Assembly: GCF_002715865.1 (NCBI RefSeq)
Contig: NZ_CP017696.1
Span: 1,054,001-1,118,000, forward strand
DNA: 64,000 nucleotides
Source: Bifidobacterium asteroides DSM 20089
GTDB lineage: Bacteria > Actinomycetota > Actinomycetes > Actinomycetales > Bifidobacteriaceae
Reading direction: 5' to 3'
Shown here: in pieces, positions 1 to 64,000 of the stretch
Layout: each line of letters starts with the position of its first letter
Numbering within the stretch: position 1 is the stretch's first letter
Translations under genes and position numbers: made by a program
The notes under the pieces: model-generated
What the model was told of the DNA's origin: nothing
The model's input: the letters and a program-made list of their open reading frames with translations, nothing else
Databases searched by the model: none

Positions 1-102
1 TCCTGCACCATGATTCGACGACCCCGTCTGCGGGCCGGGTGCAGGCGCATACCATTCAGCCCGACCCTGCGGATGCTGATCCGTCGGGAACCGAGGCCTC
101 CA

Positions 103-540
103 ATGACCAAACCCCCTACCGGACCTGACATGGCCACGGCCCTGGTGGTGATGCTGGGCGGAACCCTGGGCACCGGCTGCCGGTACGCCTTGAGCCTGCT
201 GCCGGGCCAGAGCGGTCCGCTGCATCCGGGAACCCTCCTGGCCAACCTGATCGCCTGCGCAGGCTACGCCCTGCTGACCGCCTTTCTGGCCGGGCTTCCC
301 AAAAGCGCACATGCACGCCGAAGGCAGCTGACCAACAAGGGCCTGGGCATGGGCCTGTGTGGAGGGCTTTCGACCATGTCCACCCTTTCGCTGGAATTGG
401 TCCAGGGCCTGTCGGGCGGCCAAGTCCGGGCAACCCTTGCCTACCTGCTGGTCTCCTTCGTCGGAGGCCTCTTGGTCTCCTCGGCCATGGCAGGGCTGGG
501 AGTGCGTTTGGCCGCACGCATCCAGGCGGGTGCGCGATGA
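103..540 (+). CDS. crcB: CrcB/Fluc-type fluoride channel subunit (first of a pair)
   Basis: Small integral membrane protein of about 145 residues, expected to export fluoride through a dual-topology or heterodimeric channel in the plasma membrane. Visible family marks are an N-terminal GGTLGTGCRY segment, the GTLLANLIA helix, and GGLSTMSTLS, which corresponds to the Thr/Ser and Phe-box region of CrcB. Four hydrophobic helices can be counted. The start is uncertain: in-frame ATGs lie at 10, 73, 103 and 130. I chose 103 because it gives the usual family length. The stop overlaps the next gene by four bases (ATGA), indicating translational coupling with the second CrcB. Confidence 0.82.
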   Translation: MTKPPTGPDMATALVVMLGGTLGTGCRYALSLLPGQSGPLHPGTLLANLIACAGYALLTAFLAGLPKSAHARRRQLTNKGLGMGLCGGLSTMSTLSLELVQGLSGGQVRATLAYLLVSFVGGLLVSSAMAGLGVRLAARIQAGAR

Positions 541-917
541 CCATTACGTTTACGTTGCTGGTTTGCCTATGCGGCGGCATGGGGGCCGGACTGCGCTACC
601 TGCTGGATACCCTGGTCAAGGCCCGCTGGCAGGTGGATCTGCCCCTGTCGACCATGGTCATCAACCTGCTGGCCGGATTGGCTGCAGGGCTGGTGGCCGC
701 CCTGGCCACCTTCCACGGACTGCCTAACTGGGGACGGCTGCTGCTGGCCACAGGACTGCTAGGTGGCTTCTCCACCTTCTCGACAGCGGTCAACGAAGTG
801 TTGGCCCTGGCTCGGCAGAGACGGCACCTGGCAGCCCTGGGCTATCTAGCAGCTTCGATCTTCCTGCCGCCTCTGTTGACGGCCCTGGGCTTCCTGCTGG
901 CAGGACCCGGCATGTAG
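537..917 (+). CDS. crcB: CrcB/Fluc-type fluoride channel subunit (second of a pair)
   Basis: A 126-residue membrane protein with the CrcB signature: CGGMGAGLRYLL at the N-terminus, then TMVINLLAG (the conserved Asn helix) and GLLGGFSTFSTAVNE (the Phe/Thr box lining the fluoride pore). Its ATG lies inside the stop region of the upstream paralogue, so the two subunits are probably made in equal amounts. Paired divergent CrcB copies in Gram-positive bacteria usually form a heterodimeric channel. No fluoride riboswitch can be checked, because the region upstream of the pair lies almost entirely outside the window. Confidence 0.88.
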   Translation: MTITFTLLVCLCGGMGAGLRYLLDTLVKARWQVDLPLSTMVINLLAGLAAGLVAALATFHGLPNWGRLLLATGLLGGFSTFSTAVNEVLALARQRRHLAALGYLAASIFLPPLLTALGFLLAGPGM

Positions 918-949
918 CAGGTCCGGCCAGCAATCGAGGCGTTCCAGAA

Positions 950-1957
950 TCAGGCGCGAGCCGGTTCCGGACGACCCTGGGCGGAGTCTGCGGCAATCCC
1001 CAGCCGGTCGTCATGCCGACGCCACCAGGCGGACAGCACCGAGCCGGAGATGTTGTGCCAGACGCTGAAGAAGGTTGAGGGGATGGCCACAATCGGGTCG
1101 GCGGCGAATGCCTGCAGGGCCAGGGTCGCGCCCAGTCCCGAATCCTGCATGCCCACCTCGAAGGTGATGGCCTTCTGCTGGGCGTAGCGGAACCCCTTGG
1201 GATAGAGGCGGTACATGAGCCGGCTGAAGAGGAAGCCCAGCCCGTACCCGCACAGGTTGTGGAGCATGACCACCGGCAGGACCAGGGCGGTGGCGGCGGT
1301 GAAGAGCTTGGCATGGTTGACGGAGACCACCACGCCGATGATGATCAGGATGGCGATCTGCGAGACCGCCGGCAGGGCCACGGTCACCTTCTGCACCTTC
1401 TCCTTGAAGAAGGCGTGGACGGCCAGGCCCAGGGCGATGGGGATCAGCACCACCTCAAGGGCGGTCAGGAAGAGCTGCTTGGTGGGGATGGCCACATACT
1501 GGCTGGCCAGCAGGTTCATCAGCATGGGAATCATGAAGGGCGCACACAGGGTGGAAAGCAGACCTATGGACACATCAAGGGCCACGTCTCCTCGTGACAG
1601 GTAGGACATGACGTTGGAGGAGGTCCCCGAGGGGCAGCAGCCCACCAGGATGACACCCACAGCGATCATGCCGTCCAGCCGGAAGATGCGGCAGAGCAGC
1701 ACGGCCAGCAGGGGCATGATCAGGTAATGGGCTATGGTGCCGACGATGACCATGAGCGGCATCTTGACGATTCGCTTGAAGTCGTCCAGGCTCAGGGTCA
1801 GTCCCATGCCGAAGAGAATAATGCTCAAGAAGTAGTTGGTGTAGCTGCGGGCCCAAATGCTAATCTGCGGGACAAAGAAGTTGATGGCGGCCCAAACCAG
1901 GACCACCAGAATGAACCACTTAGTCAACCAGTCACTGAACCGCTGCACCTTTTGCAT
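950..1957 (-). CDS. Bile acid:sodium symporter (BASS) family transporter
   Basis: A 335-residue polytopic membrane protein with about nine or ten hydrophobic helices. The segment LFGMGLTLSLDDFKR near residues 48-62 and GCCPSGTSSNVMSYLSRGD near residues 106-124 are hallmarks of the SBF/BASS fold (YocS/PanS-like). Members import organic anions such as bile acids, pantothenate precursors or 2-oxo acids with sodium; the substrate here cannot be read from sequence. The ATG at 1957 has an AGGA-type ribosome binding site. The gene is transcribed away from the L,D-transpeptidase remnant that lies just upstream. Confidence 0.85.
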   Translation of the reverse strand: MQKVQRFSDWLTKWFILVVLVWAAINFFVPQISIWARSYTNYFLSIILFGMGLTLSLDDFKRIVKMPLMVIVGTIAHYLIMPLLAVLLCRIFRLDGMIAVGVILVGCCPSGTSSNVMSYLSRGDVALDVSIGLLSTLCAPFMIPMLMNLLASQYVAIPTKQLFLTALEVVLIPIALGLAVHAFFKEKVQKVTVALPAVSQIAILIIIGVVVSVNHAKLFTAATALVLPVVMLHNLCGYGLGFLFSRLMYRLYPKGFRYAQQKAITFEVGMQDSGLGATLALQAFAADPIVAIPSTFFSVWHNISGSVLSAWWRRHDDRLGIAADSAQGRPEPARA

Positions 1958-2077
1958 GATTCCTGACCACTTCCTCTCGATAGTTCTCTCTGTGGTAGAG
2001 CAAAGTTAGAAAACCGAGGGCAGGCACGACGGCGAATGGTCACATTTTGGACTAGGCTGTTCCGGCACCGACTAGAT

Positions 2078-2240
2078 TCAGTTGACGAGGACGGGCGTGC
2101 CGGTAGGCACGGACTGCATGATCCATCGAGCGTCGGGCACTGTCAGCCGGATGCAGCCGTGGGAGCCAGGGCGGATACCCAGCATATCGGCCTCCTCCTT
2201 GATGTAACCGCCCTTGGAATCAGTGGGGACCGATCGGCAA
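2078..2240 (-). pseudogene. Duplicated 3' end of the L,D-transpeptidase gene
   Basis: About 160 bp here match, with a handful of substitutions, the last 54 codons of the intact L,D-transpeptidase gene at 4823-5614. The match includes the catalytic SHGCIRL motif and the stop codon. Similarity stops abruptly near 2240, where the sequence becomes AT-rich. The fragment has no start or signal anchor of its own and is presumed non-functional. With the intact gene it brackets the insertion carrying the 599-codon gene, so it marks the distal edge of that insertion. Confidence 0.85.
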
Positions 2241-2540
2241 TAAGCCAGATGCTCTGGATCCCTTTTAATATTCGATATAAGTTCCATATCCGTTGTTTTG
2301 GTGAGGCCTCAATCCCCCACTTGACACAGACCACAGCCGGGAGACTTATCTGCATTGGCGCAAACAAACTAATCATTAATGATAAGGTTATCGCTTGGAT
2401 CCGCCATTGTCTCAGATTCAGGAAAACGCAAATAATCTGCATTTTGTATATGAGACTGAAGAACATCCGAACTAAAGATCCTTGAAACAAAAAGGTATAT
2501 AAACAACTAGGAAAATTAAGTAACTACTGTATAGACAAGC
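2241..2540. other. AT-rich junction segment without a gene
   Basis: This stretch between the transpeptidase remnant and the end of the large AT-rich gene has clearly lower GC than its flanks. I see no open frame with a credible start or family resemblance. It is best read as part of the inserted DNA. Confidence 0.6.
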
Positions 2541-4340
2541 TCACATAGGCTGCTTCTTTCGAACCACAGGGGCAATATTCAGTTCTACATTCATGCTGGC
2601 GAGTTGCTGTTCGTGTCTGACAAGGTTTATTTTAGTGAATGTGAAAAGCGTATCGGCAGTTATCGGCTTATCATCTTTCGCTATAACAATAACGACACGA
2701 CGGGGTTTCGTCTCATATTTCTGAAGGTCAACACCGCCTGGTGCGATTTCCTTAATCTTCTCTTCGAGAAGCTTCTGTGCTTTCTCGTTGGTTCGCAGCA
2801 TTTCCGTTGAAACAAGAGCTTGAGCCAGCAGATGACTTGCTGGAGCAGAAGATGATACGTTTTTAACATGTACGAATACGCCATGAGGCAATAAAACATC
2901 ACAGGCTTCGATCCCTGAACCATGGTCTTCAGGTCGGATAAGCTGCTGGTCAAGACAGAGTCCGCCTAGTCTACGTGAGAGCTGTTTGTTGTAATTTAAT
3001 TCAGCATTTGCCTTCTTTTGAGCATTCCCATCTTCCGGTATTTCATATATAGGCCAATTAGGAAGGTCATCAAAGTATGGCCCACGATCAAAGATTTTTT
3101 TTACTTGTCTTTGAAGAGTAGTAATGTAATCGCTGTCCATGACATACCAACGATTATTTTGTAGAAAATACCTCTTGTTATTGATGGTTTTCTGAAATGT
3201 AAGCCACTTCTTAAGAGGGATTTTTGAACTGCTAACATCTGAATCGTCGGGACTTTTAAAAAGTATAATATACATTTTTTGGAGTCTACGTAATCGCTCC
3301 TTCTCATCTACTTCTAGAAGCGGTTTAAGGATATTGTTTAATGTAGGTAGGTAATCATAATGCCGTCTATCTCCAGTACCAAATATCTTAAAACTGCCGA
3401 CCTGCCCGAAATCATCAATATTTTCGTAGGGGTACGAAAGAGCCACTAAGTCACTCTTTTCCCCGATAGCTTCAATGAGAAGCTGATCGAGCTTGTTTTT
3501 CATTGACTTGTTTTTTACCAATGAAAAATGCTCTAGTGAAGCAAGTTCAGAACTCACGGGTTTCCGGTCAAGCACTGCCTTGATTTGCCCCAAGTTAATT
3601 AATAAGTTTTCCGGTGACTTAGAAAGAGGAATATTTAACGAGTCCGCCCCTCTGACTTTTATTGGTTTTTTAGAGTGACCAATACCCTCTATGTATGCGT
3701 CGGTAACAAGCCTTGTTGAAAAATCACCGAGCTCCTCAAACCCAAAACTTCTGAGTCTGGCACCAGAAGGAATCGTTGAACGAACCATTTCAGGTCTCTC
3801 ATCGAGAGTTGTTTTGCTAAGAACATTTAAACCGTCAAGTTTTGCACACCTAATTGCTACACGTAACCCAAACCTAGAATCTACGTATTTAGGTTCAAGC
3901 ATCTGAAAACCCATTCCAAAGGTTATCGCCCAAGCCGAAAAAGAAGTCACTTTCTTACCGGCCTTGGCCGAATCGTTGTCGTTGCCTGACTTAGTTTCTG
4001 ATACTGATTCAGTTTCATCTACATATGGAATAATGAGAACTGCTGAAGCTGTGGAATTCCCCACTCTGAGTTCTTTTTGAGTAAGCCCTTTCACAGTATC
4101 GGTCCACTTTGCTTGATCATGATCTACGGTGCTCCAGTAAAGATAAGCCTCTGTTTCCGCAACATAGACAACCTCTTCACTATTGTTATATTCGTCGTCA
4201 CCTGACTGCTGGTATTTAGCACGTATCGCGGCATCATATGAGGGCAAACCTATGAGACGGTACAACGTCATACGAGTTTCTGTGCTGGGCTTCCTTGCCA
4301 ATCTGTGTTCCCCCTTCAGCCTCGCCAGAGATTTATTCAT
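2541..4340 (-). CDS. TIGR04141/DUF6119-like sporadically distributed protein, candidate defence protein
   Basis: A 599-residue soluble protein resembling the sporadically distributed TIGR04141 (DUF6119) family, recognised from overall layout and its C-terminal block. Around residues 478-511 there is a cysteine-aspartate pair (C480, D481), then after a short hairpin H491-V-K493 and an S-S-rich segment ending SHLLAQALVS. The D...(E/H)xK spacing recalls a PD-(D/E)XK nuclease core, but that reading is inference. The gene is AT-rich compared with its neighbours and sits alone between a duplicated transpeptidase end and the intact gene, so horizontal acquisition is likely. Family members tend to occur near restriction-type genes, but no partner is present here. 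No signal peptide or membrane helix is seen. Confidence 0.7.
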   Translation of the reverse strand: MNKSLARLKGEHRLARKPSTETRMTLYRLIGLPSYDAAIRAKYQQSGDDEYNNSEEVVYVAETEAYLYWSTVDHDQAKWTDTVKGLTQKELRVGNSTASAVLIIPYVDETESVSETKSGNDNDSAKAGKKVTSFSAWAITFGMGFQMLEPKYVDSRFGLRVAIRCAKLDGLNVLSKTTLDERPEMVRSTIPSGARLRSFGFEELGDFSTRLVTDAYIEGIGHSKKPIKVRGADSLNIPLSKSPENLLINLGQIKAVLDRKPVSSELASLEHFSLVKNKSMKNKLDQLLIEAIGEKSDLVALSYPYENIDDFGQVGSFKIFGTGDRRHYDYLPTLNNILKPLLEVDEKERLRRLQKMYIILFKSPDDSDVSSSKIPLKKWLTFQKTINNKRYFLQNNRWYVMDSDYITTLQRQVKKIFDRGPYFDDLPNWPIYEIPEDGNAQKKANAELNYNKQLSRRLGGLCLDQQLIRPEDHGSGIEACDVLLPHGVFVHVKNVSSSAPASHLLAQALVSTEMLRTNEKAQKLLEEKIKEIAPGGVDLQKYETKPRRVVIVIAKDDKPITADTLFTFTKINLVRHEQQLASMNVELNIAPVVRKKQPM

Positions 4341-4822
4341 ATTTTATTAGTGCAGACGACTAAGAGAAAATCATCATGCTATACCTAGCATAAGGCTTAA
4401 TCGGTAATATTTGGTAACTAGTGAGACGATGATAGTCGGAATTAGTTTTCAAAATAAGCCTCTCATTTATACGGGAATACACAACTGTCTGGAAAATAAG
4501 AGGTGCAAATACCGGCATAGTAACTGATGATGCTCGCAATGACGATAAATGTCACGAACACAAACCATTTAAAATCATCTAGACGTAAATAAGATGAAGC
4601 CTCAGAGAATAGGGGACAAAACTAGTTAAGTTCCAATCGATTCTGATGCCATTTCGCTAAAATGGACAAACAATTGTTTAATAAAATGACATCTCAGGAC
4701 GTATACTCCCTAGTCATTTTCTGTTGTTCTCTCTTGGCAAATGCGAAATCAGAAATCCAAGACACATGCGTCAGCACATGGTCCCGTGTTGTTGCCACGG
4801 ACTGAACGGAGGGCTATGGGAT
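4341..4822. other. AT-rich region upstream of the inserted gene
   Basis: This 480-bp low-GC stretch holds the presumed promoter of the TIGR04141-like gene. On the minus strand, between about 4615 and a stop at 4463-4465, a short frame reads as one hydrophobic helix (FKWFVFVTFIVIASIISYY) followed by a Cys-containing tail, but no normal start codon precedes it. It may be the remnant of a membrane protein brought in with the insertion. Nothing else is supportable. Confidence 0.4.
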
Positions 4823-5614
4823 TCACTTGACCAGGACGGGCGTGCCGGTGGGCACGGACTGCATGATCCATCGAGCGTCGGGCACCGTCAACCGGATGCA
4901 GCCGTGGGAGCCAGGGCGGATACCCAGCATATCGGCCTCCTCCTTGATGTAGCCGCCCTTGGAATCGGTGGGAACCGAGTGGAAGAGAAAGACCCCGTGG
5001 TTCAGAAAGCTGGTGTAGTAGCGGGCGCCCATCCCCTCGTTGGGGTTGTAGAAGTGGTCGCCGCGCTCGGCCTGGATGCGGAAGTTGCCCCTGGGCGTGG
5101 AGTCATCCATACCTGTCGAGGCATACATGGTGTAGAGCAGTTGAGACCCATCACGCACGTAGACCCGCTGATCCTGAAGACTGACCTCTATGGAGAGGCC
5201 AGGATGAGCCGCAGGATCCGGGTAATCGACCTGCTGCGAAGGCTTGAGCCAATCGACAGGCTGAGTGGAGGAGCCATCAGGGTCTGTCTTCTGAACCTTT
5301 GTCTGCTTCTTTGCCGCTGATGAAGAGGAGGACTTGGATTTGCGGGGATGATGCGCCTTGGGAAATTGTCTCACCGAAACGGTTGATGTACTGGAAGTGC
5401 TCGCATCTGCCGATCGTTCTGCATGAGCCGCATCCACCGGCTGGAACAGATTGTCGACCAAAACTGTCAGCAGCAGCGTCAACAGGGCGGTTGTCACTAC
5501 CACAGGCGTGCGGCGGACGGGGTCCAGCAGCCAACGGAGCATGGCAAGCACACGCCGCTTAAGGCGTTTGCTATCCAATCCCCAGACAGCCATGTCCTTC
5601 CCCTTCTTCGCCAT
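4823..5614 (-). CDS. L,D-transpeptidase (YkuD domain), membrane-anchored
   Basis: A 263-residue protein with a cytoplasmic basic N-terminus, one membrane helix at about residues 36-53, a Ser/Lys-rich linker to about residue 120, and a C-terminal YkuD catalytic domain. The catalytic motif SHGCIRL supplies the nucleophilic Cys, with an upstream His in FLNHGVFLFHS. Such enzymes make 3-3 peptidoglycan cross-links or attach proteins to the wall, outside the membrane. The start at 5614 lacks a clear ribosome binding site; an alternative ATG at 5593 has AAGGGG upstream. The last 160 bp are duplicated at 2078-2240, on the other side of the AT-rich insertion. Confidence 0.9.
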   Translation of the reverse strand: MAKKGKDMAVWGLDSKRLKRRVLAMLRWLLDPVRRTPVVVTTALLTLLLTVLVDNLFQPVDAAHAERSADASTSSTSTVSVRQFPKAHHPRKSKSSSSSAAKKQTKVQKTDPDGSSTQPVDWLKPSQQVDYPDPAAHPGLSIEVSLQDQRVYVRDGSQLLYTMYASTGMDDSTPRGNFRIQAERGDHFYNPNEGMGARYYTSFLNHGVFLFHSVPTDSKGGYIKEEADMLGIRPGSHGCIRLTVPDARWIMQSVPTGTPVLVK

Positions 5615-5668
5615 TGAACGAACCTGTGTGCACAGTTCATTTTAGCGGCAGAAGGAACCAGGGCGGAC

Positions 5669-6469
5669 TCAGCCTTTCAGCACCTGCCTGGCCCAATCCT
5701 CCAGCAGGTCGCAGACCAGGGCGGTCTGCTCGATCTGCACATTGTGGCCGGCCCGGTCCAGCACCGAGTAGGAGGCCCGGGGGAAGCGACAGGCCAGGTC
5801 GAATTGGTCCAGGTAGCCCACACGGTCGTCCTGGCGGCCGCAGACAAAGAGCACAGGGGCTATGAATCCGGACCAGACCTGGTCGAATTCCATATCCAGC
5901 TGGTAGTGCCCCTCCATTCGAGCCACCGTATCGGCATCGGCCGAACGAATGCCGGGCATGATGGTGCGTTGGTAGGCCTCAAGATGCTCCCGGGACTCGA
6001 CCACAGCCATCTGCCGGTAAGCATGCCTGGTGAACTCGTCCACATCGGCCAGTCCCTGGTCGTCCCGGACCAGCACCTGACGCGGGGGCAGGCGCCTGTG
6101 GGCGGTCACCGGGTCGACCACTGAAGAAAGCAGGGCCATCCCCCGGCAGCGGTCCAACCGACCGGCGGCAGCATGGCGACTGAGCAGCCCGCCCAGGGAG
6201 TTGCCCACCAGGGCGAAGGGGCCGCCACCGCTGAAAATGTCCACCTGATCATCCAGCCACCGGGCCAGACCGTCCAGATCGAGAATGGACGGGTCTGGCG
6301 GCGTGCGGCCGAAGCCGGGCTGGTCCAGGTAGATCCGCTCGAATCCGCCCACCCGCTCGAAGACGAGGTCCAGGTCGTCGAAGATGTGGTGGTCCACGCC
6401 GGACCCATGCACGAAGATCAGTGGCAGCCCATGACCCCGGCGAATGGCGAACCCGGGCTTGGAGTTCAC
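5669..6469 (-). CDS. Alpha/beta hydrolase
   Basis: A 266-residue cytosolic alpha/beta-hydrolase-fold protein. FVHGSGVDHH near residue 19 is the oxyanion-hole loop, GNSLGG near residue 91 holds the nucleophile Ser, and AGHNVQIEQ near residue 245 holds the catalytic His. The substrate cannot be assigned. Its ATG overlaps the stop of ychF by four bases, so the two are probably cotranscribed and coupled. Confidence 0.85.
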   Translation of the reverse strand: MNSKPGFAIRRGHGLPLIFVHGSGVDHHIFDDLDLVFERVGGFERIYLDQPGFGRTPPDPSILDLDGLARWLDDQVDIFSGGGPFALVGNSLGGLLSRHAAAGRLDRCRGMALLSSVVDPVTAHRRLPPRQVLVRDDQGLADVDEFTRHAYRQMAVVESREHLEAYQRTIMPGIRSADADTVARMEGHYQLDMEFDQVWSGFIAPVLFVCGRQDDRVGYLDQFDLACRFPRASYSVLDRAGHNVQIEQTALVCDLLEDWARQVLKG

Positions 6470-7572
6470 TTCTTTGAACCGGAAGGGATGCCGGTCTTGA
6501 ACTCCACGATGTCGCCGTCCTGCATGACGTAGTCCTTGCCCTCAAGGCGCATCTTACCCTCCTCGCGCACCTTGGCGTAGGACCCGTCTGCGGCCACGAA
6601 GTCGTTATATGAGACCACCTCGGCCTTGATGAAGCCCTTCTCGAAGTCGGTGTGGATTACGCCAGCGGCCTGTGGGGCGGTCCAGCCCTTGTGGATCTGC
6701 CATGCGCGCACCTCCTTGACCCCGGCGGTCAGGAAGGTCTGCAGACCGAGGATGTCGAAGCCCACCCGGGCCAGCTGGTCCAGGCCGGACTCCTTGAGTC
6801 CGGCGTCGGTCAGCATCTCGCGGGCGTCGGCCTTGTCCAGCTCGGTCAGCTCGGACTCGAACTGGGCGTTGAGGAAGATGGCGGGCGCCGGAGCCACGGA
6901 GTCGGCCAGCTGCTTCTTCATGTCCTCGTTCTGCAGCTCGTCGTCGTCCACGTTGAAGACGTAGATGAAGGGCTTGGCCGTCATCAGATGCAGGTCGTAG
7001 AGCTCGTCCTTGTCGATGTCCCCGGCCTGGGCCGCCTGGTCGATGGTCCGACCCTGGCCCAGAATCTCCTTGGCCTTGCGGACGGTGTCCAGGTAGGCGG
7101 GCTTGATCTTGCCGCCTCGCTGGTCCTTCTCCAGCTTGGGCAGGGCCTTGTCGATGGTCTGCATGTCGGCCAGAATCAGCTCGGTGTTGATGGTGTCGAT
7201 GTCGTCGGCCGGATCCACCTTGCCGTTGACGTGGACGATGTCGTCGTCATTGAAGGCGCGGACCACTTCGCAGATGGCGTCGGCCTCGCGGATGTTGGCC
7301 AGGAACTGGTTGCCCAGCCCCTCCCCCTCCGAGGCCCCCTTGACGATGCCGGCGATGTCCACGAAGGTGACCGTTGCGGGCACGATCTTGTCTGTGTGGA
7401 CCAGCTTGGCCAGGACGGGCAGCCGGTCGTCGGGCAGGGGCACGATGCCGGTGTTGGGCTCGATGGTGGCGAAGGGGTAGTTCTCCGCCAGAACGTTGTT
7501 GCGGGTGAGGGCGTTGAAGAGTGTGGACTTGCCGACGTTGGGCAGCCCGACGATTCCTATGGTTAACGACAT
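6466..7572 (-). CDS. ychF: Redox-regulated ribosome-binding ATPase YchF (Obg family)
   Basis: About 368 residues, normal YchF length. The G1 motif GLPNVGKST opens the protein and is followed by the ATIEPN switch region, DIAGIVKGASEGEGLGN (G3) and a C-terminal TGS-like domain with GVIHTDFEKGFIKAEV. YchF prefers ATP, binds the 70S ribosome and is linked to translation and oxidative stress control. I chose the ATG at 7572, which places MSLTIGIVG at the N-terminus as in the family; an ATG two codons upstream is also possible. It is followed without a gap by the hydrolase gene. Confidence 0.95.
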   Translation of the reverse strand: MSLTIGIVGLPNVGKSTLFNALTRNNVLAENYPFATIEPNTGIVPLPDDRLPVLAKLVHTDKIVPATVTFVDIAGIVKGASEGEGLGNQFLANIREADAICEVVRAFNDDDIVHVNGKVDPADDIDTINTELILADMQTIDKALPKLEKDQRGGKIKPAYLDTVRKAKEILGQGRTIDQAAQAGDIDKDELYDLHLMTAKPFIYVFNVDDDELQNEDMKKQLADSVAPAPAIFLNAQFESELTELDKADAREMLTDAGLKESGLDQLARVGFDILGLQTFLTAGVKEVRAWQIHKGWTAPQAAGVIHTDFEKGFIKAEVVSYNDFVAADGSYAKVREEGKMRLEGKDYVMQDGDIVEFKTGIPSGSKK

Positions 7573-7628
7573 ATGCACCAGTCTATTGCCCGGACTGCCC
7601 CGGCGTGGCTCCCCTTAGTGCGGCAGGT

Positions 7629-8432
7629 TCAGTCGCCGCGCTCCACCGCATCGATGGCCTCGATGACCGCTCCACGGAAGCCGTGCTTCTCCAGGGAGGC
7701 GACCCCCTTGATGGTGGTTCCGCCCGGCGAGCAGACCGCGTCCTTCATGGCCCCGGGGTTGGTGCCGGTGGCCATATAGAGGGCCCCGGTCCCTTGAACC
7801 ATTCGTGCCGCCAGCCGGTAGGCCGCCTGTCTGGGCAGCCCGTGCTCCACCCCGGCATCGGCCAGGGCCTCCATATACATGGCTGTGTAGGCGGGCGCAC
7901 ATCCGGCGATGGTCGTACCCACCGAGACCAGCTCCCGAGGCAGACGCTCGATCATGGCCACCGGGTCGAAGATCTGGGTGAACAGCTCCCGCTCCTGGTC
8001 GGTCAGGGTGTCTTCCTCCTGGGTGACCAGTATCCCCTGCCCTACCGAAATGGGGGTGTTGGGGATGGCGCAGATCAGGTGGGTGCCCTCCTCCAGGATG
8101 TCGGCATAGTCCTCAAGGGTCATGCCGCCCACCACCGAGAGGACCATGCGGTCCGGGTCAGCCAGCTCATGGCGGATGGGCTCGCAGACCTGGGCCACCT
8201 GCCCCGGCTTGATGGCCAGAATCACCAGGTCGGCGGCCGCTGCCACCTCGGTGCCGGAGTGCATGGGCCGCACCCCCAGCTGGGCCGCCCGCTCCACCAG
8301 CCGGTCGTAGTGGGCTGCGCAGGCCACAATCCGGCCGCCGGGCAGCACACCCGCGTCGACAAGCCCCTGGGCCATGGCCTGGGCCATGTTGCCGTATCCG
8401 ATGAATCCGAGAGTCAATGAGTCCGTGTCCAT
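7629..8432 (-). CDS. proC: Pyrroline-5-carboxylate reductase
   Basis: A 267-residue enzyme that catalyses the last step of proline synthesis, reducing pyrroline-5-carboxylate with NAD(P)H. The N-terminal Rossmann fold shows GFIGYGNMAQAM. The VVGGMTLEDY segment and the C-terminal signature (ALADAGVEHGLPR, then SPGGTTIKGVASLEKHGFRGAV) are diagnostic of ProC. Length is standard. It lies upstream of ychF on the same strand with a 50-bp gap and just downstream of the peptidase-like gene, a reasonable functional neighbour for proline metabolism. Confidence 0.95.
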   Translation of the reverse strand: MDTDSLTLGFIGYGNMAQAMAQGLVDAGVLPGGRIVACAAHYDRLVERAAQLGVRPMHSGTEVAAAADLVILAIKPGQVAQVCEPIRHELADPDRMVLSVVGGMTLEDYADILEEGTHLICAIPNTPISVGQGILVTQEEDTLTDQERELFTQIFDPVAMIERLPRELVSVGTTIAGCAPAYTAMYMEALADAGVEHGLPRQAAYRLAARMVQGTGALYMATGTNPGAMKDAVCSPGGTTIKGVASLEKHGFRGAVIEAIDAVERGD

Positions 8433-8442
8433 GCCCTCAAGT

Positions 8443-9822
8443 CTAGCCGCGCGCCGGGAAGAGACCCTCTAGATCGCCGCGCTCCAGGGCCAGCCGGTAG
8501 AGGTGGGCGAAGACCCTGTCCCCGTGCAGGCCGTCGTGCTCGAACTCGTTGGTCACCCAGGCATGGGCGCGACCCACGCGCGAGAGGGTGTCCAGCTGGA
8601 GTTCCGAGGGCACATAGAGGTCGTCGGCATAGACCGCGGCCTGCAGGGGAACCTGATTGTCGGCCAGACGGTCTGGATCGTACAGGTGGCCCCAGGAACC
8701 CTCCTCCATGAGCTGGCTGACCGCAGGGCCGAAGGGGCGCAGGGCCGCCTCCTGCTCGAACATCCAGGGGAAGATCGCCTCACCGGTGAACATGAGAGGA
8801 CGGGCGGCGGTGTCGAATTCAGGACGGGCATCGCGCACCCGCTGCGCAGCCCAGCGCAGGGGTTCGCAGTCCCCATCGGCGTAGATGAACTCCTGCAGGG
8901 GCCAGTAGAGCGGTGTGACGGCAGTGGCCGCCCGCACCCCCTCCAGGAAGGCCTGCGAGAGGATGGCCCGGGAGCTGCTGGCGCCGGAAGCGGGCAGGCT
9001 GCCGTCCCCGTCCAGGAAGGCTGTGTCCAGCAGCCAATGGAGGCGCTCGAACCCGCCGCTCTTGCCCAGGTCGGCGCCCAGGGTCTGCAGCCGCTCCACG
9101 CTCAGGGGGTCGCCGCCGGGCAGGACCACATCGCCCTGGGCCAGGCGGTCGGCAATGGCCGCCACACGGTCTTGGTCCCCCGGATAGCGCTGGTAGAAGG
9201 TCTGGGACCGCTGGGCCATTTTGGTGAAGGTATGGGAGTAGAGCTCATAGGCATCAGCAGGGATATGCGGCACGCCCCCGGTAGTAAAAGCCGCAGCAAT
9301 ACCTTCGGGGAAGTTCGACAGGTAGGCCATGGTCAGGAAGCCGCCGAAACTCTGCCCAAGGGTCACCCAGGGACGGCCGGCGAAGACCGTGCGACGCAGG
9401 TGCTCGAAGTCCCGGATGATGGAGTCGGCCAGAAAATGCTTCAGACAGTCGGCCTGGGCCCGTGGCTCTCCTAGGAAGGCCATGGTGGAGCCGTCGATGG
9501 CGTTGGACCGGCCCGTACCCCGCTGGTCGGGCAGGACAATGCGGAAGTGGCGCAGGGCCTCAGGCATCCACCCGTCGGCGGTGGCGTTCAGCGGCCGTGG
9601 GGCGCCCGAGCCTGGTCCGCCCTGCAGGTAGACCAGCAGCGGCAGGTCATCGTGGATGTGCTCGGGGGCGCAGACCACGCGGTAGAAGCAGCGGATGACC
9701 GCCTGGTCCGAATGATCTTCGGCTCGCCAGACGCCAGGTTCACTGCCCGCCCAGTCCAAGGGAACGGGGATGGACCCCTCCCGAACGTAGAGTCCCGGCA
9801 GATAGTATCCCTGGTTGGTCAT
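8443..9822 (-). CDS. Proline iminopeptidase-like alpha/beta hydrolase (S33 family)
   Basis: About 459 residues from the ATG at 9822, chosen because AAGGAG stands seven bases upstream and the protein then begins MTNQGYYLPG. YLQGGPGSGAPRPL gives the HGGPG-type oxyanion loop of S33 peptidases, DQRGTGRS follows, and GQSFGGFLT carries the nucleophile Ser. The C-terminal NEFEHDGLHGDRVF provides a His. S33 enzymes release N-terminal proline from peptides; the adjacent proC fits a role in proline recycling. The protein is cytosolic with no signal peptide. Confidence 0.88.
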   Translation of the reverse strand: MTNQGYYLPGLYVREGSIPVPLDWAGSEPGVWRAEDHSDQAVIRCFYRVVCAPEHIHDDLPLLVYLQGGPGSGAPRPLNATADGWMPEALRHFRIVLPDQRGTGRSNAIDGSTMAFLGEPRAQADCLKHFLADSIIRDFEHLRRTVFAGRPWVTLGQSFGGFLTMAYLSNFPEGIAAAFTTGGVPHIPADAYELYSHTFTKMAQRSQTFYQRYPGDQDRVAAIADRLAQGDVVLPGGDPLSVERLQTLGADLGKSGGFERLHWLLDTAFLDGDGSLPASGASSSRAILSQAFLEGVRAATAVTPLYWPLQEFIYADGDCEPLRWAAQRVRDARPEFDTAARPLMFTGEAIFPWMFEQEAALRPFGPAVSQLMEEGSWGHLYDPDRLADNQVPLQAAVYADDLYVPSELQLDTLSRVGRAHAWVTNEFEHDGLHGDRVFAHLYRLALERGDLEGLFPARG

Positions 9823-9880
9823 ACGCTGGCTCCTTTCTTTGAGGTCAGTCGGGTTCATTGTCGCCGGGCGGTTGGACCTG

Positions 9881-10067
9881 GCTTGTGTGCTGTTGGCGGG
9901 CTGGGTGGTACGGTGAGAGGCGGGGCGTCGCAAAACGGCTGGCTTCCGCCAGGATTCGCGCAATTTGATACAGATCTGGCGCTTGCAGGCAGAAAGACTT
10001 TCCGACAGTCAGAACTTTAAGGGGCAAGTGGCGCTGATTTTGCATGTTGTCGGTGGGAGGTTTTTTC
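9881..10067 (+). promoter_or_regulatory. Conserved leader of surface-protein gene A
   Basis: The block from TGTGCTGTTGGCGGG to the start codon aligns with the leaders of copies B (from about 13958) and C (from about 18065). Shared marks are GGGTGGTA-GGTGA, ACGGCTGGCTTC-like and TTTCCGACAG-like segments. The conservation extends beyond coding sequence, so each gene probably has its own promoter. A GGGAGG ribosome binding site stands at 10055-10060. Exact -35 and -10 boxes are not clear. Confidence 0.45.
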
Positions 10068-13000
10068 ATGCATCTGGTTTCCCGTCTGCGTCGTGCATCG
10101 GCGACGACGATCGTCCTGCTGGGTCTGCTTGCGGGCCTGGGCATCGCATCCGCCCAAGCTGACGCTCCTATCCTTGATCGTCAGACCCCTCGCGTATCTG
10201 ACGGGACCTCCGCCACTCTCCCCAACAACGCAACCAGCACCCCACTTTCCTCACCTTCACCAATACAAACCACCACACCATTAAGCACCACGCCAGGCAC
10301 CCCGTCACCAGCCACCCCGTCACCGCCGACGGGAACACCTGACAGCGCGGGCCCCTCTCCGGCCAAGCCATCCGACAAGACGGACGAGCAGGCCGCGTAC
10401 ACGGTGCGCTTCGACCCGGCCGACGGCAGCACGCCCACCCAGGAGACCGTGAAGACCGGCGCCCTCGCCACGCCCCCACAGCAGAACCCGCAACGTCCCG
10501 GCTTCCGGTTCGGCGGGTGGACCCATGACGGCCGGCCCTACGACTTCCGGACCCCCGTCCTGCAGGACACGACCCTGAAAGCCCAATGGTCGAAGACCAC
10601 GGACTGGACGCTGAGCCCGGACCACGGGCCCGCCACCGGCACCAGGCTGACCATCAAGCCACCCAGCCCGCAGGAGCCCTGCTATGTCAACGTCCAAGCC
10701 GCAGGAGAGCAGATCCTCGGCCTGACCGGCGACGGCCGCATCCACACCTGGACACAGGACCACACACCCAAGCAGGTGCCCTCCCCCGCCCGGGCTCCCG
10801 CCGGGTTCCGTTACCTGCAGGCCGCGGCAGGCAGCCGCCGGCAGGCCGCAATCGGATCCGACCAGCGGATCTACACCTGGGACAGCCAACAACCCGCGCC
10901 CACGCTCCTCGACACCGGCCCAGACACCCTGTTCACCAGCATCAGCATCAACGACGACCGGCTCCTGGCCGTGGACCGCCAAGGACAGGTCCACACCTAC
11001 CAGGCCAGCGACGCCGACAGCCGGAATCCGAAACCGAAACCCCTGGAGCAGGCCACGACCGGCCTGCCCGGACAGGCGCAGGCCGTCCTTGCCGTAGCCT
11101 CCGCCAGCCGGACCCTCATCGTGGACGCGGACGGGCAAGCCTGGGCATGGAATATGAACAACACGGTAAAAGCCAAGCCTGAACGTATCAGGCAGGAACG
11201 GGGCACGCGAACCGTCCAGGCCCAGGCCCTCAACCAGGGATTCCTCCTCCTGGACGCGAACGGGCAAGCCTGGTACCTGGCCGACAGCACAACAAAACCG
11301 ACATCCGTCAGCCTGCCGGAAGGCATGAAAGCCGGCCTGATCACCACCAACAAGGACCAGGCCATCATCACCGACAAGGAGGGCCGCGTCTGGGCATGGA
11401 AGCCCGGCGGAACCCCCGTCCGGGCGGACAACAGCAGCCAGCCATACACGCAGGCCGTCCTTGCAGACGGCAGGATCACCGCCGTCAGCAGGCAGGGCAG
11501 CATGTTCACGTGGGGCCTGGACGGGCAGGGCCGGCCCGGCAAGCCCGTCAGGCGCGACACCATCTCCGAGTCAACCCTGCAATCAGCCAGCATGGACGGC
11601 CAGCCGCTGACACCCGACAAGACCGGCGACGCCTGGCAGACGGAGGTTCCCGCACGCCAACCCGGACAAGCCACCATCACCATCACCGGCAAAGAAGACA
11701 ACCGGCCCTTCACAAGAAGCCTTACGTACACGGTCGACCAGCCGCTGACACGTGACGTCGAGCCACGATCCACATTTACGGTCCGATTCGACACGGGCGG
11801 AGGAAACCCCGGACCAGCAGACCAGCATTTCCCCGCCCCGTACGGCAGGGTGAAGCGGCCCTCCCCCGACCCTATGCGCGAAGGCTATCTGTTCGACGGG
11901 TGGTTCACCGGGCAGGCCGCCTACGATTTCAGCAGGCCCGTCGACAAGGACCTGACCCTGACCGCCAAGTGGACCGAAAGCCGGAACAGCACGTGGAGCA
12001 TCAGCCCGGACAAGGGCAGCCAGCTGGGCAACGAGGCCACGACCATCACCCCGCCGGACAGCGCCAGGCGAGGCATCAGGTTCAGCCAGATCAGCGGATC
12101 AAAATACAACGGTGACCCTACCTATGGTTTTTCCTTGGCGGTGGGCAGCGACGGGAACGCCTACGCCTGGGGATACAACAGGTATGGCCAGCTCGGCGAC
12201 GGGACGACCACCACCCGGACCACGCCGGTCAAGGTCAGCAAGCCTGTAGGCGCGCCGACGGATTTCACCTATGTGCAGGTCAGCGGTGGATACTACCATT
12301 CGCTGGCCATCGGCAGCGACGGATACGCATACGCCTGGGGACGCAGTGACTCTGGCCAGCTCGGCAACAACACCACAACAGCATATTCAACTGTTCCTGT
12401 GCGCGTGCGCGACCCCAGCAGCCCCACTGATAAGAACAAAGGGCTGAAAGCCATACAGGTCAGCGCCGGAGGCGATCATTCGCTCGCCGTGGGCAGCGAC
12501 GGGAACGCCTACGCCTGGGGAAGCAACGGCAGTGGCCAGCTTGGCGACGGGACGTACACCACCCGGACTACGCCGGTCAAGGTCAGCAAGCCTGCAGACG
12601 CGCCGACGAACTTCACCTACGTGCAGGTCAGCGGCGGATACAATGATTCGCTGGCCATCGACAGCGACGGGAACGCCTACGGCTGCGGAGACAACACCTA
12701 CGGCAAGCTGGGCGACGGGACAAGCACCAGCCGGGCTATGCTGGTCAAGGTGAGCAAGCCTGCAGACGCGCCGACGGATTTCATCTACATGCAGATCAGC
12801 GCCGGAGCCGGTCATTCGCTGGCCGTGGGCAGCGACGGATACGCCTACGCCTGGGGACGCAGTGACTCTGGCCAGCTCGGCAACAACACTAGCGGCTTCG
12901 GTGCGCATTCGTCTGTTCCTGTGCGCGTGCGCGACCCCAGCAGCCCCACTGACGAGAACAAAGGGCTGAAAGCCACACAGGTGAGTGGCGGAGGGGATCA

Positions 13001-13628
13001 TTCGCTCGCCGTGGGCAGCGACGGATACGTATACGCCTGGGGAATCAACAACTATGGCCAGCTCGGCAACAACACCACAAGCGGCTCCACTGCGAATCCT
13101 GTTCCTGTACACGTGCGCGACCCTGCCAATTCCGCTGACACGAGCAAAGGGCTTCAAGCCACACAGGTCAAAGTCGGATACGATTTTTCATTGGCCATGG
13201 GCAGCGACGGGAACGCCTACGCCTGGGGTGCCAACGGCAATGGCCAGCTCGGCAACGACACCACAAACACCAAGTTGGTTCCGGTGCCGGTGGTGTTCAA
13301 CCTGCAGCTGGTAATCACTGGTGTCAAGTTCGACACCGATTCCGGCACGAACCTGACGCGCGGCGATGGCAGCAGCGTGATCGTGACTACGCCTGCGCAC
13401 GCGCCTGGCATGGTCACGGTCAGCGTGAACTACACGCTGGGCGGCACACCCCAAAAACCGGACACCTCCCTCAGATACACGTACACGCCTTTAGGCGTGC
13501 TCCCCAAAGCCGGAGGGGAAGGCATCCTGCTGGCCCTGGCCACCGGCATGACCGGCATGGGCGGGGTCCTGGCATCCCGCCGCCACAGAGGAGAAACACG
13601 CCAACTGTTTCACGCTTCGCACGAGTAA
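10068..13628 (+). CDS. RCC1-repeat surface protein A (in frame, poly-G tract lost)
   Basis: A 1,186-residue cell-wall protein. A signal peptide (residues 1-34, ending AQADA) is followed by a Pro/Ser/Thr linker, a first InlB-type B repeat at about 111-177 ([10 protein letters not shown]...GGWTHDGRPYDF...LKAQW), an RCC1-like region at about 205-535, a second B repeat at about 570-640, and a run of RCC1 blades at about 684-1080 ([21 protein letters not shown]). The C-terminus has LPKAG near 1145, a hydrophobic helix and an RRHRGE tail, as for a sortase substrate. Where paralogues carry poly-G, this copy reads CTT GAT CGT CAG and stays in frame, and the out-of-frame TAG of the other copies is TAT here. 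Adhesion or ligand binding is inferred. Confidence 0.88.
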   Translation: MHLVSRLRRASATTIVLLGLLAGLGIASAQADAPILDRQTPRVSDGTSATLPNNATSTPLSSPSPIQTTTPLSTTPGTPSPATPSPPTGTPDSAGPSPAKPSDKTDEQAAYTVRFDPADGSTPTQETVKTGALATPPQQNPQRPGFRFGGWTHDGRPYDFRTPVLQDTTLKAQWSKTTDWTLSPDHGPATGTRLTIKPPSPQEPCYVNVQAAGEQILGLTGDGRIHTWTQDHTPKQVPSPARAPAGFRYLQAAAGSRRQAAIGSDQRIYTWDSQQPAPTLLDTGPDTLFTSISINDDRLLAVDRQGQVHTYQASDADSRNPKPKPLEQATTGLPGQAQAVLAVASASRTLIVDADGQAWAWNMNNTVKAKPERIRQERGTRTVQAQALNQGFLLLDANGQAWYLADSTTKPTSVSLPEGMKAGLITTNKDQAIITDKEGRVWAWKPGGTPVRADNSSQPYTQAVLADGRITAVSRQGSMFTWGLDGQGRPGKPVRRDTISESTLQSASMDGQPLTPDKTGDAWQTEVPARQPGQATITITGKEDNRPFTRSLTYTVDQPLTRDVEPRSTFTVRFDTGGGNPGPADQHFPAPYGRVKRPSPDPMREGYLFDGWFTGQAAYDFSRPVDKDLTLTAKWTESRNSTWSISPDKGSQLGNEATTITPPDSARRGIRFSQISGSKYNGDPTYGFSLAVGSDGNAYAWGYNRYGQLGDGTTTTRTTPVKVSKPVGAPTDFTYVQVSGGYYHSLAIGSDGYAYAWGRSDSGQLGNNTTTAYSTVPVRVRDPSSPTDKNKGLKAIQVSAGGDHSLAVGSDGNAYAWGSNGSGQLGDGTYTTRTTPVKVSKPADAPTNFTYVQVSGGYNDSLAIDSDGNAYGCGDNTYGKLGDGTSTSRAMLVKVSKPADAPTDFIYMQISAGAGHSLAVGSDGYAYAWGRSDSGQLGNNTSGFGAHSSVPVRVRDPSSPTDENKGLKATQVSGGGDHSLAVGSDGYVYAWGINNYGQLGNNTTSGSTANPVPVHVRDPANSADTSKGLQATQVKVGYDFSLAMGSDGNAYAWGANGNGQLGNDTTNTKLVPVPVVFNLQLVITGVKFDTDSGTNLTRGDGSSVIVTTPAHAPGMVTVSVNYTLGGTPQKPDTSLRYTYTPLGVLPKAGGEGILLALATGMTGMGGVLASRRHRGETRQLFHASHE

Positions 13629-13675
13629 GACAGGACAGGCGGCGTATCAATCCCCCCACCCCCGGCCTTCAACGA

Positions 13676-13740
13676 GGGCGCACGGAGGAATGTCACATTC
13701 AAGGCTTATCCCCAGAGAAGCCGACACTCCTCTTGCGCCT
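13676..13740 (+). terminator. Long stem-loop after gene A
   Basis: GGCGCACGGAGGAATGTC pairs with GACACTCCTCTTGCGCC across a loop containing AAGGCTTATCCCCAGAGAAGCC. Related stem-loops with compensating differences follow copies B, C and D. No strong T-tract follows, so it may stabilise the mRNA end rather than, or as well as, terminate transcription. Confidence 0.65.
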
Positions 13741-13954
13741 CCACCACCATACTACCGTCGACTGCTATTGACAGGAATAGAAAGCAAGTGTGCATGCCCC
13801 GCCTCTGCCCTTAACAGGGATAAACTCGGGCAGACCGATTAAGGAGCATAGAACCCCCAAGTCCGCTCGGTTTTCGTCTGTGCTCCCGGTTTCGGATAAT
13901 TGCTGGAAACAAACGCTTTTCCTCAACCAAAAATCCATTGTCGTCGGTGAATGA

Positions 13955-14153
13955 CTTGGCTTGTGAGTTATAGGCGAGCTGGGTGGTAGGGTGAAAAGCG
14001 GGGAATGTCGAGAAGACGACTGGCTTTCGTCTTGGCTCCTGCAACGTAACGCAGAGCTGGTGTTGAGCTATGGGCGGCTTTCCGACAAGAAGAACTTTGG
14101 ATAGGCAGGCGGTGTTGATACCGCTTGGTGTTTGGTGAAGGGGTTTTGGTTTC
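13955..14153 (+). promoter_or_regulatory. Conserved leader of surface-protein gene B
   Basis: This block is homologous to the leaders of copies A and C, with GGGTGGTAGGGTGAAAAGCG shared with copy C. It ends in GAAGGGG upstream of the ATG at 14154. The rest of the 13.6-14.15 kb gap holds the stem-loop of gene A and no gene. Confidence 0.45.
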
Positions 14154-17100
14154 ATGCTTCTGGTTTCCCGTCTGCGTCGCATCATGGCGATGATGATCGT
14201 CCTGCTGGGCCTGCTGGCAGGCCTGGGCGTCGCATCCGCCCAGGCGGACGCTCCCATGCTCACCGGGGGGGGGGGGGTCGTCAGACCCCTCGCGTAGCTG
14301 AGCAAACCCCCGGCATTCTCCCCAGCAACGCAACCAGCACAACACTGCCCACACCATCACCGCTGACACCTTCCTCGCCGTTAAGCACCACCACACCGAA
14401 ACCGGAGACCCCGTCATCGCAGACGGGCACGCCTGACGACACAGGATCCGCTTCAACCAAGCCATCCGATAAGACGGATGATCAAACTTCGCATGTGGTG
14501 GGCTTCGACCCCGCCGACGGCAGCACACCCACACATGCAAGCGTGAAAACCGGCACCCTCGTCACCCTCCCCTCACAACAGAACCCGCAGCGTCCCGGCT
14601 TCCGGTTCGACGGGTGGACACTCGACGGCCGGCCTTTCGACTTCCGGACCCCCATCCTCCAGGACACCACCCTGAAAGCCCAGTGGACCAAAGCCACGGA
14701 CTGGACACTGAGCCCGGACCACGGACCCGCCACCGGCACTAGGCTGACCATCAGCCCGCCCGACAGGCAGGAACCTCAATTCGCCAGCGTCCAAGCCGCC
14801 GGAGAGCAGTTTATCGGCCTGACAGGCGACGGGCACATCCACACATGGACGCAAGGCAATACACCCAACCAAGTTGCTCTCCCCGCCCATGCCGCTGACG
14901 GGCTCCACAACCTGCAGGCCGCAGCCGGCAGCCGATGGCAGGCAGCACTCGGATCCGACCAGCACATCTACACCTGGACCAGCGGACAAACAACGCCCAC
15001 CATCCTCGACGCCAGCCAGAACACCAGGTTCACCAGCATCAGCATAAACGACGACCGGCTCCTGGCCGTGGACGAGAAAGGACAGGTCCACGCCTTCCAA
15101 AACAGCCAGGCCGACAGCCAGAATCAGAATCTGAAGCCCGCCGAACAGGTGACGCTCAGCCTGCCTGGAAAGACGCAGGCCGTCACCGCCGTCGCCTCCG
15201 GCAGCCAGGCTCTCATCGTGGACGCGGACGGCCAGGCCTGGATCTGGGATGCGAGCAATACCGGCAACATCAAACCTGAACCCATCAAACAGGACCCGGG
15301 AATGCGCACCGTCCAAGCCGCTGCCCTCGACCAAGGATTCCTCCTCCTGGACGCAGAAAGGCAGATCCATTACCTGGCCGACAACACGACCAGCATCACA
15401 GCGGTCAGCCTGCCGGAAAGCAAGAAAGCCAGCCGGATCAGCGCCAACGATAGCCAGGCAATCATCACCGACACAGAAGGCCACCTCTGGGCCTGGAAGC
15501 CCGGCGAAACACCCATGCGTGCCGACAACGGGAACCAGCACTACATACAGGCGGCCGAAGCCGACGGCAGGATCACCGCCATAGACGGGCAAGGCAACTT
15601 GTTCACATGGGGCCTGAACCCTCACAATGATCAGGGCCAGCCAGCAAGAATCGCCACTATAACAACGTTCACACTGGAATCAGCCAGCATGAGCGGCCAG
15701 GCATTGACGCTCAGCAAAACAGACGACACCTGGCAGGTAGAAGCTTCAGCCCACGAGCCCGGACAAGCAACCATCACTATCACCGGCAGACAAGGCGGCC
15801 AGTCCTTCAGCAGCAGCCTCAAGTACACCGTCGACCAGCCGCTATTAAGGGATATCCAACAGGATTCCACCCACACGGTCACCTTCGATACAGCCGGAGG
15901 AAGCCAGGCACCCCAACCCCAGCAAGTCGACTACCCGTACGGTAGGGTGAAGCGGCCCTCCCCCGACCCGATGCGTGCTGGTTACCAGTTCTACGGATGG
16001 TTCATCGACAATGTCGCCTACGACTTCAGCAAGCCTGTAACCAAGGACCTCAGACTTACTGCCCATTGGTCGTCAAACAAGTGGACAATAAGCCCTGATA
16101 CGGGTAGCCAAATCGGCGGTGAAAGGACCACCATTACCCCACCAACCAATACAAACGGTATCAAGTTCAACCAGATCAGCAGCTCAAACACAGGTTCATT
16201 CTCACTGGCCGTGGGCAGCGACGGAAACGCTTACGCCTGGGGAGATAACACGTATGGCCAGCTTGGCGACGGGACGGCCAACAACTCCAGATATACGCCG
16301 ATCAGGGTGAAGACGCCTGATCGCAAGACGTATCCGGACCTGCCGGCGGATTTCACCTATGTGCAGGTCAGCGCCGGAGGCCGGCATTCACTGGCCGTGG
16401 GCAGCGACGGATACGCATACGCCTGGGGAAACAACAACAATGGCCAACTCGGCAACAACACGAAAACGAATTCGTATGTTCCTGTGCGCATACGCGACCC
16501 CGGCAGCCCTACTGACGAGAGCAGAGGACTGAAAGCCATACAGGTCAGCGCCGGATACTGGCATTCGCTGGCCCTGAGCAACGACGGATACGCATACGCC
16601 TGGGGATACGACTGGTATGGCCAACTCGGCAACAACACCAGCGGTTCCAGTGAGTATTCGCCTTTCCCGATACTCGTGCGCAATCCCGACAGCCCCACTG
16701 ATGAAAGCATGGGGCTGAAAACCATACAAGTCAGCGCAGGAAACTTGCATTCGCTCGCTTTGGACAGCAATGGATATGTGTACGCCTGGGGATGGAATAG
16801 CTATGGTCAGCTCGGCGATAACACCAACGACATCTCCGAGGATTCACATTCGGCTTTTCCTGTGCGCGTACGCGACCCCGCCAATCCCTCCGAAACGAAT
16901 ATGGGGCTGAAAGCCATACAGATCAGCGCCGGATACGATCATTCGATGGCCGTGGGCAGCGACGGATACGCCTACGCCTGGGGATGGAACGTCAAGGGCC
17001 AACTCGGCAACAACACCATCAGCGACAGCTACAGTGGGAATCCTGTTCCTGTGCACGTGCGTGACCCCGCTAACCCTACTGATACGAGCAAAGGACTGAA

Positions 17101-17755
17101 AGCCACACAGGTGAGCGCCGGATACTGGCATTCGCTGGCCGTGGGCAGCGACGGATACGCCTACGGCTGGGGATACAACTGGTATGGTCAGCTCGGTAAC
17201 AACACGAAAACGGATTCGTATGTTCCTGTGCCCGTGCGTGACCCCGCCAACCCCACTGACACAAACAAAGGACTGAAAGCCACACAAATCAGCTCCGGAT
17301 ACTGGCATTCGATGGCCGTTGGCAGCGAAGGATATGTGTACGCCTGGGGAAACAACGGAAACGGTCGGCTCGGCGACGGCACTACCAACGGCAAGTTAGC
17401 TCCTGTGTCGGTGGTGTTCAACCTGCAGCCGGTAATCACCGCAGCCAGGTTCGACGCCAGCCCCGGCATGCATCTGATTCCTGTCAGCAACAGCAACAGC
17501 GTCACAGCGCTCACGCCCGCACATCAGCCAGGCACGGTCACGGTCAGCGTGGACTACACGATGGGCGGCTCAGGAAACACGCTGACCGACACATCCCTCA
17601 GATACACATACACGCCTGCAGGCGTGCTCCCCCAGGCCGGCGGTGAGGGCATTCTGCTGGCCCTGGCCACCGGCATGACCGGCATGGGCGGGGTGCTGGC
17701 CTCACGCCGCCACAGGAAAGAAACGCAGCGTTTCCTACATACTTCACACGAGTAA
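14154..17755 (+). CDS. RCC1-repeat surface protein B, phase-variable, OFF as read
   Basis: Second paralogue. The ATG at 14154 starts a signal peptide ([14 protein letters not shown]... ending AQADA) that runs into thirteen G at 14265-14277. With 13 G the frame reaches TAG at 14295-14297 after 47 codons. With 14 or 11 G the signal peptide would join the long downstream frame, which has no stop until 17755, giving about 1,200 residues. The downstream frame holds the same order as copy A: B repeat, RCC1-like region, second B repeat, RCC1 blades, LPQAG, hydrophobic helix and basic tail. The intact downstream frame argues that selection keeps it and that the OFF state is reversible. Confidence 0.87.
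14265..14277 (+). repeat. Poly-G(13) phase-variation tract, gene B
   Basis: Thirteen G start exactly on a codon boundary after ACC, codon 38 of the signal-peptide frame. The downstream CGT CAG ACC frame needs a tract length of 3n+2, so 13 is out of frame by one base. Slipped-strand mispairing would toggle it. Confidence 0.85.
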
Positions 17756-17797
17756 GAAGGCTGGCAGGTGGGCCAACCCCCGTCCACCCGCCTCAAC

Positions 17798-17866
17798 GGG
17801 GGCGCATGGAGGAAAGTGTCATACAAGGCTCTATCCCCAAGGAGCCGACACTCCTCCTGCGCCCCC
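17798..17866 (+). terminator. Long stem-loop after gene B
   Basis: GGGGGCGCATGGAGGAAAGT and the following GTC pair with GACACTCCTCCTGCGCCCCC; the loop again contains AAGGCT...CCCAAGGAGCC. It is homologous to the elements after copies A, C and D. Confidence 0.65.
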
Positions 17867-18062
17867 ACCACACTTCTATCAGCGGAGATACGGGCAAGCT
17901 GCTCTTTTCCAGTCTGAGACAAATATAGACGTGGCCAGACTTGCCAAGGTCAGATGGCTCCAAGTCAGATCAGTTTCAGCACTTGCTTCATGACTTGGCA
18001 TAATTGCTTTGAACAACCGCATTCCCCCAACCTAGGAGAATCATTGTCACCAAGCTGCAGCC

Positions 18063-18259
18063 TCTGGCTTGTGTGTTGTTTGCTGACCGGGTGGTAGGGT
18101 GAAAAGCGGGGAATGTCGAGAAGGCGACTGGCTTCGGTCATGATTCGCATAATCCGATGCAGGGCTGGCATCGATAGGCAGAACAGCTTTTCGACTGGAA
18201 GAATTTTAATATGCAAACGGTGTTGGTTCCGTTTGGTGTTGGTAAGGGGTCTACGAGTG
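18063..18259 (+). promoter_or_regulatory. Conserved leader of surface-protein gene C
   Basis: Homologous to the leaders of copies A and B, sharing TGGCTTGTG, GGGTGGTAGGGTGAAAAGCG and GAATGTCGAGAAG with copy B. It ends near a GGTAAGGGG segment before the ATG at 18260. The remaining bases between 17756 and 18259 hold the gene B stem-loop and no gene. Confidence 0.45.
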
Positions 18260-21200
18260 ATGCATCTGGTTTCCCGTCTGCGTCGCATCATGGCTATGAT
18301 GATTGTCCTGCTGGGCCTGCTGGCAGGCCTGGGCGTCGCATCCGCCCAGGCGGACGCTCCCATACTCACCGGGGGGGGGGGGGGGTCGTCAGACCCCTCG
18401 CGTAGCTGAGCAAACCCCCGCCACTGTCCCCGGCAACGCATCAAATATCCCACTTTCCTCGCCATCGCCGATACAAGCCACCCCGCCATTAAGCACCACG
18501 CCAGGCACCCCGTCATCGACGACGGGAACACCTGACAGCGCGGGCTCCGTTACGGCCAAGCCATCCGACAAGGCGGATGCGCAGGCCGCGCACACGGTGC
18601 GCTTCGACCCCGCCGACGGCGGCACACCCACACAGGCGAGGGTGAAAACCGGCACCCTCGCCACTCCCCCACAAGAAAACCCTGTGCGTGAGGGCTTCCG
18701 GTTCGACGGGTGGACCCATGACGGCCAGCCCTACGACTTCCGGACCCCTATCATCCAGGACATAACATTGAAAGCCCAGTGGTCGAAGACCACGGACTGG
18801 ACGCTGAGCCCGGAGCACGGACCCGCCTCCGGCACCCGGCTGACCATCAGCCCGCCCAGCCCGCAGGAACCCTACTACGTCAACGTCCAAGCCGCCGGAG
18901 AGCAGATCCTCGGCCTGACCGGCGACGGCCACATCCACACCTGGACACAGGACAGCATTCCCGAACAGGTGCCCGCCCCCGCCCGGGCTGCAGACGGGTT
19001 CCACTACCAGCAGGTCGCGGCAGGCAGCCGCCGGCAGGCCGCATTGGGATCCGACCGGCACATCTACACCTGGACCAGCCAACAGCCCGAACCCGTGATC
19101 CTCGACACCGGCCCAGACACCCTGTTCACCAGCATCAGCATCAACAATGATCTGTTGCTGGCCGTGGACCGGCAGGGCCAGGTTCACGCCATCCAAGACA
19201 GCCAGGACCCGAACCCGAAACCCGCCGAACAAGCCGAGACTGGCCTGCCCGGAAAGGCGCAAGCCGTCACCGCCGTAGCCTCCGGCAGCCGGACCCTCAT
19301 CATGGACGCGGACGGGCAAGCCTGGATCTGGGACACGAGCAACACACGCAACGTCAAGCCCGAACGCATCAAGCAGGACCCGGGCATGCGCACCGTCCAA
19401 GCCCAATCCCTCAACCAGGGGTTCCTCCTCCTGGACGAGAACGGACAGACCCGGTACCTGGCCGACAGCACAACCAATCCTACAGCCGTCAGCCTGCCGG
19501 GCGGCGTGCAGGCCAGCCAGATCACCACCGGTAATGGCCAGGCCACCATCACCGATACGGACGGCCACATCTGGGCCTGGAAGCCCGACAAAACGCCCAT
19601 CCGCGCGGACAACAAGGGACAGGTCTACGTGCAGGCCGTCAAGGCCGGCGGCAGGATCACCGCCATCAGCAGGCAGGGCAGCATGGTCACGTGGAACCTG
19701 GACCCTCAAAACAATCTAGACAGGCCAGCCAGACTCGACACCTCCCAGGCGTCCATCCTGGAATCAGTCAGCTTGGACGGCCAGCCGCTCAGACTAATCA
19801 AGAACAACGACTCATGGCAGGCGTACATACCTGCACACAAGCCGGGGCCAGCCACCATCACCATCGCCGGCAGGCAGGACGGCCAGCCCTTCACCAGGAG
19901 CCTTACGTACACCGTCGACCAGCCGCTGACCAGAGACGCCGAACCAAGATCCACATTTACCGTCCACTTCGACACAGGCGGAGGAAAACCCGAACCAGCA
20001 GACCAGAGTTTTTCCACCATAACCGGCAGGGTGAAGCGGCCCTCCCCCGACCCGACGCGCCAAGGCTTCCTGTTCGACGGATGGTTCATCGGGCATGCCG
20101 CGTACGATTTCAGCAAACCCGTCGACAAGGATCTTACCCTGACCGCCAGGTGGACACCGCAAAGCCGGAACAGCACGTGGGGCATCAGCCCCGACAGGGG
20201 CAGCCAGCTGGGCAGGGAACCCACCACCATCACCCCGCCAGACTCCGCCAGCCGGGGCATCAGGTTCAGCCAGATCAGCGGAGGAATAAACTCCAACTAT
20301 GGTTTTTCCTTGGCAGTGGGCAGCGACGGCAACGCCTACGCCTGGGGATACAACTACAATGGCCAGCTCGGCGACGGGACAAGCACCGAGCGGCATGCGC
20401 CGGTCATGGTGTGGATGCCCGACCGGAAGACGTACCCGGACCTGCCAGCGGATTTCACCTACGTGCAGGTCAGCGCCGGAGGCCAGCATTCGCTGGCCCT
20501 GGGCAGCGATGGAAACGCCTACGCCTGGGGGTACAACGTCCAAGGCCAGCTCGGCGACGGGACGGGCACCGGCCGGAATACGCCGGTCAGGGTGAAGACG
20601 CCTGACCGCAAGACGTATCCAGACCTGCCAGCGGATTTCACCTACGTGCAGGTCAGCGCCGGAGGCCAGCATTCGCTGGCCCTGGGCAGCGATGGGAACG
20701 CCTACGCCTGGGGGTACAACGTCAATGGCCAGCTCGGCGGCGGGACGAGCAACGACTATCGGCGTACGCCGGTCAGGGTGGAGACGCCTGACCGCAAGAC
20801 GTATCCAGACCTGCCAGCGGATTTCACCTACGTGCAGGTCAGCGCCGGACGGTATCATTCGCTGGCCCTGGGCAGCGACGGGAACGCCTGGGCATGGGGA
20901 AGCAACTTCGAAGGCCAGCTAGGCGACGGGACGGGCACCAACCGGAATACGCCGGTCATGGTGAAGACGCCCGACCGCAGCACGTACCCGGACCTACCAG
21001 CGGATTTCACCTACGTGCAGGTCAGCGCCGGATGGTTGCATTCGCTGGCCCTGGGCAGCGATGGGAACGCCTGGGCATGGGGACGCAACACCAATGGCCA
21101 GCTAGGCGACGGGACATCCGGCACCGACCGGACTGCGCCGGTCAGGGTGAAGATGCCTGACCGCAACACGTACCCGGACCTGCCCAAGGACTTCACCTAC

Positions 21201-21857
21201 GCGCAGGTCAGCGCCGAAGGCGATCATTCGCTGGCCGTGGGCAGCGACGGAAACGCCTGGGCATGGGGATGCAATTTTTATGGCCCACTCGGCAACAACA
21301 CCACCAACTGGCAGGGTGACGCGAATCCTGTTCCTAAGCGCGTGCGCGACTCCGCCAACCCCACCGACAAGAGCAAAGGACAGCAAGCCACACAAGTCAG
21401 CGGCGGATACCATTATTCGCTGGCCCTGGGCAGCGACGGCAACGCCTACGCCTGGGGATACAACAGCTCTGGCCAGCTCGGTGACGGCACCACAAACGAC
21501 AAGTCGGTTCCTGTGCCGGTGGCGTTCAACCTGCAGCTGGTGATCACCGGCGTCAGATTCGACCAGACCCCCGTATCAGGCCTGACCCGTGGCGATGGCA
21601 ATAGCGTCAGCGTGCTCACGCCCGCGCACGCGCCGGGCACGGTCATGGTCAGCGTGGACTACACGCTGGGCGGCGCACCCCAAACGCCGAACACTACCCT
21701 CAGATATACGTACCTGCCAGCAGGCGTGCTCCCCCAGGCCGGCGGGGAAGGCATCCTGCTGGCCCTGGCCACCGGCATGACCGGCATGGGCGGAGTCCTT
21801 GCATCCCGCCGCCACCGAAGGGAACAACACCAGCTGCTTCACGCTTCACTCGAGTAA
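18260..21857 (+). CDS. RCC1-repeat surface protein C, phase-variable, OFF as read
   Basis: Third paralogue. The signal-peptide frame from ATG 18260 ([14 protein letters not shown]..., nearly identical to copy B) meets fifteen G at 18371-18385 and stops at TGA 18407-18409 after 49 codons. Loss of one G, or gain of two, would join it to the downstream frame ending at 21857, giving about 1,198 residues. That frame has the two B repeats, an N-terminal RCC1-like region, RCC1 blades dominated by a near-identical 61-residue unit with [20 protein letters not shown], and LPQAG with helix and basic tail. The absence of internal stops suggests the gene is periodically expressed. Confidence 0.87.
18371..18385 (+). 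repeat. Poly-G(15) phase-variation tract, gene C
   Basis: Fifteen G at the same codon boundary as in gene B. The length is one more than the in-frame value of 14, so the product truncates just after the signal peptide. Confidence 0.85.
20451..21270 (+). repeat. Tandem 183/186-bp coding repeats in gene C
   Basis: The anchor GATTTCACCTA recurs at 20451, 20634, 20820 and 21003, with a variant at 21189, giving a period of 183 or 186 bp (61-62 codons). Each unit is one RCC1 blade. Several units are close to identical at DNA level, so unequal recombination could change blade number without breaking the frame. Confidence 0.85.
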
Positions 21858-21901
21858 GAGCGGCCGGGCGGCGTATCAATCCCCCGCCCCCGGCCTTTAC
21901 A

Positions 21902-21974
21902 GGGGGAGCAGGGAGGGAAAGTGCCACTGAAAGCTCAAATCCCAAGAGAGCCGACACTTTCCTCCTGCGCCCCC
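21902..21974 (+). terminator. Long stem-loop after gene C
   Basis: GGGGGAGCAGGGAGGGAAAG and the next TG pair with CACTTTCCTCCTGCGCCCCC; the loop is AAGCTCAAATCCCAAGAGAGC-like. It belongs to the same family as the elements after copies A, B and D. The rest of 21858-22393 has no gene; its 3' part is the leader of copy D. Confidence 0.65.
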
Positions 21975-22393
21975 ACCACGCTTCCGCAGGCAGAAGCCGA
22001 GGGCAGGCATGCACCGCCCCCACCCCCCTGGGAGAGGAGGAAGCACGGCCTGACCGGCCAGGAGGCTTAACAGCCCCTAGCCAGCCTGACCGCTGTTCAT
22101 CTCCAAACCCCGAATAATGACTATAAGCAGCCACTCTTCCAAAGCCGAAAGAATCAATGTTCCCGTAAAGCTGGACGGGATTTGGCCGATGCCTATAGGT
22201 TCATATGGTATGATTTTTGTGGGGATGTTGAGGGGTCTTTCGTCTTCTGACTGCATCAGCGCAATTGGCGCCAGATCAGCCTTGAATGGCCGAGAGACTC
22301 TTCTGAAAGTAAGACGTAGCAGTGGTGTTGGCCGGCCGTTGGGGAAGAACAGATGGCAGGCAAGCCTGTTGTTGGGGAAGAGGTTTGTAAGTC

Positions 22394-25300
22394 ATGCGTA
22401 TAAGCTCCCGATTGCGTTCGCTGTCGTTCGCGATTATTCTTATGCTGCTCCAGTCAGGCTTGGGCATGGTCGAAGCCGAAGCTGAAACCGACGCTGGTAC
22501 TGAATCTATGTTTATCGGGGGGGGGGGGGGTCGTCAGACCCCTCGCGTAGCTAAGCAAACCCCCGCCACTCTTCCCAGCAGCACAACCGGCACGCCGCTT
22601 CCCTCGCCCTCGCCTCTGACAACTGCCTCCCCCCTGAGCCCCACGACATCAAGCCCAAACACCCCGTCATCGCCGACAAATAGTCCAAGCAGTGCAGACT
22701 CCGCTTCAACCAGGCCATCCCGGCAGACAGATGATCAGGCCGCGCACACGGTGCGCTTCGATCCGGCCGACGGAAGCAAACCCACCCAAACGACCGTGAA
22801 AACCGGAACCCTCGCCTCACCTCCGCAAAAGAACCCGCAACGTGAGGGCTCCCGGTTCGACGGGTGGACACGTGATGGCCAGCCCTTCGATTTCCAGACC
22901 CCCATCCTCCAGGACACGACCCTGAAAGCCCAGTGGTCGAAAACCACGGACTGGACGCTGAGCCCGAACCACGGACCCTCCTCCGGCGCCCGCCTGACCC
23001 TCAGCCCGCCCGACAAGCAGGAGCCCTACTACACGAGCATCCACACGGCAGACAGCCAGTTTATCGGCCTGACAGGCGACGGCAACATCTACATTTGGAC
23101 ACAAGACGGCACACCAAAACAGGTTCCTCTCCCTGCCCAGGCTCCCGACGGATTCCACTACCTGCAGGCCGCAGCCGGCAGCCAATGGCAGGCGGCCCTC
23201 GGATCCGACCAGCACATCTACACCTGGACCAGCCAACAGCCCACGCCCGCCATCCTCGACACTGATCGGAACATCAGGTTCACCAGCATCAGCACAAGCA
23301 GCAACCGGCTGCTGGCCGTGGACCAGCAGGGCCGTGTCCACAATTTCCAGGCCAGCCAGGCCGACAGCCGGAACATGAAACCCACTGAGCAATCCACGAT
23401 CAGCCTGCCCGGGCAAGCTCAGGCGACACTCGCCGTCGCCTCCCCCAGCCGGACACTCATCGTGGACGCGGACGGGCAGGCATGGTCATGGAAGCCAGGC
23501 CAGGCAGGAAACTCGAAGCCGTCACCCATCATGCAGGATCAGAGTGTGCGCATCATCCAGACTGCAGCCCTCAACCAGGGGCTGCTCCTGCTGGACGCTG
23601 ACGGGCAGACCCGGTACCTGGCCGACAGCACGACCAGCGCCAAAGCCGTCAACCTGCCAGAAAGCACGAAAGCCAGCCGGATCAGCGCCAGCAATGACCA
23701 AGCCATAATCACAGACAAGGACGGGCACCTCTGGTCCTGGAAGCCAGGCGAGGCGCCCATGCGCGCAGACAGCGGGAACCAGCACTACATGCAAGCAGTC
23801 CGCATCGACAACGAAATCGCCGCCCTAGACAGGCAGGGCAGCCTATATCAGTGGAGCATCGACACCCACGGCCAGCCCGGCAAGCCGGCAAAAATCGACT
23901 CCACCACAGCTCCCACCCTGGAATCAGCCAGCCTGGATGGCCAAGACTTGACACTCAGCAAAACCGGCGATACGTGGCAGACAGATGTCCCCGCCCGCAA
24001 TCCCGGTCTGGCCGTCATCACCATCACCGGCAGGCAGGACGATAAGCCCTTTACCAAGAGCCTTGACTACACGGTCGACCAGACCCTGACCAGAGCCGTC
24101 CAGCCTGGCTCCACCTACAAGGTCAGCTTCAGCACAGCAGGAGGAAGCCAGGCACCCCAACCCCAGCAGGTCACCTATCCATTCGGGAGGGTGCAACGCC
24201 CCTACCCAGACCCGACCCGCAGCGGCTACCAGTTCGACGGATGGTTCATCGGCAACGCCGCCTACGACTTCAGCAAGCCCGTCACCGACAACCTCACCCT
24301 CACCGCCCACTGGACCTACAAAGACCCCAACAACACCTGGAGAATCAACCCCGACACGGGTAGCCAGCTCGGCCACGAAACCACCACCATCACCCCGCCA
24401 ACCAGCCAGGGGATCAGATTCAACCAAACCAGCAGCTCAAGTAACGTAAAGGACTTCTCGTCAGCTGCATTTTCCTTGGCTGTAGGCAGCGACGGGAACG
24501 CCTACGCCTGGGGAAACAACATGTATAGCCAGCTCGGAAATGGAACGACCACAGATCAAGCTATGCCCGTGCAGGTGAAAAAACCTGCAGGTGCACCAGC
24601 GAACTTCACCTACGTGCAGATCAGTGCCGGAGCCAGTCATTCTTTGGCCATAGGCAGCGACGGGTACGTATATGCCTGGGGAAATAATAACCACGGACAG
24701 CTCGGCAACAATACCAAATCGAATTCCTCAATCCCCGTGCGCGTCTATGGTGCAAGCAACTCCGGCGAGGGTCTGAAAGCAGTCCAGGTCTGCGCAGGAA
24801 TGTGGAACTCCATGGCGCTGGGCATCGACGGGACAGTGTTCACATGGGGAAGCCAAGCTAGAGGATATGACACCACAAGTGGCACTACCCCACAAACCAT
24901 TCCCACAACGGTGAAGGACTCTTCAGACCCGAGCGGAGTCTTCCACGCCGTGCAGATAAGCACCAGCTGGTCTTTCAACCTTGCAATCGGCCAGGACGGG
25001 TACGTGTACGTCTGGGGCTACAACACCAACGGCCAGTTCGGTAACAACACAAGCGACGGAATTCATACAACTACTGTGCATTCAACGCCCAGCCGCATAC
25101 CCAATCCTGCATACCCCCAGGATACGAGCAGAGGGTGGAGAGCCTTACAGGTGAGCGCCGGAGGATGGCATGCACTGGTCATCGATGAGGAAAATAAAAT
25201 ATGGGCATGGGGATTCAACCGGAATGGTCAGATTGGCAACGGCTCAAGTAGCGACTATAACGCAAATCCTCTTCCCAAGCAGGTACGGATTAATCCGAAT

Positions 25301-25987
25301 GACTCAAGCACTGGTCTGAAAGCCACACAGGTGAGCGCCGGAATCTATCACTCGATGGCCATAGACACCAATGGGAGCGTTTGGGCATGGGGACAGAACG
25401 ATAATGGTCAGGTCGGTGACGGTACCACGAATGATCGCCTTTCTCCCGTCAAGGTCTTCGACTCCGCACAATCCACAAGCTCGGCAGGCCCATGGCTGAA
25501 AGCCGTTCAATTAAACGCAGGATATAAGCATTCACTAGCGATAGACCCGAGGGGGTACGCAAGAGCGTGGGGAAACAACTTTTCTGGTCAGCTTGGTAAC
25601 GGAATAAGCAACAATGACGATAGCGCGAATCCTATTCCCGTGCCGGTGATGTTCAATCTGCAACCTGTGATCACCGGGGCCATATTCGAAGCCAGCCCAG
25701 GCACGAATCTGACTCCTGTAAGCAACAGCGATAGCGTCACCGTGCTCACGCCCCCGCACCAGCCGGGCCCGGTCACAGTTAGCGTGGACTACACGCTTGG
25801 TGGCAAAGCCCAAAGCCCCGTCACCTCCCTCAGATACACGTACACGCCTGCAGGCGTGCTGCCCAGGGCTGGCGGGGAAGGCATCCTGCTGGCCTTCGCT
25901 ACGGGCATGACAGGCATGGGCGGGGTCCTGGCATCACGCCGCCACCGAAAAGAAATACGCCAGCTGCTTCACGCTTCGCACGAGTAA
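22394..25987 (+). CDS. RCC1-repeat surface protein D, phase-variable, ON as read
   Basis: Fourth paralogue, 1,197 residues in one open frame from ATG 22394, preceded by GGGGAAGAGG. The signal peptide differs from the other three (MRISSRLRSLSFAIILML..., ending near AEAE). Fourteen G at 22517-22530 are in frame and encode Gly4-5 before RQTPRVAKQ. The order then matches the other copies: Pro/Ser/Thr linker, B repeat, RCC1-like region, second B repeat (about 24115-24320), more diverged RCC1 blades, LPRAG, hydrophobic helix and RRHRKE tail. Its blades are the least like the other copies, so it is probably the oldest diverged member. It is one of two copies that can make full-length protein in this sequence. 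Confidence 0.88.
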   Translation: MRISSRLRSLSFAIILMLLQSGLGMVEAEAETDAGTESMFIGGGGGRQTPRVAKQTPATLPSSTTGTPLPSPSPLTTASPLSPTTSSPNTPSSPTNSPSSADSASTRPSRQTDDQAAHTVRFDPADGSKPTQTTVKTGTLASPPQKNPQREGSRFDGWTRDGQPFDFQTPILQDTTLKAQWSKTTDWTLSPNHGPSSGARLTLSPPDKQEPYYTSIHTADSQFIGLTGDGNIYIWTQDGTPKQVPLPAQAPDGFHYLQAAAGSQWQAALGSDQHIYTWTSQQPTPAILDTDRNIRFTSISTSSNRLLAVDQQGRVHNFQASQADSRNMKPTEQSTISLPGQAQATLAVASPSRTLIVDADGQAWSWKPGQAGNSKPSPIMQDQSVRIIQTAALNQGLLLLDADGQTRYLADSTTSAKAVNLPESTKASRISASNDQAIITDKDGHLWSWKPGEAPMRADSGNQHYMQAVRIDNEIAALDRQGSLYQWSIDTHGQPGKPAKIDSTTAPTLESASLDGQDLTLSKTGDTWQTDVPARNPGLAVITITGRQDDKPFTKSLDYTVDQTLTRAVQPGSTYKVSFSTAGGSQAPQPQQVTYPFGRVQRPYPDPTRSGYQFDGWFIGNAAYDFSKPVTDNLTLTAHWTYKDPNNTWRINPDTGSQLGHETTTITPPTSQGIRFNQTSSSSNVKDFSSAAFSLAVGSDGNAYAWGNNMYSQLGNGTTTDQAMPVQVKKPAGAPANFTYVQISAGASHSLAIGSDGYVYAWGNNNHGQLGNNTKSNSSIPVRVYGASNSGEGLKAVQVCAGMWNSMALGIDGTVFTWGSQARGYDTTSGTTPQTIPTTVKDSSDPSGVFHAVQISTSWSFNLAIGQDGYVYVWGYNTNGQFGNNTSDGIHTTTVHSTPSRIPNPAYPQDTSRGWRALQVSAGGWHALVIDEENKIWAWGFNRNGQIGNGSSSDYNANPLPKQVRINPNDSSTGLKATQVSAGIYHSMAIDTNGSVWAWGQNDNGQVGDGTTNDRLSPVKVFDSAQSTSSAGPWLKAVQLNAGYKHSLAIDPRGYARAWGNNFSGQLGNGISNNDDSANPIPVPVMFNLQPVITGAIFEASPGTNLTPVSNSDSVTVLTPPHQPGPVTVSVDYTLGGKAQSPVTSLRYTYTPAGVLPRAGGEGILLAFATGMTGMGGVLASRRHRKEIRQLLHASHE
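22517..22530 (+). repeat. Poly-G(14) phase-variation tract, gene D
   Basis: Fourteen G begin at codon 42 on a codon boundary and satisfy the 3n+2 rule, so the signal peptide is joined to the long frame. Confidence 0.85.
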
Positions 25988-26031
25988 GACAGGCCGGGAG
26001 GCGTATCAATCCCCCGCCCCCGGCCCACATA

Positions 26032-26104
26032 GGGGGAGCAGGGAGGAAACGTGTCACTGAAGGCTCAAACCCCAAGAGAGCCGACACTCCCTTCCTCGCC
26101 CCCA
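26032..26104 (+). terminator. Long stem-loop after gene D
   Basis: GGGGGAGCAGGGAGGAAACG and the next TGTC pair imperfectly with GACACTCCCTTCCTCGCCCC; the loop matches that after copy C. Fourth member of the family. The remainder of 25988-26330 holds no gene that I can support. Confidence 0.6.
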
Positions 26105-26330
26105 CCACACTTCTGCAGACAGGGACAGAGGGCAGGCATGCACGCTCCCGCCTCCGTTTTGGAGAGGAGAAAACACGGCCAAGCCGGCCACGGATATATA
26201 GGTCCCAGCCAACCTGGACGCTTTGTCTATTCCCCAGCATAATCGCGCAAACAGCGGCTCCAGCCCCGCGCATTCAGCCTCGCTCACCTTCACCCACAGC
26301 CAAGCCTCGACGGGCCATGCTGTGAAAGTT

Positions 26331-26346
26331 GCGGTATCGTTACCGC
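26331..26346 (+). promoter_or_regulatory. LacI-type operator upstream of the regulator gene
   Basis: GCGGTATCGTTACCGC is a 16-bp near-perfect palindrome with a central CG, typical of LacI/GalR-family operators. It lies 110 bp upstream of the regulator start, which suggests autoregulation of the regulator-kinase pair. Confidence 0.6.
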
Positions 26347-26455
26347 ACTGATATAACTGAAGGCTGTCAGAACCGTTCGCCTGCCCATGGCGGCGGTTAG
26401 GCAACCGCCGAGGTTGGCAGTCCGGCCCGGCGGCCGACCACTTCGACGAAAGGCC

Positions 26456-27493
26456 ATGATGGCGTACGCGACGATCAGGGATGTGGCCCAACGGGCCGGA
26501 GTCTCCGTATCGACGGTCTCCCGAGCCCTCAACGACTCCGGGCGCATCTCCCCCGCCACACGACAGCGCATCAACCAGGTCATCCACGACCTGCACTATG
26601 TGCCGGACTCCCGGGCCCGATCCATGCACTCCGCCCACTCGCGCACCATCGGCCTGCTCATCCCCGACATCCGCAACTCCTACTTCGCGGATCTGGCCTA
26701 TCTGATTCAGGGCCAACTGCTCAACCACGGCTTCCAGACCCTGATCTGCACCTCCACCCAGGGCGACCCCGGCGAGGATCGGGCCCAGGTGCGCAACCTG
26801 CTGGGCCAACACATCGACGGAGCCATCATCGTGCCCGGGCCGCGTTCCTCGCACACCCTGGAGGAGCTGACCCGACGCGGACTGCCCCTGGTCTGCGTGG
26901 ACCGTGCCGCCGAGGGTGCCGCCGGACACGACGGGCGGACAATCCCCTACGTGGACGCCGACCCCAAGCCCGGTCTGCGGCAGGCCCTTGAGGATCTGCA
27001 CGCCCAGGGCCACCGACGCATCACCCTGGTGCCCGGACCCCTCAAGGAATCGGCCACCTTCCGCGAACGCCTGGACGTCTACCGGGACCTGCTGGCAGGC
27101 ATCGAGGGCATGGACGACCCCCTGGCCAACCAGGTGGAGCCCGGCACCTTCGACCCCGACATGATCGACCTCTGGGCCCGGCAGGGAATCACCGGCGTGC
27201 TCTTCGGATCCTCCCTGGATGCCATACGCGCCATCAAAACGGCCCAGTCCCGAGGAATCGGCATCGGCGAGGACCTGTCCATGATCACCTTCGACGACCT
27301 GCCCGTCTTCCGCATCCTGACCCCGGCCGTATCGACCATCTCCCAGCAGATCGACACCATGGGGACCCGCTGCGTGGACATGCTCCTGGCTCTGATGGCG
27401 GGCTCGCCCGTGCGGTCGGTCCGGCTGCAGACCAGCTATCGCCACTGCGCTTCGGTGGGTCGCCCGCCCGCGCACACCGGCCAGGATCCCTGA
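26456..27493 (+). CDS. LacI-family transcriptional regulator (probably ribose/nucleoside related)
   Basis: About 345 residues. The N-terminal helix-turn-helix reads ATIRDVAQRAGVSVSTVSRAL, followed by the hinge region (YVPDSRARSM) and a periplasmic-binding-protein-like sensor domain with GLLIPDIRNSYFADL. I chose the ATG at 26456 (another lies three bases later), since the DNA-binding domain normally begins at the N-terminus; an upstream in-frame ATG at 26387 would add an unlikely tail. The gene is followed after 54 bp by a ribokinase-family gene, so a sugar such as ribose is the likely effector, by context. Confidence 0.88.
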   Translation: MMAYATIRDVAQRAGVSVSTVSRALNDSGRISPATRQRINQVIHDLHYVPDSRARSMHSAHSRTIGLLIPDIRNSYFADLAYLIQGQLLNHGFQTLICTSTQGDPGEDRAQVRNLLGQHIDGAIIVPGPRSSHTLEELTRRGLPLVCVDRAAEGAAGHDGRTIPYVDADPKPGLRQALEDLHAQGHRRITLVPGPLKESATFRERLDVYRDLLAGIEGMDDPLANQVEPGTFDPDMIDLWARQGITGVLFGSSLDAIRAIKTAQSRGIGIGEDLSMITFDDLPVFRILTPAVSTISQQIDTMGTRCVDMLLALMAGSPVRSVRLQTSYRHCASVGRPPAHTGQDP

Positions 27494-27547
27494 ACCTGGC
27501 ACAGCGTGATCATCAAGGCGGACAAGCTCATCAAGGAACGGAGAAAC

Positions 27548-28531
27548 ATGATTCAAGATATGGCGGCGGCACCCGACCAGGTGCTCAAGGGACTGGATGC
27601 CATCACGGGGTCCATCTCGGTGGTCGGGTCCATGAATGCGGACTACACCGTCAACACCGACCGGCTGCCCAAGCCCGGCGAGACCATCAACGGGGGTCCC
27701 CTGCAGGTGCTGCCCGGCGGCAAGTCGGCCAACCAAGCGGCGACCGCGGCCCGCATCGGCGCCCAGGTCAGGCTCTTCGGGGCCGTGGGATCCGACTCCA
27801 ACGCCGACTTCCTGCTGGGGCAGTTGGGCAACGCCGGGGTGGACGTCTCCCATGTGATGACCGTGCCGGGAGCCAGCGGAACCACAGTCATCACCGTGGA
27901 TGCGCGCGGCGAGAACACCATCGTCTACTCCCCCGGCTCCAACGGCAAGGTGGATGTGGACTACGCCCACCGCTCCCGCCAGGCCCTGACCTCGGCCAAG
28001 GTGCTGGGGCTGTGCCTGGAGAGCCCCATCGAGACGGTCACCGAGGTCGCGCGCATGGGCCACGAGGCAGGCATGACCGTGCTGCTCAACGACTCCCCCT
28101 TCCGCGCCGACCTGCCCGCCGACCTGATCGCCAACTCGGACCTGATCCTGGTCAACGAGCATGAGATGGCCCAGCTTCTGGGCATCGACGAACCCGAGGA
28201 CGGCGACTGGCTGGGGGCCGACTGGGACCAGATCAACCAGACCATGCAGGACTTCGGCTTCCACCGGGCCATTGTCACCTTGGGCGGCGAAGGATCCATG
28301 GTGCTGGACCAGGGCCGGACCTACCGGATTCACGCCGTGCATGTGGACGCCGTGGACACCACTGGCTGCGGGGACGCCTTCATGGGTACCGTGCTGGCCG
28401 GCCTTGCCTCCGACATGACCCTGGTGCAGGCCGCCCAGCTGGCCTCCTACGTCTCCGCCTACGCTGCCACCGGGCAGGGGGCGCAGGCCTCCTACGGCAC
28501 GGCCGAGCAGATTAGGCTGCGTTTCTCCTGA
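27548..28531 (+). CDS. rbsK: Ribokinase-family (PfkB) sugar kinase
   Basis: About 327 residues from the ATG at 27548, which has GGAG upstream. PfkB family marks: SVVGSMNADYTVNTDRLPKPGET near the N-terminus, LPGGKSANQAATAARIGA (substrate-binding GGK.AN.A, signature 1), VTLGGEGSMVL, and DTTGCGDAFMGTVLAG with the catalytic Asp (signature 2). Ribokinase phosphorylates ribose at O5 to feed the pentose phosphate or bifid shunt. A related sugar or nucleoside kinase role is possible. It lies directly downstream of the LacI-type gene. Confidence 0.88.
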   Translation: MIQDMAAAPDQVLKGLDAITGSISVVGSMNADYTVNTDRLPKPGETINGGPLQVLPGGKSANQAATAARIGAQVRLFGAVGSDSNADFLLGQLGNAGVDVSHVMTVPGASGTTVITVDARGENTIVYSPGSNGKVDVDYAHRSRQALTSAKVLGLCLESPIETVTEVARMGHEAGMTVLLNDSPFRADLPADLIANSDLILVNEHEMAQLLGIDEPEDGDWLGADWDQINQTMQDFGFHRAIVTLGGEGSMVLDQGRTYRIHAVHVDAVDTTGCGDAFMGTVLAGLASDMTLVQAAQLASYVSAYAATGQGAQASYGTAEQIRLRFS

Positions 28532-28934
28532 GACTGGGCGCTCGGGGGCGGACCATCAAAATCAAGCCATCGGGATTAGTCCACCGGGGTCTTATGACCG
28601 AGGTCCGTTGGTCAGGGTCCAACGATTAGGCAGGTGGACCGCTTTTGGCCCCTCCCCGGCTTTGTCAGGCCGACGAACCGTTGTGGAATGCACGACGGAG
28701 AGTCGGCCTGACTGGTATTTGAGTGAAGGAACGGCGTTAAGCCCCTCGAGGTGGCTAAACCGATGATCAGTAACCACATCTGCAAAGCCACAATCCTTCG
28801 ACCAATCATCAAGCACCCACCCCCGATTGTGACTGCTCCGAATCATCCACCTTGCGATAGCCAGGGACCATATTTGACCACATCATCCCTCGGACTGATA
28901 GCGCCTCCCATCACCCACGAATATTGTTGGTTCC
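28532..28934. other. Intergenic region with an 11-bp inverted repeat
   Basis: No coding frame is convincing. GTCAGGCCGAC at 28664-28674 and GTCGGCCTGAC at 28702-28712 form a perfect inverted repeat with a 27-base loop. It could be a terminator for the kinase gene or a regulator site for the histidine kinase gene downstream. The promoter of that gene must also lie here. Confidence 0.5.
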
Positions 28935-31676
28935 ATGAACACAGTCAGTCAAACAGCGCAGCGGCCGATCACCAGGTCCAACGGTCGAACGCTGCTGACT
29001 GACACTCTCTTGGCCATCCTTCTACTTCTACTGGTGAGCGGCCCCACCTCCGCTTCCGTTCCAATAGATGGAGCCCTGATCCCCTCGCAGAAAATCCAAA
29101 TTCTGATCTGGACGATCCTGATCATAGCGCCTGTCATTATCCGTCGCCGATTCCCCGACCTGGCAGCCGGGCTCTTCATCGCTGTGGCTCTGGCTCAGCT
29201 CCTGTTGGGGCCTGCCATCATGCTCGCTGATGCAGTCTGCCTGGTAATGGTCTATTCCTGTCTGCTCTACGGACGCCCATCCCTGCGTCGACTCTACCTG
29301 ACCTTGACCTGGGTCATGATGTCCTTAGCCTGCCTGGCCTTCACGTTGGTCAATTCGGAGTTTCTGCCTCCAGGCAGGACACGGCAGGACCGCACCTTCA
29401 TGTCGCCGAGCTCATTTAGAGAGCTGACGATCAACTTCCTATTGAATTTTCTGTTCGATGGGCTTCTGCTGCTCGCCGCCATCATTGCCTCCTACTGGAC
29501 GCAGACCAGGCGGGATGCCCTTGACGAGGCCCGGCAACGCAACCACGCCTTGGCCCTGCAGGCAGAACAAAGCGCGGCCCTGTCTGCAAGCGCTGAGCGG
29601 GCCCGCATGGCCCGTGATATGCACGATGTCGTCGCACACACCCTGTCCATTGTCATCGTGCAGGCCGATGCCGGCAGATATGCTGCCACTGCCGATGCGA
29701 ACCTGGCCCTCAAGACCATGCGCACGATTGATCAAGAGGGCCGTCGCGCCCTACGTGAGCTGAGCTCGCTCTTCGGCAAACTCAGGGCTCCAACCAACCC
29801 GGCGGCCGAAACCAGCCAAAAAACAACGGATTTCCCCCCAAGTCAACACCAGTCTTCCCCAAAAATACTTGACCAATCTCAAGCAACTGCCCCAACGAGC
29901 TCTACTCGTCAATTTGCGAACGCGCATGATCGCAATTCAGTTGATGCAGAACTTGCTCAACCAAGACAAGCCAGCGGTCATCTTCCCACAATTAAAGAGA
30001 CTCCAACTGTTAACACTGCCAAGGCCAACGTTGATACGGCCGGCAATGCACATACTTGGCCCTCGGCTGCCACCTCTTCAAGCAATCCACCGACCAGCTA
30101 CGGATCATGGACAGACCTGATAGATGCGGCTCGACTCACTCAGCCAGAATCACAATTCAGTCGACGAGTCGAAGGCCGGCCCCAACCGCAAAGGTTGGAT
30201 CGCAGCCGCGCCATAACTGTTTACCGGGTCCTGCAGGAAGCATTGACCAATGTTCGCAAGCATGCCGCTCCTGCTTCACACGTGTTGATTGATGAACGGT
30301 GGTTCACGGACGGTTTGAGCCTGACTATTGACGACTACCCGCTTGACCTTGCCACTACTCTTTCAGATTCTCAGCCGCAGATGGAACAACCTGAGCATTC
30401 AGGCTTCGGCCTTTTGGGAATGCGGGAACGACTGACGTCTCTGGGAGGCAACCTTCAGGCTGGCCCCAAACCAAATGGCGGTTACCACCTTCAGGTATGG
30501 ATTCCTTTTGTCGCTCCGCCAAAATCCGACCCCGAAATGGGAATATACGCAAATCGACAAGCTCGGTGGTCCCTGCGCTCGATTGTCTCCAAGCTCTTCA
30601 CTTGGTTTCAACGCCATCCATTGACAGCCGACCTGGGTTTGGTAATCGGACTCGTGTTGGTAGGGAATCCAGGTCAAGCTCTTTCTATAGCACCTGTCAC
30701 GCCCCAATATGATCCGGGCCGACCAGTAAGGATCATCGCCACGCTAGGTATCACTTTGCCTCTGATTGTGCGCAGAGTCCGTCCCGGCATTTGCGCCGCC
30801 CTAGTGGCTGCAGTTGCCGCCCTGCTGCTGCTCTTCTCGCCATGGCTGCCAGAGGCTGCGATCTGTTCCCCAATCGCCGTCTATTCGGCAGTGGTTTACG
30901 GTAAAGACACCACCAGGCGATGGGTTCCATTCGCGGTCATCACGGATGTGGTTTTATGGGCTGCCAGATGTGTGGCCAATAACCAAGGGTGTCCCACCGT
31001 TCTGTCATACATGACAGAACGACCAGCAGAATCACCTTTTTCTGCGTCCAATTTAACGCATTTCACAGTGACGGCCGCGCCGGCCTTGATCTGTCTGCTG
31101 ACCATTCTGATTGCGTCGCACCAACGCACTCGTGGTTCGGTCCTTATTCTGCAGCAGGAACGCGAGCGCGCGCTAAGCCAGACCCTGCAGGAAAGCCAGG
31201 CTCTGGCCGCCAATCAGGAACGGGAACTTATCGGCGCCACCATGCAGGTAGAAGTAGCTGACACACTAAATACAGTCATTGCATCCACCACTAAAGCCAT
31301 CGGCGTGTTGAACGATTATCAAGTCGAGGGAGTGAGCCCTCCCCCGGAACAGATAGCACAAGCCTTCGGCGACATTGCAAGCCAAGGACGCGAGGCCCTG
31401 GCTCGGATGCGGCAACTGCTAACAGTCCTGCGTCACAGTTCCAGCACCGACCCGCATTCATACACCGAGACCATCCATGACCCGAACAAGAGTGTTAATT
31501 CAGATGGGAGCCACAAGGTTGAATCCACCCACAAAACCCCACCTATGACGGCTCTTCATCCAGCCAAACCCCTGCCAGTAGATCTTGACGATCAGGTTGA
31601 CAACTCTTCGCAACATTCGCAACGGGACAAGAAACCGATGTATGTCCAATCGGACACCAGGCATGAGCATTCTTGA
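28935..31676 (+). CDS. Two-module histidine kinase with a degenerate second half
   Basis: A 913-residue membrane sensor kinase, much longer than usual for this class. The first half has several membrane helices, a HisKA_3 phosphoacceptor (ARMARDMHDVVAHTLS, His230), an unusual 130-residue Gln/Ser/Thr/Asn-rich insertion at about 286-418, then an ATPase domain with EALTNVRKHA (N box, about 435) and GFGLLGMRERL (G box, about 490). The second half repeats the plan: helices at about 555-720, a coiled segment, then MQVEVADTLNTVIA near 770, which aligns with the phosphoacceptor motif but has Gln for His, and no second ATPase domain. It probably signals to the response regulator downstream (276-bp gap). 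Confidence 0.85.
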   Translation: MNTVSQTAQRPITRSNGRTLLTDTLLAILLLLLVSGPTSASVPIDGALIPSQKIQILIWTILIIAPVIIRRRFPDLAAGLFIAVALAQLLLGPAIMLADAVCLVMVYSCLLYGRPSLRRLYLTLTWVMMSLACLAFTLVNSEFLPPGRTRQDRTFMSPSSFRELTINFLLNFLFDGLLLLAAIIASYWTQTRRDALDEARQRNHALALQAEQSAALSASAERARMARDMHDVVAHTLSIVIVQADAGRYAATADANLALKTMRTIDQEGRRALRELSSLFGKLRAPTNPAAETSQKTTDFPPSQHQSSPKILDQSQATAPTSSTRQFANAHDRNSVDAELAQPRQASGHLPTIKETPTVNTAKANVDTAGNAHTWPSAATSSSNPPTSYGSWTDLIDAARLTQPESQFSRRVEGRPQPQRLDRSRAITVYRVLQEALTNVRKHAAPASHVLIDERWFTDGLSLTIDDYPLDLATTLSDSQPQMEQPEHSGFGLLGMRERLTSLGGNLQAGPKPNGGYHLQVWIPFVAPPKSDPEMGIYANRQARWSLRSIVSKLFTWFQRHPLTADLGLVIGLVLVGNPGQALSIAPVTPQYDPGRPVRIIATLGITLPLIVRRVRPGICAALVAAVAALLLLFSPWLPEAAICSPIAVYSAVVYGKDTTRRWVPFAVITDVVLWAARCVANNQGCPTVLSYMTERPAESPFSASNLTHFTVTAAPALICLLTILIASHQRTRGSVLILQQERERALSQTLQESQALAANQERELIGATMQVEVADTLNTVIASTTKAIGVLNDYQVEGVSPPPEQIAQAFGDIASQGREALARMRQLLTVLRHSSSTDPHSYTETIHDPNKSVNSDGSHKVESTHKTPPMTALHPAKPLPVDLDDQVDNSSQHSQRDKKPMYVQSDTRHEHS

Positions 31677-31909
31677 TAATGAGCACTAATGAGCACAGCA
31701 GGTAATCAGCACAACCGAAGAATCAAGCACTCCACGAATCATGCATCCGAACATTAACCTGCCCCAGGAATGAATGACTAGGGTAAGTCGTTTTATCATT
31801 TGACAGTTACTGCGGCAACGGATGTTCAGACAACACTTACAGCAATTGCCTTAGCCACAAATCGAAACCAGCCGTAATTCCTGGCAACACTCAACTCAGA
31901 TAAAATCGA

Positions 31910-31929
31910 ATGGTAGCGCTGGCTACCAT
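31910..31929 (+). promoter_or_regulatory. Hairpin upstream of the response regulator gene
   Basis: ATGGTAGC and GCTACCAT form a perfect 8-bp inverted repeat with a GCTG loop, ending 23 bases before the regulator ATG. It may be an operator or an mRNA leader hairpin. Confidence 0.5.
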
Positions 31930-31952
31930 CTAACGGAAAGAAGCAGGCAATC

Positions 31953-32642
31953 ATGGAACGGACCAAACCCATCAGCGTTGCCATCGTGGATGACCAGAAT
32001 CTGGTCCGGGCCGGTTTTGCCATGGTCATCGGCTCCCAGGATGACATGACCGTGGTCGGCCAAGGCGCAGACGGCGAGCAAGCAGTGGATCTGGCCTCAC
32101 GCCTGCGGCCCGATGTAATCCTCATGGATGTACGCATGCCCGGCGTGGATGGTTTGACAGCCACCCGCCGAATCACTGCCTTGTCACCTGACCGTCCGGA
32201 GTCCAGGGTCATTGTGCTGACAACCTTCGATCTTGACGAATACGTCATGGCAGCCATAAAAGCCGGTGCATCAGGATTTCTGCTCAAGGATACCGAGCCT
32301 GAAACCCTCCTGTCCTCCATCCGTACAGTTCACCGGGGCAATGCGATCATCGCTCCTTCGGCTACAAAACGCCTGATCGAACACATGGCCCATGACGTGC
32401 CTGCGCCCGGGTCCGTGCCATCGGGATCGACCTATCGCGATCCCGAAGCGGACCTGCTCACTGATCGCGAGCTGCAGGTCCTGATTCACATAGCCCAAGG
32501 TCTGAGCAACCAGGAGATTGCCGACAATCTGGGGATCTCACTGCCCACGGTGAAAACTCATGTCACTCACATTCTCCAGAAGATCAATGCCCGCGACCGC
32601 GTCCAGGCGGTGGTCTTCGCTTACGAAAACCATCTGGTATGA
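31953..32642 (+). CDS. NarL/FixJ-family response regulator
   Basis: A 229-residue protein. The receiver domain shows VAIVDDQNLVRAGF at the N-terminus, the phospho-acceptor Asp in ILMDVRMPGVDGL near residue 56, and LLKDTEPETLL near 110. The C-terminal LuxR-type helix-turn-helix (LTDRELQVLIHIAQGLSNQEIADNLGISLPTVKTHV) covers residues 167-205. It pairs with the histidine kinase upstream. By context it is a candidate regulator of the adjacent ABC exporter genes, which face the other way. Confidence 0.93.
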   Translation: MERTKPISVAIVDDQNLVRAGFAMVIGSQDDMTVVGQGADGEQAVDLASRLRPDVILMDVRMPGVDGLTATRRITALSPDRPESRVIVLTTFDLDEYVMAAIKAGASGFLLKDTEPETLLSSIRTVHRGNAIIAPSATKRLIEHMAHDVPAPGSVPSGSTYRDPEADLLTDRELQVLIHIAQGLSNQEIADNLGISLPTVKTHVTHILQKINARDRVQAVVFAYENHLV

Positions 32643-32661
32643 ACCCGGCCGTCAGACAGCA

Positions 32662-35337
32662 TCAATCGTCACTGAGCGCCTCAATGGGTGAAACCTCGAC
32701 TGCCTCCCTGGCTGGCAACACACTGGCTGCCACAGCAGCCAGCAAGGCCACTGGCAGTATCAGCGCAAAAGCCGACCATGGCACGGTGAAGGTCACAGAC
32801 CCTAAGGACACAAAGACCTGGTAGGCTCCTATCCATCCGAAGAGCGTTCCTAGAACGATTCCAGCCAGACTGGCTCCTAGGGCTATCATGCAGGCCTCGA
32901 CTCCCAAGGATCGACGAACCTGGACGCTGCTCATGCCGATCGCCCTGAGCGTGGCAGTCTCACGACGGCGTTCCAGCACCGACATCATCAAAGTGTTGGA
33001 AACCCCTATCAGGGCGATAATCACAGCAACGCCCAGCAATGCCACCATGATTGCCAACAAGGAATCGATTCTTTCGTTCCATGTCCTCATTTGCGTCAGC
33101 CCTCCGCTGATGGCCATGTCGTCATGCTCTCCTACAGCCTGACGTATGTCATCCAAGAGCAGTGCGGTATCGCGATCTCCCTGCGTCCTAATCCAGATTT
33201 CATGCGTCTTGGTGTCAATCCCAGCGACATTCCGGGAGTCCGTGATTGCATAGACGCCACTGGTATCCAGCCCGCCGAATCCGGCAAAGACCCCAGTCAA
33301 TGTTCTTCTTGCATCTGCCTCCTTTTCACGTTCATCGTCCGCCTGAGGATCAGCTATCGACAACTTCAGCCGACTTCCATCCCGGTAACCGGAATGCTTG
33401 GAAATCGTTCTGTTCGACACCAGCAGTGCATCCGACCCTTGCATACCTGGACGCAGATCGGCATGAAGCACACGCCTGATCCGTGAAGTATCCAAGGCAT
33501 AGACAGTCATGGAAGCTTGTGAGGGGCCTCCTGACTCGACCTTGGCATTGAATCGCTGCACCAGCTCCGCATCTGCAACACCTTCGATACGCTCAATGGC
33601 CCGCACATTTCTCTTGTTCAGCCCCTGACCAGATATTTCAATATCCACGGAATAACGCTGATCAATATCCTTGAACAAAGTACGTTTAGCGGTTACCGCA
33701 CCCGTAGCCAGAGTGGAAACCAGGGTTACACCAATCAGCAGAGCAACACCTGTGGCAGCGACTCGTGAGGGATTTCGAGCGATATTCGCCACTCCGACCC
33801 TGCAAGATGGTCCAATTTTGGACACAGGTCTACCCAAGCAACGCAGAAGAGCCGGAATCCATCGACGAGCCCCTATCAGCGCACCCAGAAAGATCAGCAA
33901 AACACCCAATACCGCGAGACCTAGCAATAGTTCCTGCCGATTACTGGTCTGGACTGTATCGTCAGAGTTTGTCCTGACTAACTCCCCCACGCGCCAAGAT
34001 GACCAGGTCACCAGCGCCAGACCAATGACAGCCAGCAGGATACTGATTCGTAAACCGGTCCGATTCCTGCTGCCCTGCTCCTGATAATCCACTGGCTGTA
34101 GGGCTTCAAGCGGTCTGACTCTGATAGCCCTATGACTAGATCCAAAGGCAGCCACCAGGGTTGCCAAAACACCGAGCACAAACGGAACCAGGAGGGAGGC
34201 GGGTGTAAGCAGGAGTTCAAACTTCATGGTGCCCGAATGCAAACCCAGGCAACCGGCAAGGCCCATCAAGCCCATGGCCAGCAGGATGCCGATCAGGGAG
34301 GATATGACGCCAAGGAACAGGGCCTGTTGCAGCACGCCTACCCTTATTTGCCGACGATCAGCACCAATAATCCTCAGCAGTGCCAGATACCTGCGCTGTC
34401 TGGCCACCATGATCTGGAAGGTGTTGGCAATCACCAAGGCAGCCACCACCATGGCCAGCAAACCAAAAGTCATGAGGAAAAGAGTTGTGATGTCCACACC
34501 ATCGCCGGTCTGCTCTCTGAGCAGCCTGTCCTCCATGGTACGACGGTCCTCCAGCTGGTATCCCTTGGGAACGTATCGCCTGATATTTTGTAGAGCCTTC
34601 TGAAGCTCCTTGCCTTGGCCATCAACCTGCAGATAGACATTATTCACAGGAAGGGACTCCGGTCCAACCATTCCCGCCATACTCAGCAGACGCTCAATCC
34701 GAGAATCCGTCAGCACCACAGCTCCACCGAAGTCATCGTACTGTCGACCACGGCTCTTGCTGATGCCTGAGACGGTCAAGTCCACGGTTCCTTGGTCAAC
34801 AAGACGTTCTTTGCTTGAAGAATCCTGAGCACTATCGCTATCACTACCTGGCAGCGTCAAGGTGGACAGATGGAGGCGCACCTTATCACCCAGGCCCGCC
34901 TGGAGCCTGTCGGAGACGGGCTGCGGCAGCACAACCTGATCATCTGAATCCGGCCATTGCCCCCGAACCAGATCGATAGGCATAAGCTCCTGCCTGGCAC
35001 CTACTATGGCCAGGATCCCCGTGCTGGACTGACCGTTCGCTTCTGCATCCACCAAGAGGCTGACATCAGGGCGCAGACCACGAACCCCCTGCAAGTTCGA
35101 CAGTCCTTTGCTGTCAAACTCGTCGAACAGGATTGGCTTGTCCTGATCCACTCTCGAGGCCACAACATAGTTGGCTTGACCAGCATCCACGCTGATCTCG
35201 CGACGCATGGAGGCATTCGCCACGTTGCCAAAAAGGAGCGTCAAGCACATAAAGATGGTGCCGATCACGATGGCCAGACCAGCCGGCATCATCATACGTG
35301 CATCGCGCTTCATCATCGTACGGGTTATCCGCCACAC
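32662..35337 (-). CDS. FtsX-like ABC transporter permease (unit 1)
   Basis: An 891-residue permease with a large extracellular region after the first helix (about 40-270), a three-helix FtsX block at about 280-400, a second extracellular region and a second FtsX block at about 760-890 (LLAIMVALLGVAVIIALIGVSNT, RETATLRAIGM). This two-block architecture is typical of MacB/LolCE-like exporters of peptides, lipoproteins or antimicrobials. The stop lies 19 bp from the response regulator's stop, convergently. The cognate ATPase gene is immediately upstream (14-bp gap). Confidence 0.9.
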   Translation of the reverse strand: MWRITRTMMKRDARMMMPAGLAIVIGTIFMCLTLLFGNVANASMRREISVDAGQANYVVASRVDQDKPILFDEFDSKGLSNLQGVRGLRPDVSLLVDAEANGQSSTGILAIVGARQELMPIDLVRGQWPDSDDQVVLPQPVSDRLQAGLGDKVRLHLSTLTLPGSDSDSAQDSSSKERLVDQGTVDLTVSGISKSRGRQYDDFGGAVVLTDSRIERLLSMAGMVGPESLPVNNVYLQVDGQGKELQKALQNIRRYVPKGYQLEDRRTMEDRLLREQTGDGVDITTLFLMTFGLLAMVVAALVIANTFQIMVARQRRYLALLRIIGADRRQIRVGVLQQALFLGVISSLIGILLAMGLMGLAGCLGLHSGTMKFELLLTPASLLVPFVLGVLATLVAAFGSSHRAIRVRPLEALQPVDYQEQGSRNRTGLRISILLAVIGLALVTWSSWRVGELVRTNSDDTVQTSNRQELLLGLAVLGVLLIFLGALIGARRWIPALLRCLGRPVSKIGPSCRVGVANIARNPSRVAATGVALLIGVTLVSTLATGAVTAKRTLFKDIDQRYSVDIEISGQGLNKRNVRAIERIEGVADAELVQRFNAKVESGGPSQASMTVYALDTSRIRRVLHADLRPGMQGSDALLVSNRTISKHSGYRDGSRLKLSIADPQADDEREKEADARRTLTGVFAGFGGLDTSGVYAITDSRNVAGIDTKTHEIWIRTQGDRDTALLLDDIRQAVGEHDDMAISGGLTQMRTWNERIDSLLAIMVALLGVAVIIALIGVSNTLMMSVLERRRETATLRAIGMSSVQVRRSLGVEACMIALGASLAGIVLGTLFGWIGAYQVFVSLGSVTFTVPWSAFALILPVALLAAVAASVLPAREAVEVSPIEALSDD

Positions 35338-35351
35338 AGTGCACCCCCCCC

Positions 35352-36236
35352 CTAGTCCTGTACCTGGGAATCGTCAGCAGTGCCAGCCGACACTTGTTCA
35401 GCCAGAAGGTCATTCATGGCCTTCACTGTCGGATTCTGTCGGTCCGCGACTATCCGTCCGTCGGCAAAGACCAGCGCACGATCGGCGTAGGATGCGGCAT
35501 AGGCATCATGCGTGACCATGATGACGGTCTGCCCCAGCTCGCGGACCGAATCCCGAAGGAAGCTGAGCACCTCGGTCGAGGAAGCCGTGTCCAGGTTTCC
35601 CGTAGGCTCGTCCGCAAAGACGATCGAAGGTTTGGTGATGAGGGCCCTGGCGATAGCCACACGCTGCTGCTGACCACCCGAAAGCTCGCTGGGCCGATGG
35701 TCCAGCCTCTCCGACAATCCCAGAGTCTCTACCAGCTGCTCCATCCATGAGGTGTCGGGTCGAACGTCGTCCAGTACCAGCGGCATGAGGATGTTCTGTT
35801 TGGCAGTGAACATTGGCAATAGGTTGAAGCTCTGGAAGATGAATCCCAGATGCCGTCTCCTGATAAGAGTCAGCTGACGGTCGTCCAGTCGCGTCAGGTC
35901 GACTCGACCAGCCTGATCGATTGGTGGATGGTGACGATCTCCGCTCTTAGAATGCAGAAGATGAGCGGCCATATAGACATGACCTGAGGTGACAGTATCC
36001 AGACCAGCCAGGACGTGCATGAGCGTTGACTTGCCCGAACCTGAAGGTCCCATGATGGCCGTGAACCGGCCTTGATCGAAATTCACGTCAATTCCGCGCA
36101 AGGCATGGACAGTGTTCGAACCTTGCCCGTAATCCTTGGTCAGCTGTCTGGCACTGACGGCCGGCGATCCCTCGACGCCTGGACCTGCTCTGTCGATTAA
36201 CCCTTGTGAAGACGAAGTATCCGCTTTGTTCTGCAT
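35352..36236 (-). CDS. MacB-type ABC transporter ATP-binding protein (unit 1)
   Basis: A 294-residue ATPase. Walker A is GPSGSGKST near residue 63, the Q-loop is FQSFNLLP, the signature is LSGGQQQRVAIARAL, and Walker B is IVFADEPTGNLD with the switch His in VTHDAYAAS. The Asn-Leu-Asp after Walker B and the LLP Q-loop are features of the MacB/LolD group. It energises the FtsX-like permease translated just downstream. Confidence 0.94.
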   Translation of the reverse strand: MQNKADTSSSQGLIDRAGPGVEGSPAVSARQLTKDYGQGSNTVHALRGIDVNFDQGRFTAIMGPSGSGKSTLMHVLAGLDTVTSGHVYMAAHLLHSKSGDRHHPPIDQAGRVDLTRLDDRQLTLIRRRHLGFIFQSFNLLPMFTAKQNILMPLVLDDVRPDTSWMEQLVETLGLSERLDHRPSELSGGQQQRVAIARALITKPSIVFADEPTGNLDTASSTEVLSFLRDSVRELGQTVIMVTHDAYAASYADRALVFADGRIVADRQNPTVKAMNDLLAEQVSAGTADDSQVQD

Positions 36237-36679
36237 GGTGCTCCTATCCGCGAGGAAGCCTTTCTCCCGTCAGCTTCTGACCGTATCCGGCTATCGGCTG
36301 CAGCGATATGCTCCCTAGGAGCGATGAAGATAATCATCCTTACGGATGAGTGCACTGAAGAACTCTTCCTGTTAGGCTGGCACCATCCAAATCAACGCGG
36401 GCGGCGGGGATGGACTATGCGGAGATGAAGCAAATCATGTTCAGCACAAAAGACAATGAGCCTAAAGACATGGATCCATCAGACCAGAGGGTTGAAACAC
36501 TTGCCTCAATCCCCTTAATCGACTACGAGAATAACGAGGTCCCCGCGATCAAGCCAGCTCGCTTCCAAGCAGCCTCAAGGAAAATATCGTCTGGCAGAAT
36601 AAGTCATTCATTCCCGGCGCCAACCAAGGTGCGCCTGGGTGAAGGTCGGCTGGCTCTGATGCGATCTGACTGCTTGTCG
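36237..36679. other. Spacer between two ABC exporter units
   Basis: About 440 bp separating the first exporter unit from the end of the second. A plus-strand frame from 36410 has no homology I recognise and runs antisense into the permease gene, so I do not call it. The promoter of the unit 1 ATPase gene should lie in 36237-36400. Confidence 0.5.
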
Positions 36680-39379
36680 TCATTCTTCAGCAAGAGCCAC
36701 GACCGGTGGCGTCCGGTTGACGCGTCTTGCGGGCAGGACGCTTGCCAGAATCGCCGCTACGAGCGCCACCAGCAGAATCACCAGGCCAATGGACCAAGGA
36801 ATCGGGAAAGCCACCGTCCCCAGAGAGGAGAAGATCTCATAGGCTGCAGCCCAGCCGAAGAGCAGGCCCAAGACCATGCCGGACAAGGACGACCCCAGGG
36901 CTATCAGACCTGACTCCACAGCCAGGGAACGTCTGATCTGCTTGCGGGTCATCCCGATGGCCCGCAGGGTGGCGGACTCCCGCCGACGTTCCAACACCGA
37001 CAGGGAAAGCGTGTTGGCCACGCCGATCAGGGCGATGGCCACCGCAACCGCAAGCAGGCCCAGGATAATCATGAGCAGGTTGTCGATGGTCCGATCCCAC
37101 TGCTGCTTTTCAGCCAACCCACCCTTCACGGAAACAGCCGAATACCCGGAAAGCGCACTCTTCACCTTGTCCATAAACGTCGAGACTGTTGGCGAGCCAT
37201 CAACCTTGGCCCAGATCTGCACGGTCTGAGGCTGAACGCCATTCAGCAAGGATGAGTCGGTCATGCCATATAAATTGCTGGCATCAATCCCCTGGTAGGG
37301 CGCATAGATGCTGGTTACGAAGAGTCTTTGAGCCACCGACGTGGATCCGCCATGAGCGTCGCCTTGAATCGGGCTGAGAATATTGAGCCCAAGATTCCCG
37401 CCGTCGTGAAAATCCTTCTGTTTGTCCATGAGGCTTTCTGGAAGCAGCAGGGCATCTTGTCCGGAAAGATCCTTGCCGACATTGGCATTCAGGAGACGAT
37501 CGATCTTGTGTGGATCCAGAGCGAAAATAGTCATTCCCGCACCGTTCTCGCCACCTGATTTGACCATGGCGGCATATTGGGGCACCAGCTCGGCCTGTGC
37601 AACCCCGTCGATTCGACGAATGGCGTTCAGAGCCTCGGCATCCAAGCCATCAGCGCTGATCTGTAGATCGACCGAGTAGTGCTCATCCAGCATGTCGGCC
37701 ATGGTCTGTTTGGCGCTGGCGGCGCCTGTGCTCAGAGTGGCAACCAATGTCACGCCGATCAGGAGGGCGGTACCCGTAGCCGCCACACGGGAGCGGTTCC
37801 GAGCGATGTTGGCCACAGCGATTGTGGACGAGGGCCCGATCCGAGAAACCAGGGACCCGACTCCCCTGAGCATGAAAGGAATCCAACGATTGGCACTGAA
37901 AAGGATGCCCAGGAAGGCCAGGACAATGCCGATGACAGCCATAGCAGCAACAATGTTCGGCCCATCTCCGGATGGCTTGCTGGCCTTGTCTGCCGTGACA
38001 TTGAGCCTGACCTGCCAGAGGGACCAGACCGTCATGGCGACGCCCAGCAGAATCATGGCCACGCTGACAAACAGACGTATCCTGCTCGTCCGCTTGTTCT
38101 CCAGAAGATCGGCAGGCCTCAACGCCTCCAAAGGACTGACCCTGGTGGCGGCCCAAGAGGAGCCAAGGGAGGACAGGACCGTGACGACGATGCCGAAAAC
38201 GAGAGGCACCAGGATAACCGCCGGAGTCAGCTTCAATTGGAAGTAGAGGGAACTTGTATGAGCCTTGGCTGCACCCAGAATGGCCATGATGCCGATGGCG
38301 GCGCCGACCCCGATAAGGGATGCCACAGCGCCCAGGATGATGGAACGCATCAGAACGCTGGCCCTTACCTGGCTCTTATTGGCGCCTATCGTCCTCAGAA
38401 GGGCCAGGTAGCGACGTTGCCGAGCGACCATGACCTGGAAGGTGTTGGCAATGACTGTAGCAGCCACAAACATGGCCAGGGTGCCAAAGACCAGAAGGAA
38501 GGTGGTGACGGGGTTTTGGGAACCGCCGAGCGCGGTCTTGACCAGTCGGTCCTCCATAGTGTGACGGTCCTCAAGGGAATAGCCGGAAGGCATGAGCTTG
38601 CGCAGAGAGGCCAGACTCCCATCAAGGTCGCTGCCCTGCCCGCCAACATTCAGATAAACGTTCTGAGCATACAGGTTACCTATGCCACCAAGACCTGCTG
38701 TAGCCATAAAGACATCTATGGTCTTGGGGGTCAGCACTATTGCGCCGCCCGACTCGCCAAATTCGCCGCCCTCGTTGCCCTGATTCGAGCTGACGCCCGA
38801 CAAGGTCAAAGGCTTCGATATGAACCTGCCCGCCACCTGGTCAGCGCTGGCCTGCCCTTTCGGCCCAAGGTCCTCGGCGACATACAGCATGCTGGGCGAC
38901 AGGTTCAGATTCACCTTGTCGCCCAAGGAGAGCCTGAGCCTGGACACAGTCGGCCCGGGTAGGACCACTTGGTCATCGGCGCTGGGCCAGGATCCCTTGG
39001 CAAGACCGACCGGCATCAGTGATGAATCCGCCATAGGAACGGCAATCACGCTCTCGCTTTTGATCGTGCCGGCGCGGACATCCGCCATGAGCTGCGTGTC
39101 TAATCTGACTGCGTGAACGCCTGGGACCTTTGCCAGCTCCTCGGTTTTGAAGTCCTTCACCCTTTTCTGGTCAGGATGGCTCCCTTCCGCGGGGATGATG
39201 GCGTAATTGGCCTGGGCAGCATCGGATGAGACCATCCACCGCATGGAAACGTCCATGGTGTTGCCGAAGAGGAAGGTCATGGCAATAAACAGTGTCCCGA
39301 CGACAATGGCGATGCCGGCGGGAACCATCATGCCCAGGTCATGCCGCATCATTTTTCTGGCAACGAACCACACAAGCAT
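36680..39379 (-). CDS. FtsX-like ABC transporter permease (unit 2)
   Basis: An 899-residue paralogue of the permease at 32662-35337, with the same order: N-terminal helix, long extracellular region, first FtsX block (FGTLAMFVAATVIANTFQVM, about 300-400), second extracellular region, and final FtsX block with ALIGVANTLSLSVLERRRESATLRAIG near 800. Identical order and conserved stretches such as ATGTALLIGVTLVATLSTGA show that the two units arose by duplication. The ATPase gene is five bases upstream. Confidence 0.9.
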   Translation of the reverse strand: MLVWFVARKMMRHDLGMMVPAGIAIVVGTLFIAMTFLFGNTMDVSMRWMVSSDAAQANYAIIPAEGSHPDQKRVKDFKTEELAKVPGVHAVRLDTQLMADVRAGTIKSESVIAVPMADSSLMPVGLAKGSWPSADDQVVLPGPTVSRLRLSLGDKVNLNLSPSMLYVAEDLGPKGQASADQVAGRFISKPLTLSGVSSNQGNEGGEFGESGGAIVLTPKTIDVFMATAGLGGIGNLYAQNVYLNVGGQGSDLDGSLASLRKLMPSGYSLEDRHTMEDRLVKTALGGSQNPVTTFLLVFGTLAMFVAATVIANTFQVMVARQRRYLALLRTIGANKSQVRASVLMRSIILGAVASLIGVGAAIGIMAILGAAKAHTSSLYFQLKLTPAVILVPLVFGIVVTVLSSLGSSWAATRVSPLEALRPADLLENKRTSRIRLFVSVAMILLGVAMTVWSLWQVRLNVTADKASKPSGDGPNIVAAMAVIGIVLAFLGILFSANRWIPFMLRGVGSLVSRIGPSSTIAVANIARNRSRVAATGTALLIGVTLVATLSTGAASAKQTMADMLDEHYSVDLQISADGLDAEALNAIRRIDGVAQAELVPQYAAMVKSGGENGAGMTIFALDPHKIDRLLNANVGKDLSGQDALLLPESLMDKQKDFHDGGNLGLNILSPIQGDAHGGSTSVAQRLFVTSIYAPYQGIDASNLYGMTDSSLLNGVQPQTVQIWAKVDGSPTVSTFMDKVKSALSGYSAVSVKGGLAEKQQWDRTIDNLLMIILGLLAVAVAIALIGVANTLSLSVLERRRESATLRAIGMTRKQIRRSLAVESGLIALGSSLSGMVLGLLFGWAAAYEIFSSLGTVAFPIPWSIGLVILLVALVAAILASVLPARRVNRTPPVVALAEE

Positions 39380-39384
39380 TCCCC

Positions 39385-40272
39385 TCAGCGATGAGCAGCC
39401 GAGCCAGCTGTGGCTGCGGATCCCAAGACCTCTTCGGAGAGCAAGGCGTTCATGGAATCCACAGTGGGTCTGTCCTGGTCGGCCACGATGCGCCCATCCG
39501 CAAATACCAGAGCCCGGTCGGCAAAGGAGGCCGCAAAAACATCATGCGTGACCATAATGATGGTCTGCCCCAGCTCGCGGACCGAATCCCGCAGGAAGCT
39601 GAGCACCTCGGTCGAGGAGGCTGTGTCCAGGTTTCCCGTGGGCTCGTCTGCAAAGACGATGGAAGGTTTGGTGATGAGTGCCCTGGCAATGGCCACGCGC
39701 TGCTGCTGACCGCCCGAAAGCTCGCTGGGCCGGTGGCTCAGCCTCTCCTCCAGGCCAAGGGTCTTGGCCAGCACGTCCAGCCAGGCTGTGTCTGGCTTGG
39801 CCCCGTCCAGGATCAGAGGCATGAGGATGTTCTGCTTGGCCGTAAACATGGGCAGGAGGTTAAAGCTCTGGAAAATGAAGCCCAGACTCTGGCGCCTCAA
39901 AAGAGTCAGCTGATTGTCGTTGAGCTTGGTCAGGTCGACCACTCCCCTCCGCCCTCCATGACGGCTGGTCCGCCTGCCCTTCACCCCGGCAGCATCGGCG
40001 TTCAGGTAGACGTGTCCGGAGGTAACGGTGTCCAAGCCGGCCAAGGTATGCATGAGAGTGGACTTGCCCGACCCGGAGGGACCCATGATGACCGTGAACC
40101 TGCCCCGCTCGAATTCGACGTCGACCCCCCGCAGGGCATGGACCAGGTTCTCCCCACTGCCATAGTCCTTGGTCAGTCCCTTGGCCTTGATGGCCACCTG
40201 AGCTATCTGCCTCGGTTTCCCCGCACCGGACGACGAATCAGAAGACGCCCTCGTCTTTGCTCCATGTTTCAT
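39385..40272 (-). CDS. MacB-type ABC transporter ATP-binding protein (unit 2)
   Basis: A 295-residue ATPase closely related to the unit 1 protein. It has GPSGSGKST, FQSFNLLPMF, LSGGQQQRVAIARAL and FADEPTGNLD; the stretch from Walker B to the switch His is almost identical to unit 1. A basic segment (VKGRRTSRHGGRRG) replaces the acidic/His loop of unit 1 ahead of the Q-loop. Overlap of function between the two units is likely; the differing permease ectodomains may select different substrates. Confidence 0.94.
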   Translation of the reverse strand: MKHGAKTRASSDSSSGAGKPRQIAQVAIKAKGLTKDYGSGENLVHALRGVDVEFERGRFTVIMGPSGSGKSTLMHTLAGLDTVTSGHVYLNADAAGVKGRRTSRHGGRRGVVDLTKLNDNQLTLLRRQSLGFIFQSFNLLPMFTAKQNILMPLILDGAKPDTAWLDVLAKTLGLEERLSHRPSELSGGQQQRVAIARALITKPSIVFADEPTGNLDTASSTEVLSFLRDSVRELGQTIIMVTHDVFAASFADRALVFADGRIVADQDRPTVDSMNALLSEEVLGSAATAGSAAHR

Positions 40273-40358
40273 GCCCCCATCTTACCCACCAGAACATTTC
40301 CGCCTGACCAGTCAGGTACTGTCTGCCACTGGAGAAGGAAGGGGAGGCATATACAAAA

Positions 40359-40394
40359 GTGCCCATCGAAACGTAATGAGGTTTCGACAGGCAC
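40359..40394 (-). terminator. Terminator of metY
   Basis: GTGCCCATCGAAAC and GTTTCGACAGGCAC pair at 12 of 14 positions around GTAATGAG. Read on the minus strand the hairpin is followed by TTTT. It lies between the metY stop and the ABC unit 2 ATPase gene. Confidence 0.7.
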
Positions 40395-40464
40395 CTTCTG
40401 TTTTCTCGCCTTCTCGGTCATATATCACGCATATACGGGACCAGGAAGAAAGTATGATTGCCTA

Positions 40465-41784
40465 TTACTTGGCCAGCCCGGACTCCTTCAATGCCTGGAA
40501 GGCGCCCTTGAGGTCATCCAGAATGTCCTCGATGTTCTCCGTGCCGATGGAGAGCCTGATGGTGCCGGGATGGATGGCCTGATCCTCCAGCTCCTCCGGC
40601 GTCTCCTGGGAGTGTGTGGTCGATGCCGGATGGATGGCCAGGGACTTCACATCAGCCACGTTGGCCAGCAGGGAGAACAGATGCAGGTTGTTGATGAAGA
40701 CCCTGGCCGCATCCTTGCCGCCCTTCAGATCGAAAGTGAAGATAGAGCCGGCGCCGTTGGGGAAGTAGCGCTTGTAGAGTTCGTGGTCGGGGCGGCCCTC
40801 GATGGCCGGATGGCTGACCGACTCCACCTCCGGCACGGTCTGCAGGTAGTCCACCACCTTCAGGGCGTTCTCGACATGACGCTCAACCCTCAGCGAGAGC
40901 GTCTCGGTCCCCTGCAGGAGGAGGAAGGCAGCAAAGGGCGAGATGACGGCGCCGGTGTCACGCAGGAGGATGGCGCGGATACGGGTGACGAAGGCCGCAG
41001 CACCCAGATCCTGGTAGAAGCGCAGACCGTGGTAGCTGGGGTCGGGTTCGGTCAAGGTGGGGAACTTGCCGGGCACTGCCGCCCAGTCGAACTTGCCGCC
41101 TTCCACGACGACCCCGCCCAGGGTGGTGCCATGGCCGCCGATGAACTTGGTGGCAGATTCCACGACGATGTCAGCACCGTGCTCCAGAGGACGGAACAGG
41201 TAAGGGGTGGCAAAAGTGTTGTCGACAATCACCGGCAGGTTATGGGCATGGGCGATTTTGGAGATGGCCTCGAAGTCGGGCAGGTCGGCGTTGGGGTTGC
41301 CGAAGGTTTCGAAGAAGACCAGCTTGGTGTTCTCCTGGATGGCCGACTCGAAGTTGGACGGGTCCGAAGGATCAACGAAGGTGGTCTCGACACCATCGCG
41401 GGGCAGGGTGTGCTTGAGGAGGTTGAAGGTGCCGCCGTAGATGTTCTTGGAGGATACGATATGGTCCCCGGTCTGGGTGATGTTCCGGAAGGCATACTCC
41501 ACGGCTGCCGCTCCCGAGGCCACGGCCAAACCGGCGGTGCCGTTCTCCAGGGCGGCGATCCTGTCCTCGAAGACCCCCTGGGTGGAGTTGGTCAGACGGC
41601 CGTAGATGTTGCCCGGATCCTTCAGCGCGAATCGGGCCTCGGCGTGATCGAAGTTGTGGAAGACGTAGCTGGTGGTGGCGTAGATGGGCACGGCCCGGGA
41701 ATCAGTGGCGGGGTCGGCCTGCTCCTGCCCCACATGGAGCTGAAGCGTCTCGAAATGGTACTTGTGCGGGTTCTGGTCGGTCAT
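40465..41784 (-). CDS. metY: O-acetylhomoserine sulfhydrylase/aminocarboxypropyltransferase
   Basis: A 439-residue PLP enzyme of the Cys/Met metabolism family. The N-terminus FETLQLHVGQEQADPATDSRAVPIYATTSYVF is diagnostic of MetY. ESATKFIGGHGTTLGG near residue 210 holds the PLP Lys. The C-terminal ADVKSLAIHPASTTHSQ is the substrate-carboxylate region. It makes homocysteine directly from O-acetylhomoserine and sulfide. AGGAA stands upstream of the ATG. It is divergent from pdxY, which supplies PLP precursor. Confidence 0.94.
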   Translation of the reverse strand: MTDQNPHKYHFETLQLHVGQEQADPATDSRAVPIYATTSYVFHNFDHAEARFALKDPGNIYGRLTNSTQGVFEDRIAALENGTAGLAVASGAAAVEYAFRNITQTGDHIVSSKNIYGGTFNLLKHTLPRDGVETTFVDPSDPSNFESAIQENTKLVFFETFGNPNADLPDFEAISKIAHAHNLPVIVDNTFATPYLFRPLEHGADIVVESATKFIGGHGTTLGGVVVEGGKFDWAAVPGKFPTLTEPDPSYHGLRFYQDLGAAAFVTRIRAILLRDTGAVISPFAAFLLLQGTETLSLRVERHVENALKVVDYLQTVPEVESVSHPAIEGRPDHELYKRYFPNGAGSIFTFDLKGGKDAARVFINNLHLFSLLANVADVKSLAIHPASTTHSQETPEELEDQAIHPGTIRLSIGTENIEDILDDLKGAFQALKESGLAK

Positions 41785-41891
41785 GTCGATTCCTATCTGT
41801 TTCTGATGAATGAAGTACCCGTGGGAGGTTCATCCTTGTCTGAGTTCTTGACTGTGACCATAAGCGGCCCAAGCCCACCAGTTCAAGCCAG

Positions 41892-41919
41892 AAAGGACTT
41901 TTCGGTATCGTCCTTTTTT
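41892..41919 (+). terminator. Terminator-like hairpin in the metY-pdxY intergenic region
   Basis: AAAGGAC and GTCCTTT pair around TTTTCGGTATC, followed directly by a T run. It lies 150 bp before pdxY on the plus strand, with no gene between the metY start and it, so it may attenuate a pdxY leader transcript or end a small RNA. Confidence 0.55.
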
Positions 41920-42072
41920 ATAACAGCTTCCAAAAGGTTGAAAGCGCGCCCTTTTCAATCTCGCCATTCCACACGCGGCGGTGCCCGTTTAATCCCTCCG
42001 CTGTAGAGTCGAGTAAGCAACGGAGAAGGCTCCGCTGCGAACAGCCTCAGCAGGCATGAAGGAGTTCGAAAG

Positions 42073-42963
42073 ATGGCCGGACAGACGGACGATCAGAACA
42101 GGCTCTACCAGCGCGACAGCAAGTACATTCCCCGAGTCGCCGCTGTGCATGACATGTGCGGGTATGGCAAGTGCTCGCTGACGGCCGCCATCCCCATCCT
42201 TTCTGCAGCCGGATGCGACGTCTGCCCGGTGCCCACAGCCCTGTTCAGCGCACACACCATGTTCAAGGACTACACCTTCCACGACACCACCGAGATGCTG
42301 CCGGGATACCTGGATGCCTGGCAGAAGGAGGGCGTCGAGCTGGACGGGATCTATAGCGGGTTCCTGGGCAGCGCCGAGCAGGTCGACATCATCCAGCGCA
42401 TGTATCGGGAATACCCCAAGGCTCTGCGGCTGGTCGACCCGGTCATGGGCGACGGCGGATCCATGTACCCCACCTACACCGAGGAGATGTGCCGGGCCGT
42501 GACCAATCTGGTCGATGGAGCCGACCTGCTCATGCCCAACCTGACCGAGGTCAGTCTGCTGACCGGCATCGACTACGAAGGCCAGGACCTCGACGATGCC
42601 CAGGTTGGCGAGCGTCTGGGCCGTCTGCTGGACATGGGCGCGAAAAACGTCATCATCAAGGGCATTGACCGGAAGGACGGCAAGCTGCGCAACTTCGTGG
42701 CCTCAACGGATCATGGCGGTGTCAGCGAGCGTACCGAGCTGATCCACGACAAGCTCCCCTTCATGATCCACGGAACCGGCGATGCCTTCGCCTCCAGCCT
42801 CTGCGGGGCGCTTTTTGCAGGACGAGGCCTGGCCGATGCCGCCCGGATCGCCGGCGAATTCGTCCGCTCGGCCATGCAGCATACACGCAATCAGCCTGAC
42901 TATCAGCAACGAGGGGTCAGCTTCGAGTTGGACCTGGGCCTGCTGACCGGATTGGTTGGCTAA
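42073..42963 (+). CDS. pdxY: Pyridoxamine/pyridoxal kinase
   Basis: A 296-residue vitamin B6 kinase. RVAAVHDMCGYGKCSLTAAIP at the N-terminus, CPVPTALFSAHTMFKDY, the VDPVMGDGG phosphate segment near residue 130, and HGTGDAFASSLCGAL near 230 with the catalytic Asp match the PdxY/PdxK family. It converts pyridoxamine or pyridoxal to the 5'-phosphate for PLP salvage. It faces away from metY, a PLP-dependent enzyme, across 290 bp. A terminator follows. Confidence 0.92.
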   Translation: MAGQTDDQNRLYQRDSKYIPRVAAVHDMCGYGKCSLTAAIPILSAAGCDVCPVPTALFSAHTMFKDYTFHDTTEMLPGYLDAWQKEGVELDGIYSGFLGSAEQVDIIQRMYREYPKALRLVDPVMGDGGSMYPTYTEEMCRAVTNLVDGADLLMPNLTEVSLLTGIDYEGQDLDDAQVGERLGRLLDMGAKNVIIKGIDRKDGKLRNFVASTDHGGVSERTELIHDKLPFMIHGTGDAFASSLCGALFAGRGLADAARIAGEFVRSAMQHTRNQPDYQQRGVSFELDLGLLTGLVG

Positions 42964-43029
42964 GGCGGTCGCCTGCACTTCAGAACTTAGCGTCATAAAT
43001 ATAAATCAATTGACCACAGGTTTCCGCAG

Positions 43030-43058
43030 GACCCCGGAGCATTTTCCGCTTCGGGGTC
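43030..43058 (+). terminator. Terminator of pdxY
   Basis: GACCCCGGAGC and GCTTCGGGGTC pair with one G-T wobble around ATTTTCC and are followed by TTCCTAT. Confidence 0.75.
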
Positions 43059-43101
43059 TTCCTATAACCCCCGCCCTCCGTATGAAGTGAAACTCGGCAT
43101 C

Positions 43102-43185
43102 TGCCTATAGATAGGCATCCAGGCGAAATTGACACTTTGTCAAAGTCGGTTTTATACTTGAGCTGTCAATGTTGACATAGTGTCA
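43102..43185 (+). promoter_or_regulatory. TetR-gene promoter with two palindromic operators
   Basis: A -35 box TTGACA at 43129-43134 and a -10 box TATACT at 43153-43158 are 18 bases apart. TGACACTTTGTCA (43130-43142) overlaps the -35 box, and a perfect palindrome TGACATAGTGTCA (43173-43185) lies just past the expected start site; both share TGACA-N3-TGTCA. Another perfect inverted repeat, TGCCTAT-AG-ATAGGCA, sits at 43102-43117. The layout predicts autorepression by the TetR protein. Confidence 0.75.
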
Positions 43186-43233
43186 AAGTTCAGTTCCTGG
43201 AGTCGTCAGACTCCGGAAGGACGGGAAGTAACC

Positions 43234-43857
43234 ATGCAGGCAGCAGCTACAGAAGACAAGTCAGCTTTCGCTCCGCGACCTTCACGCAAGAGGTCCAGGA
43301 AAAGCGACGAAATCGTCCAGGCTGTGATCGATATCTGCAGGAACAAGGGATTCTCCCACATCACCATCAAGGACATCGCCAAGCAGGTGGGGATGACCAG
43401 GTCCCTCTTCTACCACTACTTCCCCGACAAGGAGACCCTGGCCCAGGCCATGGTGGACAAGTCCGTCAAGCAGGTTCTGTCCCGGATGGAGGAATGGAAC
43501 AGGAAGCGGACACCCGGTGATGTCAAGGGAGCTCTGGAGACCGTCGTACAGGTGGCCCGGTCGATCATCGCCGACAACAGCCCGCTCCGACAGCAGATGA
43601 TCCACTCGGGCAATGGAGGGCTCTACACGCGATTCGTGGACCAGGTCTCCACGGCCATAGCCGACTACTTCTGCCGGACGGCGGTTCAGGACTTCGCCAG
43701 GCACCACCAGGATCAACTGCCCATCGACCATGTGCGCGAAATGCTGATCGTCCTGATTTCCGGGTTCATCACCCTCCTTAGGGTGCAGCCGGACACCAGC
43801 GACGAAACCTTCATTCGCATGGCCGTCCAGACGCTCCACCTGGAGCCCTACCTGTAA
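43234..43857 (+). CDS. TetR/AcrR-family transcriptional regulator
   Basis: About 207 residues from ATG 43234, preceded by GGACGGGAAG. The DNA-binding domain is at residues 20-70: ITIKDIAKQVGMTRSLFYHYFPDKE is the TetR helix-turn-helix. The ligand domain has no recognised specificity. It is followed after 82 bp by a membrane protein gene on the same strand and probably controls it through the two operators upstream. Confidence 0.92.
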   Translation: MQAAATEDKSAFAPRPSRKRSRKSDEIVQAVIDICRNKGFSHITIKDIAKQVGMTRSLFYHYFPDKETLAQAMVDKSVKQVLSRMEEWNRKRTPGDVKGALETVVQVARSIIADNSPLRQQMIHSGNGGLYTRFVDQVSTAIADYFCRTAVQDFARHHQDQLPIDHVREMLIVLISGFITLLRVQPDTSDETFIRMAVQTLHLEPYL

Positions 43858-43939
43858 GGCGACGGTGCCCTTCCCGACATCCGCTGCCAAGAACCAAACC
43901 AACGAACACCTGACACAGAACAGAAGAAAGGACATCGTC

Positions 43940-44935
43940 ATGTTGTTCCAAGTCTACGGAGCCAATGCCCCCTACCAATGGTTGGGCTGGATTCTGGTCT
44001 TCGCATGCCTGATCGGTCTCAACGAAGTCGCCAGGCGGAGCAAGACGGGAGGCATCATCTGCTTCCTTGCCATTCCCGCCGCCCTGACCGCATACTTCCT
44101 GACCATCTACGTCTCGGCGGCCTTCGGGGCCGATTGGGCGCTGCATAACCCGACCTACGTCCATATGACCAGCTGGTTCCACTATGCCAAGCTCTATGCC
44201 GCCACCGCCGGCTGCATCGGCTTCATGGCCCTCAAGTACGGGTGGGGCAAGATCGGCAAGTCCCACTGGTTCAAGTGCTTCCCCTTCATCATCGTCGCCA
44301 TCAACATCCTGATCGCCGTGGTCTCCGACTTCGAATCCGCCTTGCGCGGATGGGGCGGAACCTGGGTGTCCACCGAGGGTATCACCCTGATGGGCGGCTG
44401 GCACAACATTTTCAATGGGGTGGCGGGCCTGATCAACATCTTCTGCATGACCGGAATCTTCGGCATCTATGCCTCCAAGGACCGTCGCGACATGCTCTGG
44501 CCCGACATGACCTGGGTCTTCATCATCTCCTACGACCTGTGGAACTTCTGCTACACCTACAACTGCCTGCCCAACCATGCCTGGTACTGCGGCCTGGCCC
44601 TCCTCCTGGCGCCCACCTTCGCCAACTTCCTCTGGAACAAGGGGGGCTGGATCCAGAACCGGGCCAACACCCTGGCCATCTGGTGCATGTTCGCTCAGGT
44701 CCTGCCCATGTTCCAGGATTACTCGGTCTTCTCAACCCAGTCGGTCAACAAGGCCGGGGTCAACCTGACGGTCTCCATCCTCTCCCTTGCCGCCAATGTG
44801 CTCGCACTGGGCTACATCCTGGTCCGTGCACGCCGTCAGCACATCAACCCCTGGACCCAGGAGGTCTTCAAGGGCACCAGGGACTTCGACCAGGCCATTT
44901 CCCGTGCCGACATGAATGTGGTCACCGCGGCCTGA
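43940..44935 (+). CDS. DUF5692-like polytopic membrane protein
   Basis: A 331-residue protein with about eight to ten membrane helices, starting at ATG 43940 with AAAGGA upstream. It begins MLFQVYGANAPYQWLGW and has many Trp/Tyr/Asn residues in the helices (for example WNFCYTYNCLPNHAWYCG near residue 200). It resembles the uncharacterised DUF5692 family; the function is unknown. Linkage to a TetR regulator suggests a transporter or stress membrane protein. A clear terminator follows. Confidence 0.75.
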   Translation: MLFQVYGANAPYQWLGWILVFACLIGLNEVARRSKTGGIICFLAIPAALTAYFLTIYVSAAFGADWALHNPTYVHMTSWFHYAKLYAATAGCIGFMALKYGWGKIGKSHWFKCFPFIIVAINILIAVVSDFESALRGWGGTWVSTEGITLMGGWHNIFNGVAGLINIFCMTGIFGIYASKDRRDMLWPDMTWVFIISYDLWNFCYTYNCLPNHAWYCGLALLLAPTFANFLWNKGGWIQNRANTLAIWCMFAQVLPMFQDYSVFSTQSVNKAGVNLTVSILSLAANVLALGYILVRARRQHINPWTQEVFKGTRDFDQAISRADMNVVTAA

Positions 44936-44964
44936 TTCCTTCAACCGGTCCATTAGGCGCTAAC

Positions 44965-45003
44965 CGGGTGTGACGTGGTTTCCAAGGGGCCGCGTCACAC
45001 CCG
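44965..45003 (+). terminator. Terminator of the DUF5692-like gene
   Basis: CGGGTGTGACG and CGTCACACCCG form a perfect 11-bp stem, followed by TCTAATT. Confidence 0.8.
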
Positions 45004-45532
45004 TCTAATTCGCTTCAATCAGAGCATCTTTATCGACCAGAAATCCGATCGCTATCTAACCAGTTAGCCATATTGGCCATAAGCGATTCAGCAACAGGGG
45101 CAGGAAGGTGCTTCTCAGGAATCCACCGGTTGCACCTCCTGATCTCCTTCAATTCTTTTTAATGCCTGGTTCCCTCATCCAGGTGCAGGACAACAGCGGA
45201 AACCGTCACCGGCTCTTTTTGGCATGTTCGCTGAGTCCTTTGCTTATTGCACTGCTTCCCTCGTTTGCTCGCTTTTCCTTGGGCTGCTCGTTTCTGCTTC
45301 CTTGGTTTCTGCTTCCTTTGTTTCTGCTTTCTCTCATTTCTATTTTCATCTCTGTTTCAATATTTTTCTTTTTCGTCTCCACCTCCCTTACTGATACAGA
45401 GATGAGTACAATCGATACAAGGTCAGCATCGGAAATGCACTCGTTCGTCCACCTTCTTGCTATCACAGGCTCGTTCGACCACATGCCTGGTTCGACTAGT
45501 CACCGACTTCCTTCCAGTGGTCTCCTGGAAAC
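45004..45532. other. Gene-poor region with pyrimidine-rich repeats
   Basis: Between the terminator and yraN. From about 45290 to 45345 the plus strand carries three or four imperfect copies of GTTTCTGCTTCCTTTG, a strongly pyrimidine-biased direct repeat. Open frames across it on either strand are compositionally simple (Phe/Leu-rich or Lys/Glu/Arg/Asn-rich) and have no convincing start, so I call no gene. The yraN promoter should lie here. Confidence 0.5.
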
Positions 45533-46261
45533 ATGGACACACAAGCACTGACCAGACCAACCAATCACCACACAGTCATCAATGACGTGAACGACGGAAC
45601 TGATGCCGAGGCTATAATTGCAGACCCATCGATCGCACAGCCCATAAGCGCTCTGCCCGATTTCAAAGAATCCGCTGATAATCCAGAAAACGTGCAATCT
45701 TGGACAAATGAATCAGATACGAGCAACCATGAATCTATCGGCATGGAGCTGGCAGATATTGAACGACAAATCAGGGCCGGTGACATCAACAGCCGAGAGC
45801 TCGGACGATTGGGTGAGGACTACGCCTGCCAGTGGTTGCGGCAGCGAAATTGGAAAATCCTAGCCAGAAATTGGAGAAGCCGGTTCGGCGAGCTGGACAT
45901 CATCGCCCTGGATCCCGAGTCAATTCTGGTATTCGTAGAGGTCAAGACCAGACGCACCGGTCGGTTCGGATCCCCGGAACAGGCTGTCGGCCCGCGCAAG
46001 CAGACCCATCTGCGTCGCGCAGCAGTCCAATGGCTGATCAGCCACGACCGAGATCCCGGCGCACGACATCGTGGCACCCGTTTCGATGTCATCAGCCTGT
46101 CAGTCAAGTCCGACCCTGACAGCCACATGCATTGCGAGGGCGCCTATCCCCTCGCTTCCTATCAGACTTCCACCCAGGCCGTCAATGGCTCGAACCGTTC
46201 AAGCAGAGGCGGTTGGAATCCGGGATCAGTCTTTCTCAGACACACCAGGGAGGCCTTCTGA
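45533..46261 (+). CDS. yraN: YraN/UPF0102 family endonuclease-like protein with N-terminal extension
   Basis: A 242-residue protein; typical YraN is about 120. The conserved part starts near residue 84 with LGRLGEDYACQWL and continues through NWRSRFGELDIIALD and VFVEVKTRRTGRFGSPEQAV, the PD-(D/E)XK-like core with Glu, Asp and the EVK motif. The first 80 residues are polar and low-complexity, and the tail beyond residue 200 is also Ser/Asn-rich. The start could be internal (ATG at 45744, MELADIERQIR). It overlaps yifB (TGATG) and starts a yraN-yifB-dprA run, an arrangement common in bacteria. Confidence 0.85.
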   Translation: MDTQALTRPTNHHTVINDVNDGTDAEAIIADPSIAQPISALPDFKESADNPENVQSWTNESDTSNHESIGMELADIERQIRAGDINSRELGRLGEDYACQWLRQRNWKILARNWRSRFGELDIIALDPESILVFVEVKTRRTGRFGSPEQAVGPRKQTHLRRAAVQWLISHDRDPGARHRGTRFDVISLSVKSDPDSHMHCEGAYPLASYQTSTQAVNGSNRSSRGGWNPGSVFLRHTREAF

Positions 46262-47847
46262 TGCGTCTTGGATCTGCTGAATCCGTGGGATTGATAGGTC
46301 TCAAGGCCTTTCTCATCCACGTGCAGTCCTTCATCTCCCCAGGGCTGCCTTACTTCTCCATCATCGGCCTGCCGGATGCCTCCTTGTCGGAGTCACGCGA
46401 ACGGGTCAAATCCGCCTGCTCAGCCTGTGGATTCCGGTGGCCGCAGACCAGGGTCACCGTCAACATGTCCCCTGCTTCAAAACCCAAGCATGGCTCCTCA
46501 CACGATCTGGCCATTGCGATCAGTGTTCTGGAAGCCGGCGGAGCATTGCCGACGGAAGGCCTGGATCATACGATCATCCTGGGCGAACTCAACCTGGACG
46601 GCACGATTCTGCCCATCAATGGTCTGCTGCCTATCCTGATGCAGGCCAGAGCCCAGGGAATCACACGGGCTTTCGTCCCTGCAGACAACCTTGACGAGGC
46701 CCGTCTGGTTCCAGATATCGAGGTCGTGGGACTATGTCACCTGGGTCAGCTTATCCAGGCCTTGGGCGGGCGAAGCAGGATTGCCGTCCCCAAAGCAGAC
46801 AGCCACAAGAACACCGACAAGTCAACGGCCATAGCGGGTGTGCACCCCAGTAACCCGGGTCATGAAGACTACTCCTCCGCCAATTCCGACCCATCTCCGC
46901 CCAAGCCGGACATGGCTGATGTAATCGGCCAAGAGGAGACCAAGTGGGCCATGATGGTGGCAGCAGCCGGCGGTCATCACATGCTCATGGTCGGTCCTCC
47001 AGGAGCCGGCAAAAGCATGCTGGCAGCACGGCTTCCCGGCATCATGCCCGCCCTGGATGCTGTTCAACAGCTGGAAGTGGCCTCCATCCGATCCCTCTGC
47101 GGCACGCTCAGCCAGTATGGCATCACCGATGTGCCACCCTTCGAGGCCCCACATCATACGATCTCCATGGCTGCAATGGTCGGGGGCGGCGCCGGACTGG
47201 CCACCCCTGGTGCCATCACCCGTGCCCATCGCGGGGTCCTCTTTATGGACGAGGCTCCGGAATTTTCTCCAAGGGTGATCCAATCCCTGCGCGAACCACT
47301 GGAGATCGGGCGTATCTTTCTGTCCCGGGCCAAGGGCAACACCACTTTCCCGGCTCGTTTCCAGCTGGTCATGGCTGCCAACCCCTGCCCCTGCGGATAC
47401 GGATACGGCACCGGCGAGCGATGCACCTGCACAGCCCGCGAGCGCCTCCGTTACTGGAACAGGCTGTCGGGGCCCATTATGGACCGCATCGACATCCAGA
47501 CCACAGTCCCGCCGGTGACCGACCCGGGATTCGATGACCACCGTCCACGCCAGCGCAGCGCTCAGATCCGCAAGCGTGTGACCCGCGCCCGCAAGACGGC
47601 AAAAGAGCGTTTTCGCAAGGAAGGTTGGATCTGCAACGCCCAGATCAGTGGCGAATGGCTGCGCCGGAACACATCAGCCAAGGCACGCTCGGTCGTGGAT
47701 CAGGCCTTGCGCAGGCAACGGATCAGTCTGCGCGGTGCAGACCGGACCATGCGCCTGGCTTGGACTCTGGCAGACCTGGACGGGCGGACCAGCCCCGGCG
47801 CCGACGATGTGACCACCGGCCTCCTACTCAGGACAAGGGCCGTGTAA
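46261..47847 (+). CDS. YifB/ComM-family Mg-chelatase-like AAA+ ATPase
   Basis: A 528-residue AAA+ protein. The N-terminal ChlI-like Lon-fold domain (VQSFISPGLPYFSIIGLPDASLSES) comes first, then a polar linker of about 45 residues at 185-220. The ATPase core has GPPGAGKSMLAARLPG (Walker A, about 245), LFMDEAPEF (Walker B) and the sensor segment NPCPCGYGYG with a Cys cluster. ComM homologues are hexameric helicases that drive branch migration during natural transformation. It lies between yraN and dprA, translationally coupled to both. Confidence 0.92.
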   Translation: MRLGSAESVGLIGLKAFLIHVQSFISPGLPYFSIIGLPDASLSESRERVKSACSACGFRWPQTRVTVNMSPASKPKHGSSHDLAIAISVLEAGGALPTEGLDHTIILGELNLDGTILPINGLLPILMQARAQGITRAFVPADNLDEARLVPDIEVVGLCHLGQLIQALGGRSRIAVPKADSHKNTDKSTAIAGVHPSNPGHEDYSSANSDPSPPKPDMADVIGQEETKWAMMVAAAGGHHMLMVGPPGAGKSMLAARLPGIMPALDAVQQLEVASIRSLCGTLSQYGITDVPPFEAPHHTISMAAMVGGGAGLATPGAITRAHRGVLFMDEAPEFSPRVIQSLREPLEIGRIFLSRAKGNTTFPARFQLVMAANPCPCGYGYGTGERCTCTARERLRYWNRLSGPIMDRIDIQTTVPPVTDPGFDDHRPRQRSAQIRKRVTRARKTAKERFRKEGWICNAQISGEWLRRNTSAKARSVVDQALRRQRISLRGADRTMRLAWTLADLDGRTSPGADDVTTGLLLRTRAV

Positions 47848-47848
47848 G

Positions 47849-49441
47849 ATGACCGGACCCTTGATGAAGACCATGCCCGACGGCCAGCCGCGACCGATGA
47901 CCATGGTCGAGAGCGATTGGCTTGCCAGAACCGTGCTAACTCTGGCGGCAGATGGCCCCGATGCTTTTATGGTTGCCTGTCTTCTGGGCTCGGCCCGAGC
48001 GGCCGACTTGTGCCGAAACCTGATAGAACTTGAAGCACCAAACACGTCGGAGAATGACGGCCCTCATGATGCAGCTCGCAAGAGACTGGATGAACGCTTT
48101 CTGAAGGGAACGGCTCGGTGGGGACGGGAAACGAGCCCTGAAGACCTCATCCGGTTCCACAAGATCAGCAACTCCTGGCGAAGACGCCTGACACCCTTAC
48201 TGGCCATGGACACCGACCAGGTGCGGACCATGATGACCGGCGGAGGCCGATTCTGGGTGATGACCCCAGGCGATCCGTGTTGGCCGGGCCAAGTAGATGA
48301 CCTGGCACGCCGCTCTGATTGGGCTCCTCCCCTCTGCCTGTGGGGACAAGGCAATCCTGAAACATTGGTCTGCTGTGACCGTCCCTTGGCCGTGGTCGGG
48401 TCAAGAACATGTGACGAGTATGGCCGGTCCACCGCTCACCAAATAGCCAGACAGGCTGCCGTCGAAGGCCACCTGGTCGTCTCCGGCGGGGCCATGGGTA
48501 CGGATGCCGCCGCCCACTGGGGAGCCCTTGCCGCTGGTGGCGGGCGTACGGTCGCCGTTTTTGCCGGAGGCTTGCTGCATATGGGTCCCAAACGCAACAG
48601 CCGTCTGTTCGAGAACATTGAGGTAGATGGCGGCGCACTGATCAGCGAGCTGCCGCCCGCCACAATCCCCGAGGCGCGTCGGTTCCTACTACGAAACCGG
48701 ATCATCGCCGCTCTTGCCTCTACCATCGTAGTGGCGCAGGCACGGCACCGATCCGGTGCTCTGAACACAGCCAACTGGGGCGTGGAATTGGGTCGCCGAG
48801 TGCTGGCTGCTCCTGGTAGAATCGACCAGCCGGAAAACACCGGCTGCAACCGACTCATCCATGAGGGGAAAGCGGAGCTGCTCCTGTCGGCATCCGATAT
48901 CCGAGACATCTGCCACCCTGCCCATGGACCACTTCACCCCGGCAGGTCCGCCCGTCAAGAAGCCTCCACTTCAGTCAATACCGCCGAATCACATGATAAT
49001 CAAATGAACAGGCAGAGCAGGCAAAGCACACCGACGATTGACTCCAATCATCCGACGCAGACCATCCACGACGGTCATCTGCACTCAACCGTGCTCAAAC
49101 AATCCCGGACCGATAGAGACGAACCTCCAACCCACTCTCAGCACAGAGAGGATTCTTCAATCCCGCCATCAGATTTAGCGACTGACAATGAATGCAAAAA
49201 AGCGGATGACGAGCGCCTGACCAAGGAAGAGACAACAGTTCTGGCGGCGGTCCGCAACTGTCAGCGTCGGAATGGTCCGCCCATGACGGGCCGGCTTCGC
49301 GCTGAACTGGCTAGGCAGGGACGAGGGCTCTCCGTCAGGCATTTGATGCAACTGCTGGGATCTCTGGAGGTTCGTGGTCTGATCAAGCTGCAGGACGGAT
49401 GCGTCGTGGCTGAGCATCCGAAGAGTCAGGCCTGCCAGTGA
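47849..49441 (+). CDS. dprA: DNA-processing protein DprA with long C-terminal linker
   Basis: A 530-residue protein; usual DprA is about 370. The Rossmann-like domain shows VVGSRTCDEYGRSTAHQIAR near residue 190, VVSGGAMGTDAAAH (about 210) and RNRIIAALASTIVVAQARHRSGAL (about 280), the ssDNA-binding fold that loads RecA in transformation. From about residue 360 to 450 there is a Ser/Thr/His/Asn-rich low-complexity stretch, then a winged-helix-like tail (RLTKEETTVLAAVRN...ELARQGRGLSVRHLMQLLGSLEVRGLIKL). It starts one base after yifB ends. Confidence 0.9.
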   Translation: MTGPLMKTMPDGQPRPMTMVESDWLARTVLTLAADGPDAFMVACLLGSARAADLCRNLIELEAPNTSENDGPHDAARKRLDERFLKGTARWGRETSPEDLIRFHKISNSWRRRLTPLLAMDTDQVRTMMTGGGRFWVMTPGDPCWPGQVDDLARRSDWAPPLCLWGQGNPETLVCCDRPLAVVGSRTCDEYGRSTAHQIARQAAVEGHLVVSGGAMGTDAAAHWGALAAGGGRTVAVFAGGLLHMGPKRNSRLFENIEVDGGALISELPPATIPEARRFLLRNRIIAALASTIVVAQARHRSGALNTANWGVELGRRVLAAPGRIDQPENTGCNRLIHEGKAELLLSASDIRDICHPAHGPLHPGRSARQEASTSVNTAESHDNQMNRQSRQSTPTIDSNHPTQTIHDGHLHSTVLKQSRTDRDEPPTHSQHREDSSIPPSDLATDNECKKADDERLTKEETTVLAAVRNCQRRNGPPMTGRLRAELARQGRGLSVRHLMQLLGSLEVRGLIKLQDGCVVAEHPKSQACQ

Positions 49442-49800
49442 CAGCGATCCAAATCCACTACCCAGCCGTCGGCGCCAGCCGGATCATCGCCACGGGGAGG
49501 AACAAAATGAACACCCTCATCCTCCAGCAGCTGACGCTGACGTTCAGGACCGCCAAAGGCGAATCCCGGGGCCAGAGAACCATCACGGAAGACCACACGA
49601 TGACAGGGAATCACCCCAGGTTCAGGATTGTCATGAAGCGCATAACCCACGAACCTTGCGTTGCGCGGATGCCCAGTCAGGGAGGCGACCTGGCCATAGG
49701 TGGCCACCTTGCCGCGAGGGATCCGCCTGACGACCTGATAAACCTGCTGGGAGAAGGAAAGCTCGGTCATAAAATCCATTTTGCTCGCGTAAGCAGACAT
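49426..49800 (-). CDS. MGMT-type methylated-DNA alkyltransferase domain protein
   Basis: About 124 residues. IPRGKVATYGQVASLTGHPRNARFVGYAL followed by IPCHRVVFRDG and the LLEDEGV tail matches the C-terminal domain of MGMT/Ogt, including the active Cys in PCHRV. It is shorter than full MGMT, as in single-domain proteins. Start codons at 49800, 49779 or 49770 are possible; none has a strong ribosome binding site. Its 3' end overlaps the end of dprA by 16 bases, convergently. Confidence 0.85.
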   Translation of the reverse strand: MSAYASKMDFMTELSFSQQVYQVVRRIPRGKVATYGQVASLTGHPRNARFVGYALHDNPEPGVIPCHRVVFRDGSLAPGFAFGGPERQRQLLEDEGVHFVPPRGDDPAGADGWVVDLDRCHWQA

Positions 49801-49848
49801 GCACTGGTAGGGCCGCCGCTATCAACGGGTCGTGACAGTATCAATGGT

Positions 49849-51750
49849 ATGAATCCGCAGAAGGTCAAGAACCGCTATGATGCCGTCATCGTCGGAGCCG
49901 GAGCGGCCGGGCTGTCAACGGCTCTGGGACTGTATAGAGCTTTAGAGGACACAGAGAGCAAAAGCAGTTTGACGCCAAGGGTCCTGGTCGTCTCCAAGCT
50001 GCAACCTCTACGCTCTCACACCGGCTCAGCAGAGGGCGGTATCGCGGCCAGTCTGGGTAATCAGGAAAAGGACGACTGGCATTGGCACTACTACGACACC
50101 ATCAAGGGCAGCGACTGGCTGGCTGACCAGGACGCCGTGCGGATTCTGGCCGAGCAGGCCCCGGGCATCGTCATCGAACTGGAACATGATGGAGTGGCCT
50201 TCTCAAGAACTGAAGACGGTCACATCGCCCAGAGGAAGTTCGGAGGCCATACTGCGGATTATGGTGGCCATCCAGTCAGGAGAGCAGCCTATGCAGCCGA
50301 CCGTATCGGCCACCAGATTTTGCACGCCCTTTGGCAGCAGTGCCTGCGTCAGGGAGTCGAGTTCGCTGAGGAATGGTATGTGACTGATCTGGTCGTTGAC
50401 CCGCCCGCTGACGACGAATCCGGCGGCCATGCCCGAGGACTGATCGTCCTGGACACCCATGCCGGCAAGCTGCAGACCATCCAAGCCGACAATATCGTCC
50501 TGTGCACGGGCGGGGCCGGCCGACTCTTCCATACGACCTCCAACTCCTGGGATCTGACCGGTGACGGCATGGCGCTCGCCCTGCAGGCCGGCCTGCAGTT
50601 GGAGGATGTGGAGTTCATCCAATTTCACCCCACCGGCCTGGGCCACACTGGCATCCTACTTTCGGAGGCCTCCCGCGCGGAAGGTGGCGTGCTCAGGAAC
50701 AGTCAGGGACGAGCCTTCATGCAGAACTACGCGCCGGGGCACGGCGACCTTGCCGCCAGGGATGTCGTCAGCCGTTCCATCATGGCCGAGATTGATGCAG
50801 GTCACGGAGTGGCCGATCCATCGGACCCTGACGGGCCTCATGATTGCGTCTGGCTGGACATGACCGGCATTGACGGCCAGCGCATGACTGCTCTGCTCCC
50901 CCAGGTCACCGAGACCATCCATCGCTACGCCCATCTGGATCCAACTGTGGATATGGTTCCGGTCAAACCCACCGCCCACTACACCATGGGAGGCATCCCC
51001 ATCACCGATCGGGGCCGCGTCTATCGTTGGCGGGATGGCCGCCGTCGAATCGTCGACGGACTGTACGCTGCTGGGGAGTGTTCCTGTGTCAGCGTTCATG
51101 GAGCCAACCGGCTGGGCGGCAACTCCCTGCTGGATGCCTGCCTCTTTGGCACCAGAACCGGACAGACCATCGCCGCCGTCATGGCCAATTCCGACAAGCC
51201 AAACGACATGGCCGACGCATCTTCACTCACGCAGGTCCTGCAAAGGCGTCAGGCCTTCCTGGACGAGTTGCTGGCTGGCACGAAAAATGCCGAGCCCTCG
51301 GAACCAGCATTGGCCGACAACCAAGGCGAAGAACCCGATACCGGTGACGAGGCCAGCCTGAACAATCCTTACGCGCTGATGGGTCGACTGGGACGGCTGA
51401 TGGAGGAGGCCGTTGCCGTCCGATGCGATCAGGACAGCATCGAAAAGGGTTTGCGCGGCCTGGATCAACTGGATGACGACGCCAGACAGCTACGTGCGCA
51501 CAGCGGTACAGCAGTATTCAACCAGGAGGTGACCGCCATCATGGAGGTGGACAACCTGCTGACCCTGGCCCGGGCTGTGCTGAACGCCAGCCTGCGGCGT
51601 CAGGAATCCCGTGGTGCTCTGTACCGGAGCGATTATCCGCAGCGCGATGACGAACACTATCTGGTTCACACCATGATTGATGCCAAGGAAGACGTCTCCT
51701 GGCAGCCTGTTCATATCGTCGACATGCCTCCCAAGGGCCGCAACTATTGA
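49849..51750 (+). CDS. sdhA: Succinate dehydrogenase/fumarate reductase flavoprotein subunit
   Basis: About 633 residues from ATG 49849. The FAD fold starts VIVGAGAAGLSTALG. RSHTGSAEGGIAASLGN carries the His normally linked covalently to FAD, and HTADYGGHPVRRAAYAADR and HPTGLGHTGILLSEASRAEGG follow. KPTAHYTMGGIPIT and GANRLGGNSLLDA are substrate- and FAD-site motifs. A short acidic insertion interrupts the C-terminal helical domain near residue 480. It interconverts succinate and fumarate with the iron-sulfur subunit encoded 128 bp downstream; membrane-anchor genes are not adjacent. Confidence 0.92.
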   Translation: MNPQKVKNRYDAVIVGAGAAGLSTALGLYRALEDTESKSSLTPRVLVVSKLQPLRSHTGSAEGGIAASLGNQEKDDWHWHYYDTIKGSDWLADQDAVRILAEQAPGIVIELEHDGVAFSRTEDGHIAQRKFGGHTADYGGHPVRRAAYAADRIGHQILHALWQQCLRQGVEFAEEWYVTDLVVDPPADDESGGHARGLIVLDTHAGKLQTIQADNIVLCTGGAGRLFHTTSNSWDLTGDGMALALQAGLQLEDVEFIQFHPTGLGHTGILLSEASRAEGGVLRNSQGRAFMQNYAPGHGDLAARDVVSRSIMAEIDAGHGVADPSDPDGPHDCVWLDMTGIDGQRMTALLPQVTETIHRYAHLDPTVDMVPVKPTAHYTMGGIPITDRGRVYRWRDGRRRIVDGLYAAGECSCVSVHGANRLGGNSLLDACLFGTRTGQTIAAVMANSDKPNDMADASSLTQVLQRRQAFLDELLAGTKNAEPSEPALADNQGEEPDTGDEASLNNPYALMGRLGRLMEEAVAVRCDQDSIEKGLRGLDQLDDDARQLRAHSGTAVFNQEVTAIMEVDNLLTLARAVLNASLRRQESRGALYRSDYPQRDDEHYLVHTMIDAKEDVSWQPVHIVDMPPKGRNY

Positions 51751-51878
51751 TGGACACTGAGCCCAATCTGTCCAGTCAGGCACATACTCGACACCTATCC
51801 TGGTCAGTCGGGGATTAGGATGGAGTCCGCGCACATCAATGGGTATCGGGCCATATCCCGGCAAGGACAGGAGCAACC

Positions 51879-53090
51879 GTGACATCACAGTCCACCGGCT
51901 TAGACGGATCCAAGGCATCCGCACCGGACCGCGATCCTCGTCCGGTGACCTTCCGAATAGCACGGTTTACCCCACGATCTCAATCAGAGCGTCCGGCACG
52001 AACCAACCCATTCGCCAAAAGCAACCCCTTCGCCGCAGCGAGCAACCGACGGGCCCGAGGCCGTCGTTGGACGCAGGAGTATACGATCCGCATCGCCCCG
52101 CAGCGCACCGTTCTGGATGCCCTTCTGCAGATCAAGCGAGAGGTGGATCCCACACTGAACTTCCGGTACTCCTGTGGACATGGCATGTGCGGGTCGGATG
52201 CCGTGCTCATCAACGGCCGCCCGGATTTGCTCTGCACAGCCACCATCGCCGACTGCCTGTCTGCGTCCAGGACCATGCCGAACGCATACACCTCACCCGG
52301 TGTAGCCACTGGAAGCCTACAGGCTCAGCAGCCTCCGGCCTTCCGTCGCACTCGCACAGCGACCCCCCCAAAGGCCGTATCCCCGTCGTCATCGCATTCG
52401 GATTCAGGCTCTGACTCAACGGCCACAGACTTCTCGGCCACAGATCCTACGGAAACTGCAACCGCTACAAAAGCTACAGACCTTACAGATCCACCACACC
52501 CGACTAAAACATCAGGCCATGCAGAATCTTCAGCAGTGGAAATTCGCCCGCTTCCCGGCTTCACCCCGCTCAGAGACCTGATAGTGGACACCGATGCCAT
52601 GTTTGAGCAGATTCGACGCTTCAAGCCTTATCTGCTCCATGATGATTACTCTCCTGATAGCAACCAAAATCACACCGTATCCGGTCAGCAGCAATCCCAT
52701 GATTCTGCCCAGGATCCGTTAGCCAAAGCAGCGAGCCAAGTAGCCCAATCAAAAGCGGCCGATACAAAACCATTGTCGGAATACCGGCAAACTCCGGAAG
52801 AACTGTCCCGGTATGAACTGCTCAGCACCTGTATCGCCTGTGGGCTCTGCCAGGGCGCCTGTCCTATTTATGCGGGCGGTGAGGCCTTCGCCGGTCCGGC
52901 AGCCATGATTGCAGCGGCTCGATTCATCAACGATTCCCGCGACAGCCATCGGCAGGAACGTCTTGAGGCCATTGACCAGGTGGACGGAATCCAGGCATGC
53001 CAGTCCATACGAGCCTGCACCCGACCCTGCCCCAGAGGCATCGACGTGGGTGAAGAGATGTGGAAGCTGGTCGAAGCCGTCAAGGAGTAG
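51879..53090 (+). CDS. sdhB: Succinate dehydrogenase/fumarate reductase iron-sulfur subunit with a long insertion
   Basis: A 403-residue protein starting at GTG 51879 behind AGGACAGGAG; the usual length is about 240-260. The [2Fe-2S] domain shows YSCGHGMCGSDAVLINGRPDLLC near residues 95-115, with Asp at the third ligand as in E. coli. The C-terminal iron-sulfur part has CIACGLCQGACP near 312 and CTRPCPRGID near 385. Between them (about 145-215) lies a Ser/Thr/Ala/Pro-rich polar stretch, and another near 255-300, that normal SdhB lacks. A tail of about 60 residues also precedes the ferredoxin domain. No sdhC or sdhD follows. Confidence 0.9.
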   Translation: MTSQSTGLDGSKASAPDRDPRPVTFRIARFTPRSQSERPARTNPFAKSNPFAAASNRRARGRRWTQEYTIRIAPQRTVLDALLQIKREVDPTLNFRYSCGHGMCGSDAVLINGRPDLLCTATIADCLSASRTMPNAYTSPGVATGSLQAQQPPAFRRTRTATPPKAVSPSSSHSDSGSDSTATDFSATDPTETATATKATDLTDPPHPTKTSGHAESSAVEIRPLPGFTPLRDLIVDTDAMFEQIRRFKPYLLHDDYSPDSNQNHTVSGQQQSHDSAQDPLAKAASQVAQSKAADTKPLSEYRQTPEELSRYELLSTCIACGLCQGACPIYAGGEAFAGPAAMIAAARFINDSRDSHRQERLEAIDQVDGIQACQSIRACTRPCPRGIDVGEEMWKLVEAVKE

Positions 53091-53154
53091 CCAAACTCGT
53101 GCACACACAGGGCGGCATGAGCTGGCGACAGGCTTGTGCCCTCTAGTCGTTACC

Positions 53155-53841
53155 ATGGTTAGCATGGACAAAACCTCGTACAACAACATCGCCAGAGGAT
53201 GGGAATTCGCCGAGGCAAGCGCTCTGAACGTCGAATCCGACAAGTTGCAGACCTTGCGAAGCAAGGCTTCGGAGGCCGGCTTCGCCCAATGCTCCCTGTC
53301 TCAGGGCGCCTTCCTGCAGTTCTTGGCTGGCCGGAACGCTCCGGCTTCCATCATTTTGGTCGGCAACGGCTCCGTGGTCGAAGCCCTGCGCCTGATGACA
53401 GGCCTGCATGGTCATGGCCAGTTCACCGCCGTCGACTCCACAGCCCAAGGCACCTCTCTGATCAAAAAAATATTCGCGGGCATGGAGAAAGCCCACCCAG
53501 GCCTGAGGCTGCGGGCGGTCAACGCTGCTGCCCGAACCTACTTCCCCAGGCTCAACCCCAGCGACTACGATCTTATCGTCGTCTCGGGCAATGGGGACAA
53601 CTACCAACAGGTTATGGACCAGGCTCCACGCCTGCTCAAGGACCGAGGACAGCTGATCTTTACCGATGCCTTCGATCTGCTGGACGAGCCTGACAAGGGC
53701 GGCGTGCTCAACCCGGCCAATAGATCCGAGAAAACGACCACCTTACGCACCATCATGGAAGACATAAGCAAAGACAATGCCTGGGAATCCTGCCTGCTGC
53801 CCATCGGCACGGGCATGATCATGGCCACCCGCGCCCGCTGA
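53155..53841 (+). CDS. O-methyltransferase-like SAM-dependent protein
   Basis: About 228 residues from ATG 53155; ATG 53164 is also possible and neither has a strong ribosome binding site. It resembles class I O-methyltransferases: an N-terminal helical part, IILVGNGSVVEALRLM near residue 65 in place of the usual E-G-T-GS loop, FTAVDSTAQGTSLIKKIF (acidic end of beta-2), DLIVVSGNGDNYQ near 145 and GQLIFTDAFDL near 165. The glycine-rich SAM loop is weaker than in catechol O-methyltransferase relatives. Substrate unknown. Confidence 0.7.
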   Translation: MVSMDKTSYNNIARGWEFAEASALNVESDKLQTLRSKASEAGFAQCSLSQGAFLQFLAGRNAPASIILVGNGSVVEALRLMTGLHGHGQFTAVDSTAQGTSLIKKIFAGMEKAHPGLRLRAVNAAARTYFPRLNPSDYDLIVVSGNGDNYQQVMDQAPRLLKDRGQLIFTDAFDLLDEPDKGGVLNPANRSEKTTTLRTIMEDISKDNAWESCLLPIGTGMIMATRAR

Positions 53842-53859
53842 CTGCCGCTCGCCTAATTT

Positions 53860-54627
53860 TCAGGCACGGTGACGCAGGATAGCCTGGACAGCCTCATCGG
53901 GATCATCAGTGCGGATGACCAGATCGGGATCCAGCTCAGAGATCATGCCCCGCTGCCTCACCGTGTCTGAGATCCAATCGAAGAGCCCCTGCCAGTAGGC
54001 CCTGTCGAAGAGGACGATGGGCATGCTGGGTGCCTTGTGGGTTTGGACCAGGGTCAGCACCTCGAACATCTCGTCCAGGGTGCCGAACCCACCGGGGCAG
54101 ACGATGATGCCCGAGGAGTATTTCATGAACATCATCTTGCGTACGAAGAAGTAGCGGAAGGTGATGCCCAGGTTCACCCAGCGGTTGAGTCCCTGCTCCA
54201 TGGGCAATTCGATGCCCAGGCCGACGGACTTGCCACCGACCTCAGCAGCACCCTTGTTGGCCGCCTCCATGATGCCAGGCCCTCCCCCGGTAATGACCGC
54301 CATCCCAGCCTTGGCCAAGTCGCCGCCCATCTTGCGTGCAGCAGCATAGGTGGGATCATCCTTGCCTGTCCTAGCTGAACCGAAAATGGCGGCTGCCGGC
54401 CCCAGCTCCGCCAACGCACCGAACCCGTCGACGAACTCAGCCTGGATGCGCAGCACCCGCCAGGGATCCATATGCAGCCAGTCCGTGTCACCGCCCGACG
54501 AGAGCAAACCAGCATTGGCGTCCGCCTCGGGAATCATGGGCCCGCGCATGATGACCGGACCGCTGTGGTAGGTCCTGCCAAGGTCCGGGCCTTCGTCGTC
54601 ATTGTGATTGTCAACCATATCCGCCAT
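53860..54627 (-). CDS. LOG-family (TIGR00730) Rossmann-fold protein
   Basis: A 255-residue protein. GGGPGIMEAANKGAAEVGG near residue 120 and CPGGFGTLDEMFEVLTLVQT near residue 175 are the two signature motifs (PGGxGTxxE) of the lysine-decarboxylase-like/LOG family. Many members are nucleoside-monophosphate phosphoribohydrolases, as in cytokinin activation; the bacterial role is usually nucleotide salvage or unknown. Starts at 54627 or 54618 are both possible. Confidence 0.9.
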   Translation of the reverse strand: MADMVDNHNDDEGPDLGRTYHSGPVIMRGPMIPEADANAGLLSSGGDTDWLHMDPWRVLRIQAEFVDGFGALAELGPAAAIFGSARTGKDDPTYAAARKMGGDLAKAGMAVITGGGPGIMEAANKGAAEVGGKSVGLGIELPMEQGLNRWVNLGITFRYFFVRKMMFMKYSSGIIVCPGGFGTLDEMFEVLTLVQTHKAPSMPIVLFDRAYWQGLFDWISDTVRQRGMISELDPDLVIRTDDPDEAVQAILRHRA

Positions 54628-54951
54628 GTACGCATTCCTTCATCGGGCCCCAATCCGAAGGACCCGCTCGATCCTGTTCCGGCTCTCATGATAGCGGCCC
54701 CCGCCGCCCGGCTGGCGGCAAGGTCTGATTCATATCAGGAGAAATAACCGCAGGCGCTGAGGGTAGCGTGGACGAGCTGAATCAGACCAACAGAGTATGG
54801 TGCTGCAGTCCCAGACATGGACAAATAGCCAAGAGAAAAACCGAGTTTGGCCCGCCAACCGTCCTATGGCTGGTGGCATGGATAACTTATGACTTGCTTG
54901 AATATTTCAACTTTCAAACATGTTTAATCAATGACACTTCGGGTTCCAAAC
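54628..54951. other. Intergenic, AT-rising region
   Basis: GC drops toward the ABC-2 genes. A plus-strand frame at 54768-54971 starts at GTG, is 67 codons long, and has no recognisable feature, so it is not called. It marks the passage into DNA of different composition. Confidence 0.4.
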
Positions 54952-55707
54952 TCACTCCACATCCCATTTGAAACCGCGAACCGCCAAAAACACAAGCACT
55001 GCAGTAACAGCAAGCACGATGGAAGTTGAAAGCATAGCGCCCGTTTGCTGCAGAGGATTTTTTGATGCCCAGAAAATGAGATCTCCAAAGAGAGTCGACG
55101 GAATCCATCTGATAACATTCGTCAACCAATCCGGAAGGATGGCGAAGGGTATGGCCAGGCCGCTGAGGAACAAAGCCAACAGTTGCACGAGAGCTCCCAA
55201 GTTGGTTGCCAACTGCGGTGACGAAAGCCAGCCACCCATTAAATACCCCAAGGCAAGGAACATGACCAGGCCCAATAAGGACACGACAAAAACTCGACCT
55301 ACATCCCTAAACGGAAGCAGATTCAGCAATACCGAAGCGCCTACTATGACAAGGATCTGCACGGTCGCCATAATGAGCCTTACAGCCAGATACGTCATCA
55401 AATAGTCTGTTTTTCGGATCGGTGTTGTTGAAAGTACCCGGAGGGCTCCTGATTGCCTGACTTCGGCCAAAGGACCTGCGGTCATGGTCAAAGCTGTACC
55501 GGTCACTGCCAGAAAGAGCGCCATGGGCATAACGAATGGGCTGAAGTCCGGAGCATCAGCCTGTCCTTTCATCATCTCGGACATGAGAAGGAACATTCCC
55601 GCTATGGCAAAAGGGAAAATTATGACAAAAATAAAGTATGAAGTGTTCCTGATTAGTTCACGAGTCTGTAGCGCCAACAAGGGGCGAAGGTGCCTTTTTT
55701 CTATCAT
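54952..55707 (-). CDS. ABC-2 type transporter permease
   Basis: About 251 residues from ATG 55707 (AGGA six bases upstream; a TTG further out is less likely). Six membrane helices fit the ABC-2 fold: FIFVIIFPFAIAGMFLLMS, GTALTMTAGPLAEVRQSGALRVL and the LSGLAIPFAILPDWLTNVIRWIPSTLF segment are typical of NodJ/DrrB-like exporters. It is partnered with the ATPase gene 31 bp upstream. Both genes are AT-richer than core neighbours, and they lie close to the IS-bounded segment with the bacteriocin-like gene, so export or immunity is a possible role (inference). Confidence 0.88.
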   Translation of the reverse strand: MIEKRHLRPLLALQTRELIRNTSYFIFVIIFPFAIAGMFLLMSEMMKGQADAPDFSPFVMPMALFLAVTGTALTMTAGPLAEVRQSGALRVLSTTPIRKTDYLMTYLAVRLIMATVQILVIVGASVLLNLLPFRDVGRVFVVSLLGLVMFLALGYLMGGWLSSPQLATNLGALVQLLALFLSGLAIPFAILPDWLTNVIRWIPSTLFGDLIFWASKNPLQQTGAMLSTSIVLAVTAVLVFLAVRGFKWDVE

Positions 55708-55738
55708 CTGGAGTCCTAACAAAAATGAGTATCATCAA

Positions 55739-56653
55739 TCATTCAAAATCATGCCCGGTCAACTTCACGAAGGCGTCATAAAGGCTTGGTTCGTTCATAT
55801 GTAATTGGGAAACCGCAGGATTGCTCGACAGCACAGCAATAACAGGATCCGTATCGTCGGCACGTATTAAGACGGTTGTCTTATCAACGACTTCCGGTTC
55901 GCCAAAAGTCCGAAGCTTGCTCACAAGATCCGTTATTCCATCTGGCGTTACTTGGCAGGATACCAACGTCCCCTTGGCATGCTTCCTGATGAGTTCCTCC
56001 GGACTGCCTTGGGCTACAGACCGACCATGATCTATCACCGCTACTTCATGGCACAGAACTCGCGCTTCATCTAGATCATGTGTCGATAGGACAATCGTCG
56101 TACCTTCTTCAGCCAGAAACCTAAGCACCTTCCAAAGGTCGTCTCGAGCCATTACATCAAGGCCAGTGGACGGTTCGTCAAGTATGGCTAATTTCGTCCG
56201 CCCTATGATGCATAAACCAACGTTCAGTCGCTGTTTTTGTCCACCTGATAATTTTGCTACTTTGCGGAGCAGCAATTCGTCCAAGCCCATCCATTTTGCG
56301 ACTTGATCCACGTCGCGCGGGTGATCATAAAGACTTGCCCAAAATGACAGTATCTCCCCCACTCTTTCCTGGGGAAAGATAGTGGACTCCTGGGGTTGAA
56401 TACTCACCCGCTGATGAATCCACTGCGAGTCGGTCTGCGGATTCCTGCCAAATATGCTCACAGTTCCGGAAGTCGGTTTTCTCAAGCCGACGGCTATTTC
56501 GAGCGTTGTTGATTTTCCGGCACCGTTAGGGCCCAACAGACCAAAGATGCCCCCTTCAGGGACAATTAGATCAAGGTGATCCAGCGCCTTGATAACCCCT
56601 GCTGGCGTTTCATACTCTTTAACTAGATTGCCAAGTTCTATAGCAGCATTCAT
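55739..56653 (-). CDS. ABC-2 type transporter ATP-binding protein
   Basis: About 304 residues from ATG 56653, which has GGGTGG upstream; GTG 56662 is an alternative. Walker A is LLGPNGAGKSTT, the Q-loop lies in VSIQPQEST, the signature is LSGGQKQRLNVG, Walker B is KLAILDEPSTGLD and the switch His is STHDLDEA. The C-terminal 90 residues form the extra domain usual in DrrA/CcmA-like proteins. Drug, lipid or peptide export is typical for this class. Confidence 0.92.
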   Translation of the reverse strand: MNAAIELGNLVKEYETPAGVIKALDHLDLIVPEGGIFGLLGPNGAGKSTTLEIAVGLRKPTSGTVSIFGRNPQTDSQWIHQRVSIQPQESTIFPQERVGEILSFWASLYDHPRDVDQVAKWMGLDELLLRKVAKLSGGQKQRLNVGLCIIGRTKLAILDEPSTGLDVMARDDLWKVLRFLAEEGTTIVLSTHDLDEARVLCHEVAVIDHGRSVAQGSPEELIRKHAKGTLVSCQVTPDGITDLVSKLRTFGEPEVVDKTTVLIRADDTDPVIAVLSSNPAVSQLHMNEPSLYDAFVKLTGHDFE

Positions 56654-56662
56654 TGGTGCCAC

Positions 56663-57033
56663 CCTTTATGGTAGGTACAGCGGTTCGTTAAAGTTTCATT
56701 GCATTGAGCGGCCAAACCTGCCAGACACTCTTCAAAAACAATAGCACCAATGGTGATTGAAATATATCAGCATCAGAACCACTAGCAGTTATGACCTAAT
56801 GTTCAAGTACCTGTCCACAAATCTAAAGAGGAAAAGGTAACTCAACGCATTGACAAATCGAGCGAACCACCAGTATCTGCCACACATTCATAGAAAGAAG
56901 AAAAAACTCACTTATTAATTCGATCAGCCATCGGCAATACGGAATCTCTGCGGTTCCCCTAATAAGACATCTGCAGCCCCCCCCCCCCCGCAGCCTCTCT
57001 GGCAAAACAAAACACTATCTCCCAGAACCTGGC
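56663..57033. other. Intergenic region with a poly-C(13) tract beside the IS
   Basis: No gene is supportable. A run of 13 C follows CTGCAG at about 56977-56989 and is followed by GCAGCC. Read on the minus strand it is poly-G, like the tracts in the surface-protein genes, but no signal peptide or long frame is attached here. The IS end begins about 45 bp further right, so a former gene may have been broken. Confidence 0.5.
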
Positions 57034-58384
57034 CTATAGGAACTAAACGCGTTGTTTTAGGTTCTGTGTGTGGGTTTGGTTGTGTGTTGGTCAGAGTGTG
57101 GTGTTGGGGTATCTGACTGGTGTGTGGAACTCGTTCCAGTTGATGGCGGTGCCGTAGTGTTCGGGCTCGTCCTGTTCCTGTCTGGTTTCCCGTTTGGGTG
57201 CTGGTTGTGGCTGGTGGTGTTCGTCCCTGATCAGGCTGGCGGGGTCGGGGTTGTCGGTTTTCATGTAGCAGTGCCATTCGCAGGCGCGTCTCATGTGGCT
57301 CTCGGGTAGGCCGTGGTGTTGCAGGAGGGTGCGTTTGATGGGTGGGTTGACTCCTCCTTCCAGCCGGTTGGTGGTGCGTTCCACTGGCCCGCCGGCGGTG
57401 AGTTCGGGTTCCAGGAAGGCGAAGAGCTGCCTGTCTTGGAAGAGGTGTTCGAGCCTGCGGTAGCAGCGGCGGAGTTCCTGGTGGGTCCACCACCAGGATT
57501 GGTGGCTGGCTTTGGGGTTGGCTGGGTCGTCCTTGGCCATGGTGCGTTCGTCGATGGGGGTTTTCCATCTTTCGTGCCAGGCGTTCAAGGCCTCACCCCA
57601 ACGCACCGCTTCCTCGATGGTATGGACCCGGGTGAGCTGGTCGGAGAGTCGCTTGAGTTCCTTGCCGGCCTGAAGTCGTGGTTTGAGTGTCGGGTCGGTT
57701 TTGGTGTTGCGTTGCACGTGCACCAGGCAGCGTCGGATGCGCGTGCCCGGCCAGCAGGCATGGCAGGCTTTCTGCACGCCGCGAAGGCCGCCGGTGATGA
57801 GCACGTCGGGCCCGGGGATGCGGGAGAACAGGGCCGTGCAGGCCGCCGTGTTCTCCTGATGGCACCACTGCCGGTCGATGACCTGGCCCGTCTGCCCGTC
57901 GATCGCTATCAGGAGGCACCAGCCGTGTGCCATATGCGTGCCGGCGGCCATGAGCGTGTGATGGACCACCCCGTCCGGTGTGATTGCCGGCTTGATGTTC
58001 CAGCACCAGCCGACCCGTTTACGCCAGGCCCTGGCGCCCATGGCCCCCATCTGTTCCCGGGTCCTGCCCGTCAGCAGCCGGTCCAGGAACTCCCTCAACT
58101 GCGCGGCGCGGGCCCGGTCCTGCCTGCGCGCGGTGGACGTGATCGAGCAGGACGGACACATCCAGCGCTGCGTGCCTGATCTGTTGCGCCCATGCCTGCG
58201 CATCCGCCCATGGCATATGGGGCAATGCCTGGCCCTCTTCGATCTGGTTCTCATTCCCCAATCGAACAGGAACGGGCACCCCTGCAAGACCCCTATTAAC
58301 AACCCGACCTATTAACAACCACCCAACACGCTTACAGCCACAAGGCCAAACCCCCAACATAAACAACGCGTTTAGTTCCTATAG
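57034..58384 (-). mobile_element. IS1249/IS256-like insertion sequence, complete copy
   Basis: About 1.35 kb with near-perfect terminal inverted repeats: CTATAGGAACTAAACGCGTT at the left end and its reverse complement at the right end, both extending into GTT. It encodes one transposase on the minus strand. A second copy in the same orientation begins at 63532. No obvious target-site duplication can be read at the ends. Confidence 0.88.
57091..58254 (-). CDS. IS1249/IS256-like transposase
   Basis: About 387 residues from ATG 58254 (a TTG start at 58302 would add 16). The N-terminal zinc-ribbon CPICHGRMRRHGRN...TQRWMCPSC is typical of IS1249-type transposases, followed by the catalytic core (LIAIDGQTG, DVLITGGLRGVQKACHACWPGTRIRRCLVHVQRN) and a C-terminal ERTTNRLEGGVN with the late acidic residue. 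DDE assignments are approximate: D in AIDG, D in PDVLITGG, E in RLEGG. The frame is intact, so this copy may be active. Confidence 0.9.
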   Translation of the reverse strand: MRTRSKRARHCPICHGRMRRHGRNRSGTQRWMCPSCSITSTARRQDRARAAQLREFLDRLLTGRTREQMGAMGARAWRKRVGWCWNIKPAITPDGVVHHTLMAAGTHMAHGWCLLIAIDGQTGQVIDRQWCHQENTAACTALFSRIPGPDVLITGGLRGVQKACHACWPGTRIRRCLVHVQRNTKTDPTLKPRLQAGKELKRLSDQLTRVHTIEEAVRWGEALNAWHERWKTPIDERTMAKDDPANPKASHQSWWWTHQELRRCYRRLEHLFQDRQLFAFLEPELTAGGPVERTTNRLEGGVNPPIKRTLLQHHGLPESHMRRACEWHCYMKTDNPDPASLIRDEHHQPQPAPKRETRQEQDEPEHYGTAINWNEFHTPVRYPNTTL

Positions 58385-58398
58385 CCCTATGATGGTGT

Positions 58399-58422
58399 AA
58401 CGGTGGTGCTACTGTCACCGTT
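58399..58422 (+). promoter_or_regulatory. Inverted repeat upstream of the bacteriocin-like gene
   Basis: AACGGTG and CACCGTT are separated by ten bases. It lies 150 bp upstream of the secreted-protein gene, just inside the IS right end, and may bind a regulator. Confidence 0.45.
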
Positions 58423-58570
58423 GATGTAATAACTCAAGAATGATAGTTAGGCCTATCTATCAGTGCAGTATTCCAGTTTTAGCTGGGTTGTCAGAGGTGC
58501 CATGGCTGACACCGCTGACTTCGTTATTGGTTATCAAGGATGAATTGACTCAACAAACGGAAAGGGGCTT

Positions 58571-59083
58571 ATGACGAAAGCTCTGAACACTATCAAAAGT
58601 AGGTTGCTCGCCAGCGTTGCTGTTCCACTTGCGCTGTCTATGGGAGTCGCCATGGTTCCCAGTCAGGCGATGGCTGCAGAGCCTGTGGATACCGCTTCGA
58701 CATCTATCGTGAGTCAAGTCACCGATTCGCTGACTCCGAGGGATGTGCTGGAGATAGCGGATACCGCATGGGAAAACGGTGATTATGAAGGTGCTGGCAT
58801 CCTGACCGAGTATGCATTCTCGATGCATGATGGCACTGCCGGTAATGGCTTCCAATCGAGGAATTGGGCTACGACGATCGCCAAGAAAGCTGTCATTAAG
58901 CTTCTGCGCTGGGGAGGTTCCAAGCTTCCTGCCAAGATTGCTCCGTGGGCCGGTCGGATTGCAGACTTCCTGGAAGCCACCGGCGTCTGGACTCATGCCG
59001 CTATCGTCTCAGGTTTGATGCAGCTGGGCATCCCTTACGATATTGCTGAATACACGGCGACATGGGTTGATTTGTTCCTCTGA
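58571..59083 (+). CDS. Secreted bacteriocin-like protein (unrecognised family)
   Basis: A 170-residue precursor with AAAGGGG upstream of the ATG. A Sec signal peptide (MTKALNTIKSRLLASVAVPL..., AMA-AEP cleavage near residue 36) is followed by an acidic stretch to about residue 100. A basic, amphipathic helix-rich C-terminal part follows, with TTIAKKAVIKLLRWGGSKLP and APWAGRIADFL, ending in a hydrophobic tail. The acidic propeptide plus cationic hydrophobic C-terminus is the layout of a leader-carrying antimicrobial peptide, but I do not recognise a family. The next gene encodes a small membrane protein, the usual position of immunity. Inference only; it could also be another secreted effector. 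Confidence 0.6.
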   Translation: MTKALNTIKSRLLASVAVPLALSMGVAMVPSQAMAAEPVDTASTSIVSQVTDSLTPRDVLEIADTAWENGDYEGAGILTEYAFSMHDGTAGNGFQSRNWATTIAKKAVIKLLRWGGSKLPAKIAPWAGRIADFLEATGVWTHAAIVSGLMQLGIPYDIAEYTATWVDLFL

Positions 59084-59105
59084 TTCATGGAGAGAGGGGT
59101 GAGCG

Positions 59106-59552
59106 ATGAGTGACCGTGGACGATCAGACCATGTAACGGTTTCGGATGCGATTACCGGTGTTGGTTTTTTCGGAACTGTGTTGTTGGGTTTTGTCTTTCC
59201 TTTTGCGGTCGGCATTGGTGTCACTTATCGCTTGCTCCCTTTCGGTGGCGTTCGTTCCTGGGTGCATGGGTGGCGTGGGGTTTTGGGTACCATCGTTATC
59301 TTTCTGTTGTGGTTCTTTGGTACCTACATAACTGATGCGTTGGTGGATGTGTTGTTTAGCATGAGCAGTCACAAGGTCTTGAAGAAGCTTGTTAGCGAAG
59401 TTGTGAGTTTTGTGTTTCTCATGGGGTTGATGGCCTTGGCCTTCAGCAGGTGGGAAGCCATGGCGCTCTCATCTTTGATAACTGAGGTTCTCACCATTCT
59501 CATCTCCCTACTCGTCATTCATGCCGTTGATGCTGCAGACAAGCATGATTAA
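59106..59552 (+). CDS. Small four-helix membrane protein, candidate immunity protein
   Basis: A 148-residue protein, 22 bp after the bacteriocin-like gene, with GGAGAGAGGGG upstream. Four hydrophobic helices are visible: GFFGTVLLGFVFPFAVGIGV, VLGTIVIFLLWFFGTYI, VVSFVFLMGLMALAF and SSLITEVLTILISLLV. It has no recognised domain. Tight linkage and shared orientation suggest a two-gene unit with the secreted protein. A terminator shared with the convergent DUF4192 gene follows. Confidence 0.65.
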   Translation: MSDRGRSDHVTVSDAITGVGFFGTVLLGFVFPFAVGIGVTYRLLPFGGVRSWVHGWRGVLGTIVIFLLWFFGTYITDALVDVLFSMSSHKVLKKLVSEVVSFVFLMGLMALAFSRWEAMALSSLITEVLTILISLLVIHAVDAADKHD

Positions 59553-59632
59553 TCTAAACAACGATCATTCCTAGGGAATGAAGCGGATTCGAGTGCCCCT
59601 TTTATGGGGCGGGAGAAACGCATCGGACGCGG

Positions 59633-59666
59633 AGAGGTCTCCTCCTTGGTTTGGGAGGAGACCTCT
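59633..59666 (+). terminator. Bidirectional terminator
   Basis: AGAGGTCTCCTCC and GGAGGAGACCTCT form a perfect 13-bp stem with an 8-base loop. It separates the convergent membrane-protein and DUF4192 genes. Confidence 0.8.
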
Positions 59667-59687
59667 TCGGTTTGGTTGTGTGTGGTG

Positions 59688-60248
59688 TTAGTCGTCGGTG
59701 GGGTTGATGTTCTTACTGAGGGCCAGGGCGATGAGCGCTGCGAGGTTGTTGGTTCGGTCGAGGGTGAGGGCTTGGACCATGTATGAGCTGGCTTGGTCGG
59801 GGTCGCGGGCGGCCCAGGCCAGGTAGGCTCTGGAGGCGCTGAGGTGTGGGGTGGGGCCGACGGCGGCGGTGAGCTGGTCGAAGAGGTTGTAGGCTCTGTC
59901 GGCGCGTTCCTGGTTGACGGGGGTCCGGCCTTCGAAGCAGGTGGTGAGGCTGGTGAAGATGAGTTTGACGGCGGCGGGGTCGTGGGGTTGTTCGGTGATG
60001 GTGGTCAGGTCGTCTCGGGTGGTGTCGGGGTTGATGGCGGCGACCAGGAGCGCGTCGCGGTGCGGCAGTGAGGTTTCTATCAGCGCGGCCATGCGGGTGA
60101 GCCGGTCGTGTCCTATGGCTTCGGGCTGGTGGGTGCCGTCGAGTATGCGCATGATGCTGTCGAGGGCCTGTCGGCCTGCGGTGAGCATGAGTTGGGGGTC
60201 CTGGCTCAGTTGCTTGACGTCGTCCTGGAGGCTGGTTGTGGTGTTCAT
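59688..60248 (-). CDS. DUF4192-like plasmid-type protein
   Basis: A 186-residue helical protein. The order HRDALLVAAI, then NQERADRAYNLFDQLTAAVG, then YLAWAARDPDQASSYMVQALTLDRTNNLAALIALAL resembles the C-terminal part of the actinobacterial DUF4192 family, of unknown function and often found on mobile DNA. The N-terminus begins MNTTTS; the same first codons and upstream 335 bp are found at the ParB gene, so both share a duplicated promoter region. Confidence 0.7.
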   Translation of the reverse strand: MNTTTSLQDDVKQLSQDPQLMLTAGRQALDSIMRILDGTHQPEAIGHDRLTRMAALIETSLPHRDALLVAAINPDTTRDDLTTITEQPHDPAAVKLIFTSLTTCFEGRTPVNQERADRAYNLFDQLTAAVGPTPHLSASRAYLAWAARDPDQASSYMVQALTLDRTNNLAALIALALSKNINPTDD

Positions 60249-60567
60249 GGGTGTTCCTTTCCTTGGTGCCGGGACTGTTTGTGCCGACGCCTGGAATGGC
60301 GGCCCGGGTATAGCGGAGAGTCAAGCCCCCGCGTGGATCCGAACACTCCCCCGGAGGCCGAGGGGGCATGCTGTTCGGCCCCCTCGGCCGGAGCGGGGTG
60401 TGGGCGGAGACGCTCGGGGCTTGAGTCGCAGCGGCCCGGGCCAGAATGGAAGGGGGCGGCACAAACACCACATTCCCAACCCCTTCAGCAGCACGCCGCA
60501 GGCGTGCGACAGCGGCGGCCAGACATCAAGGCGCAGCCGCCGATGACCACAACCCCGGCCGAGCCGA
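60233..60567 (-). repeat. 335-bp direct repeat, copy 1
   Basis: Nearly identical to 62856-63190 (a C/T difference near its end is visible). It includes the first five codons and promoter/leader of the DUF4192 gene. It contains a palindrome GCACGCC-GCA-GGCGTGC (60491-60507) and a GC-rich hairpin CCGAGGGGGC...GCCCCCTCGG. It may be a shared promoter with operator, or a partition site for ParB. Confidence 0.88.
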
Positions 60568-60573
60568 GCATGG

Positions 60574-60601
60574 AAAAAGGGACCCCGTTGAGGGGTCCCT
60601 T
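60574..60601 (-). terminator. Terminator of the ribbon-helix-helix gene
   Basis: GGGACCCC and GGGGTCCC pair around GTTGA; on the minus strand the hairpin is followed by TTTTT. Confidence 0.8.
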
Positions 60602-60621
60602 GATGATGTTGCCCTGATGGG

Positions 60622-60969
60622 TCAGGCCATCTGGCTTCGGAGTCCTGGGTAGTGGTGTGCCAGGTATTCGGCGGTGGCTTGGCGGATCAGTGCCGATAGG
60701 TTGGTGCCTTCTGTTTTGACGGCGGCTTCGGCCCATTGGTCCAGGGCCGGGGTGGTGCGTACCTGCCAGGTTTTGCTGGTGGGTTGTTTGAGTTCGTCGC
60801 GGGGGCGGCCGGCGAAGATGGAGAGCAGGTCGTCGTCGGTCAGGGGGCCGGCGTCGTAGCCCCGGTATACCCGGGTGCCTTCGATGGGTGTGAATTGGCC
60901 GGCGTCGGCCATGCGGTCGAGTGCTTCGGCGTGTGCTGCCCTGTCGGCGGGTGTCTGTGTGTTGGTCAT
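60622..60969 (-). CDS. Ribbon-helix-helix protein, candidate antitoxin
   Basis: A 115-residue protein starting behind AAGGAG. The C-terminal segment TSKTWQVRTTPALDQWAEAAVKTEGTNLSALIRQATAEYL has the beta-strand plus two-helix CopG/Arc plan. The N-terminal half is acidic and polar (LTDDDLLSIFAGRP). It follows the small upstream gene by 24 bp on the same strand, an order that fits a toxin-antitoxin or plasmid-control pair. No catalytic motif. Confidence 0.75.
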   Translation of the reverse strand: MTNTQTPADRAAHAEALDRMADAGQFTPIEGTRVYRGYDAGPLTDDDLLSIFAGRPRDELKQPTSKTWQVRTTPALDQWAEAAVKTEGTNLSALIRQATAEYLAHHYPGLRSQMA

Positions 60970-60993
60970 GGTCTGGCTCCTTGTTGGTTGTGT

Positions 60994-61263
60994 CTATTGG
61001 TATCTGAGATGTTGCCACCGGCTGGTCAGCGGCATGGCGTGGAAGGCGTGGAGCTGGCCGTCCTGCCATTTGCTGACGATGACTTCGAGCAGGTTGTCGG
61101 GTAGGGCCCCGGGGTGTGGCTGGCCGACGAAGACCACCGTCATCTCGTCGCCGTAGCCCTCGATTTGTTCGTGGCCTATGGAGTGGAGGACCGCGTGCCT
61201 GATTTCGTCGTCGGCGCAGCCGTGCTTGCGGGCTGATTGCTCTATCTCGATCTCCATGACCAT
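60994..61263 (-). CDS. Small protein resembling actinobacterial toxin partners
   Basis: About 89 residues from ATG 61263 (61257 also possible). MEIEIEQSARKHGCADDEIRHAVLHSI followed by GYGDEMTVVFVGQPH and LLEVIVSKWQDGQLHAFHAMPL has the strand-helix-strand layout of BrnT/RelE-type small toxins that sit beside a ribbon-helix-helix antitoxin. No strong ribosome binding site is seen, so it may be leaderless. The family assignment is tentative. Confidence 0.6.
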   Translation of the reverse strand: MVMEIEIEQSARKHGCADDEIRHAVLHSIGHEQIEGYGDEMTVVFVGQPHPGALPDNLLEVIVSKWQDGQLHAFHAMPLTSRWQHLRYQ

Positions 61264-61325
61264 GAGTGTAGTACAAATTGCACATACAAACCAGTCGTGC
61301 GTTCCTCGCGTTGCGGTCTGGCTGT

Positions 61326-61342
61326 CCGAACGCGGGGCGTTC
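61326..61342 (-). promoter_or_regulatory. Palindrome upstream of the toxin-like gene
   Basis: CGAACGC-GGG-GCGTTCG is a perfect inverted repeat 63 bp upstream of the toxin-like start. It is a fitting operator for the ribbon-helix-helix protein. Confidence 0.5.
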
Positions 61343-61397
61343 GACGATGCCGATTCCACCCCGTGGGGTGGCGCGAGGCATCGCTGCGCCGCCGCCG

Positions 61398-61431
61398 GCA
61401 GCCGGCCCCGCTTGGTGGCGGGGCCGGCTGC
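61398..61431 (-). terminator. Strong hairpin after the ParB gene
   Basis: GCAGCCGGCCCCGC and GCGGGGCCGGCTGC form a perfect 14-bp stem with a six-base loop, ten bases past the ParB stop. No T-tract follows. Confidence 0.7.
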
Positions 61432-61440
61432 GGGGTTCAT

Positions 61441-62871
61441 TCACTCTTTGGTGTCCTCCTCCTGGTCGCCGTCGTCTGTTTCATCTTCGTTCCCTTCGTT
61501 GTCTTCCTCTTCAGGTCGGGGCACCAGGTCGCCGTCGAGACCGGATTGCTCTTCGTCGCTGATGGCGTAGCCTGCGGTTTGGAGGGCACGGTAGAGGGGT
61601 TTGAGCAGGCCGTCTATGTCGTCTTGGCTGCGCCAGGTCTCGTGGTTGATCTGTGTCTCCATGATGGCGTGGCACAGGGCGAAGGCCGTCTGGGTGCGGC
61701 GACTCTCGTCAAGGTCGGCCTTTTGCGCCAGCTCGGCTTCCTGGTCCTGGACGATGGCGCGCCATGTGTCCCGCACCTGGTCCCGGCTGACCCACCAGGT
61801 GCGTTGGCTCGCTTGGGCGATGACCAGCATGGACAGGGCCTGGGACTGGTTTTTGGCGGGGCGTTTGAGGGACATGAGCCGTTGCGTGTAGGCCAGCCGC
61901 AGGTCGTGGCTTGCCGTGTCCAGTTGCTTGGCCGGTGCGATTTCGGCTTCTTGTTCGGCTTGCCACCTGGCCAGGTCATCCTCTCTTTGCCGGCGTTCGT
62001 CCTCCTGGTCCTGTTGGGTGTATGGCTCCAGCAGGGTGATTTTGACGCGCCACTGTCCGCCACGGTCGAGCAGTCCGGCGGCCGTGGGTTTGTCGCCTTC
62101 CCATTCCTCCAGCCATGTGTCGAGGGCCTGCTTGGGGTCGGGGTCGGTATCCGGGGAGAATCGGGCGATGGTGCGCCAACCTTCCGGGTCAGACCAGGAT
62201 TGTGATGGTGTCAGCGGCACGATGGGCAGCCCGGCCTGCTTGATGGCTTCCTGGGCCTGTTCGATCCACTTGTCCAGCGACCGTTTGGCCTGGACCTGGT
62301 GCAGTGTCATGTTCCAGTTGTTGGTGCCTGCGGCTTTGATGAGCTGGTCTTGCAGGCCTTCGTCGTCGCGGAAGTCGGCTATCGTCTCCAATTCCTCGAA
62401 GCTCAGCTGGGATGGCAGCGCGAGTATTTTCTCGTCGTCGATGGACGATATTTTGAGCCGTCGCTGCACGGTGCTGCGGCTGCGGCCAGTGGCTTTGGCC
62501 ATCTGGTCCACGTCTTCGCCAAGGTCCAGGAGGTGGGCGTATCCGCGTGCCTCGTCCAGGGCGGTGAGCTGGTCACGGTGTATGTTCTCTACCAGCATCA
62601 CCTCCGCCTGGGTCTGCTCGTCCATGTCGGTGATGATACAGGGCACGGTTGCAAGGCCGGCCTGCTCGGCGGCCGCCAGCCGCCGGTGTCCGATGACCAG
62701 GGTGTGCCGCCCCTCCTGGTTCGCCGGTGTGACGACCAGGGCCTGCTGTATGCCTTGGGACGCGATGCTCATGGCCAGCTCCGACACGTCTCCTATCTCG
62801 CTTCGGGGGTTGGCGTCGTTGGGCCTGATGGCGTCGATGGGCAGCATGGTCACTGTGGTTGTGGTGTTCAT
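61441..62871 (-). CDS. ParB-like partition/nuclease-domain protein
   Basis: A 476-residue protein. The N-terminal ParB domain reads LPIDAIRPNDANPRSEIGDVSELA, then LVIGHRRLAAAEQAGLATVPC (the GHRR CTP/DNA-binding motif, near residue 60) and VENIHRDQLTALDEARGYAHLL. A helix-turn-helix (QMAKATGRSRSTVQRRLKISS) sits at about 135-155. The C-terminal 300 residues are charged and not recognised. No ParA gene is adjacent. Its leader and first codons are part of the 335-bp repeat. It suggests that this segment came from a plasmid. Confidence 0.88.
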   Translation of the reverse strand: MNTTTTVTMLPIDAIRPNDANPRSEIGDVSELAMSIASQGIQQALVVTPANQEGRHTLVIGHRRLAAAEQAGLATVPCIITDMDEQTQAEVMLVENIHRDQLTALDEARGYAHLLDLGEDVDQMAKATGRSRSTVQRRLKISSIDDEKILALPSQLSFEELETIADFRDDEGLQDQLIKAAGTNNWNMTLHQVQAKRSLDKWIEQAQEAIKQAGLPIVPLTPSQSWSDPEGWRTIARFSPDTDPDPKQALDTWLEEWEGDKPTAAGLLDRGGQWRVKITLLEPYTQQDQEDERRQREDDLARWQAEQEAEIAPAKQLDTASHDLRLAYTQRLMSLKRPAKNQSQALSMLVIAQASQRTWWVSRDQVRDTWRAIVQDQEAELAQKADLDESRRTQTAFALCHAIMETQINHETWRSQDDIDGLLKPLYRALQTAGYAISDEEQSGLDGDLVPRPEEEDNEGNEDETDDGDQEEDTKE

Positions 62872-63190
62872 GGGTGTTCCTTTCCTTGGTGCCGGGACTG
62901 TTTGTGCCGACGCCTGGAATGGCGGCCCGGGTATAGCGGAGAGTCAAGCCCCCGCGTGGATCCGAACACTCCCCCGGAGGCCGAGGGGGCATGCTGTTCG
63001 GCCCCCTCGGCCGGAGCGGGGTGTGGGCGGAGACGCTCGGGGCTTGAGTCGCAGCGGCCCGGGCCAGAATGGAAGGGGGCGGCACAAACACCACATTCCC
63101 AACCCCTTCAGCAGCACGCCGCAGGCGTGCGACAGCGGCGGCCAGACATCAAGGCGTAGCCGCCGATGACCACAACCCCGGCCGAGCCGA
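62856..63190 (-). repeat. 335-bp direct repeat, copy 2
   Basis: Same orientation and content as 60233-60567, here covering the leader and first codons of the ParB gene. Palindrome GCACGCC-GCA-GGCGTGC lies at 63114-63130. Beyond 63190 the two copies diverge into unrelated sequence. Confidence 0.88.
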
Positions 63191-63338
63191 CCAGTTTTAT
63201 GTTTGCCGATTGAAGGGTGATCTGCAGTAGCTCATGATAGAAGAAAGACCATCCGATAAGAAATGTGTTTATATTGTGAAGCTTTATCTTGATGAAGCTT
63301 TCTAACTGATATCCCGAGTATATTAAAGCTTGTTAGAA

Positions 63339-63394
63339 GCCGCCACTGCCTCTATCATATTTATATGATATGCACACTAGGGCGGCACTTTTTT
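63339..63394 (+). terminator. Compound hairpin with T-run (terminator or attenuator)
   Basis: GCCGCC (63339-63344) pairs with GGCGGC (63381-63386), followed by six T (63389-63394). Inside is a second perfect stem, ATCATAT-TT-ATATGAT. It lies just ahead of the truncated gene's start, so it could be a leader attenuator. The surrounding 63191-63415 is AT-rich and has no gene. Confidence 0.6.
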
Positions 63395-63415
63395 ATCTAA
63401 AGGGGTGTAACTGAG

Positions 63416-63526
63416 ATGGACACCGCTCGTATTCCTTACCCTTCGCATCCTTATCAGAGCTCAGCCAATCTAGCCTCTATGCTGATACAGAACGGTCTCT
63501 CCGGCATCAGGGGCTATAGGAACTAA
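63416..63526 (+). pseudogene. Gene start truncated by IS insertion
   Basis: ATG 63416 has AAAGGGG upstream and opens a frame MDTARIPYPSHPYQSSANLA... that runs about 32 codons to the IS-type terminal repeat, where GGC TAT AGG AAC TAA ends it. The product is unrecognised. The rest of the gene must lie beyond the IS or be lost. Confidence 0.6.
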
Positions 63527-63531
63527 ACGGC

Positions 63532-64000
63532 CTATAGGAACTAAACGCGTTGTTTTAGGTTCTGTGTGTGGGTTTGGTTGTGTGTTGGTCAGAGTGTGGT
63601 GTTGGGGTATCTGACTGGTGTGTGGAACTCGTTCCAGTTGATGGCGGTGCCGTAGTGTTCGGGCTCGTCCTGTTCCTGTCTGGTTTCCCGTTTGGGTGCT
63701 GGTTGTGGCTGGTGGTGTTCGTCCCTGATCAGGCTGGCGGGGTCGGGGTTGTCGGTTTTCATGTAGCAGTGCCATTCGCAGGCGCGTCTCATGTGGCTCT
63801 CGGGTAGGCCGTGGTGTTGCAGGAGGGTGCGTTTGATGGGTGGGTTGACTCCTCCTTCCAGCCGGTTGGTGGTGCGTTCCACTGGCCCGCCGGCGGTGAG
63901 TTCGGGTTCCAGGAAGGCGAAGAGCTGCCTGTCTTGGAAGAGGTGTTCGAGCCTGCGGTAGCAGCGGCGGAGTTCCTGGTGGGTCCACCACCAGGATTGG
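63532..64000 (-). mobile_element. IS1249/IS256-like insertion sequence, second copy (cut by window end)
   Basis: Identical over its visible length to the copy at 57034-58384 and in the same orientation. It is immediately preceded at 63512-63529 by an extra GGCTATAGGAACTAAACG, that is, a duplicated end. It continues past the window. Confidence 0.9.
63589..64000 (-). CDS. IS1249/IS256-like transposase, C-terminal part
   Basis: The last ~137 codons of a transposase identical to the one at 57091, ending with the same stop. The 5' end of the gene is outside the window. Confidence 0.88.
   Translation of the reverse strand, partial: QSWWWTHQELRRCYRRLEHLFQDRQLFAFLEPELTAGGPVERTTNRLEGGVNPPIKRTLLQHHGLPESHMRRACEWHCYMKTDNPDPASLIRDEHHQPQPAPKRETRQEQDEPEHYGTAINWNEFHTPVRYPNTTL

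Follow-up and report, generated by a model that had tools for sequence, protein, structure and literature searches.

Contingency loci, in which an intragenic homopolymer turns a gene ON or OFF stochastically, are found in host-associated bacteria such as Neisseria. Further examples, from Mycoplasma agalactiae and Campylobacter, are named in passages of PMC9187656, which describe an experimentally supported case in the genus Bifidobacterium: the sortase-dependent pili of B. breve UCC2003 (bbr_0113 and bbr_1889) are switched by replication slippage in a G tract, with lengths of 9 to 12 named. A second point of reference is the RCC1 family of honeybee bifidobacteria, portrayed in parts of PMC3447821 and PMC4449606 as copy-rich and highly diverse; its members carry Flg_new and RCC1 domains and an LPxTG-like anchor, and are encoded in tandem clusters, with 7–24 genes per genome and 19 copies in B. 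asteroides PRL2011. The terms “frameshift” and “homopolymer” are absent from the main texts of both articles, as are “phase” from that of PMC4449606 and “phase varia” from that of PMC3447821, while the main text of PMC9187656 lacks “RCC1”, “asteroides” and “hairpin”; our literature search found no paper linking G-tract switching with the RCC1 family of bee bifidobacteria.

The window analysed here, 64,000 nucleotides of the B. asteroides DSM 20089 genome (positions 1054001–1118000 of the genome contig), holds four tandem genes, A–D, that belong to this same family. Each combines RCC1 and Flg_new domains behind an N-terminal signal peptide and ends in an LPxTG-like anchor, a hydrophobic stretch and a basic tail; RCC1, RCC1_2, WD40_RLD and Flg_new all scored above the Pfam cut-offs, in A and D as whole proteins and in B and C as the open pieces 3′ of the tract. 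The signal peptides are putative, assigned from hydrophobic N termini by hydropathy and by eye, and the anchor motifs each begin 42 residues before the C-terminal end. The preliminary description had placed G tracts of 13, 15 and 14 after the signal peptide in copies B, C and D and none in A, which coordinates and frames confirmed; translation likewise bore out its claim that D is ON and that truncation occurs at 47 codons in B and at 49 in C, roughly 1,150 stop-free codons following the early stop.

Table 1. Positions of the array genes and their switch-related features within the window.
Feature	Position	Strand	Remarks
Copy A, complete ORF without G tract, in frame	10068-13628	+	signal peptide, InlB-type (Flg_new) repeats, RCC1 region
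Copy A version of 22-nt flank	10178-10199	+	1 mismatch, no G tract before it
Copy A anchor LPKAG	13500-13514	+	
Copy B signal-peptide frame, out of frame, 47 codons	14154-14297	+	ATG at 14154; stop just past tract
Copy B G13 tract	14265-14277	+	
Copy B conserved 22-nt flank	14278-14299	+	contains near stop of one wrong frame, start of the other wrong-frame stop, and 3′ arm of a hairpin that may form with the tract
Copy B open coding region 3′ of tract	14278-17755	+	InlB repeats, RCC1 region
Copy B anchor LPQAG	17627-17641	+	
Copy C signal-peptide frame, out of frame, 49 codons	18260-18409	+	ATG at 18260; stop just past tract
Copy C G15 tract	18371-18385	+	
Copy C conserved 22-nt flank	18386-18407	+	
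Copy C open coding region 3′ of tract	18386-21857	+	InlB repeats, RCC1 region
Copy C anchor LPQAG	21729-21743	+	
Copy D, whole gene open, frame kept across G14	22394-25987	+	different signal peptide (type SP3)
Copy D G14 tract	22517-22530	+	
Copy D conserved 22-nt flank	22531-22552	+	
Copy D anchor LPRAG	25859-25873	+	

The G tracts of the array are not a product of chance. Overlapping matches to ten consecutive G numbered 19 in the window, a count reached in none of 100 shuffles, and tracts of at least 13 G occurred 23 times genome-wide against 0.42 expected for independent bases. In the stretches examined, this genome encodes 20 RCC1-type ORFs spread over several loci, nine with a tract behind the signal peptide; two of the 20 have evident interruptions and a third falls a few codons short. 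Named Bifidobacterium records account for 13 of 17 related loci. Independent slippage had been proposed to yield eight on/off combinations of B–D; the nine tract-bearing members of the genome would allow more combinations than that. A sigma-70 consensus scan of the array region, covering that promoter type alone, returned one match, inside gene B, against 3.4 expected. There was no sign of a phage or plasmid origin of the array: viral contigs held no exact copy of the 22-nucleotide flank, and the RCC1 proteins in plasmid records, among the 8 of 74 records listed, were below 60% identity, with none spanning 80% of D in one place.

Tract lengths were then compared among relatives, a check put forward in the preliminary description. 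Copies were collected across 27 Bifidobacterium genomes through the 22-nt flank 3′ of the tract, allowing at most three mismatches, or at most five in fetched DNA. We fetched 77 places and counted 76, leaving out the L074 copy (12 G, open as far as the anchor) because the contig end is too close for its signal peptide to be read. Copies from overlapping stretches were reduced to unique sequences, and hydropathy served to assign the frames; in four copies the choice was close, and reading their signal peptides by eye left the states unchanged. The flank site was present in 86 copies in 11 of the 27 genomes, 78 with a tract of at least 9 G and eight without. Lengths and frames varied over the 78 tract copies in these 11 genomes: lengths ranged from 11 to 17, and 19 copies were in frame and 59 out. 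Single assemblies held 12 to 17 G (DSM 20089) or 11 to 14 G (genome G024). No in-frame copy was among those collected from G020 (0/16), G009 (0/5) or G004 (0/5); the unevenness of the in-frame fraction between genomes is weak, with 218 of 5000 permutations as uneven. Among 37 pairs at least 90% identical over at least 400 nt, 26 differed in tract length and 11 did not; the closest pair, 98.9% identical over 1,500 nt, joined an in-frame G11 with an out-of-frame G12.

We read these data as multi-locus ON/OFF phase variation by slippage of wall-anchored RCC1/InlB-repeat proteins in a honeybee-type Bifidobacterium, and put the probability of this reading at about 80%. The mechanism that we infer, from slippage within a culture through expression and anchoring to binding targets, would begin with DNA polymerase slipping on the G run that lies inside the gene, past the signal peptide; run length would then decide if reading continues from the signal peptide into the mature protein or meets a stop 5 or 7 codons on. 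A profile search for MutS_V (PF00488) matched none of the 27 genomes, NucS (PF01939) is present in all 27, and NucS of M. smegmatis does not repair indels of 1–2 nt, according to passages of PMC11551767. With no MutS match, and with NucS homologues that are unlikely to mend indels of this kind, slippage would be expected to occur often and to be reversible. Independent switching of members would generate cells with differing surface repertoires, since the members diverge most in the RCC1 region. The proteins probably act as adhesins or as receptors for gut surfaces, or else as decoys that mislead phages or the host, and the bacterium is probably able to vary its coat randomly.

The DNA directly downstream of the tract bears on how tight such a switch would be. 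The 22-nt flank is perfect in 70 of the 78 tract copies and in none of the eight tract-less ones, values inflated because copies were collected by the flank; in searches made independently of it, 6 of 9 tract copies in DSM 20089 and 12 of 14 in G024 (from nine start regions chosen by hand) carried a perfect flank. Both wrong frames run into a near stop, one after 5 codons and the other after 7, and each of these stops is present in 77 of 78 tract copies. Tract-less copies mostly keep these stops too (8/8 and 6/8), so the stops alone cannot account for the perfection of the flank. At the very edge of the run lies a possible hairpin, GGGGTC-GTCA-GACCCC, with all six pairs present in 74 of 78 tract copies and two of eight tract-less ones. 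Folding z-scores of the tract region were not significant (D, −1.78; B, −0.96; C, 0.00), so the hairpin rests on conserved pairing, which is not independent of the conservation of the flank. Long G runs are generally slippery for polymerases, and together with this possible hairpin directly after the run they would suit a scheme in which transcriptional slippage or ribosomal frameshifting lets every allele give some full-length protein, with tract length tuning the amount. The near stops in both wrong frames fit a tight off state instead, and passages of PMC9187656 report that B. breve transcription is strongly lowered past the off-state stop; we regard such tuning as unlikely.

The flank also crosses signal-peptide boundaries. 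Three signal-peptide types were distinguished by a simple motif rule, type 2 being the remainder; the 22-mer is near-identical over all three, and the upstream 60 nt are only 57–61% identical between types. One tentative interpretation, which we lean against at present, is that tract and flank have evolved as a portable switch element, in which a slippery run adjoins a perfect 6-bp hairpin that may promote slippage and stops lie in both wrong frames. Such an element, conserved at the DNA level across unlike signal peptides, would in genomes rich in copies (8 to 16 with a tract) let each bee-gut Bifidobacterium cell wear one coat out of hundreds to tens of thousands. The same near-identity next to dissimilar upstream DNA, and copy D, in which a first-subfamily body follows a different signal peptide, would also suit a scheme in which recombination or gene conversion between copies is the main source of length change and the identical flank serves as exchange point. 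The closest length-differing pairs (98.9% and 98.6% over 1,500 nt downstream) are one G apart, for which single-base slippage is the simpler account, and we consider exchange as the main route rather improbable.

Long G tracts are hard to read, as passages of PMC9187656 discuss, and exactly 12 G recurs in many assemblies: 47 of the 78 tracts, and all 14 CACC-type tracts of G020. Instead of free switching, this may reflect a bias of the assemblers or a length at which the genes are off by default. That sequencing or assembly error accounts for the differences as a whole, with one true in-frame length, is very unlikely: error would need to put 59 of 78 copies out of frame over 11 genomes, unequal lengths coexist within single assemblies, the perfect flank was seen only in tract-bearing copies, and the DSM 20089 genome is rated 99.99% complete with 0.12% contamination.

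The out-of-frame copies do not appear, from their sequences, to be decaying. Fifty-six of the 59 end within the fetched DNA, and 53 of these keep an open frame of 900 codons or more up to an LPx[A/T]G motif, as do 16 of 18 in-frame copies; cut versions of two copies (L100 and L123) were kept in these counts, and both are intact in fuller stretches, which gives 54 of 57 and 17 of 19. Over 51 intact first-subfamily copies, tract-less ones included, median pairwise dN/dS was 0.47 for off-off, 0.48 for on-off and 0.50 for on-on pairs, whether states were labelled by tract length alone or by frame. Real interruptions exist in the two DSM 20089 ORFs and in five tract copies (G024_L110, G024_L111, G000_L044_11499, G012_L100_420 and G009_L115), but that the out-of-frame copies are decaying pseudogenes or silent recombination donors rather than reversible alleles is highly improbable given the open frames, the matching off-off and on-on dN/dS, and both states among close relatives.

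Slippage phase variation, as first suggested in the preliminary description, is thus favoured by varied lengths and frames, intact off genes, equal dN/dS, near-identical genes in both states and the lack of MutS_V matches in 27 genomes. Its observed basis comprises the tracts, frames, near stops, intact off copies, length differences between close relatives and the conserved flank. If many members are phase-variable, comparisons by gene content alone would not reveal the coat that a given strain wears. Selection on the switches could be followed in the honeybee gut, which is a tractable host, and a mutualist's use of contingency loci for colonisation, coexistence or phage escape could be tested in bees.

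Measured against known systems, the array has three features of a contingency locus: a frame-setting intragenic homopolymer, length differences between close alleles, and off alleles that are intact and constrained. It is like the loci of Neisseria, Campylobacter and Mycoplasma agalactiae in its proposed stochastic ON/OFF switching by an intragenic homopolymer, and differs in bacteria and proteins. The B. breve pilus switch is closer, with the same genus and a G tract inside a surface-protein gene, close to its 5′ end; there too, a short upstream ORF (65 aa for bbr_1889a) and a long downstream ORF are fused according to tract length, as passages of PMC9187656 set out. The arrangements differ, however: B. 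breve has two operons with a dedicated sortase gene, whereas B. asteroides DSM 20089 has nine tract-bearing RCC1/InlB-repeat genes with none nearby. The two sortase domains of the genome (272765 and 2046659) both lie outside the window, and the array does not share the pilus-operon layout in which the leading gene carries the tract and the operon brings a sortase of its own. The assertion that this is not a described system accordingly fails for poly-G slippage of sortase-dependent surface structures (PMC9187656) and appears to hold for its use in the RCC1 family; because B. breve pili already show the mechanism in the genus, only the use of a G-tract switch in this family appears to be new.

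The four RCC1/InlB-repeat surface-protein genes, A, B, C and D, are arranged head to tail at 10068-25987 of the window, whose source is a 2.19 Mb genome in a single contig. Coordinates confirm the tracts of 13, 15 and 14 G that the preliminary description had given for B, C and D, with none in A. As it had also proposed, the signal-peptide frames of B and C stop after 47 and 49 codons, respectively, yet both genes are open 3' of the tract as far as an LPQAG anchor, and D is open through its tract to 25987. Pfam RCC1, RCC1_2, WD40_RLD and Flg_new score above cut-off in A, D and the post-tract pieces of B and C. Among proteins of solved structure, the profile of the family matches those with an RCC1 fold, e.g. 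UVR8 and RCC1. The genes have diverged from one another, with identities of ~0.42-0.88 in 200-nt blocks of the coding part and the minimum in the RCC1 part. A leader of ~200 nt 5' of the start codon is kept in first-type copies (across 55 copies, the three 60-nt blocks that precede the start average 0.69-0.80 conservation) and may represent a common promoter or a regulatory leader; the leader of D differs from those of B and C. Elsewhere in the window lie a DUF6119 protein and a fourth long tract, the latter ~45 bases outside an insertion sequence with inverted copies at its ends; the transposase ORF of this element gives a weak Mutator-family match, below the Pfam cut-off.

Features of the window and of the window's genome (genome positions on G000:C1; in frame, signal peptide joined to mature protein)
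Feature	Position	Strand	G tract	State
A	window 10068-13628	+	none	open frame
B tract	window 14265-14277	+	13	out of frame
C tract	window 18371-18385	+	15	out of frame
D tract	window 22517-22530	+	14	in frame
Conserved leader, example	window 13960-14154
DUF6119 protein (E 5e-104)	window 2541-4340	-
Fourth long tract	window 56977-56989	-	13
Transposase ORF	window 57091-58302
RCC1 gene L041	genome 288094-288108		15	in frame
Tract gene	genome 375159			in frame
Tract gene	genome 625950			in frame
Tract gene	genome 371087			out of frame
Tract gene	genome 403754			out of frame
Ninth tract gene, interrupted	genome 406502			out of frame
Intergenic tract	genome 618233		18
Intergenic tract	genome 622298		13
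Intergenic tract	genome 384261		14

The description as a four-gene array holds for the genes; the tract set is larger, with nine family members in the genome carrying a G tract directly 3' of the signal peptide. A motif scan of selected stretches found 20 ORFs of RCC1 type, two clearly interrupted and a third a few codons short at its end. The genome has 34 tracts of at least 10 G and 23 of at least 13 G, against 0.42 expected for independent bases. Neighbours were checked for 23 of the 34 tracts of at least 10 G, and 17 of those checked lie outside ORFs of at least 120 codons retained by a simple filter. The more distant RCC1 gene L041 has its tract in the corresponding position, with a signal peptide of another kind in front of it and an unrelated flank after it, which suggests that tracts at this site arose or were retained more than once. 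Long intergenic tracts between RCC1 genes possibly affect transcription rather than frame. Tracts of at least 10 G range from 0 (G025) to 98 (G005) per Bifidobacterium genome, a spread from which further switched gene families may exist in the genus.

Among 17 related loci in public genomes, 13 are in named Bifidobacterium records, including B. asteroides, B. polysaccharolyticum, B. apousia and B. choladohabitans; the individual species of the matched records live in bees. The bee-dwelling habit of the B. asteroides group is described in PMC3447821 and PMC4449606. Of 27 Bifidobacterium genomes, 11 (counting that of the window) contain the 22-nt flank that lies directly 3' of the tract, at no more than three mismatches. 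All 77 flank places of the other 10 were fetched, and one (L074), too close to a contig end for signal-peptide reading, was left out of the count. There are 86 distinct copies including those of the window's genome, 78 with at least 9 G, and of these 19 are in frame and 59 out. Copies with 12 G (47) and 15 G (3) are all out of frame and those with 14 G (4) and 17 G (1) all in frame, while 11 G splits 13 in to 2 out (15 copies) and 13 G 1 in to 7 out (8 copies). By genome, the in/out counts are 3/5 in G000 (the window's genome), 2/5 in G002, 0/5 in G004, 0/5 in G009, 1/2 in G010, 2/3 in G012, 3/10 in G013, 1/2 in G016, 0/1 in G019, 0/16 in G020 and 7/5 in G024. The comparison of tract lengths among related genomes that the preliminary description had proposed shows that they vary: in 37 close pairs (at least 90% identity over at least 400 nt 3' of the tract), lengths are unequal in 26 and equal in 11. 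In the closest pair, 98.9% identical over 1,500 nt, the G002 copy has 11 G and is in frame, whereas the G009 copy has 12 G and is out of frame.

Judged from sequence, the off copies are kept. A frame of 900 codons or more that reaches an LPx[A/T]G motif, assessed where the ORF end fell within the fetched DNA, is present in 53/56 out-of-frame and 16/18 in-frame copies (54/57 and 17/19 with fuller stretches of two cut copies). Median pairwise dN/dS among 51 intact first-subfamily copies, tract-less ones included, is 0.47 between off copies, 0.48 between on and off copies and 0.50 between on copies, values that are descriptive and carry no test since pairs are non-independent. Among the 120 public protein matches listed of 596, 28 lack everything N-terminal to the RF(D/N)P segment encoded 3' of the switch, as would be expected of gene callers meeting out-of-frame alleles, to which incomplete contigs could add; the signal peptide is followed by four Gly in 38 and by five in 4.

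The 22-mer is perfect in 70/78 tract copies vs 0/8 tract-less ones, which have 1-3 mismatches. Copies were gathered by this flank, which biases toward high conservation; independently of a flank-based search, it is perfect in 6/9 tract copies of the window's genome and 12/14 of G024. By signal-peptide type, perfect counts are 47/51, 19/23 and 4/4, and the 60 nt upstream are only 57-61% identical between types. Third codon positions average 98.5% conservation inside the 22-mer and 73% over the next 19, a drop that is partly misalignment, since the alignment has no gaps and the ten of these 19 positions closest to the flank average 88%. Stops follow after five codons in one wrong frame and seven in the other (each in 77/78 copies), and the first 12 flank letters could form a hairpin with the tract end (6 bp, 4-nt loop; 74/78).

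MutS (PF00488) was found in none of the 27 Bifidobacterium genomes and NucS (PF01939) in all 27. Mycobacterium smegmatis NucS leaves 1-2 nt indels unrepaired, which its authors link to phase variation (PMC11551767). Because MutS was not found and NucS of that other genus spares such indels, slippage on a G run should escape correction in these bifidobacteria. Given the anchoring and diversity of the proteins, one might guess at a role as adhesins or receptors; the window's genome has two sortase domains.

The RCC1 family itself is known, with 19 copies in PRL2011 (PMC3447821) and 7-24 genes per genome (PMC4449606); the main texts of both contain none of the switching terms looked for. A search by title and abstract opening, with most subscription journals and bioRxiv outside its coverage, gave no match for RCC1 with poly-G switching in Bifidobacterium. 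Poly-G switching of RCC1-like proteins, which the preliminary description held not to be a described system, appears new; the mechanism is already known for pili in the genus. B. breve UCC2003 has the same arrangement of short ORF, G tract and long surface-protein ORF, which varies within the population; strains placed in frame show pilus-like structures, and the tract-length distribution shifts in mice (PMC9187656, whose main text lacks 'RCC1' and 'asteroides'). We infer that the RCC1 genes would vary in populations as these pilus genes do. What we rate as new is that many single genes of a genome, each switchable independently of the others, have one conserved switch element in common.
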